Shown here in pieces: positions 1 to 39,104 of a stretch of DNA of 39,104 bases. A program made the translations under genes and the position numbers. The notes beneath the pieces are model-generated. The model searched no databases and was not told the origin of the DNA. It was given only the letters and a program-made list of their open reading frames with translations. Numbering within the stretch: the first letter of the stretch is position 1; every line of letters starts with the position of its first letter. Origin of the DNA: a virus; IMG/VR virus record IMGVR_UViG_3300046011_011360, positions 1 to 39,104 of that record, one strand, 5' to 3'.

Positions 1-832
1 GAAATGAATGTTTTTTCTGTTTTACGAATATCTTTACATAACAATTCTTTGCCTCAGAATAATCGGCGGAGAGAATCGTGTCTTTATTTTTTCCGCTGTC
101 ATCGTACACATATTGCCTGAACATTTGTCTGGGATTTTCCACGAATTCTATTTCGCCGCTTGCTGTATCCAACACATGAAATCCCTTTTGTTCGTTTAGA
201 TCACTCATGTACAATTGGTATGGGGTCCCAAAATAAGAGATGTTATCTTCGTAACTTCGAATGTGGAAATGCCCAGACATTACCATGTCGTATTTCTTGA
301 ACAAGGTAGAAGGCATACCTCCCTCATGGCGAATGCCTCGAAGGACTTCTCTTCCATCTATTTCAAAGTGACCGGCAAGGGTTCTGCATGCTGCTTCCTT
401 GATGAACTTCTTGGATTCTTCCACATTTTCCTTGGTGATCCAAGGCATCATTCCGATACAATACCCATCGTAATCATTGATCACCGGTTTTTCGATGACA
501 TTGATGTTATCAAAACATGCGAACATTTCCCGGGGAGCATTCACCGCATTTGTGTTCTTAAAATAACAATCATGGTTCCCAAGAATGAGATCCATGTAAA
601 TCCCCTGCTCTTTCATTGGAGCAAGGATCTTTTTACGAGTTTCAGAAAGTATGTTGATGTTTATGTACTTACGGCGATCAAAAAAATCACCAAGATGCAG
701 AACCTTGGTGATGTCATGTTGTTTGCAATATGGAAAAAACACATCCCTGAAAAAAGAGATTGAATTCTCAAAAAATATCGGGGAGTCGTTTCTTATTCCT
801 ATGTGGGTGTCGGTTATGATCCCAAGTTTCAT
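1..832 (-). CDS. 47: gp47-like recombination nuclease subunit (Mre11/SbcD family), 3' end outside window
   Basis: Reading the minus strand from the ATG at 832 gives 277 open codons running off the left edge. The product starts MKLGIITDTHIG and carries the calcineurin-type phosphoesterase motifs of Mre11/SbcD nucleases: D8-x-H10, GDFFD (D49), GNHD (residues 85-88), H155 and GHFH (187-190). In T4, gp47 pairs with gp46 to resect DNA ends for recombination-dependent replication; gp46 would be expected just beyond the window. The ATG overlaps the TGA of gp55 (ATGA), so the two are translationally coupled. The only ribosome-binding signal is the purine-rich lysine tract at the end of gp55. The family assignment is firm; the C-terminal part is not visible. 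Confidence 0.93.
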   Translation of the reverse strand, partial: MKLGIITDTHIGIRNDSPIFFENSISFFRDVFFPYCKQHDITKVLHLGDFFDRRKYININILSETRKKILAPMKEQGIYMDLILGNHDCYFKNTNAVNAPREMFACFDNINVIEKPVINDYDGYCIGMMPWITKENVEESKKFIKEAACRTLAGHFEIDGREVLRGIRHEGGMPSTLFKKYDMVMSGHFHIRSYEDNISYFGTPYQLYMSDLNEQKGFHVLDTASGEIEFVENPRQMFRQYVYDDSGKNKDTILSADYSEAKNCYVKIFVKQKKHSF

Positions 833-1359
833 TTTTTTTTCTTCTTTTTCTTCTTTTTCTTTTCACCCGACAATCTCTTCATGTCCAATTCGTTCAATTG
901 GAACACATCCAGAAGAGGATTTTCGGAATCTTTTCTGTCATTTTCAAGATAATTTTCCCGAAACCAACGATGCATTGTTCCATCATCCATCATCTCTGTG
1001 GCTTTCAATTTCACATATGCCTGCTTCTTTTCTTTTTCTATTCGTCTTAAAAAGGCAAAGTATATGATTTGCGTGAAATAAGAAAATGGATTCTTTGATT
1101 TTCTTGGATTGAAGTTGTGAGCATACATCAAGCAGTTTTCTATTCCATCTCCCACCATCTCTTCCCTGTAGGGATAATTTGCAAAGTTGGGTTTTTGAGA
1201 AAGATGCTCTGCTATATTGAGTATACAAGTTCCAATATAATTAGTCACAGGTGGTCGTGGATCGCCGCTATCTTCTGCGGCATCAACTGTCTTCTTCCAC
1301 GCCACCATTTGTTTGAAGAATTCTTTGTTGTCTATGTAATGGTTTGTTTTCTTTGGCAT
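829..1359 (-). CDS. 55: Late-transcription sigma factor gp55
   Basis: 176 residues matching T4 gp55 (about 185) along its length, including an N-terminal NKEFFKQMVAWK segment (T4: NNKELLQAIIDWK), a central region with EEMVGDGIENCLMYAHNF, and NPFSYFTQIIYFAFLRRI. gp55 is a minimal sigma factor that directs host RNA polymerase to TATAAATA late promoters; in T4 its extreme C-terminus binds the sliding clamp. Here NPLLDVFQ (about residues 147-154) could be the clamp-binding stretch. The protein ends in ten consecutive lysines, which T4 gp55 lacks. There is no clear Shine-Dalgarno sequence, and a sigma70-type promoter sits directly upstream. It overlaps the gp47 start by 4 bases. Identity is firm; the function of the tail is unknown. 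Confidence 0.93.
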   Translation of the reverse strand: MPKKTNHYIDNKEFFKQMVAWKKTVDAAEDSGDPRPPVTNYIGTCILNIAEHLSQKPNFANYPYREEMVGDGIENCLMYAHNFNPRKSKNPFSYFTQIIYFAFLRRIEKEKKQAYVKLKATEMMDDGTMHRWFRENYLENDRKDSENPLLDVFQLNELDMKRLSGEKKKKKKKKKK

Positions 1360-1365
1360 GTCACC

Positions 1366-1394
1366 ATTATATCACAAACAATGAATAAAAGCAA
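1366..1394 (-). promoter_or_regulatory. Host sigma70-type promoter upstream of gp55
   Basis: On the minus strand, TTGCTT (1389-1394) and TATAAT (1366-1371) are separated by exactly 17 bases, and TGA precedes the -10 as in extended -10 promoters. The expected transcription start falls at or within a few bases of the gp55 ATG (1359), so the message may be nearly leaderless. It lies in the 144-base gap after the gene ending at 1504; I see no gene in that gap. Its type fits early or middle expression of the late sigma factor. Confidence 0.6.
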
Positions 1395-1503
1395 GAGGAC
1401 TATCTTGTTTTTTCTTCAACTTTGTTCTTGACAAGTTTTTTGAGGTCTTTTATAATTACCTTGTCCTGATTCAAGCACCATTGGGTTAAGTGTTCTTTTG
1501 AGA

Positions 1504-2178
1504 TCAGTGAGTATAATGAAGTAGATAACTGTTTCCTCTGCTGGTCGGCATTTCCTTGTCTCTTGGGTTGAAATCAGTATAGATTGTGTTGACATGATCT
1601 TCATTTTTTGGATCATAAGAGAAAGGTTCTCTTTCACCTCTGGTGTGAACACCTCTTACTCTGCCTGTCTTAGCCAATTCATCCCAAATTTTTTTGGACC
1701 CTTTGGTCTGGTCTAAGTCTGATATAATATCAACTTTGTGGTGTTTTGCAATCATTTTATAGACTCTGGACATCAATCCCTTACCTGTAAAATCTTCATG
1801 AAGCTCTGGTTCCAGGCTTATAGCTTCTGGTTTTCTTCCAAGCTGAGTCTGAACTCTATCATTTATGAGTTCTTTTTTATTTCCCACCAAAACGCCAACC
1901 CTGCCAATGTCTCTTAATTTATTATCTTCTCCGACATGAGCAATAATAAACATTCTTTCCTTTAGATCCTCATCTCTAGTAGAAAGCAATTTAAATTGCA
2001 TTCCCCTGTGACGAAAAGATTTTATTTGATCATAATGTTTTTGTAATCTGTCTGAATCTAAAATTGTGTGATATTTGGCATAAAAAGGAGAAAAATTTTG
2101 ACCGGGACTTACATCAGTTCTTTTTTTGGCTGATCTTAAAAATATATCCTCCGAAATGTAGTCACGAAAAGATTTCAT
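1504..2178 (-). CDS. Hypothetical protein with GNAT-acetyltransferase-like C-terminal half
   Basis: 224 residues. Not recognised with certainty. The stretch SLEPELHEDFTGKGLMSRVY (about residues 120-139) resembles the acetyl-CoA-binding loop of GNAT enzymes (basic/Gly-x-Gly-x-hydrophobic followed by a helix). It is followed by DIISDLDQTKGSKKIWDELA, a pattern seen in phage-encoded GNAT-like proteins (I-S-D ... S/T ... W-x-x-L). The N-terminal 60 residues are charged and may be a separate element. It begins 3 bases after the stop of the Sm-like gene, with a GGAG 12 bases upstream of the ATG. Substrate and role are unknown; a structural protein with a degenerate GNAT fold is also possible. Confidence 0.6.
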   Translation of the reverse strand: MKSFRDYISEDIFLRSAKKRTDVSPGQNFSPFYAKYHTILDSDRLQKHYDQIKSFRHRGMQFKLLSTRDEDLKERMFIIAHVGEDNKLRDIGRVGVLVGNKKELINDRVQTQLGRKPEAISLEPELHEDFTGKGLMSRVYKMIAKHHKVDIISDLDQTKGSKKIWDELAKTGRVRGVHTRGEREPFSYDPKNEDHVNTIYTDFNPRDKEMPTSRGNSYLLHYTH

Positions 2179-2181
2179 GGC

Positions 2182-2916
2182 TCACTGATACTCCTCGGAA
2201 GATAAATCAGGATTCCAATCTGTCCAGCGATTTCCATAATCTTTGTGGTCTTTTTGATCGCCTGTAAATTTTGCAGAATTTCCTTCAGACTGGCCTTTTT
2301 TTGGTTGTTTTTTTGCATTAGGAGGAAGTGGTTTTTTTCTTCTGCTGTGTTTTTTTATGTCCTTGTACATCTCGCCAAAAATTTCTGGATCTATTATTTC
2401 AGATTCTATGAGATCAACCAACATTTCTGGGGGGAACATCATGTTCATAAATATCATGTCATCGTTATCTGGTTTTTTATTCTTTTTTTCTTCTTTATCC
2501 TGAGATTCAATTTCTTTCATCATATCATCAAGTTTTTGAGTATTATTTGAAAGATATTTCATCATTTGCTTGAATTCTTCATCTTCGGTTATTTCTTTTT
2601 TTAATTGTGATGTTTTTTGTTTTGTGTCTTCTTTTTCTTTTTCAAGTTCATATAATGATATTGCATCCAAATTAGGATTTAAAAAAGAGACAATGTGATC
2701 TTGGGGAATATCAATCTTGTTTTCGACACTTAATGGTATCCAATTTTTCATGATTAAAATTTCTTTTGGAGTTCCATATAAATCCTGTGTGAGTATTGAC
2801 CTGAAGCACATTGGCCTCTCAACAGTCAATTTTTCCTTTGTCGAATTGGTGATTCGTGCTATTATTTCTTCACCACTTCTAAGTTTCATTATTTTGTAAT
2901 TTATTTTCTTTTCCAT
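2182..2916 (-). CDS. UvsW-linked conserved phage protein with Sm-like N-terminal domain
   Basis: 244 residues from the ATG at 2916, chosen because AAGG lies 6 bases upstream; an ATG at 2922 would sit directly on that signal. Residues about 8-75 begin with MKLRSGEEIIARITN and have the short beta-strand pattern of LSm/Sm-like proteins that often follow uvsW in marine T4-like phages. The remaining two thirds are highly charged (KEEKKNKKPDNDD and similar), probably disordered, with a hydrophobic MIFMNMMFPPEMLVDLIE segment. The gene overlaps the end of UvsW by 38 bases, so the two are co-translated. Possible roles include RNA or DNA binding; none is shown by the sequence. Confidence 0.7.
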   Translation of the reverse strand: MEKKINYKIMKLRSGEEIIARITNSTKEKLTVERPMCFRSILTQDLYGTPKEILIMKNWIPLSVENKIDIPQDHIVSFLNPNLDAISLYELEKEKEDTKQKTSQLKKEITEDEEFKQMMKYLSNNTQKLDDMMKEIESQDKEEKKNKKPDNDDMIFMNMMFPPEMLVDLIESEIIDPEIFGEMYKDIKKHSRRKKPLPPNAKKQPKKGQSEGNSAKFTGDQKDHKDYGNRWTDWNPDLSSEEYQ

Positions 2917-4408
2917 TCTCATCCTTCCGGAGATTTATTGATATTAAATTATGCACGAATCGTTCTTTATTATATATCCGAAGCCTTTCCTGCAGATGAC
3001 GATAAGTATGGTTGTCATATTTTTTGTAACGAAGATCATCTGAAATATCATAAATCACAACATTTTGTTTTGTTTCGCTTTTTCGAAGTCCTCTACCTAT
3101 AGATTGAAGAACTCGAATAACAGATTTGGATGGGGAGGCAAAGATAATGTTGTGAATGTTTCGAATATTAATGCCTGTGCTTGTCGTGCCATAACTCGCA
3201 ACCATTATGGAATTATCATCTTTGTCAACAATTTTTCGAATTTGCTCGCGCATCTCCGTTTCTGTCTTTCCGTAAATGAAATAAATATTCTTACTTGATC
3301 CTTCGAGCATCTTGAAAAGGGGTTTGCCTTGTTTTTCGACATAATTGAACAGAATGAGTGTATTCCCCTTCAGTTTCTCGGCAAGTTGCACGATGAACTT
3401 GTTTCTTCTCTCGTCCGTGACAATCCATTCAATTTCTTCCTGGTAGGTTCGCCTCTTGAGGGCAGCACGATCTGTGTCGGAATGGTTGATCGAAAGACAC
3501 TCGACCTTAAGTTCAGACAAGATGTTTTTATCGATGAGATCTTTGGTGCTAGTTACCTTATAGACTGGACCGAAGAGCCCTTCGATAATTAATTTATGAA
3601 CATAAACGCTATCTAGCGTTCCGGTGGTTCCTATCCTATAGGGACAATCTTTTAATTTCGTCATCAATGCGACCAATGACTGGCTTCGATATTGATGACA
3701 TTCGTCTCCAAAGACGGCGGAGAACTGATCGAACCAGTCTTTGTGTTCTCGAAAGATGCTTTGCCAAGTAGATATCACCACTCTTTTTGCGGTTTGTTTG
3801 CTCTTGCCTGCATGAATGCCGTGACAATTCCTGTCTGCTTTCCATTTGGTATTCTTCGAGTATTCTGCGAAGTCTGAAATCATTTGCTGGACCAATCCAG
3901 TCGTCGGAACAATGATCAAGATTTTCTTGTCTTTTGGCAATGTCTCCAAATAATATCTCATTAAACAATATATTATCATGCTTTTCCCCGAGCCAGTCGG
4001 AGAGAGCAACAGACATCTTTTTCTTTTTATGCCGTGAAAAATAGCATCCATTTGGTAGTCGTGGATGTTTGCTTTTTCGTCTCTTATATGTGGCTGCACG
4101 AATTCTTCTAAAAACTTGCATATGTGGTCTCTTTGTGGGATTGTTTCCGACTCTTCGAACAGGGAGCATGAATAGTTTCGATCTTTGCAAAATTTTATTA
4201 CATAATCAAGAAGACCACGATAAATTACATTTTTATGAGTATTGAGAAGATTTATCCTACCATTCCACACCCTATTTTTGTAGGCGGGCATATATTTATG
4301 GTTAGGCACTTCAAAACTAAAAAATTGGCTCATCTCCTTGATGACCGATTTTTCGGCATTGATACGAATGAAGACGGAATCTACCGCCTCTATACTCACA
4401 TGTTCCAT
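2879..4408 (-). CDS. uvsW: UvsW-type recombination helicase/ATPase
   Basis: 509 residues from ATG 4408 (T4 UvsW 503), which aligns with the start of T4 UvsW; an upstream ATG at 4468 would add 20 residues inside UvsY and has no better ribosome-binding site. Superfamily 2 motifs are visible: Walker A SPTGSGKS (136-143), ILIIVPTTGL, motif II GDECH (234-238), motif III GTTGTL (260-265), and motif VI QSIGRGLRK near the C-terminus. The N-terminal RVWNGRINLL segment is the UvsW DNA-binding domain signature. In T4, UvsW drives branch migration, unwinds R-loops and helps switch replication from origin-dependent to recombination-dependent. It follows UvsY by 8 bases. Confidence 0.95.
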   Translation of the reverse strand: MEHVSIEAVDSVFIRINAEKSVIKEMSQFFSFEVPNHKYMPAYKNRVWNGRINLLNTHKNVIYRGLLDYVIKFCKDRNYSCSLFEESETIPQRDHICKFLEEFVQPHIRDEKANIHDYQMDAIFHGIKRKRCLLLSPTGSGKSMIIYCLMRYYLETLPKDKKILIIVPTTGLVQQMISDFAEYSKNTKWKADRNCHGIHAGKSKQTAKRVVISTWQSIFREHKDWFDQFSAVFGDECHQYRSQSLVALMTKLKDCPYRIGTTGTLDSVYVHKLIIEGLFGPVYKVTSTKDLIDKNILSELKVECLSINHSDTDRAALKRRTYQEEIEWIVTDERRNKFIVQLAEKLKGNTLILFNYVEKQGKPLFKMLEGSSKNIYFIYGKTETEMREQIRKIVDKDDNSIMVASYGTTSTGINIRNIHNIIFASPSKSVIRVLQSIGRGLRKSETKQNVVIYDISDDLRYKKYDNHTYRHLQERLRIYNKERFVHNLISINLRKDENGKENKLQNNET

Positions 4409-4416
4409 ATTAGTAT

Positions 4417-4845
4417 TTATTGACCGTTTGTGAACTTTTGCCAGTCTATTGCTGCACGAATGGACCATTGACGGTTAGATATGACTTTCACAACATCCTC
4501 AATATAGTTTACGACATGGCAAAGTTCTCTATATTTACCCTCTATCTCCAGAATGTCTCTGTCGGCATCCATAATGCGATCCACATCAGTTCTTAACACA
4601 TTCAATTCAAATGGCTCCCATCCGAGTCGTTTGTGTTCCTCTTCAGACATCTTACCGGTATAGTAGAGCCATTTGTCCTTTTGCAATGCCTTTAGATCAC
4701 GCTCAAGCCTGTCCTTGCGGTTCTTCAGACGAAGCAGTAGCATCAGGTACTTGTTGTGTAACTGCGGTGTACGAAGCGACTCCTCATCCAAGCGAGTCTC
4801 ATCGAGCTTAAGGTCAGCCTCGATCGTCTTGAAATCCAATTCCAT
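4417..4845 (-). CDS. uvsY: Recombination mediator UvsY
   Basis: 142 residues (T4 UvsY 137) from ATG 4845, chosen because GGAG lies 6 bases upstream; a TTG at 4857 would sit over that signal. The protein is almost all helical. It shows the UvsY pattern: an N-terminal segment of aspartates and glutamates with LHNKYLMLLLRLKNR, a KDKWLYYTGKMSEEE region equivalent to T4 RLDYYSGRGDGDEF, and a C-terminal NRQWSIRAAIDWQKF matching T4 SRGFAIKHIQDMRAF. UvsY loads the UvsX recombinase on single-stranded DNA covered by gp32. It lies between the tail-tube-fold gene and UvsW, as in cyanomyoviruses. Confidence 0.93.
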   Translation of the reverse strand: MELDFKTIEADLKLDETRLDEESLRTPQLHNKYLMLLLRLKNRKDRLERDLKALQKDKWLYYTGKMSEEEHKRLGWEPFELNVLRTDVDRIMDADRDILEIEGKYRELCHVVNYIEDVVKVISNRQWSIRAAIDWQKFTNGQ

Positions 4846-4857
4846 GATATACTCCAA

Positions 4858-5409
4858 TCAGTTGGTGTAGCCTTCCCCTCCTATGGGGAACACTTCATAA
4901 TAAGAATAAGAAAAATTCACTGTACAGGACACGGGATCAGTGCTGGTGTTTTGAGATGTAAAATTGATACCACCCAAAGAACGAGGAAAAACATAGTAAA
5001 ATACCGCTTGCATGAGTGGGGCGTATTGGCTATTTGTCACAATAAGGGTAGCGGTGGAAAATACGCCATTAGGATCTGCTGGATCATAAGGTAAATTATT
5101 ATAATCTGTCTTTAAATTTCCTATACCTTTCATCCAGTCATAAATTTCTATCCAGTTTTTCATGTCGTTGTTGACCATGAAATTCACCATCAAATCATCA
5201 AAGTAAAAGTTTGTAGCTGGTATCTTGGGAAATGTTCCGAGAGTTGTCGGTTGATTTATTGCTCTTGTGCTCATCATCGGCAAATTTGCAGATTGCACAA
5301 AAAACTCAAAATTTGGAATTCTTTTCAATAAAAATTTGAAGTAATTGGTAGCCAGATAATTGGTATTTTCTGGACCAGTTAGAATTGTATTCGAGTTACA
5401 ACTAGACAT
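4858..5409 (-). CDS. Tail-tube-fold virion protein, candidate gp3-like tail completion protein
   Basis: 183 residues from ATG 5409 (MSSCNSNTIL); a TTG at 5427 in the same frame lies closer to the terminator and is less likely. The pattern resembles phage tube proteins: an N-terminal FLLKRIPNFEFFVQSANLP (cf. ATALP in T4 gp19), FDDLMVNFMVNNDMKNWIEI in the middle, and a C-terminal FPRSLGGINF followed by VNFSYSYYEV (cf. WPTNVGE and FEVTLALDYWE). T4 gp3, gp19, gp48 and gp54 are tube or tube-like proteins, so the fold does not fix the role. The place between gp23 and uvsY is that of the gene annotated gp3 in cyanomyoviruses. It has no strong ribosome-binding site and follows the gp23 terminator. 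Confidence 0.65.
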   Translation of the reverse strand: MSSCNSNTILTGPENTNYLATNYFKFLLKRIPNFEFFVQSANLPMMSTRAINQPTTLGTFPKIPATNFYFDDLMVNFMVNNDMKNWIEIYDWMKGIGNLKTDYNNLPYDPADPNGVFSTATLIVTNSQYAPLMQAVFYYVFPRSLGGINFTSQNTSTDPVSCTVNFSYSYYEVFPIGGEGYTN

Positions 5410-5432
5410 GTAAGTATGTATGACCAATGAAA

Positions 5433-5456
5433 AAGGGGGGCATTTCTGCCCCCCTT
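5433..5456 (-). terminator. Intrinsic terminator downstream of gp23
   Basis: On the minus strand the sequence reads AAGGGGGGCA, GAAA, TGCCCCCCTT, then three further T (a TTTTT run in all): a 10-bp stem with a GAAA (GNRA-type) tetraloop and a short T tract. It starts 24 bases after the gp23 stop codon and ends before the next gene's start. It should let abundant gp23 message end here while part reads through to the recombination genes. Confidence 0.92.
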
Positions 5457-5479
5457 CTTAGTCATCGATTACTCACTTA

Positions 5480-6976
5480 TCATGAGATCTGGAGACCACC
5501 AGTGATACCCATACCGTGAAGATTATCAATCTTCAAGAGACGGTAGTATTGGTTGCCCTTGGCAGTAGTACCAACACTGGTGGTTGCGGTATCTTCAGCA
5601 AACGGATTGGAGACCATGCCGTAGCGGGTCTTGAAGCCAATCTTCGGTTGGAAGGTGTCTTGACCGACTGAGCGGAACATCTGTAGAGGAACATACGGGC
5701 AGTAGAAGATACCTGCATCGTAAGCCACTTGACCCTTGTAGCCAACGAGAGCGAAGTTAACGCCGGTTGGTGCATAGGGATCGATGAAGACGCGGAACTT
5801 GTTGTTGAGAACGCCAGCAAAGATATTGCCGGTGTCATCGACTTCGAGGTTCACATTGAGTGCCGGGCTGATGTTGAGGTAGCCACCCATTGCGAGGGCT
5901 GAAGCAACATCGCTTGAGCAAACAACGAAGTTACCCTTACCGCGACGAGTTTCCTTGGCGATCACATTTGCTTCTCTTTCGAGTTGGAACATGAGGCCAC
6001 GGAAGCGTTCGGCTGACCAACGACCGTCTGAGTCGAAGACGAGATCGTAAGTACCGGAGGTCTTGAGGTCGCCTTGGTTGCCACCTTGCTTTGCTACACG
6101 GTAGATGGTGTAGAGAACTTCACGATTGATTTCGTGGAGAATTTCTTGTGAAAGAATGTTAGCAAGTTCGGTTTCGGCATCGAGACCGTGAACAGCCTTG
6201 AGGTCCTGAGCGAGCTCAGTTGTGTATTCTGCCTTCAAAGCACGGCTACGAGCTTCGACTGCAAGTCTTTCGATGGTGATTGACATTTCTTGGAAAGCTG
6301 GCTTTCCTGATCCGCCGAGTTGTTCGGCTTCAGAAGTCAACATACCACGGAAAGCTTCCCAGTTGTTGGTTCCTGATTTACCGATACCGAATCCACCTTC
6401 ATCCCAAGGTAGATCACGAACAGCGTTGATGCTGAGGTTATCTTTCTCAAACACTGCTGCACCAAAGGTTCCACCCTTGGTAGTGTCGCCAAATGTACCA
6501 CCACGACCTGAGAACGGTGAATATGCAGACTGGAAGAGTGCTTCGTTCTTTTGACGATTTTGGATATCGTTTGGTGAACCACCTTCGTTGGTTGCCTTGA
6601 ATTGGTCTTGGGTGCCGTAGCGTGAACGCATTGCAAAGATAAGACCGGTGGGAGCAGTCATTGGCTGCACGCCAGCGATATCGTAAGCAAGTAGGTTAGG
6701 CATTGCACGACGAACGAGGCTGATGAGCACGGGGCTGTAACCAGCGAGAGCGGTGTTCGGGGTGCCGACTTGGGGGTTCATGAATGCTCCACCCATTTCG
6801 TTGCCGTATTCTGCGAGGTACTGTTCACGCATTGCCTTTTCTTGATTTTCAAGAAGGACTGCGGTGGTTCTCTTTCTATCGTAATCGTTGATGCGTGGAA
6901 GAGCATCGTGACTGAGCACTGGCTCCCACTTTTCAACTAGATTATCATAAGCTGTAGTTTCTGATGAAAAGTCCAT
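5480..6976 (-). CDS. 23: Major capsid protein gp23
   Basis: 498 residues (T4 gp23 521), the main shell protein of the head. RRAMPNLLAYDIAGVQPM (residues 88-105) corresponds to T4 RRAIPNLIAFDICGVQPM, and the rest follows the HK97-fold gp23 family, ending in MGITGGLQIS. A likely gp21 cleavage site is YLAE/YGNE after residue 56 (T4 cuts after E65), which would remove an N-terminal scaffold-binding segment. The mature N-arm then contains NPQVGTPNTALAGYSP, also found in the protein at 32178-32804. A strong AAAGGAG precedes the ATG. The gene uses noticeably more G/C-ending codons and CGT/CGC arginines than its neighbours, as expected for a very highly expressed gene. A terminator follows. Confidence 0.98.
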   Translation of the reverse strand: MDFSSETTAYDNLVEKWEPVLSHDALPRINDYDRKRTTAVLLENQEKAMREQYLAEYGNEMGGAFMNPQVGTPNTALAGYSPVLISLVRRAMPNLLAYDIAGVQPMTAPTGLIFAMRSRYGTQDQFKATNEGGSPNDIQNRQKNEALFQSAYSPFSGRGGTFGDTTKGGTFGAAVFEKDNLSINAVRDLPWDEGGFGIGKSGTNNWEAFRGMLTSEAEQLGGSGKPAFQEMSITIERLAVEARSRALKAEYTTELAQDLKAVHGLDAETELANILSQEILHEINREVLYTIYRVAKQGGNQGDLKTSGTYDLVFDSDGRWSAERFRGLMFQLEREANVIAKETRRGKGNFVVCSSDVASALAMGGYLNISPALNVNLEVDDTGNIFAGVLNNKFRVFIDPYAPTGVNFALVGYKGQVAYDAGIFYCPYVPLQMFRSVGQDTFQPKIGFKTRYGMVSNPFAEDTATTSVGTTAKGNQYYRLLKIDNLHGMGITGGLQIS

Positions 6977-6989
6977 TTTTTCTCCTTTG

Positions 6990-6997
6990 TTATTTAA
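6990..6997 (-). promoter_or_regulatory. Possible late promoter for gp23
   Basis: ATTAAATA on the minus strand, 14 bases before the gp23 start, directly in front of the AAAGGAG ribosome-binding site. It is one step from the TATAAATA consensus at two positions and overlaps the end of gp22, so it is weaker evidence than the boxes at 8008 or 20297. Confidence 0.35.
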
Positions 6998-7981
6998 TTA
7001 GACTTGTTTCTTAGCTTGACGAGCGATGGCGGATGCATAGATCCCCATTGTGTCATTTGTGTTAACGATTCGTTTATCTGTGGTTTCTTCTAATAGTTCA
7101 GCTGCTTCTCTCATCATCGGTGCTGCTGGACGGAAATAACTTTCCTTGAGAATGTTTAGTTTTTCTGCATATTGTGCAACATTCTCATATTGCAGACCTT
7201 GTGAAAGTGAAGCGAGTTTTTCAATCTGAACATCGGTCAGACCGTTTGCTGCCTCAAGGAAAACAATGCCGCATTGATGATCGAGAAGAGCTTTGCGAAG
7301 AGCAATATTTTCATTGACTCTTTCGTTCAGTTCTTTTTCGAGTGTTTCATTATTGTCATTGACGCTTTCAAGAATGTCAATCTTTCCTTCAGGGACGCTG
7401 ACATAGTGAGATTCAAAGAGTTCCTTGAGTCCACTGAGGAAGGATTCAGCAATATCCATGCGAATGCCCTCTTCAAGTGCGAGTTTGTTTTCGGTCATCC
7501 ATTCTTCAATGACATAGTTGAGATAATCATCTAGTTTTTGTGAAAGACCTTCTGATATCTGTTGAACTTGTTGTTCAACTGCTTCACTTGCCTGTTCAGC
7601 AAGAGTGTTAGCGATATTGTTGACTCTTTCATTGACAGCTGCTTCAAAAACAACTCTTACTTTTTCTTTGAATTCTTCGGTGAGGCTTTCACCATCGAAG
7701 AGTGAATCAAAATCAAAAGTTTCTGTTGCATAAGCTGCAGCAGCTCTCTTCTTCTTGAATTCTTCTTCGCCTTCTTCTTCCCCCTCTTGTGGAGGTGGAG
7801 CATTTTGGCCAACAGCGGCGGCTGGTTGACCCATGCGAGACATTGGTGCAAGTGAAGCCATGTTCATTCCAGCAACCCCGGGTTGAGCGACTGGTTTGAT
7901 GAACATTGAACCTCTTCCTGAGTAATCTGAGTCTCCTCTACCGGAGGCATCCATAACATCTTGTTGTGCAATTTTATCCAT
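6998..7981 (-). CDS. 22: Prohead core scaffold protein gp22
   Basis: 327 residues (T4 gp22 269). Residues 1-80 are Gly/Ala/Met/Pro-rich and end in an acidic QEGEEEGEEEFKKKR stretch. From about 90 onward the protein is a long helical, coiled-coil-forming region rich in Glu, Gln and Leu, typical of internal scaffolds that form the prohead core and are degraded by gp21. The C-terminal TNDTMGIYASAIARQAKK matches the conserved gp22 C-terminal pattern (MGxYxxAIxR). It sits between gp21 and gp23 as in T4 and has its own late promoter and a GAGG ribosome-binding site. Confidence 0.92.
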   Translation of the reverse strand: MDKIAQQDVMDASGRGDSDYSGRGSMFIKPVAQPGVAGMNMASLAPMSRMGQPAAAVGQNAPPPQEGEEEGEEEFKKKRAAAAYATETFDFDSLFDGESLTEEFKEKVRVVFEAAVNERVNNIANTLAEQASEAVEQQVQQISEGLSQKLDDYLNYVIEEWMTENKLALEEGIRMDIAESFLSGLKELFESHYVSVPEGKIDILESVNDNNETLEKELNERVNENIALRKALLDHQCGIVFLEAANGLTDVQIEKLASLSQGLQYENVAQYAEKLNILKESYFRPAAPMMREAAELLEETTDKRIVNTNDTMGIYASAIARQAKKQV

Positions 7982-8007
7982 TTTTGTTCCTCTTTGATGG
8001 TCTTTTT

Positions 8008-8015
8008 TATTTATG
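8008..8015 (-). promoter_or_regulatory. Late promoter of gp22 (CATAAATA)
   Basis: CATAAATA on the minus strand in the 39-base gap between gp21 and gp22, about 27 bases before the ATG, with GAGG in between. It matches T4 late consensus TATAAATA at seven of eight positions. It would boost scaffold and capsid expression. Confidence 0.65.
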
Positions 8016-8020
8016 TAATT

Positions 8021-8680
8021 TTATTTTTTACCTTTTGAGAGTTTTCTCATAAAGTCTTCAAACACATTTACTGCAGTTTCTTGTAGTTTTTTGGATGGGG
8101 CTCTTTTTACAATTTGTCTGTAATTCTCGACAACTTCTTGTTTTAGAACTCCATTGTCCCAAATCCATTCTACTCCTTCCATTATGCCGTTGACAAAGGC
8201 ATTTGGAGCGGATGGATCAGCCACTAAATCCACGGCTGAAAGCATAAAATCTTTTTGAACTTCCTTATAACCCCTGCTTTCCTTGAGACTTCCCATGCCA
8301 CGGGAAGAAACTCCTAATTTTACCCCTGCCTCTAATAGATTTTGGGCAATTAGACCACATGGAGTTTCCAGAAGTTTAGCCTTACCGATGACATCTTTTC
8401 CTTCCATTCTCAGGTTGGTTATAAGATGTGAAACTTTGTCAAGATTCACAGTGGGTCCTGATGGATGGTTTAATTCACCAAGAGCTCTGTTTTCATTGAC
8501 ATATTTTTTGCTGTAACGATTTACCTCGTTTTCCAGTATGGTACGAGGATAAACTCTACCGTTTCTGTTCACGGTATCGGATTGCATGAAAACGCCTTCG
8601 ATGGCAAACTTCTTTTTTCCATTTTCATTTCCTTCGACTACGAAAGAAATGTCCTCGTTCATTTCTGTGATTAGTTTCAT
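8021..8680 (-). CDS. 21: Prohead maturation protease gp21
   Basis: 219 residues (T4 gp21 212), the serine protease of the prohead core. Visible family motifs: FAIEGVFMQSDTVNRNGRVY (residues 25-44), catalytic His72 in GELNHPSGP, catalytic Ser126 in GVSSRGMGS, and the third conserved acidic region LSAVDLVADPSAPNA (D151 likely the third active-site residue). It cleaves gp22, core proteins and gp23 after (Leu/Ile)-x-Glu and digests itself before packaging. ATGA overlap with the preceding gene, with AAGGA upstream of the start. Confidence 0.96.
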   Translation of the reverse strand: MKLITEMNEDISFVVEGNENGKKKFAIEGVFMQSDTVNRNGRVYPRTILENEVNRYSKKYVNENRALGELNHPSGPTVNLDKVSHLITNLRMEGKDVIGKAKLLETPCGLIAQNLLEAGVKLGVSSRGMGSLKESRGYKEVQKDFMLSAVDLVADPSAPNAFVNGIMEGVEWIWDNGVLKQEVVENYRQIVKRAPSKKLQETAVNVFEDFMRKLSKGKK

Positions 8681-9198
8681 TTATCTTTTTCCTTGTTGTG
8701 AGAATTTATGTCAAAGTGAAAAATTTTACCATTTTTCTTCTTGACTTTATCTTCCTCTTCTTCCTCTTCTTCCTCTTCCTCGTCCTTTTCGTCTTCATCT
8801 TCCTCGTCTTCGTCCTCATCCTCATCATCTTTTTTCTTTGATTTTTTCTTGTGGGATTTTTTCTTCTTGCTCTTTTTCTTATCTTCATCTTCCTCGTCTT
8901 CATCTTCTTCCTTTTTCTTTTCTAGAAGAGAGATGATATAAGAAACGCTTTCGCTGATTTCTTGTTCGGTGAATTCAGTTCCCAGTCGTTCTTCGGCTTC
9001 TGAAATGACATTATTGATGTAATCAACAAGGTCGGAAGATTCCTGCAATCTTTCAACATTGAAGACTTCAGAAATCATGTCGATTGTGGATTCCTTAATC
9101 ACATAAGAAAGTTTTGCATAAAGCATTTCGTTCAATGCTGAACGAAATTTAACATGGTTTTCGTTTGCTGCGAATTTGATTAGATCTAAACTACTCAT
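8677..9198 (-). CDS. Acidic/lysine-rich prohead core protein (gp67/gp68 position)
   Basis: 173 residues. Residues 1-90 look like a folded helical domain (SLDLIKFAANENHVKFRSAL at the start, QESSDLVDYINNVISEAEER in the middle). Residues about 90-155 are a low-complexity run of Asp, Glu and Lys including ten or more consecutive glutamates, followed by a basic end. Position between portal and protease is that of T4 gp67 and gp68, of which gp67 is a small acidic core protein. That placement and composition support a prohead core component whose acidic fragments remain in the head. It overlaps its neighbours by 4 bases on both sides (ATGA), so it is co-translated with gp21. Confidence 0.75.
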   Translation of the reverse strand: MSSLDLIKFAANENHVKFRSALNEMLYAKLSYVIKESTIDMISEVFNVERLQESSDLVDYINNVISEAEERLGTEFTEQEISESVSYIISLLEKKKEEDEDEEDEDKKKSKKKKSHKKKSKKKDDEDEDEDEEDEDEKDEEEEEEEEEEDKVKKKNGKIFHFDINSHNKEKDK

Positions 9199-9656
9199 TT
9201 TTGAGTCCTTTCGGTATATTTTTTGGAAAATTGTAAGATTTTGTTGTATTCCGAATAATTTTCAGACATCAGTTTTCTCATCTTTTCTTGATTTATTCTA
9301 TTCAGAGAATCATGCAAGTTGACTAAACATCTTGAATCTTCATGTGTTATGGCGATGGTATCTCCATTCATGAAATTGTGTATGATTGTTTTTTCGTCCC
9401 TGATCGATTCCTGTAATGAAGAAATGATGGTCACTATTGGTTTTTCTACGCTTTCATTTATAATGGCTACAGAGGTCGATGAATTTTCTTCAGCTAGAGC
9501 GGTGTTTGTTTCATACAAACTTTCACATATTCTGGCATAGAAATCGACAACCTTGTCATTTAGACGGTTGTCGATTTCTTCTTTCAGGGATGAAACAAAA
9601 TCCGACTTCCCCTTGGAAGAGATCAATCGAATTGTTTTAGCCAGCCTTTTGTTCAT
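9195..9656 (-). CDS. Small protein between portal and core genes (possible prohead core, gp67/gp68 position)
   Basis: 153 residues, not recognised by sequence. It is predicted to be helical, begins MNKRLAKTIRLISSKGKSDF and contains several Ser/Thr/Glu-rich stretches. Its N-terminal SDFVSSLKEEIDNRLNDKV resembles the layout of small core proteins that follow the portal gene in T4-like phages, and together with the next gene it fills the gp67-gp68 slot. The start overlaps the end of gp20 by 20 bases, with AAGGA upstream. Confidence in the gene is high, in the role moderate. Confidence 0.7.
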   Translation of the reverse strand: MNKRLAKTIRLISSKGKSDFVSSLKEEIDNRLNDKVVDFYARICESLYETNTALAEENSSTSVAIINESVEKPIVTIISSLQESIRDEKTIIHNFMNGDTIAITHEDSRCLVNLHDSLNRINQEKMRKLMSENYSEYNKILQFSKKYTERTQK

Positions 9657-11241
9657 TTTTGTTTTGTCCTTGCTGCCCCTGCGGTTGTCCTTCCGGTGCC
9701 AATTGTTGTTGCATCATTTGCTGTTGCATCATTCTTTCCTGTTCAATCGCAAACTCCTGCTCCATTTCGGCATTCATTCTTATGATGTCCTGATCGTCTT
9801 GCTTGAGGAAGTTCTTTCTGATGTACTCTTCAGAGAAGTATTTTCCTGCAAACGGAGCGACCGTAGCCAACAAATCCATTCTTTCTTTCAGAATCTCTGC
9901 TTCTTTCAACTCATCGAAGTAAGAGTCCCTGTTGTACAAGAAAGCGATATTTTGATTGATATCTTCCCAATCCTGCTCACTGATCACGCCCTTGAGAATG
10001 AGTTGTGTTCTTAAGAGAGATGAAAACAGAACAGAAAATCTGTTCCTAAGTCTATCTATGAACTTATAGAATTTTACTTCATCTCTTGTGATCTCGGCTG
10101 CTCGTCCCATATTGAAACCGGTTTCCGGCAACATGCGGGAAAGGGGCACATTCAATGCTTGCCAGAGTTTTCTCTGGAAGTATTCGACATCCGTCATTTC
10201 TCCAAGATTTGCACCTGAATCCAGTGTACTGATCTCAGTTCCCCTACCACCCTCACGGCGAGGCATCCAGAAGTCTTCCAACATGGATTGGAAATTTCTG
10301 TCATCCCTGATTTGACCAGTGGATGAATCATATGTGATCTTATTGCGATATCTGTTCATGATGTCACGAACATATTGCTCTGCTTTTTGCTTTGGCAAAT
10401 TACCGACATCCACATAAAAAACTCTTCGTTCTGGGGCTCTTGCAATACGATAAATGACAACAGAATCTTCAATCTGGCGAAGCATGTTGAGCGGGCGAAT
10501 AGCCTTCTGAAGATAACCAACCACTCTTCTTGTCGATGAATCGACTATTCCAGAGTGAACATAACAAACACTATCGGTAGAAAACTTAATTCCAGCCGTC
10601 GAGGTTGGTATGAGTGCTTCTCTCTCAGTATCAGTATAGATATAAAATTCTTCCATTTTCTTGATGATCGGAAGAACGACATTTACATTCGGATCTGGGC
10701 GTTTTCTTTCTTTTTCTATTCTACGGACTTTTTTGATCTTTATAGGATCTATGGGAATTAGATCTTGAATCCCTGCTTGAGGATTGTCATTGTCTATTTG
10801 AATATAATAATATATTTTGCTGTCCACATACCATTTTCTAAAAATATCATATCCTCTGTTGTTGAAATCCAACAGAGTCAAAATAGTGTTAAATTCGTTT
10901 TGAATCTTGGTTTTTATTTGTTCCGACAATGGAACATTGTCCAAATTTATTCTTACAGGTCTCTTTTGGCTTCCGGGCACGATGGCATCATTTACGATAT
11001 CATCAAGTGCCTTGTCCACTTCAGAATAAATTGACATTGATCTGTATTGCTGTATGAGTGCATTTTCGTCTCTTACAGCACCGGAAAAGTCAACCAGTGT
11101 TCCTTGAACACCGCCTGTTTCGATGACATGAGCACCGTCATACTTGTCAGGAGGAACTACTTGTGGTTGTGGCGGAGAAGTTTCCTGAGTGCCGTCAGCG
11201 CGTTTTCTGCCTATCGTAAAGCCCCAAATTTCTAATGCCAT
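9637..11241 (-). CDS. 20: Portal vertex protein gp20
   Basis: 534 residues (T4 gp20 524). The conserved portal core is clear: YSEVDKALDDIVNDAIVPG near residue 75, KWYVDSKIYYYIQIDN, LRQIEDSVVIYRIARAPERR, VPLSRMLPETGFNMGRAAEI and DELKEAEILKERM. The protein forms the dodecameric ring through which DNA enters, docks the terminase, and nucleates prohead assembly. The C-terminus is a Gln/Met-rich tail (QQQMMQQQLAPEGQPQGQQG), more repetitive than in T4. It follows the tail tube genes by 25 bases, with AAAGGA before the ATG. Confidence 0.97.
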   Translation of the reverse strand: MALEIWGFTIGRKRADGTQETSPPQPQVVPPDKYDGAHVIETGGVQGTLVDFSGAVRDENALIQQYRSMSIYSEVDKALDDIVNDAIVPGSQKRPVRINLDNVPLSEQIKTKIQNEFNTILTLLDFNNRGYDIFRKWYVDSKIYYYIQIDNDNPQAGIQDLIPIDPIKIKKVRRIEKERKRPDPNVNVVLPIIKKMEEFYIYTDTEREALIPTSTAGIKFSTDSVCYVHSGIVDSSTRRVVGYLQKAIRPLNMLRQIEDSVVIYRIARAPERRVFYVDVGNLPKQKAEQYVRDIMNRYRNKITYDSSTGQIRDDRNFQSMLEDFWMPRREGGRGTEISTLDSGANLGEMTDVEYFQRKLWQALNVPLSRMLPETGFNMGRAAEITRDEVKFYKFIDRLRNRFSVLFSSLLRTQLILKGVISEQDWEDINQNIAFLYNRDSYFDELKEAEILKERMDLLATVAPFAGKYFSEEYIRKNFLKQDDQDIIRMNAEMEQEFAIEQERMMQQQMMQQQLAPEGQPQGQQGQNKNEQKAG

Positions 11242-11266
11242 GATGTATATCCTTTACTTTTTATTA

Positions 11267-11824
11267 TTATTCAGTTAAACCATCAATTTCAATATATTGA
11301 TATTGTATTGTTACAGGGAAACTTACAAGTTCTTCATTTTTATCCATAGAAAGGGAAACGGCTCCGACTTTTGATGGCCAACAATTTATTAATGTTACTT
11401 TTTTTACCGCAACACCGTTAAGATCTAATTGTTCAACAGTCCAATCATTCATGCCTGCTCCATCAGCGGAAGCATTACTGCCAGCACCAAAACCAGGAGC
11501 AATCCCACCGGCTAAAGTATTAGCCACATGAGAATTAAAATTTTCACTCCAATCATGAAAATCTTTCCACAAGACCGTTCCTGAAGCAGTATCATCCAAT
11601 ATAGTTATTTCCCATTCACTATATTCTCTATTTCCTGGAATTTTATAAATTCTACCCCTATATGGCACTTCGATTGTACTAATTTTTGAAGCGGGAAGAG
11701 ATGCTGATATTATATGAAAATCTGTTGTATCTCCATCTTCTCCTATGGCACCGATAACTCTAAATCTATTTGGTCTTAAACCACCTTGAAAATTTGAAAT
11801 AAAGTCTTGTATACTATTTGCCAT
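11267..11824 (-). CDS. 19: Tail tube protein gp19, second copy
   Basis: 185 residues (T4 gp19 163). Family features: GGLRPNRFRVIG at the N-terminus, SASLPASKISTIEVPYRGR (T4: KATALPAGIVEKIPVGFMNR), EWEITILDD, and CWPSKVGAVSLSMDKNEELV (T4: LWPTNVGELQLDWDSNNEI), ending in ITIQYQYIEI. The protein would stack as hexameric rings inside the sheath. It is a paralogue of, and the same length as, the gene just upstream (11843-12400), 18 bases away. Which copy is the main tube protein cannot be told from sequence. Confidence 0.92.
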   Translation of the reverse strand: MANSIQDFISNFQGGLRPNRFRVIGAIGEDGDTTDFHIISASLPASKISTIEVPYRGRIYKIPGNREYSEWEITILDDTASGTVLWKDFHDWSENFNSHVANTLAGGIAPGFGAGSNASADGAGMNDWTVEQLDLNGVAVKKVTLINCWPSKVGAVSLSMDKNEELVSFPVTIQYQYIEIDGLTE

Positions 11825-11842
11825 TGTTTTTTTCCCTTGTTA

Positions 11843-12400
11843 TCACCCTGCTCCTATAGCAGTAGTAAAGTATTGATATTCTAAAGTAACTGTAAATGTT
11901 ACATAATTTTCATTGTCAGCCATAGAAAATTCAACAGGTCCTACTTCAGATGGCCAACACTTATTAAGAACAACTGTTTTTTCGGTAGTTCCATTTATAT
12001 CAAGTTGTTTGATTGTATGACTTGCCATTAAACTAGAAAAATCATCCATATTAGTTCCGGAACTGGCTATTTTATTTGATTTGTGTTTTAATATTTTACT
12101 TGACCACAAATGATAAACATCCCATAATTCGCCACCAACATCATCTAATACAACCATTTGCCAGGGGGTATATGTTCTAGCTCCTGGCATTTTAAATGTT
12201 CTTCCTCTATAAGCAATAGGAATTACAGCTAAATCTGAACTAGGAAGAGCCGCTGCTCTTATAAAAAAACTATAAGCATTGGCATTCGTAAGTGTCACGC
12301 CACTGGGGAATGTGGGAATAACCAAAAATCTATTTGGTCTTAACCCACCACCAAAACCGTCAATAAAATCATCTATCGATTGTCCTGTTGCTCCAGCCAT
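11843..12400 (-). CDS. 19: Tail tube protein gp19, first copy
   Basis: 185 residues. It shares with the next gene the GGLRPNRF start, AALPSSDLAVIPIAYRGRTF, a W-x-x-x-x-L-D-D motif (WQMVVLDD), KCWPSEVGPVEFSMADNENY and a closing VTLEYQYF. It follows the sheath gene by 2 bases, and the GAGG that serves it lies inside the last codons of the sheath gene. T4 has a single gp19; two diverged tandem copies suggest either mixed rings or a specialised tube protein at one end of the tail. Confidence 0.92.
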   Translation of the reverse strand: MAGATGQSIDDFIDGFGGGLRPNRFLVIPTFPSGVTLTNANAYSFFIRAAALPSSDLAVIPIAYRGRTFKMPGARTYTPWQMVVLDDVGGELWDVYHLWSSKILKHKSNKIASSGTNMDDFSSLMASHTIKQLDINGTTEKTVVLNKCWPSEVGPVEFSMADNENYVTFTVTLEYQYFTTAIGAG

Positions 12401-12402
12401 GC

Positions 12403-13680
12403 TTATACCTCATCAAGGTTAGTGAATCTGATTGTGATTGTATCGATATAGTTGACCGGTCTAATGGTTACATCGACTACGAACTTGTTATCTCTTACTA
12501 CAGAATCCGGATTGTTTGACCTATCACAAACAATTTTGTAGGTTTCAATACCATTTGTACTCTGTATTGTAGTAAAAATTGGTGTTATGGCATTCACGAA
12601 TGAAGTTCTAGTTCGTTCGTTGTTGATTTCAAAGAGATATTGATTTGCAATCGGTGTGATGTTCTTGATCAGATAAATCAGCAACCTTGAAATGTTTATA
12701 TTTCTGTATGGACTGGTATCTTCATCAAGAGTTCTATCCGAGAACAGATATGTTCCTTGTGTCGGTATTGTCGTTGCAAAGTTGATCTTCTTGGACAGTA
12801 AATGTGTTTGAACTGCATCGCTTGGTTGTTCCTTTAATCGAACAGTGTTCAATATCTGTCCTCTTCTCATCCCAGCAGGAGAAACCCAGGGATAGCGATC
12901 ATTGTCTACGCGAGCAAGACAACCGGCTGCATCTGCCATCAAAGGAGTCGATACCAAGGTAGTAGTGTCGTTCGGGTCTATTCCCGAGTGTTGTTTACTT
13001 CCATAAATTGCCATTCCATACTTGCCAAGGCTTGCACCTCTTGGTTCCATCAATCCTGCTGTCTGACCAAGAAAAGTGTTTCCAGGAACAGGTTCACCGA
13101 AACCACTTAGGCTTCCACTCACCCCGACGATACCAAAGCAATCATTTCCTCTACCCGCAACCAATTCGCGGACAATTGTGGCTTGAGTGATGCCATGGTC
13201 AAGAGCAAAAATAACATCAATGTCGTTCAGGACTGATTTGTCCAGAAGGGGGGTGTTTGTACTATTGAAACCTGTATATCCACCTGCAACCAAACAACTT
13301 CCACCATATGTCAAATAATTATGAATTGACCACCAATGTGTCGCTAGGTTGCCATTTGCACCCAGGAAGCAACCAGAATCACCTTTGGCTCTACAAATTG
13401 GAAGGGTATTTGACGGATTGGGGCTTAAAACTTGATCTTCACCCGAAACTCCGGCAAATTTACTAACATATCTTTTTACCCAGTCGCTTGCATCAGAGAC
13501 TCTAAAATAGCCATCAGATAACTCGCTTCCTATTGCAAATTCGCTAAAAATAGTAAGAGTTGAACCTGATTCACCAGAATAAGTGTGACCATAAACCGCT
13601 GCTATTGAATTTGAGAGATCTTCACTAAAGGAAGGAACAAGATTGTTGCCCAATAATTCAACTATAATTTTGGAAGACAT
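12403..13680 (-). CDS. 18: Contractile tail sheath protein gp18 (short form)
   Basis: 425 residues, much shorter than T4 gp18 (659), so the protruding variable domains of T4 sheath are missing or reduced. Recognisable sheath features include FSEDLSNSIAAVYGHTYSGE near the start, DIDVIFALDHG, PLMADAAGCLARVDNDRYPW followed by SPAGMRRGQI (the conserved YPWxSPAG region of the sheath family), SDRTLDEDTSPYRNINISRL and the C-terminal RPVNYIDTITIRFTN. It polymerises around the tube and contracts at infection. A late-type box and AAAGGAG precede the start. Confidence 0.93.
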   Translation of the reverse strand: MSSKIIVELLGNNLVPSFSEDLSNSIAAVYGHTYSGESGSTLTIFSEFAIGSELSDGYFRVSDASDWVKRYVSKFAGVSGEDQVLSPNPSNTLPICRAKGDSGCFLGANGNLATHWWSIHNYLTYGGSCLVAGGYTGFNSTNTPLLDKSVLNDIDVIFALDHGITQATIVRELVAGRGNDCFGIVGVSGSLSGFGEPVPGNTFLGQTAGLMEPRGASLGKYGMAIYGSKQHSGIDPNDTTTLVSTPLMADAAGCLARVDNDRYPWVSPAGMRRGQILNTVRLKEQPSDAVQTHLLSKKINFATTIPTQGTYLFSDRTLDEDTSPYRNINISRLLIYLIKNITPIANQYLFEINNERTRTSFVNAITPIFTTIQSTNGIETYKIVCDRSNNPDSVVRDNKFVVDVTIRPVNYIDTITIRFTNLDEV

Positions 13681-13703
13681 TTTTTCTCCTTTTTCTACTG
13701 ATT

Positions 13704-13711
13704 TATTTATT
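13704..13711 (-). promoter_or_regulatory. Late promoter of tail sheath gene (AATAAATA)
   Basis: AATAAATA on the minus strand in the 42-base gap between terminase and sheath genes, 24 bases before the ATG, followed by AAAGGAG. Seven of eight positions match the T4 late consensus. It could raise expression of sheath and tube relative to terminase. Confidence 0.55.
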
Positions 13712-13722
13712 ATTCTTTTGAA

Positions 13723-15390
13723 TTAGCCTGAACTAGCCTTCCAATAGTCATTTCCGTCCAAAATTTCAGTTTCTATCTCAGATCCTGTAGCCATGAACCC
13801 AAAAGGAGTCAATTCATTCTCAATATCCTCTATTTCATCCTCCATCATTCCTTTTCGGATGTCGATCGAGGTCATGTCTTTGAAATATTGTTGTCTGCAA
13901 AGCCAAGAAAATAATATTAGACACATTACCAAATCGTCCGAGTGACCATCTTCAGCTTTCCACCCCATCTCTCCATGAGACACAAATGTCATTAATTCGT
14001 CAACAATGTCCTGATCCTCAATAATTAATCGATCCTGTTCGACCAAATTTTTGAGAATTGAACAGCCGGTTTTTTTCAACGCCACGGTTGTTCTGACTCC
14101 CTGAAGTTTGTTGCCTTTTCCGAACCCACCACTTACGACTTGACCTTTTCTTCCCTTTGCGATGGTAGAAACTATATTTTCATATTCCAATTCAGAATGA
14201 AGAATATCAACAACCTGACCACCTATGTCGTTTACTTCGACCAGAACCCACGAATTATTATACAATCTTGCCACAGATTCTATGATATTTGGGAACACAA
14301 GAGGAGGAATTAAATTATTCCTGTATTTTGCGACAAGTTTATATGGAGATACGCTTGCGTCTACAACCGTGAATGCACTATAATCTTTTCCTATGCCTCT
14401 AGCCACATCGACCGTCAAAATGTAAATATGATCCGGTTTTGGTTCCTCGTATATCATCAATCCGTCTTTATGTGTTTTTATTGGCTTTGACCAATTCATG
14501 GAACTCAGTTTCCACGATGCTATTAGGGTATTTGTAGATCCCAAAAATTCAGTATTATATTCCTGATTGAACTGCTCAAGACTGGTATTTGCTATCGTTT
14601 CCATCATCCATTTATCGTCGCGAAGCGGTCCACCGGGATATTTTGGAACATCTCTCCAAGAAACCTCAATTGGTATAAATTCGTTTTTTCCTTCTTCTCC
14701 CTTTTTCTTTGTGGCACCCTTCCACAACTGATAAAACTTGTTCAGTCCCCTAGGTGTGCTGGTAATGATGACTTTAGTGTCCTTACCTGCAGAGATCGTA
14801 GGGTAAACGCTGGAGAAGAAATCTTCGGCTATGTTGTTTGGAATGTGGGCAAATTCGTCCAGATAAATGATGTTCAAAGACAGACCACGGACGGCGGATG
14901 AGCTTGTTGCGGATGCTATGACGCGAGAACCGTTTTCCAACACTATGGATCCCTTATTCCATTCCTTCACTCCTTGCTGGAGCCATTTTGGAATGTATTG
15001 GTATGCGTTCTTGATTCTTTCCAAAATTTCATAGGCGATTGTTTTCTTGTTTGCAAGAACTGCAACATTGATATCCTGATTGAACATCACATTCCAGAGA
15101 AGATAAGCACACATAGTCAATGTTTTACCACTTTGACGGGGGAGCTTGCATATGACGAACCTGTTGTTTGCACAAGTTTCAATCATATTTTTTTGATAAG
15201 GATACGGATGATATGGAATTAGTCCTTCATCAAGAGAGACCGCTTTCATGTAGCGAGTGGCAAAATAAATCGGGTCAGAAGCACATTTGACATATTCTTC
15301 AACTTGCTCCGGGGTAAAATTTACCTTTACACCATATGGTTTCAGGTTTACATTGTCCCTATAACCCTCAAGAGATCTTTTATTCGCCAT
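13723..15390 (-). CDS. 17: Terminase large subunit gp17
   Basis: 555 residues (T4 gp17 610). ATPase domain: adenine-binding PYPYQKNMIE (residues 62-71), Walker A LPRQSGKT (83-90), Walker B IIYLDEFAH (174-182), coupling motif TSTPRG (211-216). RNase H-fold nuclease domain: LTVDVARGIGKDYS with D328, VLVEVND with E385, and GHSDDLVM (482-489). It packages DNA into the prohead through the portal and cuts the concatemer. Its start overlaps the end of gp16 by 11 bases. All catalytic elements are present. Confidence 0.98.
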   Translation of the reverse strand: MANKRSLEGYRDNVNLKPYGVKVNFTPEQVEEYVKCASDPIYFATRYMKAVSLDEGLIPYHPYPYQKNMIETCANNRFVICKLPRQSGKTLTMCAYLLWNVMFNQDINVAVLANKKTIAYEILERIKNAYQYIPKWLQQGVKEWNKGSIVLENGSRVIASATSSSAVRGLSLNIIYLDEFAHIPNNIAEDFFSSVYPTISAGKDTKVIITSTPRGLNKFYQLWKGATKKKGEEGKNEFIPIEVSWRDVPKYPGGPLRDDKWMMETIANTSLEQFNQEYNTEFLGSTNTLIASWKLSSMNWSKPIKTHKDGLMIYEEPKPDHIYILTVDVARGIGKDYSAFTVVDASVSPYKLVAKYRNNLIPPLVFPNIIESVARLYNNSWVLVEVNDIGGQVVDILHSELEYENIVSTIAKGRKGQVVSGGFGKGNKLQGVRTTVALKKTGCSILKNLVEQDRLIIEDQDIVDELMTFVSHGEMGWKAEDGHSDDLVMCLILFSWLCRQQYFKDMTSIDIRKGMMEDEIEDIENELTPFGFMATGSEIETEILDGNDYWKASSG

Positions 15391-15829
15391 CTTTTTCTTC
15401 CAGTTTGATTTCAGTCAATGCTTTTTTTCTGCTTCTTGCACTGTTTATCAGATCCTGAAGATCTGATGTGGAACCCACGAATATTGAATTGTTTGTCGTA
15501 TTGTTTTGTACAACTTTCGTTTGTTCCATGCTTTTCATTCTTTGATGTATGTCAATGATATCTTTGTTTATTTCCGAGACTGTTTTTATGAGAGTTGCTG
15601 CAACTTCATATGCTCTAGGGGAATCTCCTTCTTGAGCAACCTTGAGTATCCCCTCAATAGCCTCTTCGCCCGTGGCTATTAGATTTCTGAGATTTTTTCT
15701 GACTTCTTGGAAATCCGAATCCGTTTTATCGTCTTTCGGTTGAGAAACTTTTACCGGTTCTGACAACGATTTTTCTTCACTGGTGACAAAAGGAATGCCA
15801 AGAGCATCACCTATTTTTTCTAAACTCAT
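15380..15829 (-). CDS. 16: Terminase small subunit gp16
   Basis: 149 residues (T4 gp16 164). Matches T4 in the central helical pair: DFQEVRKNLRNLIATGEEAI and DSPRAYEVAATLIKTVSEIN (T4: [20 protein letters not shown]), followed by KDIIDIHQRMK and a C-terminal IFVGSTSDLQDLI (T4: VFMGSPTELMDEI). It forms a ring that recognises DNA and regulates gp17. AGGAG precedes the start, 2 bases after the gp15 stop. Confidence 0.93.
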   Translation of the reverse strand: MSLEKIGDALGIPFVTSEEKSLSEPVKVSQPKDDKTDSDFQEVRKNLRNLIATGEEAIEGILKVAQEGDSPRAYEVAATLIKTVSEINKDIIDIHQRMKSMEQTKVVQNNTTNNSIFVGSTSDLQDLINSARSRKKALTEIKLEEKDGE

Positions 15830-15831
15830 AA

Positions 15832-16518
15832 TTACTCCTGAATTGTTATATTGATATTTCCGCCGGTAACAGTAAGATTGTCTATGGTAAATGCAAACGA
15901 TTGAATTACATTTGGTGTTTCTTCTACAGGACCAAAAACATATGATTTTGCTGTAATAGTATATGTGTTGAGCAACAATCTTCTTTCTTCGAATGAGCCT
16001 TCAGTATCCTCAAATTGAGTCATTGCATCTAAAATAAACGGAACATTCACAGATTCGTATGATTTATTGAAATTTATGGTTTGGACCAATTCCGGTGCAA
16101 AATTTGGAAGTATTTGTTCCATTATTTGAAGATTTTCATCTATGCTTCTGCAAAAAGAAGTCAACTCGAAAACAAAATTATAAGGAACTATTTTATTTAC
16201 CGTGTAAATTTTATTATCAGACGGATCTCTTACCCTGCGTTCATTTATTTTATTCAGTTTTCTTGCGGTGTCGTATTCGACGGTTTTGATCGAGAAACAA
16301 AGTCTAGGCAAGTCTATTTGAACTCTTGTATTTTCGGTTATGGTCCCGGGTTCTCGAATTCTTCTATAGAACTTTTCTTTTGGACTGTATGTCAAAGGAA
16401 TTCTCAGGCGTGTCGTAGAATTATCATCTTTGGTCTTTGCTATGTAAACCTCATTGAAAAGATTTCCAAATGCCACTACCAATTTTCTTACCGACTCATT
16501 ATAATATTGTCCGAACAT
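15832..16518 (-). CDS. 15: Tail terminator / sheath stabiliser gp15
   Basis: 228 residues (T4 gp15 272). The start MFGQYYNESVRKLVVAFGNL corresponds to T4 MFGYFYNSSFRRYATLMGDL, then RIPLTYSPKEKFYRR (T4: RVPITYASKEHFMMK), LPRLCFSIK, FELTSFCRSIDENLQIMEQI and LPNFAPE (T4: LPYFQPH). gp15 caps the finished tail and binds the neck. The start and the gp14 stop share TAATG. Confidence 0.95.
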   Translation of the reverse strand: MFGQYYNESVRKLVVAFGNLFNEVYIAKTKDDNSTTRLRIPLTYSPKEKFYRRIREPGTITENTRVQIDLPRLCFSIKTVEYDTARKLNKINERRVRDPSDNKIYTVNKIVPYNFVFELTSFCRSIDENLQIMEQILPNFAPELVQTINFNKSYESVNVPFILDAMTQFEDTEGSFEERRLLLNTYTITAKSYVFGPVEETPNVIQSFAFTIDNLTVTGGNINITIQE

Positions 16519-17468
16519 TATGGTGTTCCTTCTGAGAATGGATCTGTTTCACAATAATTTATGATGTTATCTTTTTTAGCCTCAAGAGCAGTAATGTCAT
16601 TATCTCCGAAATTCTCGCCCATAAGAGAGTTATATGGTATAAGGGTATTTGATGCTGTGATTCCGCTAATGTATTGTTTGGCACCGGATGATTCGCCATA
16701 TAGAATATATGTTGCTCCGGTGACACCAAAAGCATCCTTTGTCGTCACATAAGCCGCAGAGATAGCCGTGGTTCCAGAAATGCCGTTATATTGAACCAAT
16801 ACTCCAGTCGATATCGCAGATCCGGTTATATCACCAAGCGATTCCGAATTTTCGAGATATTGTTTGACTGTTTCTCCTTCATAGAAACCATAATATGTAA
16901 TCCCAGAAATTCTTTTGACATAAAGTAATTTTGGAATTGAGTGTCTTTCTTCTTCGATGATATCGATCTCGGTGACTCCGGTATCCATCTTGGAATGATC
17001 GTAAGTGAAAAGTTCACAGGTTATCTTGTATGTGTAATTTTTTCCATGAAAGTAAAATGGAACTTCGTGTTCCACGAAGTTTATCTCAAAAAGAGAATTC
17101 GAGAGAGGCATGAATATTAAATCACCTTCTCTGGGTCTTTTTATGTCTGTCCTGATCGAGGTCACTTCCTGAGCAAATCTTTTTTGTGACATTATCAGTG
17201 TTATTCTGTCCTTGACCTGCAATCCAAATTTTGATATGAGATCACCCGCACCCTCGAATCCATTCACGGATTCTATGTACATCTCAATCGGAAATGCATC
17301 TTGAAATTTATACCATTTTCCCTCACCAAAAAGTTTATCTTCTTTTATCATTTCACGGGGAACATATGTCATGTCTTGACCAAACATTTTTATCTGTTCG
17401 ATCGTCATTTTTTCTAGGAGTTGCTGTTCTCCCGGATGTTTTTGATTGAAAAATGGATTTGTTGCCAT
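16518..17468 (-). CDS. 14: Neck protein gp14
   Basis: 316 residues (T4 gp14 256). FGQDMTYVPREMIKEDKLFG, GFEGAGDLISKFGLQVKDRI and PREGDLIFMPLSNSLFEINF match the T4 gp14 segments YYVPREYVSPDLIFGE, FSNFGMQVQDEVTL and GDLIYFPMDNSLFEINW. The C-terminus EALEAKKDN... ends in DPFSEGTP, like the T4 NPFDN tail. An extra region of about 60 residues (200-265, Gly/Ser/Thr-rich) is inserted relative to T4. gp14 forms the head-tail connector with gp13. Confidence 0.94.
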   Translation of the reverse strand: MATNPFFNQKHPGEQQLLEKMTIEQIKMFGQDMTYVPREMIKEDKLFGEGKWYKFQDAFPIEMYIESVNGFEGAGDLISKFGLQVKDRITLIMSQKRFAQEVTSIRTDIKRPREGDLIFMPLSNSLFEINFVEHEVPFYFHGKNYTYKITCELFTYDHSKMDTGVTEIDIIEEERHSIPKLLYVKRISGITYYGFYEGETVKQYLENSESLGDITGSAISTGVLVQYNGISGTTAISAAYVTTKDAFGVTGATYILYGESSGAKQYISGITASNTLIPYNSLMGENFGDNDITALEAKKDNIINYCETDPFSEGTP

Positions 17469-17471
17469 TCA

Positions 17472-18287
17472 TCAGCCCATCTGGAAGGTCGGTGGACCTT
17501 CGAACGCGGTATAAATTTCAGCTTCTATCTTGTCTATTTCGTTTTGTGCTTCTTGATACATGGCTGCTCCACGAAGAGTACCGCCACCGGGCAATGGGGT
17601 GTTTTCATATTTTGACAAATTTATGCCCCATTGTCTCTTTATTAATTGAACAAGATATTTCTTGAGTATACGATCATTGTATATTTCAGTGTAAGTATCC
17701 GGATCGAGTGCTAAATATGCTTCAAACATCAATGCTTGTCCGGGCTTCAGATCAGTTGACCAATCGGTATTGATTGAAATTCTGTTTGATGATTTGGTGA
17801 ACTGAAATGACTTCTCGGGTGAGAAGTATTGATTCATCAATGTGATGTATCTCATTGCATTGTCGTAATTCGCAATGGGAAGATCTTGTGTTCCATACAG
17901 ACCTCTGTTTATCTGAAAATAATCAGACAAAGCCCATTGATACTTGATATTAAACATATTATTCGATGAGCTTATCGGGTCATATTGGAATATTCTTACA
18001 ATCGATACTATATCCTGTCCGGTAGGACGATCTCCTGTGACTCCACTGGGTGGTCCTATATTGTCTGAAAAAATATACTTTCTTGCCTGATCTTCCTCAG
18101 TAACTTTGTATGGCAAATATCCGATCACAACACCGTCAAAATGACGCTCTGCAAACAATTGCAGAGCATCATCCAGACGATCAGATGCCTGTTGCCAATC
18201 AACATTGACATCTATTACTGGTTTTCCCAGAGCCCTGAATGCATATTCGATTAGTTGATCTCTTGTTTGTATTCTATTATCCGGCAT
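17472..18287 (-). CDS. 13: Neck protein gp13
   Basis: 271 residues (T4 gp13 309). The N-terminal RDQLIEYAFRALGKPVIDVN and DDALQLFAERHFDG are conserved in gp13 homologues, as are KYIFSDNIG, IVRIFQYDPISSSNNMFNIK, and the C-terminal YLVQLIKRQWGINLSKYENT followed by LPGGGTLRG. It forms the head-tail connector under the portal. A late-type box lies just upstream. It starts the block gp13-gp23 that runs without interruption to 5480. Confidence 0.94.
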   Translation of the reverse strand: MPDNRIQTRDQLIEYAFRALGKPVIDVNVDWQQASDRLDDALQLFAERHFDGVVIGYLPYKVTEEDQARKYIFSDNIGPPSGVTGDRPTGQDIVSIVRIFQYDPISSSNNMFNIKYQWALSDYFQINRGLYGTQDLPIANYDNAMRYITLMNQYFSPEKSFQFTKSSNRISINTDWSTDLKPGQALMFEAYLALDPDTYTEIYNDRILKKYLVQLIKRQWGINLSKYENTPLPGGGTLRGAAMYQEAQNEIDKIEAEIYTAFEGPPTFQMG

Positions 18288-18300
18288 ATTGCACCGGAAT

Positions 18301-18308
18301 TATTTAGG
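18301..18308 (-). promoter_or_regulatory. Late promoter of gp13 (CCTAAATA)
   Basis: CCTAAATA on the minus strand, 14 bases before the gp13 ATG, in a 27-base gap; cyanophage late promoters commonly read CTAAATA. It would start the head-neck operon. Confidence 0.5.
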
Positions 18309-18314
18309 TAGAAT

Positions 18315-18905
18315 TTATTCTTGGTTTTTTGGAAGCTCTTCGGTCTGTATGGGCATTTCAGGAAGAGTTACTTGAACAGATGCCACATCAGCCAATGACA
18401 TGTTCTCGATAAAATGTTTTCTGGTTATTGGCGGAACAGATTCATGTTCCTCAGCTTCAGTGTAATTACTGAAACCAGGCATTCCGAGAGGACAATGCAA
18501 TTTTGGATAATCCAACTTGGAATATTCTTCCCCATTGGCTAACAACCAAGTCATCTTTTTGTCGCCACACCCGCAAGCACCACAATAGTATTGTCCTTCT
18601 TGGACTTCACTTTTCTTCAAATGTTCACATGGAGGGAGGATTCCGCCTGAGTGTTTGTTGCCGAAACATCCCAATACCCGGAGTTGTTTTTCTGCTTTGT
18701 TGACTTTGTTGTCGCTGATTCCCCGGGATGCTATTGATGTTGCGAAACTTTGAATCATTGTTAATTTTTTTTTTAGTCCGCCATCAACTGGTTCAGCATT
18801 TCTAAATTCTTGTTGCTGCGACTGATCGCTCTGTTCCGTAACAGGGGAAGCTGGTGTCGGAGGAGCGTTTTTCTTACCACAACCACAACCTTTGTTTTCT
18901 GACAT
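18315..18905 (-). CDS. Cysteine-rich, probable metal-binding phage protein with CGCGK N-terminus
   Basis: 196 residues, no named function known to me. Cys7 and Cys9 sit in an N-terminal CGCGK. A central cluster has CEHLKKS, YYCGACGCGDKKMTWL and KLDYPKLHCPLGMPGFSNY (about residues 97-147), spaced like a zinc- or iron-sulphur-binding site. Residues 11-50 are low-complexity Pro/Gln/Ser. It lies between the DUF1566-like gene and gp13, suggesting a virion or assembly role. GAGGTATAA precedes the start, and TGA of the upstream gene is part of the same string. Metal binding is inferred from cysteine spacing only. Confidence 0.7.
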   Translation of the reverse strand: MSENKGCGCGKKNAPPTPASPVTEQSDQSQQQEFRNAEPVDGGLKKKLTMIQSFATSIASRGISDNKVNKAEKQLRVLGCFGNKHSGGILPPCEHLKKSEVQEGQYYCGACGCGDKKMTWLLANGEEYSKLDYPKLHCPLGMPGFSNYTEAEEHESVPPITRKHFIENMSLADVASVQVTLPEMPIQTEELPKNQE

Positions 18906-18914
18906 GATTATACC

Positions 18915-19544
18915 TCAAATAATGTATACTGGAACTTTTCTTACAAGTCTTACTGGCATTTGCTTGGTGTCTGAAACCAAGAAAGTATCACCATATGTAG
19001 GCTCATCAAATGATTGTGCCAATATCAATGATACCTTTTTTTCTATATTTTTGCTTGAATTTTGCACAATATATGTGGAAGAAACATACTCTTTTTCTTT
19101 CATTCCATAAAACCTAAAACCTAAATCAAAATTTTGTGGCAAATTTTTTGCTATGAAAGCCAACTCGTCGGTACTGGGAACATACCAATCTCTATATCCT
19201 CCAGGAGCATACAGATTTAATTGTTTCATTTGATTTTGATCATATTGGCTTTTATTGAAATAACCATCATAAGATGAAGTATTGACTGATACTGGTTCTT
19301 GTAAAGGATTTGTTATAAAGTTTATGTCTTTTGGTGCTAAAATTAAGACCCAAGCGTATTTTGATTCGCCTGTTCCTTCTCCATCTGTTCTGTAGTCTTC
19401 TGCTTTTCCTGTGGAAGGATTTCCAAAAACTATAGAACCCGATGGTGTTACAGGAGGACCGGGATTGAAAACCCCAATATTTACACCACCTCTATAAAAT
19501 GTCAAAGGAACTGGAACAGAATTTGGATATATTGGACTCTCCAT
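18915..19544 (-). CDS. DUF1566-like tail-tip or fibre protein (C-type-lectin-like)
   Basis: 209 residues from ATG 19544, whose TAATG overlaps the stop of the upstream gene and has GGAG just before it; a TTG at 19565 in frame is less likely. GGYRDWYVPSTDELAFIAKN (about residues 116-135) and the closing MPVRLVRKV match the DUF1566 pattern (GYxDWRxPSxxEL ... VRxVR) found in bacterial and phage surface proteins with a C-type-lectin-like fold. Residues 20-60 are Gly/Pro-rich. Its place after the cysteine-rich fibre genes suggests a receptor-binding or decorating role; this is inference. Confidence 0.7.
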   Translation of the reverse strand: MESPIYPNSVPVPLTFYRGGVNIGVFNPGPPVTPSGSIVFGNPSTGKAEDYRTDGEGTGESKYAWVLILAPKDINFITNPLQEPVSVNTSSYDGYFNKSQYDQNQMKQLNLYAPGGYRDWYVPSTDELAFIAKNLPQNFDLGFRFYGMKEKEYVSSTYIVQNSSKNIEKKVSLILAQSFDEPTYGDTFLVSDTKQMPVRLVRKVPVYII

Positions 19545-20281
19545 TACGGTTCTCCGTTCGTGCAATTTCTTTCACATTCGGAGCAAGAAAATTCTTTGTC
19601 ACCGAGAAGATAAAAAGACCCATTCAATTTATCACAATCGTAGAAGCTTATTGTTTCTATGCATCTGCAAGGAATTCCCTGAATGCAGCAATTTCCGTAT
19701 GTGTCTTTTTCAATTACACCTGTAAGGAATGTTGTGTTGTTTGGTTTTTTATTCTCAATTATTGACGGACATTCAGGATTTGTTTGACAAGTTTCACCGG
19801 TCTCATAGAAAATAGGAGTATATCCTTTGACGGTCAATTTTGAACATTCTTCTTCGGTATCGACAGAGTAACACCTGGATTCGACAGATCCATCGATTAA
19901 AGTATATCCGCAGCATTTTTTCTTCAATCTTATATCTTTGTCGCCAGTTATGCAAAATTTTTCAGAGTCTAGATCCTTGCAAGGAGAGCTGGACCATATT
20001 CCATTCAGATCCTCGCATTGTGTTTTTTCTATCCCATCTGACATTCCTGAATAGAAAGATGCACAGCAACATCCTGTTTTTCCTTTTGGAAAACATGAAT
20101 TTTTACAGTCAGGACTCATTGAAAAATACCCATTCAATGCATTACAGGCACCAAATGTAGATTCAAAAGGAACAGCACCATCTTCACTTGACCCAGTACA
20201 GCAACAACCACTCACCCCAGGAAAAAGGTAAGTGGAGTAATTTATCGGAGATTGAATTCTTGATCTGAAGTGAATTGACAT
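19544..20281 (-). CDS. Cysteine-rich repeat protein of the tail-fibre cassette
   Basis: 245 residues made almost only of four cysteine-rich repeats of 40-55 residues. Each begins with a CC or CCC pair (GCCCTG, GCCCAS, KCCGY, NCCIQG), has an x-C-x-x-L-N-G element (ACNALNGYF, QCEDLNGIW, DCDKLNGSF) and closes with one to three cysteines. The same repeat ends the three collagen-like paralogues upstream. No collagen segment, signal peptide or membrane segment is seen. The start has a TATAAATA late promoter 16 bases upstream but no Shine-Dalgarno sequence. I infer a tail-fibre accessory or disulphide/metal-stabilised adhesin; function unproven. Confidence 0.75.
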   Translation of the reverse strand: MSIHFRSRIQSPINYSTYLFPGVSGCCCTGSSEDGAVPFESTFGACNALNGYFSMSPDCKNSCFPKGKTGCCCASFYSGMSDGIEKTQCEDLNGIWSSSPCKDLDSEKFCITGDKDIRLKKKCCGYTLIDGSVESRCYSVDTEEECSKLTVKGYTPIFYETGETCQTNPECPSIIENKKPNNTTFLTGVIEKDTYGNCCIQGIPCRCIETISFYDCDKLNGSFYLLGDKEFSCSECERNCTNGEP

Positions 20282-20296
20282 GGTAATAACTTAAAA

Positions 20297-20304
20297 TATT
20301 TATA
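20297..20304 (-). promoter_or_regulatory. Consensus late promoter (TATAAATA)
   Basis: An exact T4 late-promoter octamer on the minus strand, 16 bases before the ATG at 20281. It overlaps the last codon and stop of the gene ending at 20300. The expected message leader is about 10 bases with no ribosome-binding site. Confidence 0.7.
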
Positions 20305-22009
20305 GGGCTTCTATATTATCATCTTTAAATTCTATACATGGGTCTGGATTTCCCCCACAGATTATATCGTATCTTTGATCATTTATAGCAACATTAACAA
20401 TTTGATCTTTTGAAAGATCTGTTTCTTGAATTTCTTTTTCCTTTATTTTTCCACAGGATACATCGCATGTGGAATTTGGATAAAAAATTCCAAAACAATT
20501 TTTTTCATCAATATTATCAACACAGGGTTTATCTGGATAGCAGCAAGATCCAAGAGTTACGGGAACATCAAATCCACAGTCAATGGTATTACATGTTGTA
20601 TTCTTTCCGAAGAATATTCCACCAAGTTTAGAGCATTCTGTTGGCGTAACATTCTGACATGTTTTTGTTTCAGACACACAGCAGGCACCAGAAATTTCCA
20701 CTCTTACGCCATCCTTGCATTCACAGTCGCAACAATTTCCAACAAATCCTATGCCGCCATAATATTCCTCACACACTTTAAAGGTAACATCCGAAATGCA
20801 AGTAACTCCCGTACAGCAAGATGTCACTGGTTTTGTTGAATCGTAACATTGTCTTACTGTGTTGTCATCATCGGAGGTATATTCAATTCCATCACATGCA
20901 ATACCAAGATAATATTTGCCACCAAAATATTCGCATTCACTTTCAGAAACACCAGAGACACACTGTCCATTAGAACAACATATCGCAGTGGCTCCGCATG
21001 TAGAACTGCAAGCAGTGAACAAATTAAAAGATCCATTGTTTTTTTTACACCAGTCTTCGGTCACATACTCAGAACAAACTAGAGTTTTTCCCTGAGAGTA
21101 GCAACAAGATCCAACTCCGTCAAATCCAGAACACAATGTCGCACCATAACCACGCTCTATTATGGTGGCATACCACGATTTTCCTTTATTGGGTGTCATC
21201 AAGTTCATGATGTTTGTGCCACAACCAAAATTTGAGGAATACGGTGTATCTTCAAAATAAACATTTGTCGGGAATTGTGAGAATCCATTTCCTTCTACAA
21301 AGAAAGTTACAGATAACAATTCATTATCATTGTAAAGAGAAGAATCCAGAGTAAATCCGGAAAGACCAAGTGGTGTATTGATCTTATAGATCGCTCCTGT
21401 AGTCAATCCCAAAATAAGATCATTTGATCCAGATGGAACATCTATTACATTGCCTCGTATATTTGCATAGACTTGTGATGATGTTTGAGTTATTCCTGAG
21501 ACATTGCTGAAAGAAAACTCTCCATATGTTTTTCCATATTTGATTCTGGTTGAATCTATCACTGAATCTGTTTTTGAGAACAATACCGTCGAGTCTGTTT
21601 GATTGCCGGATAGTGTTACACCATACGATACATCAATCGGAGTTACCAGTATGGAATCTCCGGTGATTTCTGCTCTTAGATTTCCTATGAAAGAAATTCC
21701 CCTCAAAGTCAAAGTATAGCCAGATGCAGACGAGAAAAATGACAATCCTGCTGAGTAATTGTTTCCAAAAATTGTGCCTGTATATCCAGTTGCACCTTGA
21801 GTTCCATATAGTATGAATGTCTTGTCACCTGACACAAGTTTTATCAAATTCTGGTCAGCAATGATTGTTGAAACATAATTTGCTGTCTTTCCTTTAGGAC
21901 CGGTAAATCCTGTTCCGGTTCCTGTTGGTCCGATTGGACCCACAGGCCCTATTGGACCCGTGGGACCAGTTGTTCCTATTATGATTGTTCTTATTGCACT
22001 GGATCCCAT
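20300..22009 (-). CDS. Collagen-like, cysteine-rich tail fibre protein 1
   Basis: 569 residues in three parts. (1) Residues about 13-36: collagen-type Gly-x-y repeats (GPTGPIGPVGPIGPTG, then GFTGPKGK). (2) Residues 40-290: a beta-rich region with GYTLTLRGISFIGNLRAEIT, shared with the next two genes. (3) Residues 300-520: five cysteine-rich repeats beginning SCC/ICC/ACC and containing EC..LGG elements such as TECSKLGGIFFGKNTTC. The short C-terminal segment is acidic. Gly-x-y triplets drive trimerisation in many phage fibres. GAGG precedes the start. Fibre identity is inferred from architecture and from the neighbouring baseplate and fibre genes. Confidence 0.75.
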   Translation of the reverse strand: MGSSAIRTIIIGTTGPTGPIGPVGPIGPTGTGTGFTGPKGKTANYVSTIIADQNLIKLVSGDKTFILYGTQGATGYTGTIFGNNYSAGLSFFSSASGYTLTLRGISFIGNLRAEITGDSILVTPIDVSYGVTLSGNQTDSTVLFSKTDSVIDSTRIKYGKTYGEFSFSNVSGITQTSSQVYANIRGNVIDVPSGSNDLILGLTTGAIYKINTPLGLSGFTLDSSLYNDNELLSVTFFVEGNGFSQFPTNVYFEDTPYSSNFGCGTNIMNLMTPNKGKSWYATIIERGYGATLCSGFDGVGSCCYSQGKTLVCSEYVTEDWCKKNNGSFNLFTACSSTCGATAICCSNGQCVSGVSESECEYFGGKYYLGIACDGIEYTSDDDNTVRQCYDSTKPVTSCCTGVTCISDVTFKVCEEYYGGIGFVGNCCDCECKDGVRVEISGACCVSETKTCQNVTPTECSKLGGIFFGKNTTCNTIDCGFDVPVTLGSCCYPDKPCVDNIDEKNCFGIFYPNSTCDVSCGKIKEKEIQETDLSKDQIVNVAINDQRYDIICGGNPDPCIEFKDDNIEAL

Positions 22010-22029
22010 TTATGCCTCAAATTATGTAG

Positions 22030-23409
22030 TTAGGGGGTACAACAAGTGGTAGATGAACATGTTACCCCAGTACCCTTATAAACTCCACCAAGGAATGCAC
22101 ATTCGTTTTTCGTCAGATAAACGCAAGATCCATTTTGCAAACAACATGCTCCGGTATTTTCTACCGATCGACAATTCACGCTTTCGCAATTTCCGATTAT
22201 TGCTTTTCCTACACACAATGCCGGATCGGTCAATTCAGTTCCTATTCCATCCTTGCAGCAACAATAAACTGTGGGTCCAAGAACTGGTTGCGGTTCGATG
22301 CAGGGTATATCACAATTATAAGACACCCCACAAACTTTATACTCACAGAAAGAACCCTTCATTTGAAGACACTTGAGTCTTGTCGCATTTACGCATCTTC
22401 CGTTGACGCAGCATGCTCTGCGTAAGTAACAATCATATGTGCTTTGTCTAGTATAACAATTTTCAAGGCTCCATCTTCCAGAAACAGAATCACAGTAAGT
22501 TTTTGAAACATAATCTATGCAATTTCTTCCATCGGAATAACCGTTGCAAGAATCACATTCAAAACAACAAGAGCCTATTTTCTCTGTCAATTTGATCGTC
22601 TTGTTGTAGGGACCTATCTCCAAAAAAGATATCGTGGAAAAAGTAGCACCCGAAGATCCGGCGGAATCAAAATAAGATGCTCTGTACTTGAGATATGGAT
22701 ACAATACATTTGAATTGCCTTCAAATGACAATCCAGTTATTCCATAGACAGCAGAATCTATAGTCATCGTCAATCCGGTATGATATGCGTTTGCACTAGT
22801 TCCAATTGAATAATTGAAATTGTTTGAATCCAGAATATCCCTGCCGACATTTGAAATTATTGTCAATTCTGAATAAGTTGTTCCAGAATACGAAATATTC
22901 TTGTACGCAGTTTTGTCTGCGGAATCGAGGTAATACAAGCTTTGGGTCTGACTGTATTTTACATACAGAAGTTTATTTTCATCAAAAGACCCGGTATATC
23001 CTGTATTTTCTTGAATGAATATGGTATTTGCGGATATAGATCCAGAAAGACCAACTGCGAAAGTTACTCCTCTAAAAAATAAAGTATACCCCGATACGCC
23101 TGTAGAATTAACCAGTGGAGTTATACCGGATCCAACATAACTTATACCAGGAGGAGACGCACTTGAAGCATTGCCGGTGTTTCCTTTTATTCCTGTTATT
23201 CCAATTGTTGTTTTATCAAAAAGAGTAAAGGTTACGCCGTCTATTATTGAATTGTATGTTGCTCCTATTATGCCTATGCCTCTAGGACCAAGAGGTCCAG
23301 TCGCAAAGTTTCCGGTAAATCCCGTTGCTCCAGTGGGACCAGTTGGACCGACTCCTCCGGTAACGGCGATAATCACTGATATTACTCTACTCAGTCCTTT
23401 AGATGACAT
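22030..23409 (-). CDS. Collagen-like, cysteine-rich tail fibre protein 2
   Basis: 459 residues, paralogue of the flanking genes. Collagen-like VGPTGPTGATGFTG is followed by GPLGPRGIG in residues 18-52. The middle has GYTLFFRGVTFAVGLSGSIS, matching protein 1. Four cysteine-rich repeats make up residues about 275-459; the last, ACCLQNGSCVYLTKNECAFL plus GGVYKGTGVTC, is the clearest example of the repeat. It ends exactly at a CC pair (SSTTCCTP). GGAG lies 8 bases before the ATG; the start overlaps the preceding gene by 11 bases. Confidence 0.75.
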   Translation of the reverse strand: MSSKGLSRVISVIIAVTGGVGPTGPTGATGFTGNFATGPLGPRGIGIIGATYNSIIDGVTFTLFDKTTIGITGIKGNTGNASSASPPGISYVGSGITPLVNSTGVSGYTLFFRGVTFAVGLSGSISANTIFIQENTGYTGSFDENKLLYVKYSQTQSLYYLDSADKTAYKNISYSGTTYSELTIISNVGRDILDSNNFNYSIGTSANAYHTGLTMTIDSAVYGITGLSFEGNSNVLYPYLKYRASYFDSAGSSGATFSTISFLEIGPYNKTIKLTEKIGSCCFECDSCNGYSDGRNCIDYVSKTYCDSVSGRWSLENCYTRQSTYDCYLRRACCVNGRCVNATRLKCLQMKGSFCEYKVCGVSYNCDIPCIEPQPVLGPTVYCCCKDGIGTELTDPALCVGKAIIGNCESVNCRSVENTGACCLQNGSCVYLTKNECAFLGGVYKGTGVTCSSTTCCTP

Positions 23410-24802
23410 TTTCGGCTCCTACAGGACAATTTGAGGATGAACAGGTTATTCCATTTCCAAGATATGTAAAACTTGTAGCATTATATGTTTTACCTCTTGG
23501 ATTGTACACCATTCCAGAGATGCAATTTATACAAGTAATACCATTTAGGCAGAGGCTGCTGTTTTCTGCCTTGACATCGGTGAAGCTCATACAGCATCCT
23601 CCTGTCTTCTGGCAAGGATTAGAGCCACAAGTCAGACCTGCATGCCAGAAGGCACTTGCACCCCTATTAAGGCAATCGGTGATGCTCTCGTAAATACAAG
23701 TTCCTCCTGGAGTTCCATCTGCAATGCAGCATGCACCAAATGGAACGGAGATTCCCTGTATTACGGATTTTTGACAATCAAAGAATACTGATGTGTCACT
23801 CATCCATGCGACACTGCCATACCAAGTATATCCACCCACATTGAAGAAATGATAGACATTTGTTCCAGTAGGACCACAAAAACAGGGTTCAACGCCAAAT
23901 GGCCACATTATATCACCTGTAGCGGAAGTTAGTGAGAATCTTTTTTGACCGAGAGCCGATGCTGTTGGACCGTTGCTGGGATTCATCAAAACAACTGTGA
24001 TTGCTGATGCAGAATTTTTATCTTCTGTTTCACCAAGCACTACCAATGTTGTATTGTTTTTCATATCGGCAACAAAAACTTTGTTTCTCACTTCGACATC
24101 GATTGAATTTTTCGACACACAATCAGGATTTATATAAACAATCTTACATTCTGCGGAAGCAGAACTTCCTTTTGAATCGATATAATTGAATGTTCCACCG
24201 GTGATGTAGTTGCACAAAACTCCGGTTGATGAAGTTGCTCCTGAATAACCAAGACCTCTTGCTTTTTCAAATATATTTCTGGTGGATATGGATGATGATT
24301 CGCCATATCTTGATTTTTGTATAGAAGTTACAGCCGATCCACTATAACCAATAAAAGTGTTAACTGTTTCGGATCCAGTAATTCCCAAAGTAAATCCACT
24401 GCTCAAATTAATGTAAGAAAACTCTAGGCTATCACCACATAAACCAACCTGAAAATCGGCTCTTCCCGAAAGAGATGTAATTCCTCTTATTTTTCTGAAA
24501 TTTAATGTCCGGGTCTCACCTGCATATATTGAGAGACCGTTTCCTACGGTTATGCCTGCAATGAGAACAGTGTTTCCTGTACTTCCCTTGAAATTTGCAG
24601 AAGTGATGTATGTCGCACCAGTATCAAATGTAGTTAATAGTTTTCCACCACATAAACCCATTGAACTTATTGATGAACCTGTAGGACCAGTTGAACCATA
24701 TCCTGTAGGTCCTGTTGGTCCTCTTTCTCCTGTTGATCCAACGGGACCGGGTATGCCATAAGAAAAAGAATATTTCGATGATGGATAGAAACTGGAACCC
24801 AT
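23399..24802 (-). CDS. Collagen-like, cysteine-rich tail fibre protein 3
   Basis: 467 residues. Collagen-like GIPGPVGSTGERGPTGPTGY and GSTGPTGS fill residues 16-44. The beta-rich middle contains TRTLNFRKIRGITSLSGRAD, aligned with the GYTL.. strand pair of proteins 1 and 2. A region with YTWYGSVAWMSDTSVFFDC may form an additional domain. The C-terminus has two longer cysteine-rich repeats (GACCIADGTPGGTC..., GGCCMSF...NGITCSSSNC). The start and the upstream stop share TAATG. It is the most diverged of the three paralogues. Confidence 0.73.
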   Translation of the reverse strand: MGSSFYPSSKYSFSYGIPGPVGSTGERGPTGPTGYGSTGPTGSSISSMGLCGGKLLTTFDTGATYITSANFKGSTGNTVLIAGITVGNGLSIYAGETRTLNFRKIRGITSLSGRADFQVGLCGDSLEFSYINLSSGFTLGITGSETVNTFIGYSGSAVTSIQKSRYGESSSISTRNIFEKARGLGYSGATSSTGVLCNYITGGTFNYIDSKGSSASAECKIVYINPDCVSKNSIDVEVRNKVFVADMKNNTTLVVLGETEDKNSASAITVVLMNPSNGPTASALGQKRFSLTSATGDIMWPFGVEPCFCGPTGTNVYHFFNVGGYTWYGSVAWMSDTSVFFDCQKSVIQGISVPFGACCIADGTPGGTCIYESITDCLNRGASAFWHAGLTCGSNPCQKTGGCCMSFTDVKAENSSLCLNGITCINCISGMVYNPRGKTYNATSFTYLGNGITCSSSNCPVGAENVI

Positions 24803-25971
24803 TAGATCCCGAATTTCCTTTCAATTGATGCTATTCTTGATTCAAGATCCAGTAATTTAGGGGCGACTTCAACACCATTTGTTATTAACTTATCTGATTT
24901 TATTTGCTCAATTTCCAGAGTGTCCGGTATTGCAACTGAAGTCACATTTGGTTTGGTTCTCATGTATGGGGTGAGAGTTTCTTGTTTTGTTTCGGTTGGA
25001 GTAACATATTTTATAGTTTCTTCAGGGACAGAAGGAAGAGTAAATGATTTTACAGATGCCGATGTAGAGACATATCTTATATTTCCGATAAACAGATTTT
25101 TAGTCGTGTCGGTTTCTGGTTGTCCTGTTTTTTTGATTATTAATATTGAATTTGTGGTAGGATCTGTTCCGGTTATCTTTCCGGTTGATACTACGACAGA
25201 TCCATTCTTTTGAACAATATCTGAATCAATTAATGAAGTAATGTTTCCGGGGGAATCCAAAACCACATTTTCAACATAATCACCATGATCAGTTTTAAAT
25301 GTATCATAAAGATCAGGATAATCTTCAACATCTAAAACTTGTGGATTGGTGACATTTATAAATCCATCCGGTGGATTCTTTTCTTTTGTGAATGTGACAT
25401 CCCCGGGATTTCCTATTATCTCATATGTCAATGATGCAAGTCTGGAAACTTCATAACCAATATAATTCAAAACGATGCCATTATATTGAACAGAGCCAGA
25501 AGCACCGACCTTCACTCTTTGCATGACCGGTTTTATTATTCTTCCCGGAGTGGTTGGCTCAATCAATTGTAGTTTTCCGGGACAACCGTCGCTCAAGAAA
25601 AATATGTCAGATCCACCGCTTCCACCACCAGTAGCTGGATCTAGCTCCGCACAATTTCCAGTGTAACCGTTAATTACGGAATTGATATTTGGATATGTTA
25701 TCAATCCATTTGCAACTACGGTATACACGCCATTTTCTATTTTTTCGACTATGCCTACAACTTCGGCTGTCGAAGGATCTCTTGCGTCTGATGGCATGTA
25801 AAGATCCGTGCCTACATCATATCGTATGACAGAACCCAGGGTTACACCCGAAGAAATTCCGGCATCTGCACTTGATATCTTGAAAGCGACTCTTTTTGTG
25901 TCACTTTCTTCTCTTATGATCTGGGTGAGTATGGTTGATTGAATATTTGAACTTGTGGAGCAGGATGACAT
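24802..25971 (-). CDS. Tail fibre protein with beta-module shared with the 742-residue fibre
   Basis: 389 residues. Residues about 40-165 contain GVTLGSVIRYD, DARDPSTAEVVGIVEKIENG and IEPTTPGRIIKPV. This module also occurs in the next upstream gene (GVTAGKVVRLT, ADTPSNAEVLGIAID, TEPTTVGLVSKPI). The middle includes PPDGFINVTNPQVLDVEDYP, reminiscent of tail-collar proteins, and the C-terminus ends in a short coiled coil (LLDLESRIASIERKFGI), a likely trimerisation element. A Gly/Ser linker (GGGSGGS) splits the module. I infer a fibre or fibre-connector subunit. Confidence 0.65.
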   Translation of the reverse strand: MSSCSTSSNIQSTILTQIIREESDTKRVAFKISSADAGISSGVTLGSVIRYDVGTDLYMPSDARDPSTAEVVGIVEKIENGVYTVVANGLITYPNINSVINGYTGNCAELDPATGGGSGGSDIFFLSDGCPGKLQLIEPTTPGRIIKPVMQRVKVGASGSVQYNGIVLNYIGYEVSRLASLTYEIIGNPGDVTFTKEKNPPDGFINVTNPQVLDVEDYPDLYDTFKTDHGDYVENVVLDSPGNITSLIDSDIVQKNGSVVVSTGKITGTDPTTNSILIIKKTGQPETDTTKNLFIGNIRYVSTSASVKSFTLPSVPEETIKYVTPTETKQETLTPYMRTKPNVTSVAIPDTLEIEQIKSDKLITNGVEVAPKLLDLESRIASIERKFGI

Positions 25972-25982
25972 GGTTTTTCCTA

Positions 25983-28211
25983 TTAATAGATTGTCGTATC
26001 GGCATCAGCCACATAATGGAAACCTACAAAATCAAACCAACAATAACTTGTGTATGGGACAAAATTAAAGTCTGCTTGTGTTTTTCTCACATTTGATATT
26101 GGATTCACTGAGAAATTATTTCCATTCCATCTTTGGACTGGAGCTGCACCAAAAGCAATTGCGCAATTTTTAATTCTTGTAGCGAACAGTGTGTTATCTT
26201 TGCTGTCATACCACAAGGTGTCCGTTGGGCTAGCAGTGTCTTTGAATGATATTTCGCCAGTATTCCCCTTCAGTGAATAAATTGTCACTTCTGGAGTTCT
26301 AGTCATTCTATACTTCATCGTATGAGAGAGAATAACACTGTTTGGGGATAATATTCCCAAATTACCCCTGTTTGTTTCTATCGTATCAGTACCGGTTTTT
26401 TCATCTGGTCCATAACTTCTCTGATAAAATTCTGCTGCTCTGGAATAATCTTCAGCAAAACTTACCATTGTCGGTGTTGATGCTGTCGAACCATCTTCCA
26501 ATATGAATTGAGCAAATTCATATGTTCTTCCATTATTCCTCAATCCAATACCCATCAAGAAATATGAAACAGCAGCTGAACTTGCAGTTGGACCCACAAA
26601 GGTTGCACTGTATCTACTCCAATTGCTAGCTATGGCAGAAGTATGTGTTGCATGTGTGATACCATTGATATATCCTGAAGTGCTGGTGTATTGTGTTGAA
26701 TTTATGGTGAACGATCCAGTTCCACCTATGGTTCTTGCATAGAAAGAGAATGTTAATTGTTTGTTTGCAATTGTTCTTGGATCTTCTATTACATTGTAGA
26801 AGTTTGATACCAGACTTGAATCTGTAGTGTTTTTTATCAATGAAATGTAATAATTTGGATATCCCAAAACATCTGTTTGTGTTTTGGGAGAGAAAGATTT
26901 TCTTTCTCCGGTGAATCCTCTTTCACCGCTTGCACCCCACATTATCCATCTGTCCGCAATGTATTTTTTGTTGGGGGTTGTGCTTGCCGTGATTCCGTAT
27001 GCAGCAGAGACACCCAATCCTCTTTGCCATAAATTCAAGCTACCATTGATTAAGTAATTTTGGAATCTAGTTCCACCTGCGCCAGATATTGTGGTAAAAA
27101 TTTGTGAGGGAGAATCGATGTTCAATACGAGATTATTCCCGGAAACATTTCCAACAACAATGACATCAGTTGTTGGTTTTTTCTGAGTGAATGTTCCAGT
27201 CGGCTCCAGATAAACAACACCAGAATCCAGTGATCCCCATCCATCCAAGCTTGAAATGTTGTTTATCACAGATCCGCTTGTGTTTACCTTTAATGTAATT
27301 TTTGCTCCAACTGTACTGTCGTATGCCCCAACATATTCACTCACTATTCCAATAATTTTTTCGACAGGTGTCAAACTAGTTGCTTTGAAATATAAAGGAG
27401 TTCCAGAAATAGAGGTATATGCTGTTGAATATGATGGTTTTTCAATATCAACAGCAATCAATGCCCCAGGTCTCATTTCGAAAGATGTCTCTGCTTCACC
27501 TTTTGATTCTACTTCTATGAGCACGCTAGAATTAAACAAATAAGATCCAGAAGCTCCACACGAACCCTGAATGTACTGGCCTCTATATGGGAGTATATTT
27601 CCCTCAATCGTTCCCATGCCAACAAGGATTGGTTTTGAAACCAGTCCAACTGTAGTGGGTTCCGTTCTGGTAATTCCACCAGCAATGACCGGATCAACGA
27701 AATAGACACAGCCAGAAGTCAATCCACCTGTTATCAAGTTTGAAGCAAGAGTTGATCCAGAGACTTTACCAGCGACCGCAACTATCGTTCTTGTGGCATT
27801 TACATCTATTGCTATTCCAAGGACTTCCGCGTTTGAAGGGGTGTCTGCTTTTGCAAGAGTCAATCCTCCTGTGCTGGTGAGCCTAACTACTTTTCCTGCG
27901 GTGACTCCCCTTGAAATGTAGTTTCCGGTAATTTCTACAGCCAATCCAGATAATCTACTACTACCCAGAGAAACCGATCCTTCAAAAGCAACATTTCCAG
28001 AGAATGTTATAGCTTTTGTAATTTTATTTGAAATTTCAAATGTATATCCACCGTCAGACTGGTATGAGAAGGTTATTCCATCACCAGCAAGAGGTCTGGA
28101 TATAAGAGCGTTATTCAGCTTTCCCAATACAGAATCATTATATTGATTGAACCAATCCCTGAAAGAAGCCGTTACACCAAGAGAAGTTATACCGTTTTGA
28201 AATATGGGCAT
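25983..28211 (-). CDS. Large tail fibre protein with carbohydrate-binding-like domain
   Basis: 742 residues. Order: N-terminal attachment region (1-95, FQNGITSLGVTASFRDWFNQ), beta-module copy 1 (about 100-215), copy 2 (about 245-365), then a jelly-roll-like domain (383-590) starting FQNYLINGSLNLWQRGLG with YIADRWIMWG and KQLTFSFYARTIGGTGSF. NGxxxxWQRG...ADRW is a common signature of carbohydrate-binding-like modules in phage fibres. The C-terminal 150 residues (SFAEDYSRAAEFYQRSYG onward) are the conserved end of the same family. It is the most likely receptor-binding fibre in the window. AGGAAT precedes the start. Confidence 0.78.
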   Translation of the reverse strand: MPIFQNGITSLGVTASFRDWFNQYNDSVLGKLNNALISRPLAGDGITFSYQSDGGYTFEISNKITKAITFSGNVAFEGSVSLGSSRLSGLAVEITGNYISRGVTAGKVVRLTSTGGLTLAKADTPSNAEVLGIAIDVNATRTIVAVAGKVSGSTLASNLITGGLTSGCVYFVDPVIAGGITRTEPTTVGLVSKPILVGMGTIEGNILPYRGQYIQGSCGASGSYLFNSSVLIEVESKGEAETSFEMRPGALIAVDIEKPSYSTAYTSISGTPLYFKATSLTPVEKIIGIVSEYVGAYDSTVGAKITLKVNTSGSVINNISSLDGWGSLDSGVVYLEPTGTFTQKKPTTDVIVVGNVSGNNLVLNIDSPSQIFTTISGAGGTRFQNYLINGSLNLWQRGLGVSAAYGITASTTPNKKYIADRWIMWGASGERGFTGERKSFSPKTQTDVLGYPNYYISLIKNTTDSSLVSNFYNVIEDPRTIANKQLTFSFYARTIGGTGSFTINSTQYTSTSGYINGITHATHTSAIASNWSRYSATFVGPTASSAAVSYFLMGIGLRNNGRTYEFAQFILEDGSTASTPTMVSFAEDYSRAAEFYQRSYGPDEKTGTDTIETNRGNLGILSPNSVILSHTMKYRMTRTPEVTIYSLKGNTGEISFKDTASPTDTLWYDSKDNTLFATRIKNCAIAFGAAPVQRWNGNNFSVNPISNVRKTQADFNFVPYTSYCWFDFVGFHYVADADTTIY

Positions 28212-28216
28212 TTATT

Positions 28217-28948
28217 TTATTCCTGTGGAACTTCCACATTATTCATATACAATAATAAATTGTCATCTGTATCTATTTTCTTTAAAATGGGGCTGAAATT
28301 TGCAGTATTGCCGTTCATTGCCCAAACAGGATCTGAAAGTTTTACCCGTATTCTGTCGGCTCCAGCCGGAGCACCTAGATTCGGGATAACTGAACCACTG
28401 GAATTGTCATATAACGATGGATCATCTGTGGGTTTGATGGTTTCATATGTTGCAATAAATCCAAATTCGTTTTGACTACCGTTTGGAATTGTAGAAACCG
28501 AGATATCGGATGTGTATCCTTGATTCAAATAAACCCAATGTTTGAGGTTACTTTCATTAACAGTGACTAGATACCACCCTTTTCTCACGAAAACTTGTTT
28601 ATCGTCGGAAGCGACTAAGTTTTCAATGGTATTTTTTCCATCGAATTTTGGATAAATTGGAGTTGTTCCATCCCATCCCGGACCATACACTTCATTCTTC
28701 CATGACATATTAAAAACAGGCCAAGAAGAAATCATGGTTGCAGTCAATGTTTGATTCATCACTGCAATTTCCTGAATCTCATTCAATTCTGATGCCTGAA
28801 GAGGCAATCCCGGTTTGAATCCAAGGAGACAATAATTACTGGCTGTAGTTCCTTGAATCTGTGATAATGTTATTCTGCTCCAATATGGAGTAGTGTTTAG
28901 TGGAAAGGAGTTGCCTAAAGGACCTAATGTAAAAGGAAATGCCGACAT
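28217..28948 (-). CDS. Baseplate/fibre connector-like protein
   Basis: 243 residues. PGLPLQASELNEIQEIAVMN (about residues 48-67) resembles the FxPG..vqa.ELn.lQ motif of DUF4815-type baseplate-fibre connectors found in many T4-like phages. The middle is rich in aromatic residues (SWPVFNMSWKNEVYGPGWDG) and the C-terminus ends in acidic loops. It lies between the small virion-like gene and the large fibre, with GAGG before the ATG. The connector role is inferred from this motif and the neighbourhood. Confidence 0.55.
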   Translation of the reverse strand: MSAFPFTLGPLGNSFPLNTTPYWSRITLSQIQGTTASNYCLLGFKPGLPLQASELNEIQEIAVMNQTLTATMISSWPVFNMSWKNEVYGPGWDGTTPIYPKFDGKNTIENLVASDDKQVFVRKGWYLVTVNESNLKHWVYLNQGYTSDISVSTIPNGSQNEFGFIATYETIKPTDDPSLYDNSSGSVIPNLGAPAGADRIRVKLSDPVWAMNGNTANFSPILKKIDTDDNLLLYMNNVEVPQE

Positions 28949-28955
28949 TTATACC

Positions 28956-29342
28956 TCATTTCTTGAAAATCAAGAATGTTGCTACTTTTTCTGGAATAAA
29001 TCCTTCAATATCCGGAGAAGGAAAGTTTATGCTTGTTTTTTGGGTAACTAAAGGAGAACCTGAAGCAAATTTTACTGGAGTCCTGTCAAGTTGTTGAACA
29101 AAATAAAAATTCCCGTCATCGAGTAGCAGTTCATTGTTCAATTGTAATTTTTCTGGATTTTTTGTTATGACTTCTGCAATAGACTGTGTTGATCCAGCCG
29201 CTCCGGTTCCCAATTTAAAATATACGGGTTTTATTATGAATGAATCTCCCGGACTGTTTTCATCCGCAATTGCTGGTATGTTTTTACCCGGTGGAATATT
29301 GTATGATTCGCTTGTAGTTAAACTTGGGCTTGGTGCTGCCAT
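28956..29342 (-). CDS. Small protein of the baseplate/fibre operon
   Basis: 128 residues, not recognised. Pro/Ser-rich N-terminus (SPSLTTSESYNIPPGKNIPA), then a probable beta domain with FIIKPVYFKLGTGAAGS and LQLNNELLLDDGNFYFVQQL. No membrane segment, cysteines absent. AAGGA precedes the start, 10 bases after the gp8-like stop. Position suggests a baseplate or fibre accessory protein. Confidence 0.6.
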   Translation of the reverse strand: MAAPSPSLTTSESYNIPPGKNIPAIADENSPGDSFIIKPVYFKLGTGAAGSTQSIAEVITKNPEKLQLNNELLLDDGNFYFVQQLDRTPVKFASGSPLVTQKTSINFPSPDIEGFIPEKVATFLIFKK

Positions 29343-29352
29343 TTTATTATCC

Positions 29353-30756
29353 TTATACTGGAACTGGGACTGTCGTTAATCCTAAAGTCAAAACCGAAGT
29401 TGCTTTTAGTAATTGATATTCATTATCATTTAGACCATCAGTTGCCAAAGTATTATCGGCTTCTATTTTCACATCTTTCAATAATCCATACCTCGTAAAA
29501 TTGCGAAGATAAGAACCATTCTGTTGTAACATTGTATTTGTGATTGAAACTTTGACGCAAGTTTCAAGATTGTTTAACATTGAAACTGGATTTTCTGGGA
29601 AATCTTCCGGTGCAACATTTACTTCAATTAAATTGTTCAGGATGCTGTTTTCAAGACCAGAAATGACAGGAATTGCATCTCCATTGACATAATTCTTTCC
29701 TCTGGAAATCAATCTTATTCCTGTCACTCTATGTCTTTGTTCATCAATATATTCGGTTATCAGTTGTGCTTTTGCACCACTTCCGGTTATTGAATCAAAG
29801 GTAATTTCTGGATTTGATATTGATATAATTTTGTCATTTTCACTCAATCCGCCCAAATTTATGAATACAGACAGAATTTCTGACGGATCTGACCAATCTT
29901 GATAATTCGCATAAATGTGTCTAAAAAATCCAGATGTATTTAAATTGCCCAAATTTTTCTCTATTTGAGTTATTTTATCCGTTATGTCAATGGAGCAATC
30001 ACACGGAGAACATGTCGGATAAGAATCAAAAACGGTGACACCGGCTTTGAAAATATATTCGCAATTTAATTTTTTCGCCAATTCGTTGCATCTATAACAG
30101 GTTGCAACCGTTTTCACATAATATAAATCTCCCTTATCAAAAACGGTTCCAAGAGTATCTTTTGCTTCTGCTTTGGTGTAAAGGCAGCAAGTTCCATCCA
30201 CAGCATAATCGGCACCACATGCTTGTGAATATTTTTGTGTCAATGATGTTGAGGTTGCCTCTGTGGTATAGTCATCCAATGACATCACAGGTATTTTTGA
30301 TGTCGTGATTATGTCCATTTTTGTCGGATCGACAACAAACAATGCGTACCAGCTATATCCATCATCATAAGTCCTTAGCCCATTAACATGTGATGGCGCA
30401 TATATTGAAGGTTGTTTTCCTCGTATTGAACTGTCTGATCTGTTGTTTGTATTATCACTAACACAAAGGTAGGCAATACTATTGACAGGATTAAAAACCA
30501 GAGTTCTATTATTATTGTTTGTATTGGAGTTCCAGGGTGAAAGAACTATTCTGGTGGACCAGTCAAGTCTGTCGGTAACAAAATTCACATCGTTTTCCCT
30601 GACTCTATACAAAATATTGACATCATTAGCCCAATCAAAAGAATTGGGATTATCGTCGGGTCTTATCTGTGGATCTCCACCGAGATAAAAATGCCACTTT
30701 CTAGCTTCTTGTTTCGTGTAATTGAGATATTCTTTGTTTAAGTCGCTGCTTGCCAT
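29353..30756 (-). CDS. gp8-like baseplate wedge protein with cysteine-rich insertion
   Basis: 467 residues (T4 gp8 334). WANDVNILYRVRENDVNFVT, TLVFNPVNSIAYLCVSDNTN and GLRTYDDGYSWYALFVVDPT follow the layout of gp8-type wedge proteins (a segment with x-x-V-Y-x-C-L-x-N and later GDGYxWxYLF). Residues about 180-260 hold a dozen cysteines (DGTCCLYT, CYRCNELAKKLNC, CSPCDC). T4 gp8, as I recall it, also has a short Cys-containing EC..LGG stretch at this place. The second half (IISISNPEITFDSITGSGAK) is unlike T4. A late promoter precedes it. Wedge identity is moderate. Confidence 0.55.
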   Translation of the reverse strand: MASSDLNKEYLNYTKQEARKWHFYLGGDPQIRPDDNPNSFDWANDVNILYRVRENDVNFVTDRLDWSTRIVLSPWNSNTNNNNRTLVFNPVNSIAYLCVSDNTNNRSDSSIRGKQPSIYAPSHVNGLRTYDDGYSWYALFVVDPTKMDIITTSKIPVMSLDDYTTEATSTSLTQKYSQACGADYAVDGTCCLYTKAEAKDTLGTVFDKGDLYYVKTVATCYRCNELAKKLNCEYIFKAGVTVFDSYPTCSPCDCSIDITDKITQIEKNLGNLNTSGFFRHIYANYQDWSDPSEILSVFINLGGLSENDKIISISNPEITFDSITGSGAKAQLITEYIDEQRHRVTGIRLISRGKNYVNGDAIPVISGLENSILNNLIEVNVAPEDFPENPVSMLNNLETCVKVSITNTMLQQNGSYLRNFTRYGLLKDVKIEADNTLATDGLNDNEYQLLKATSVLTLGLTTVPVPV

Positions 30757-30780
30757 ATGATTATTGATGCCTTCGGTCTT

Positions 30781-30788
30781 TATTTATG
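30781..30788 (-). promoter_or_regulatory. Late promoter of gp8-like gene (CATAAATA)
   Basis: CATAAATA on the minus strand, 25 bases before the ATG at 30756. It overlaps the first codon of the divergent RuvC-like gene if that gene starts at 30786. It should start the baseplate and fibre operon. Confidence 0.62.
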
Positions 30789-31367
30789 CACCAAATACAT
30801 AATTATATGGTGATCGCTGGTATAGATTATAGTATGACATCCCCGTCAATTTGCGTGTACAACGGATCGACGGGTAGTTTTTCATTTAATCATTGTAAAT
30901 TTTACTTCTTGACAGACAAGAAAAAATTTGCGACAAACTTCCTCAAGAACATAAAAGGAGAGGAATTTGCTTTTTACAGTGGTGATTATATGAGATTTGA
31001 TACGATCTCTGACTGGGCTATGAAGTATCTCAGGGGAATTGACCAGACCTGTATTGAAGGATATGCTTTTGGAGCCAAAGGAAAGGTATTTCATATAGCA
31101 GAAAATACAGGAATCCTAAAGTATAAAATATTTCAGGCACAGATACCTTTGGAGATTGCACAGCCATCCGCAGTCAAAAAAATGGCTACCGGAAAAGGAA
31201 ATGCAACCAAAGAGGACATGCATGCTTCATTTTTCAGGGAAACAGGGATAGATCTGATTTATTTTATGACACCCGGAAAAAATGACTGTGTAAGCCCAGT
31301 TTCAGACATAGTTGATTCTTATTATGTCTGTAAATACTTGTTTGAAAAAATCAAGACTGAGGCTTGA
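30786..31367 (+). CDS. RuvC-like Holliday junction resolvase
   Basis: 193 residues from ATG 30786; an in-frame ATG at 30807 (MVIAGIDYS) gives the usual start of the family and is equally possible, as neither has a ribosome-binding site. RNase H-fold motifs: AGIDYSMTSPSICVY with D14, CIEGYAFGAKGKVFHIAENT with E91, and SPVSDIVDSYYVCKYL with D174 and D177. Proteins of this type resolve branched DNA before packaging; T4 uses the unrelated endonuclease VII (gp49) for this. It is the only plus-strand gene here, divergent from the gp8-like gene and overlapping the lipoprotein gene by 17 bases tail to tail. Confidence 0.85.
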   Translation: MHQIHNYMVIAGIDYSMTSPSICVYNGSTGSFSFNHCKFYFLTDKKKFATNFLKNIKGEEFAFYSGDYMRFDTISDWAMKYLRGIDQTCIEGYAFGAKGKVFHIAENTGILKYKIFQAQIPLEIAQPSAVKKMATGKGNATKEDMHASFFRETGIDLIYFMTPGKNDCVSPVSDIVDSYYVCKYLFEKIKTEA

Positions 31368-32181
31368 TCTCACTCAGTTTTCTCAAACCGTTTTTTTCTT
31401 TTATTTTGGCTACTACTTGTTTTGTTATGTCAGATTGAACACGATCTGCTATGCCATCTTTTCCGAACAATTTTTCTCTTTCATGATCGGTTATTGTTTC
31501 TTTTAGAATTTCAATCATCTCTACAATTTCTTTGACGGCAAGGGTTACGGTATTTGCGCGATATATTCCCCATATTAGATAAACAATTCCACCAACAAAC
31601 GAAATAACCAGAATAATTCCTCCAACTTGGGCGATTTGTTCCATATAATATTGACTTGCGGCGGCAAATCCGACCATCATTGTTCCGATCATCATGATGG
31701 AAGATCCGAACAGCCTATTACCCAGCAGGAAAGCCACCACAGCCCCTCCAACGATTGCGGCAAACCCGAGGACCCAGAACATGGTGATGTAGCCATAAAG
31801 CTTCTCAAGGGCTTCCAGACGCTTGGAATTGATGAGATCTTTTAATTTAGCAAGTTCATCTTCATTTTTCTTTACTTCATCTATTACTTTTGCAAGTTTA
31901 TCATTTTCTTTTTTAATGGTATTTGAAGATTCTATGATATTTTCAGCTTTATTTTGAATCGCGTTTGAAACTTTTAGATCTGCTATTCCCTTTGTTTCAT
32001 CTTTTATCACAGTCGCATCATATGTTATCATGTCAGAACTGGTTCTTATGTCTTCCAAGACATCTTCAAGGTGTGGAGGTGTGGTGGATGCAACTGGAGT
32101 TATGGCAACAGGAATAGTTTTAGACTTGCACCCAAACACTAATATCCCAAAGATGACACACAGAAATGCAATTTTTTTCAT
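31351..32181 (-). CDS. Predicted lipoprotein with coiled coil and three transmembrane helices
   Basis: 276 residues. N-terminal signal MKKIAFLCVIFGILVFGC with a lipobox cysteine at 18 (VFGC). Residues 60-125 are a charged coiled coil (NTIKKENDKLAKVIDEVKKN). Three hydrophobic helices follow: about 129-155, 159-177 and 185-207. The C-terminal 65 residues are basic and soluble. This layout, lipid anchor plus helices, would place it in the inner membrane with periplasmic coiled coil, as expected for a host takeover, superinfection-exclusion or lysis protein. Not recognised in any family. ATGA overlap with the preceding gene. Confidence 0.72.
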   Translation of the reverse strand: MKKIAFLCVIFGILVFGCKSKTIPVAITPVASTTPPHLEDVLEDIRTSSDMITYDATVIKDETKGIADLKVSNAIQNKAENIIESSNTIKKENDKLAKVIDEVKKNEDELAKLKDLINSKRLEALEKLYGYITMFWVLGFAAIVGGAVVAFLLGNRLFGSSIMMIGTMMVGFAAASQYYMEQIAQVGGIILVISFVGGIVYLIWGIYRANTVTLAVKEIVEMIEILKETITDHEREKLFGKDGIADRVQSDITKQVVAKIKEKNGLRKLSEIKPQS

Positions 32182-32804
32182 TTTATTTCTCTCTTTATTA
32201 TTTTTTTCTTTCTTTGTGTGATATTCATGGGTGGACTGTATCCTGCAAGGGCGGTATTTGGTTCTCCCACTTGTGGATTTGAAAAACCACCACCCGCTAC
32301 ATTTCCGATCCCTGCAGATCCCTCGCCGTCTTCCAGAAGAATATCCAATGATTTTTCAAGTTCTTCTAAAAATAATCTTTCATCTCCACCAAGTTCAACA
32401 CATTCAAACGCCATTGCTCTTGCCGCAGTCTGAATATAACCAAATTCTGATTTATATCGGTTTGCAGGCAATGCATTGACTAATCTCTTTATTCCAATGA
32501 CCAATCTGGTGAATGGGCTGAGAATTGATGCTTCGCTGTTAGTTAGTTCTTCTTCTTTTTTGAGCAAATTTCCGTTTTCATCAATAAGTTTGGCTTTATA
32601 AGCTTTCATCGATGTGAAAGGCTTGATGATTTCGGACATTAATTTATACACCGTAAACGAGGTTACGATGGCAGACCAGCTTTCGTTTAACGAATTTCCT
32701 TCAAAATTTGGTCTATCCTGTGATCCCTTGGAATTAAACTCAAATCTATTTCCGGAATCTGTCTGGGAAGTATTTGAAGATAATGAAGGAAGGATTTCAG
32801 ACAT
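32178..32804 (-). CDS. Unknown protein ending in a gp23 N-arm-like motif
   Basis: 208 residues. The body is helical (FTVYKLMSEIIKPFTSMKAY; FGYIQTAARAMAFECVELGG; LFLEELEKSLDILLEDGEG). Residues 171-191 match residues 62-82 of the capsid protein gp23 at 18 of 21 positions, including NPQVGEPNTALAGYSP. A Leu-Leu-Glu before it (ILLE/DGEG) could be a gp21 cleavage site. A basic tail (QRKKKIIKREIK) follows. It starts inside the previous gene (118-base overlap) with GGAA 8 bases upstream. Possible roles: head-internal, vertex or scaffold-binding protein; none is shown. Confidence 0.68.
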   Translation of the reverse strand: MSEILPSLSSNTSQTDSGNRFEFNSKGSQDRPNFEGNSLNESWSAIVTSFTVYKLMSEIIKPFTSMKAYKAKLIDENGNLLKKEEELTNSEASILSPFTRLVIGIKRLVNALPANRYKSEFGYIQTAARAMAFECVELGGDERLFLEELEKSLDILLEDGEGSAGIGNVAGGGFSNPQVGEPNTALAGYSPPMNITQRKKKIIKREIK

Positions 32805-33070
32805 GAATGATATTCCGGTTCTAACTTGAAAAAAAGAATTCTACTGCAGGCTTCTGGACCAAAAACATTGTTCAATATGATTATATGATTTAGAATCAGT
32901 CTTTCTTTCAGAGAATCCTTTTTTTCAAATTTATTTAGGAGTCTTTTTATGTATTTTATTCTCTCTAAATCTTCCATGAATTCCTCCATGTTTTTACATG
33001 CAGGATTTTCATAAAATTTCATGGCGAAGAGCAGGAAATTATCTTGTGTCAATGGATCTCTGAACCTCAC
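32687..33070 (-). CDS. Conserved T4-like phage protein of unknown function (GTG start)
   Basis: 127 residues starting at a GTG with GGAG 7 bases upstream. The sequence pattern (FRDPLTQDNFLLFAMKFYEN; LERIKYIKRLLNKFEKKDSL; RLILNHIIILNNVFGPEACS; LEPEYHSCLKSFLHYLQ) belongs to a family common in T4-like marine phages, all-helical and without a known role. Homologues end in a similar IDLSLIPRDHRIDQILKE segment, which supports the full length here despite the 118-base overlap with the next gene. Confidence 0.75.
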   Translation of the reverse strand: MRFRDPLTQDNFLLFAMKFYENPACKNMEEFMEDLERIKYIKRLLNKFEKKDSLKERLILNHIIILNNVFGPEACSRILFFKLEPEYHSCLKSFLHYLQILPRQIPEIDLSLIPRDHRIDQILKEIR

Positions 33071-33072
33071 AA

Positions 33073-33594
33073 TTACTCCGCTGTAGAATCTCCAGTAGTC
33101 TCTTCTAACATAATGTTAAATTTGAAGAGACCATTTGCACCATTTTGACCGATATTTACGATTAATTGAAGTCCTTTCCCATTGTTAAATTCTGAAATTC
33201 CATCAGTTCTTTCAAAAGAATCTTCTATCCCATGATTTACGACACCATTTCTGGTCTTGAAGCCAAATGTTCCACCGAAACGAGTCAACGGCAGTCGTAT
33301 AACGGTATTTGGAATTAAGTTCACATTATTATTGAATTGAAAATCTAAACCAATCAAATTCAATTTTGCTCTTAACAGAGCGATTGCACTTCTGGGGTCA
33401 AGATAATCTTTCTGTGAAAAAGCTTGCAGGAAGGCATTTATTCTGCTTCTTTGGGTTGCATCTTCAATTCTGTGAGCACCAAAATCGCTAGCCACGCTTC
33501 TACTTGTGGTTCCATCATATGCCGCATTGAAACCACCGCCTTCAGTGTATTCTGATTCCATCAAACGCTGTTTTAATTGGTTAAATTTTTTCAT
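33073..33594 (-). CDS. Unknown phage protein
   Basis: 173 residues, not recognised. Residues 1-60 include a polar N-terminus (FNAAYDGTTSRSVASDFGAH), then a helical part (QRSRINAFLQAFSQKDYLDP; AIALLRAKLNLIGLDFQFNN) and a beta-rich C-terminus (NTVIRLPLTRFGGTFGFKTR; LQLIVNIGQNGANGLFKFNI). It could be a small virion protein; no motif supports this directly. A CATAAATA promoter and a GAGG ribosome-binding site precede it. Confidence 0.65.
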   Translation of the reverse strand: MKKFNQLKQRLMESEYTEGGGFNAAYDGTTSRSVASDFGAHRIEDATQRSRINAFLQAFSQKDYLDPRSAIALLRAKLNLIGLDFQFNNNVNLIPNTVIRLPLTRFGGTFGFKTRNGVVNHGIEDSFERTDGISEFNNGKGLQLIVNIGQNGANGLFKFNIMLEETTGDSTAE

Positions 33595-33609
33595 TTTGTC
33601 CTCTTTTGA

Positions 33610-33912
33610 TTATTTATGATCATCTATATGTGTATCTTCCAAAGATATTCGATTTCTAGCCAATGAAAACAATATGGTATTCAGTTGACTTTTTATGTTT
33701 TTTACAGAATTTTCAAGGGAAGAAATTCTGGATTCCATGTGAGCTCTATCCTTTTGAAGCTCTACGCGAATTTCAGCTATTTCTGTCCTTATTTTTCCTA
33801 GCATGGTTAAAAGTGTAACTGTTCCACCCAAAATCACAGCCATAATGCCCAACAAGCCAGCAATATTATCTAAAAAACTTATATCTGATGCTTGTGCTAT
33901 GATAGGTTCCAT
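33610..33912 (-). CDS. Small membrane protein with one helix and coiled coil
   Basis: 100 residues. Hydrophobic helix at about 17-39 (NIAGLLGIMAVILGGTVTLL), then a heptad-rich coiled coil at 41-86 (EIRVELQKDRAHMESRISSL). The N-terminus is short and mildly acidic. This layout resembles hemolysin/XhlA-type and other holin-accessory proteins and some phage superinfection-exclusion proteins; no family match is certain. AGGAAT precedes the start. Confidence 0.65.
   Translation of the reverse strand: MEPIIAQASDISFLDNIAGLLGIMAVILGGTVTLLTMLGKIRTEIAEIRVELQKDRAHMESRISSLENSVKNIKSQLNTILFSLARNRISLEDTHIDDHK
33611..33618 (-). promoter_or_regulatory. Late promoter (CATAAATA)
   Basis: CATAAATA on the minus strand, 17 bases before the ATG at 33594, with GAGG (33600-33603) directly before the gene. 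Expected leader is about 11 bases. Confidence 0.6.
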
Positions 33913-33926
33913 GCAATTCCTTTATG

Positions 33927-34280
33927 TTAAGGGGTTTTCTTTGCTTTATTTGTTGCCATGGCGTATGCTACAGCCTTACCTTTTTTTTCGCCATATTTTT
34001 TCTTTAATTTATTCAAGACATCCTTCTTTTTCATGTCTTTCATAAATTTTTCCTTTTGCATCTTGTCTTTTGGAGTCAGAGTTTTTTCCTGAAGATTCTC
34101 ATTTTCCCATGAGACTGTTATGCCTTCATTGAAACTAACCTTAAATGGTTTATTTTTTTGAAAATCCAAAAGCTCAACGATGCTCAATGCGTCTGTTTTG
34201 CTACCAAAGCATTCCGACACACCCATCATTTTTCTGTATTTTTTGGTTTTACCGCAACCACAGTCTTTTTTCTTTTTCAT
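33927..34280 (-). CDS. Small lysine-rich protein with CGCGK N-terminus
   Basis: 117 residues. MKKKKDCGCGKTKKYRKMMG starts the protein; Cys7 and Cys9 in CGCGK are at the same positions as in the protein at 18315-18905. The C-terminus LNKLKKKYGEKKGKAVAYAM resembles the short helical motif (YG..KGK.VaYA.A...A) at the end of many T4-like phage small proteins. Overall very basic. Overlaps the 1085-residue gene by 4 bases (ATGA). No function known; nucleic-acid or metal binding is a guess from composition. Confidence 0.68.
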   Translation of the reverse strand: MKKKKDCGCGKTKKYRKMMGVSECFGSKTDALSIVELLDFQKNKPFKVSFNEGITVSWENENLQEKTLTPKDKMQKEKFMKDMKKKDVLNKLKKKYGEKKGKAVAYAMATNKAKKTP

Positions 34281-37200
34281 CTGCTTTTTCCTTTATTCTT
34301 TAATAGAAGTTTTAATAGTTTTGGATCAATCATCTGCCATTGTCCGGGTGTTTGTTTCAACCACTTTGCGGTCAATTCCCCCGAACCTTCAAGTCCGGCA
34401 CCCCACATCTCAGATATTTTTTTCTTTGAATGACCATTGTCTGCCCGGTTTTTATTTATGGATCTGACTCTCAAATTAGAATCGCCGTTATTGAGAGCAT
34501 TTCCGTCCTTGTGGTCTATATCTTTTCCTTTGATTGCATTCTTACCTAATTTCTTTGCCATTTTTCTTCTGGCTAATACTCTTTTGCTTCTTTTTGCCCT
34601 CTGTTCCGGTTTTCCATGGAAAAGACGATACTCTCTCTTGTAGTTTCTTTTACCTTCCAACAAGGAACTGATTTCGTTTTTAAAGATCTCAACAGCATCT
34701 TCATATTCCAAACCATCGTTTAACATCTCAATAACCGTTTCATTTATGTTATCATAACTGTTGAATAATTCCTCTGCCAATTCAACATCAAAAACCGGAA
34801 TTGCATATTCCCTGCCGTTTACGGTAACGACATTTTTTATTGGATTTTGCATGGATGATAACTTCATGCCTAATTCGGTATAATCCAAAACATCAAAATC
34901 TATATCTTGAATGAGACCCAGTTGAGCTAATACAGGAAGAATATTTTCTAGCGTAAACTCGAATTCTCCACCGTCATTTTGAGAAAACCCCGCAAATTGA
35001 GTATCGGATCCAAGCGGAGGCATGAATTCTGATGATGGTGGGGACTCAACACTTACTGTTTGATCAGGGGGTAAAAATGTGTATTCAAATAGATTATCGA
35101 GTTCCCTGTCGGCTAAAGGATCATATGATGCTATCAGGTTCTGTGGAGAAAAAAAACCTTGTGGACCATTCCTGCCCATCTCGACTCTTGAACTGAATGG
35201 GGAGATCGTTCTAGATCCGTCGCTTCCCCACGATTTTGCTCTGCTGTTCATCTTGTGGCTTGCAGCAAATTTCATGAATTTGGGGTCTCTTATTGCGTCA
35301 GCAAAATTTGTCGGGAACATCATCGATCCCACTGCTTCGCCTCTTTCGTCCGCAAAGAAAATACCCTGAGCAACACCTAGAGAGTTTTTGTCAAATTTTC
35401 CTTTACCAGTTCCAAATGCATAAACAAACGCCGCCTGCACAAACCTATTTTTCATCAATTCCGCAATTTTTTCCTTAATTTCTTTTACTATTGGGTTACT
35501 ACTGTTGAAAAATTCCTGTGCTGCAACAAGATTTGACTGATTTCGTGCATCATAACTTGTTGCTCTTCCCCTCGACATTTTTTGAATTTTACTTTTACCA
35601 AAATTAGTATTCAAAATTTTGAATGCATTTTGGCCATTCATGGAATTTTTTAGCCTATTGAAATCTTGAATAAGCTCCATGAGTTCTGGCGGTATTTCAT
35701 TTAATACCCCACCCAACATTTCTTTGACATCCTCAATGACAGCAATTGTTTCTGTCAATGCAGACGATGCAAGTTGGGATTTTCCTGCTTTATGAGATAT
35801 ACCGAATGTCATAGCCAAAAGTTCTTCAGGAAGCTCTTCTTCAATGACTTCCTCTTTCAGATATTTTGAAAACTTTTGATAATCTTCTTTTGAGAGAACA
35901 CCATCTTGTCGTTTTGCTTTTAGATATTCAAGTAAAGCTTGAGCATTCTCAGGGGAAAAATCTTCAAAGCTCTTTGATTTCAAGAACGCCACGAAGTTTT
36001 TTAATTCTTCCTTTGGGAGCCCCATATCTGTTTTCTGGGAACTCAAGAACTTTATTAATTCATCGCCCAATTTTTCGCTGTTTTTTATATCTTCTTCACT
36101 TTTTAGTTTTTCTTTACCGGCAAAATTCAACTTGCTCAGATCTGATCTTATTTTTTGACCCGAGATATACTTGGCAAATATGTCAAGATATTCTTTGGGG
36201 AATACCACATAATCTGCTTTCGATGTGGTATCTCTAGCACCCATTTTTTCGTATAATTTACTCATCTTCATCATTCCTCGCATCATTCCAATGCGGAGAG
36301 TGACTAGATCTTCATCTTTATAACTGGATAAAACAGGATTTGATCCCTTAGCTAACGAGAGCATGGCTGCTCTTGATCTTCTTCCAGCTTCAGTCATCCA
36401 TGGATTTGAATCGACTTCTCTTTGAATTGCTTCAAGTTCACGACCATCCTTGCCAAACCAACCCAGTTCTTGCAATCTTTCGGTTGTTTCCGGATCATCG
36501 ACATATTGCGCAAGTTGAGGTGCATTTTCATTTTGATCATATGGCAATACTGTTGGTCCTGTTTGTCTTTCTGGTGGCAAAACAGGTGGAACCTTTGACT
36601 TTTGTTGCTGATCGTCTTTCTTTTGTTGTTTTCTTTGTGAGCCTCTTGATCTTTGTTCCCTCTTTCTGGGTTCCTCTTCATCTTTCTTTATGCCTAATAC
36701 TTCCTCGACTGGTTTGTTGTTGAATATCACATTATATGTTTCGGTTCTCTCGAATTTTCCTTCTTTACCGGCAATATAATGCATCAGATCGCCAGGAGAT
36801 TTTATCTCTCCGGGTTTCTTGTTCTTCAAAATTTTATATCCAGTCTTGAAACTTGCCAAGGAATCTCTACTTGCAATTTTTACTTTGCCATCCTTTGTTT
36901 TTATCACGACAACAGGACTGAGATCACCTTTTTTGATTTTTTCTTCATTGGTTAATTTTTTACCGCCTGTTTTTGGTGAACCTTTTGGACCGGAAGCACT
37001 GGGTTGATTAGAAGATGATTTTTTATTCTCTTCAAATATGAAAGATTCATTTGTTTGGTGACTGTTCTTTCTGTCATCTTCCCTTTGAAATCTTTTTTTC
37101 AATCTAGCCTGTTTTTTGGGGTCGCCGGTGGGATTCCTCATGGAAGCCCTTTCACCTGCCGATGATTTTGTTCCTAGACTGAATGCGGTCTGTGAACCGC

Positions 37201-37534
37201 CGAATAGTTTTTCAGCGAGTAGTTTGCCAAAATCAACAGTAACATCCTCTTGTCTTATAAAGTTTCTCGCTGCGTCCATTTTTTCCTCTCTGTCTTGTGC
37301 TGCTTGTATGTCCCTTGCGTTCTGAACGGCTGTACGAGCCATTATCGCGTGTTTTGATCTCATCGCCCTTGAGATGTACTTCATCGGTGTCTTCCCGAGC
37401 ATCTGCTTGAGCATGAAACGGGTCCTTCTCCATCTTTTTATTCCCTTGATCCATGCTTGTCTGGTCAGGGGACCTTCAGAAAGAAAAGTCTCAAATTCAT
37501 CTTCATTGAACCATTCTGGTAGATATTTTTCCAT
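34277..37534 (-). CDS. Very large phage protein with C-terminal HNH nuclease domain
   Basis: 1085 residues, the longest gene of the window. Residues 1-90 are basic and helical (KRWRRTRFMLKQMLGKTPMK); 100-400 are charged, Lys/Gln/Ser-rich and probably disordered; 400-900 look folded (LAMTFGISHKAGKSQLASSA; FVQAAFVYAFGTGKGKFDKN; MKFAASHKMNSRAKSWGSDG). Residues about 961-1035 form an HNH domain: YRLFHGKPEQRAKRSKR, then KDIDHKDGNALNNGDSNLRV and SINKNRADNG, with Asp1007-His1008 likely catalytic. Such HNH ends occur on several T4-like marine phage proteins. It may be injected or head-internal; role unknown. Late-type box and double terminator precede it. Confidence 0.75.
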   Translation of the reverse strand: MEKYLPEWFNEDEFETFLSEGPLTRQAWIKGIKRWRRTRFMLKQMLGKTPMKYISRAMRSKHAIMARTAVQNARDIQAAQDREEKMDAARNFIRQEDVTVDFGKLLAEKLFGGSQTAFSLGTKSSAGERASMRNPTGDPKKQARLKKRFQREDDRKNSHQTNESFIFEENKKSSSNQPSASGPKGSPKTGGKKLTNEEKIKKGDLSPVVVIKTKDGKVKIASRDSLASFKTGYKILKNKKPGEIKSPGDLMHYIAGKEGKFERTETYNVIFNNKPVEEVLGIKKDEEEPRKREQRSRGSQRKQQKKDDQQQKSKVPPVLPPERQTGPTVLPYDQNENAPQLAQYVDDPETTERLQELGWFGKDGRELEAIQREVDSNPWMTEAGRRSRAAMLSLAKGSNPVLSSYKDEDLVTLRIGMMRGMMKMSKLYEKMGARDTTSKADYVVFPKEYLDIFAKYISGQKIRSDLSKLNFAGKEKLKSEEDIKNSEKLGDELIKFLSSQKTDMGLPKEELKNFVAFLKSKSFEDFSPENAQALLEYLKAKRQDGVLSKEDYQKFSKYLKEEVIEEELPEELLAMTFGISHKAGKSQLASSALTETIAVIEDVKEMLGGVLNEIPPELMELIQDFNRLKNSMNGQNAFKILNTNFGKSKIQKMSRGRATSYDARNQSNLVAAQEFFNSSNPIVKEIKEKIAELMKNRFVQAAFVYAFGTGKGKFDKNSLGVAQGIFFADERGEAVGSMMFPTNFADAIRDPKFMKFAASHKMNSRAKSWGSDGSRTISPFSSRVEMGRNGPQGFFSPQNLIASYDPLADRELDNLFEYTFLPPDQTVSVESPPSSEFMPPLGSDTQFAGFSQNDGGEFEFTLENILPVLAQLGLIQDIDFDVLDYTELGMKLSSMQNPIKNVVTVNGREYAIPVFDVELAEELFNSYDNINETVIEMLNDGLEYEDAVEIFKNEISSLLEGKRNYKREYRLFHGKPEQRAKRSKRVLARRKMAKKLGKNAIKGKDIDHKDGNALNNGDSNLRVRSINKNRADNGHSKKKISEMWGAGLEGSGELTAKWLKQTPGQWQMIDPKLLKLLLKNKGKSR

Positions 37535-37543
37535 ATTTGTATG

Positions 37544-37551
37544 TATTTAAA
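37544..37551 (-). promoter_or_regulatory. Possible late promoter of the 1085-residue gene (TTTAAATA)
   Basis: TTTAAATA on the minus strand, 10-17 bases before the ATG at 37534 and just after the terminator hairpins. One mismatch to TATAAATA. It would restart transcription after the terminator. Confidence 0.4.
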
Positions 37552-37558
37552 GATAATT

Positions 37559-37611
37559 GCCAGACTTCCGCTGGGAGTCTGGCTTGAACCGATATGTTTT
37601 TTAAGCGGTTC
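37559..37611 (-). terminator. Double hairpin terminator region
   Basis: Two inverted repeats follow the gene ending at 37618. First on the minus strand: GAACCG (37606-37611) with CGGTTC (37586-37591), 14-base loop. Second: GCCAGACT (37576-37583) with AGTCTGGC (37559-37566), extendable by three pairs to a 3-base loop; AATTATCTTTA follows, so the T tract is poor. The second is the stronger hairpin and lies just before the late-type box at 37544. Confidence 0.7.
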
Positions 37612-37617
37612 TTGGTT

Positions 37618-38025
37618 TTATGAACGGGCTGGTGGAGGAAGATTTCTTCCAAAATCCCTTGGGTTCAATCTTCCTTCAACACCATAAAGTCGAGTGGCTT
37701 TCCATCCTTTATGGTGTTTTCTTGACCCTGTGTATGTATTGTACATACGAGCATCATCTAGTTTATGTTCTTTGCAAAATCCAATGAAGTTTGAGACTCG
37801 ATGTTCTTTTCCTTCTGGATCAGTGAATACCCATTTTACCAATTCTTCCTCTGATGACACAATCCAAGTCCACATTACCATTTTACCCAACCTATCCTCC
37901 TTGAATTCCCCACCATAAGTTTTACATACCCAACTTCTCCAGTTTATGGCACGGGAATCATTATTGCATCTGGACCACTCGTAGGAATTGACCCTATTCA
38001 CATTTCTTATGTCAAACGGTCGCAT
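37618..38025 (-). CDS. Small protein with homing-endonuclease-type DNA-binding module
   Basis: 135 residues. The C-terminal half, GKEHRVSNFIGFCKEHKLDD followed by MYNTYTGSRKHHKGWKATRL, has the pattern of the short NUMOD/IENR-like DNA-binding repeats attached to phage homing endonucleases (nL..FC.e..l....l.....g....hkGW). No nuclease motif (GIY-YIG, HNH) is seen, so it is a stand-alone or degenerate member. The N-terminal NVNRVNSYEWSRCNNDSRAI is unique. GGGAAG precedes the start, which overlaps the nuclease gene by 14 bases. Confidence 0.7.
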   Translation of the reverse strand: MRPFDIRNVNRVNSYEWSRCNNDSRAINWRSWVCKTYGGEFKEDRLGKMVMWTWIVSSEEELVKWVFTDPEGKEHRVSNFIGFCKEHKLDDARMYNTYTGSRKHHKGWKATRLYGVEGRLNPRDFGRNLPPPARS

Positions 38026-38674
38026 TCACTTCCCTTTCATAGTTTTCTATGGCAGATTTCAATGCTGGAACATAATCGACTGGATTTGCCTCAAAAATTT
38101 GCACACCGCCATTTTCTGCGGAGATCATTATGACAAGTTTTTTTATCGGAACGCCAGTTCTTTCTTTCCACATTATGGAATATGCGGTAGCTTGCATGAA
38201 ATAGTTGTCTATATCTTCTCTTCTTTTTGTCTTTGTGCTCCCCTTAAAATCTATTATAGACAATTCCCCGTCAAATTCGGCAACACAGTCCACTCTTCCC
38301 GCAAGTTTCAACAGGTTTGAATACAGTGGTGTTTCGAGAGCATGAACATTGTCTATTCTGTCTACATCTTTTTTCAATTGAAGAAACAAATCCAATGTGA
38401 ATGGATCTATCTCTTTCTCTACCAATTTTTCATTATTCATGTATTTTTCGATCAGTGAGTGAAGCCTGTTTCCCCTCGAAGTCGTTCTTTTCGCCTCTTC
38501 TGGATTGTTTTTTCTCCATTCGGCAAAGAATTTTCTCTTTTCCCAACCAGTGACGGTGGTCACACTTGGATATTTTCCATCGGGAGTGGTATAATGCCTG
38601 CCAGAATCATTTTCTTCGGAAAGCAGCTCAATTTTAAGATTTTCACTTATGTGGTTGAATTTTTTTTGTTTCAT
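38012..38674 (-). CDS. PD-(D/E)XK exonuclease (RecB/MGME1-type)
   Basis: 220 residues. RecB-nuclease-family motifs in order: SRGNRLHSLIEKY with His72, ALETPLYS with Glu114, GRVDCVAEFDGELSIIDFKG with Asp129 and the D142-x-K144 of the catalytic core, and QATAYSIMW (Gln161, Tyr165; the QxxxY motif). This kind of small nuclease is common in cyanophages and pelagiphages and resembles mitochondrial MGME1; the expected substrate is single-stranded or flap DNA. It shares ATGA with the preceding gene. Confidence 0.88.
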   Translation of the reverse strand: MKQKKFNHISENLKIELLSEENDSGRHYTTPDGKYPSVTTVTGWEKRKFFAEWRKNNPEEAKRTTSRGNRLHSLIEKYMNNEKLVEKEIDPFTLDLFLQLKKDVDRIDNVHALETPLYSNLLKLAGRVDCVAEFDGELSIIDFKGSTKTKRREDIDNYFMQATAYSIMWKERTGVPIKKLVIMISAENGGVQIFEANPVDYVPALKSAIENYEREVNATV

Positions 38675-39057
38675 GATATATCATATGAACCTTTAGGAAT
38701 TTGTTCCTGCTTTATTACAGAGACATCTATTCCACGATACCCGATTGATCGAACATTTGCTGATGAATCTGGTGAAAAAAAATAATACAGATTTGATTCC
38801 CTGCTTATGTCATTTGTCTTGACATGCATAATATTTCTTTTTTCATCAAGATCATAAAAATCACTTTCATCTTCACCGGGCTCTATTATGTATCCAGGTC
38901 TTGTGGGATTGATTCCGAAAAATATAGATGAAATATGGGAATTGGGTATCTTACAATGAAAATATTCAGATTCCAAAACCCTGCTTGTAGTTTGATTCAC
39001 TTCGATCAATTTTCGGCTTCTTGCTTTTCTTACCATTTCTCTTAAATTCACAGTCAT
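38671..39057 (-). CDS. Unknown protein, start uncertain (open to right window edge)
   Basis: 128 residues from ATG 39057; a TTG at 39060 lies just before. The frame stays open to the window edge (upstream codons include SEPTPESL), so the true start may lie outside and the gene may be 5'-truncated here. VNLREMVRKARSRKLIEVNQ is basic, and YHCKIPNSH-type segments and a DESDFYDLDEKRN acidic stretch follow. No family recognised. No ribosome-binding site is seen at the ATG. It is co-translated with the exonuclease (ATGA). Confidence 0.5.
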   Translation of the reverse strand: MTVNLREMVRKARSRKLIEVNQTTSRVLESEYFHCKIPNSHISSIFFGINPTRPGYIIEPGEDESDFYDLDEKRNIMHVKTNDISRESNLYYFFSPDSSANVRSIGYRGIDVSVIKQEQIPKGSYDIS

Positions 39058-39104
39058 CAAAGATTCTGGTGTGGGTTCAGAAAAAAAAGAAAAAAAGTGA
39101 TTCT

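Follow-up and report, generated by a model that had tools for sequence, protein, structure and literature searches.

Four adjacent minus-strand genes in the viral record IMGVR_UViG_3300046011_011360 probably encode proteins that form fibres or baseplate appendages on the virion of an uncultured T4-like myovirus, built with putative disulfide modules shared with the Phycisphaerae and with the iRhom homology domain. The window analysed here, the whole stretch of 39,104 nucleotides, holds these genes at 19544-24802, where the four ORFs coincide exactly with the coordinates given in a first-pass annotation made from the sequence alone; all features located below lie on the minus strand. As that annotation had described, three paralogues (P1, P2 and P3) carry an N-terminal Gly-x-y stretch, which the fourth gene (P4) lacks. 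P1 (23399-24802; 467 aa, 21 Cys) comprises a collagen-like N-terminus with a run of seven triplets (24695-24757), a middle β region and two cysteine-rich repeats (r1-r2, residues 355-462; 23417-23740). P2 (22030-23409; 459 aa, 29 Cys) has collagen-like runs of six and three triplets (23272-23358), a β region and four repeats (r1-r4, residues 278-459; 22033-22578), and P3 (20300-22009; 569 aa, 36 Cys) runs of seven and three triplets (21884-21976), a β region, five repeats (r1-r5, residues 299-525; 20435-21115) and a C-terminal tail. In P4 (19544-20281; 245 aa, 26 Cys, 10.6%) an FRSRI-type N-terminus is followed by four degenerate repeats. Our hand-cut count (2+4+5+4 = 15 for P1 to P4) thus bears out the earlier estimate of about fifteen repeats, two to five per collagen-fronted gene. 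Among the 39 minus-strand ORFs of the window, only P1-P4 exceed 4.1% Cys.

The hand-cut repeats are 39-75 residues long, and 13 of the 15 contain an even number of cysteines. Their consensus displays a vicinal CC and six cysteines, without CxxC pairs, and a few repeats (P2 r1, P3 r3) possess extra closely spaced cysteines. Profile A2 comprises 21 repeats, of which eight are from the window (the more canonical ones among the 15) and 13 from relatives. Under a second model, built solely from bacterial sequences (GTDB genomes), P2 scored 46.7 bits, P3 38.7, P1 8.4 and P4 -4.3. Composition shuffles (n=200) reached the real score three times for P4 and never for P1, P2 or P3, while Cys-fixed shuffles reached it in 0/200 cases for each of the four proteins. 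Chance composition as the source of the repeats is ruled out by these shuffles, P4 with its 3/200 composition shuffles excepted. Judged by the bacteria-only scores and the shuffles, the repeats are therefore clear in P2 and P3 and degenerate in P1 and P4. Individually, the same model reports P1 r1 (12.2 bits), P2 r2 (11.1 bits), four of the five repeats of P3 (r4 at 38.0 bits) and P2 r4 (residues 419-459; 22033-22155), the most canonical repeat, at 46.7 bits. The profile search that the first-pass annotation had proposed gave the repeats no above-cut-off match to any curated Pfam or NCBIfam family, metal-binding families included; likewise, no rhomboid or other Pfam family scored above cut-off in P1-P4.

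By sequence comparison, the phage repeat is nearly the same as a GACC-type repeat of Phycisphaerae and Zixibacteria (consensus GACCxxDGxCxxxTxxxCxxxGGxFxGxGxxCxxxxC), with which it has spacing and tandem arrays in common, and the two form one sequence family. The phage and bacteria-only profiles align with a probability of 98.9 and an E value of 2e-17 (hhalign), and the spacing CC-x5-C-x7-C-x13-C-x4-C, found in 125 of 278 bacterial repeats, is identical in P2 r4. The bacterial consensus and spacing are well matched by P2 r4 and P3 r4, and far more weakly by P1 and P4. The bacterial set (326 domains, 278 fitting the Cys pattern, 198 non-redundant, 75 printed, 40 in A4 and 57 in A5) leans towards canonical sequences, since it was collected with the phage model in loci chosen by a GACC(L/F)PDG pattern. 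The family is patchily distributed (6 of 41 genomes of one class), with 56 and 61 copies in two Phycisphaerae genomes; it was found in 0/60 genomes of the Klebsiella phylum, a weak negative, as nothing at all registered there. The bacterial proteins differ from those of the phages in two respects. Most begin with a signal-peptide-like sequence: under a simple rule of our own, such starts occur in 67/87 bacterial repeat ORFs and 134/731 control ORFs, but in only 3/35 viral repeat ORFs (the 35 include one gene from overlapping loci), so that signal-peptide export, common though not universal for the bacterial repeat, is not a trait of the viral ORFs. Furthermore, no collagen-like stalk of the kind present in P1-P3 was noticed in the first 900 residues of 12 bacterial proteins.

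When the profiles were compared with 177,635 PDB sequences, only iRhom pseudoproteases rose above noise, within the iRhom homology domain (IRHD/IHD), at E values of 3e-4 to 0.012 for the phage profile and 0.014-0.042 for the bacterial profile (next match 2.7). This domain of human iRhom1 and iRhom2 (PDB 9xy4, 9q7y, 8snl, 9o58) is among the closest known systems: residues 596-639 of iRhom1 and 568-611 of iRhom2 match a single phage repeat in Cys spacing and profile and, with modest scores, in predicted fold, and a second, partial match (7.3 bits) lies earlier in the domain. The context is different, as an iRhom is an animal pseudoprotease that crosses the membrane seven times and carries one such domain of ~240 residues, whereas the phage repeats stand in tandem in putative fibres. 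With each of three models, none of the 2000 Cys-fixed shuffles attains the score of the iRhom segments, although the best shuffle comes near the real score (29.9 vs 32.0 bits, iRhom2, phage profile). Structure prediction, also suggested by the first-pass annotation, led to the same segment, with modest scores. An AlphaFold2 model of P2 r4 (pLDDT 89.4; no iRhom rows in the alignment, no templates) retrieved three Foldseek matches with E <= 10 among 350,542 chains, all of them iRhom (E 0.2-1.5; query TM 0.76-0.78; rmsd 1.7-1.8) and all coinciding with the segment found by the sequence profile. VIA scored three chains only, at Z 4.4-5.0, a range which according to the tool's own warning may reflect a mere common arrangement. 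In BFVD the best E value for the repeat model was only 1.6. The full-length model of P3 is poor (pLDDT 50), and its 68 PDB matches, phage appendage and iRhom chains among them, include none with E <= 0.001. The repeat is thereby predicted to share a fold with the iRhom domain core.

Whether this likeness reflects common descent is a separate matter from the role of the proteins as fibres. A domain of only ~37 residues, profile E values between 3e-4 and 0.04 and modest fold scores are what convergence towards a comparable Cys spacing and a small, common fold might produce, yet the spacing is near-identical (CC x5-6 C x7 C x13 C x4 C), the residues between the cysteines match as well, as the failure of every Cys-fixed shuffle indicates, and the PDB searches by sequence and by fold agree on one segment with nothing else above noise. 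Convergence is accordingly the less likely reading, albeit one that deserves to be taken seriously. In the open-access literature we recognised no description of the repeat in phages or of a link between iRhoms and bacteria; in its available portions, a review describes the iRhom homology domain as mysterious and as resembling no other domain known (PMC6451368).

The first-pass annotation had proposed that the repeats fold around metal ions or that they oxidise after lysis and so harden the fibres. Our analysis suggests that disulfide bonds, and not metal, hold them closed. Disulfides are favoured over zinc because the matching iRhom domain is held by eight disulfides according to the available portions of three cryo-EM reports (PMC11248996, PMC12184519, PMC13277793), all 16 cysteines being paired in a predicted model (PMC10148629, likewise in its available portions), and because the repeat recurs in bacterial proteins with signal-peptide-like starts. 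Searches with the repeats brought up no unrelated intracellular family, and those families that do match appear to be extracellular or luminal. Small modules binding zinc or another metal, folding in the cytoplasm and staying reduced there, would suit proteins made in a reducing compartment without recognisable signal peptides, the added cysteines of P2 r1 and P3 r3, and the CGxCGCGD cluster of a neighbouring protein. Such modules are nevertheless improbable given the vicinal CC and six-cysteine consensus devoid of CxxC pairs, the exported look of the bacterial family members and the disulfide-stapled domain as sole PDB match. Conservation alone cannot separate the two, because cysteines are often well conserved.

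The neighbouring protein in question, the small and conserved CGCGK protein (18315-18905), is a candidate partner of the cysteine-rich fibres. With its gene as a marker, 575 or more viral contig stretches were recovered. We considered the best 80 of these, several being near-duplicates, and excluded 34 with less than 3 kb upstream; in 44 of the 46 loci examined, the CGCGK gene lies downstream of Cys-rich ORFs. The fibre- or baseplate-region ORFs of this clade contain from tens to more than 200 cysteines, although disulfides are unexpected in proteins from a reducing cytoplasm. Thioredoxin and glutaredoxin were found in 0/11 partial virus records, and a search for Erv1/Alr gave no match, with its positive control silent too. 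The putative fibre proteins carry no recognisable signal peptide and are produced in a reducing cytoplasm, so their modules would close after lysis.

The assignment to fibres, predicted from sequence, is backed by the collagen-like starts and by the gene neighbourhood. Within the first 100 residues, the longest Gly-x-y runs of P1, P2 and P3 (7, 6 and 7 triplets) were equalled by 5, 34 and 2 of 10,000 shuffles, respectively. The N-termini of P1-P3 weakly match tail fibre PHROGs, and the proteins resemble collagen-like phage tail fibres (PHROGs 819, 366, 5073, 6320; PF01391) in placing an N-terminal Gly-x-y stretch before another region; they differ in their C-termini, which consist of cysteine-rich repeats, and in Pfam Collagen (PF01391) scores below the cut-off of 27.2 bits (P1 13.7, P3 9.9, P2 unlisted). 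The β region, initially described as shared by all three, is clearly so in P2 and P3 (blastp 2.5e-15 over the full length; hhalign of the β part, E 5e-6, probability 86, 76 columns), but the relationship of P1 is weak: against P3, blastp gives 0.002 over the full length and 2e-4 over the β part; against P2 the corresponding values are 0.41 and 0.06, and the hhalign probabilities are only 14 and 6.

Upstream of the cassette lie genes for a tail fibre protein (25983-28211; phrog_4492, E 4.5e-22) and a baseplate wedge (phrog_438). Downstream are a gp13-like neck protein (head-tail adaptor Ad2; 17472-18287; phrog_211) and a gp14-like head closure protein (Hc2; 16518-17468; phrog_460), which served as synteny anchors, followed by gp15, terminase, sheath, tube, portal and capsid genes. 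A position between baseplate or fibre genes and gp13 is that expected of a T4-like tail fibre cassette. Among 26 loci compared before gp14, nine with less than 2.5 kb there were left out of the counts; a Cys-rich ORF precedes gp14 in all 12 closer relatives, in syntenic order where this was read, and in 0/5 distant relatives, whose gp14 is 42-45% identical and whose loci likewise extend far enough upstream. In two loci (L153 and L162), giant repeat-bearing ORFs adjoin baseplate-wedge genes. Methylophilales phage Melnitz-3, Pelagibacter phage HTVC008M and Prochlorococcus phage P-HM1 have the same gp13-gp23 gene order, and the 'tail fiber' genes of Melnitz sit directly before the neck protein gene, comparably to the cassette; P-HM1 has an unnamed 5.5-kb ORF at this place. 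Unlike in the window, none of the 53 plus-strand ORFs of at least 180 codons in these three regions is Cys-rich, and the CGCGK gene is unmatched there. It could be argued that P1-P4 are expressed as released factors or other late proteins within the structural region, since P4 has no collagen stretch and HTVC008M carries non-fibre (oxygenase) genes at the place of the cassette. The tail fibre PHROG matches, the position before the neck genes kept in closer relatives and the scarcity of signal-peptide-like starts render this slightly more improbable still than metal binding. Searches by tblastn of P2, P3 and P4 against 50,697 phage records matched no isolate at E <= 0.01, and a planctomycete (L124) and a viral (L171) protein also matched no phage isolate, though the BLAST low-complexity filter may mask such sequences. 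The only match of L124 to plasmids, a weak one in Streptomyces (E 8e-3), was taken as chance.

Among relatives of the cassette, cysteines are kept at 89-100% and other residues at 31-64%, with dN/dS of 0.08-0.40 where computable (dS is saturated). P1 orthologues in two near-duplicate loci (L008 and L009) retain 20 of 21 cysteines, and all 26 of P4 are kept in the six relatives compared. That the cassette is a decaying remnant or an assembly artefact, as the degenerate repeats of P1 and P4 might hint, is ruled out for practical purposes by its recurrence in other contigs, dN/dS well below 1 and the retained cysteines. The repeat gain and loss proposed earlier holds in part: some relatives have an enlarged P4 (245 to 782-799 aa) and a C-terminally extended P3 (569 to 901-959 aa), but counts in P1 (two repeats in 3/3 orthologues) and P2 (four in 5/5, some with extra CC pairs) are stable, the window being included and L008 and L009 near-duplicates of each other. 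Recent expansion in P1 and P2 is ruled out by their stable repeat order.

We therefore return to fibres or baseplate appendages as the preferred reading. P1-P3 would probably form trimers by way of their collagen-like N-termini and β regions, their distal ends forming strings of small β-β-α-β modules with three putative disulfide bonds each, and P4 would be a repeat-only partner. The module would be an extracellular disulfide module common to the Phycisphaerae tandem repeats and the iRhom core; it may close after lysis, or a partner, for instance the adjacent CGCGK protein, may keep the modules apart, and the closed modules would provide protease-resistant, rigid ends that could contact the host. 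More tentatively, and at somewhat below even chances, the iRhom core module, "unprecedented" when solved, may descend from or share ancestry with the Phycisphaerae repeat, which a large uncultured T4-like clade would employ at the working tip of its collagen-like fibres; the small CGCGK protein would be their dedicated partner, keeping them reduced or guiding their oxidation. An unnamed repeat thus gains a predicted fold and a testable bonding scheme, and the animal iRhom domain a candidate prokaryotic relative.

Several weaker matches were recorded. Within the planctomycete protein L124, a single repeat matches phrog_7551, of unknown function (E 1.1e-4); a search of 11 records with phrog_7551 gave no match, a result of little weight because its positive control was silent as well. 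DUF6799 matches within the repeat array of L131 (E 3.7e-4; 20.6 bits vs a cut-off of 26.8), and phrog_33322 matches P4 (E 0.22). The Cys-free gene that overlaps the end of P4 (18915-19565), with similarly placed homologues in relatives, shows a weak Lcl_C-like C-terminal match (PF07603; E 7e-5; 23.5 bits, below the cut-off of 34.9; best relative 26.5). The window is without tRNA; promoter-like sites occur in it at chance level (35 vs 37.3), and terminator-like sites exceed chance (15 vs 7.6).

The IMG/VR virus record (39,104 bases) carries T4-like genes on its minus strand in the order helicase, major head protein, portal, tube, sheath, terminase, gp15, gp14, gp13, cassette, and fibre and baseplate-wedge genes. 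The four cassette genes lie at 19544-24802, exactly as delimited in the first-pass annotation. P1 (23399-24802, 467 aa), P2 (22030-23409, 459 aa) and P3 (20300-22009, 569 aa) carry N-terminal Gly-x-y stretches 7, 6 and 7 triplets long and contain 2, 4 and 5 cysteine-rich repeats, respectively; P4 (19544-20281, 245 aa) is indeed made of repeats only (4). The hand-cut count of 15 agrees with the estimate of about fifteen, and 13 of these repeats have an even number of cysteines. The collagen-like starts also held, Gly-x-y runs at least as long occurring in 5, 34 and 2 of 10,000 shuffles of the first 100 residues of P1, P2 and P3, whereas the beta region ascribed to all three proved in sequence comparisons to be common to P2 and P3 and weakly shared by P1. 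Elsewhere in the window, the sheath-like protein (12403-13680) has only 425 aa, with its best-matching stretches confined to the C-terminal half, and a 1085-aa ORF devoid of cysteine (34277-37534) is matched by PHROGs (unknown function, HNH endonuclease type) at its C-terminal end only.

A repeat model built from GTDB genome sequences alone, and thus containing no letters of the window, scored 46.7 bits for P2, 38.7 for P3, 8.4 for P1 and -4.3 for P4. The real score was equalled by none of 200 composition shuffles for P1, P2 and P3, by 3 of 200 for P4, and by none of 200 cysteine-fixed shuffles for any of the four. The repeats are therefore clear in P2 and P3 and degenerate in P1 and P4.

A motif of planctomycete proteins, searched as DNA in GTDB genomes, matched at least 118 stretches; among the 80 matches listed by title, 61 were from planctomycetes (mostly Phycisphaerae/-ales, by our own count) and 3 from Zixibacteria. 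Some of the others were due to chance, the Klebsiella genome and one Bacteroidales genome containing no repeat. The phage profile found up to 32 domains in one planctomycete-type protein (without a per-domain cut-off). Counted over whole genomes (E <= 0.001), one Phycisphaerae genome has 56 repeats, another 61, and a Zixibacterium 10. The bacterial spread is patchy: the repeat occurs in 3 of 59 genomes from the phylum of the Phycisphaerae genome G005 (itself counted; E <= 1e-5), in 6 of 41 from its class (E <= 1e-8) and in none of 60 from the phylum of the Klebsiella genome. The commonest bacterial cysteine spacing, CC-x5-C-x7-C-x13-C-x4-C (125 of 278 repeats), is also that of the fourth repeat of P2. 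No Pfam or NCBIfam family matched the repeats above its cut-off, and PHROG 7551 (unknown function) matched one planctomycete repeat (E 1.1e-4). The novelty lies in the repeat family itself, which is of the disulfide type, lacks a curated model and is used by an uncultured clade of phages in their fibre region.

The phage profile retrieved four chain sequences from the PDB at E <= 5, all of the animal pseudoproteases iRhom1 and iRhom2 (E 3e-4 to 0.012), and a bacteria-only profile again retrieved iRhoms (E 0.014-0.042; next match at 2.7). AlphaFold2, run on a single repeat with an alignment of 66 phage and bacterial sequences, predicted a beta-beta-alpha-beta order (pLDDT 89.4). Searched with this model at E <= 10, Foldseek matched three chains among 350,542 in the PDB, each of them an iRhom (query TM 0.76-0.78, E 0.2-1.5). 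VIA-align, given only those three chains, placed the repeat on iRhom1 596-639 and iRhom2 568-611 (Z 4.4-5.0). Taken alone, the Foldseek E-values and Z are modest; we argue for the likeness because the sequence and fold routes agree, the sequence profile falling on the same iRhom segment (571-606 in 8snl_B). Under each of three models the iRhom segments beat all 2000 cysteine-fixed shuffles, although in one case the best shuffle fell only some 2 bits short, so the residues between the cysteines matter. Three cryo-EM studies describe eight disulfides in the iRhom homology domain (PMC11248996, PMC12184519, PMC13277793), and a further paper describes a predicted model with all 16 cysteines paired (PMC10148629). 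This domain is the only solved relative of the repeat found in our analysis. Although the phage proteins cannot be classed as iRhoms, their repeat and the iRhom segment are likely modules of one kind, and common descent of the two is likely. A second, partial repeat-like stretch (ACC...C...C; 9xy4_A 102-122, 7.3 bits) lies earlier in the iRhom1 domain, hinting at an internal duplication.

Signal-peptide-like starts, scored by a simple rule of our own, were present in 67 of 87 bacterial repeat ORFs. Control ORFs taken from the same loci gave 134 of 731, and viral repeat ORFs 3 of 35. The preferred reading is that P1-P3 form collagen-like fibres or baseplate appendages, probably trimeric, with disulfide modules strung along their distal parts. 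As no export signal is recognisable in the proteins, they would be oxidised only once the cell has lysed; neither thioredoxin nor glutaredoxin was found in 11 partial virus records. The first-pass observation stands. Of the two readings first offered, folding around metal ions and hardening by disulfides, the latter is the better supported.

A gp14 search gave 26 loci, one of them on a contig longer than the window (61,817 bases), with gp14 and P3 identical to the window's. Among relatives with 2.5 kb or more of sequence before gp14, a cysteine-rich ORF was present there in all 12 closer ones (gp14 identity of 52% or more) and in none of 5 distant ones (42-45%). Gene order was syntenic in the relatives whose proteins were read, and some cysteine-rich ORFs, such as that of locus L017 and the first of L018, lack recognisable repeats. 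Between window and relatives, cysteines were conserved at 20/21 positions in P1, 25/28 to 26/29 in P2, 32/36 to 35/36 in P3 and 26/26 in P4 (six relatives), versus 31-64% of other residues; dN/dS was 0.08-0.40 where computable, with dS saturated. The suggested gain and loss of repeats found partial support: repeat order is stable in P1 (3/3, window included) and P2 (5/5), but P3 (901-959 aa) and P4 (782-799 aa) are longer in some relatives. At locus L171, a giant repeat-bearing ORF with a collagen-like start (1884 aa, 187 cysteines) lies upstream of a CGCGK gene, gp13 and gp14. Giant repeat ORFs of 1420 and 2015 aa (L153:5011-9282 and L162:2138-8188; 170 and 233 cysteines, 11.9% and 11.6%) lie on other phage contigs amid baseplate-wedge and tail genes, in stretches without gp13-gp15 matches. 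Beside the collagen-like genes, a cysteine-free gene (18915-19565) has a sub-threshold Lcl_C match; in L018 (2701-4347) a single ORF joins a P4-like repeat start and an Lcl_C-like part.

Among phage isolates, searches with P2, P3, P4 and the CGCGK protein found no match, and none of 53 ORFs examined in three isolates of the same gp13-gp23 order was cysteine-rich. With that same order, the cassette's place is occupied by fibre genes in Melnitz-3, an unnamed 5.5-kb ORF in P-HM1 and oxygenase genes in Pelagibacter phage HTVC008M; the last (NC_020484 57442-63779) has five annotated 2OG-Fe(II) oxygenase genes near gp13-gp16, four at that place.

Next to the cassette, the small CGCGK protein (18315-18905, minus strand) belongs to a family with a CGCGK start in most members and an invariant CGxCGCGD. 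At least 575 viral contig stretches encode a relative of it, and it marks a very large uncultured group. Among the best 80 of these loci, 46 have at least 3 kb upstream; 44 of the 46 carry a cysteine-rich ORF there, and 33 an ORF detected by the repeat models. These loci are mutually related, and association is not function; the protein is a candidate helper of the cysteine-rich fibres. Far from the fibre cassette, at 33927-34280, another small ORF also has CGCGK near its N-terminus (MKKKKDCGCGK...).
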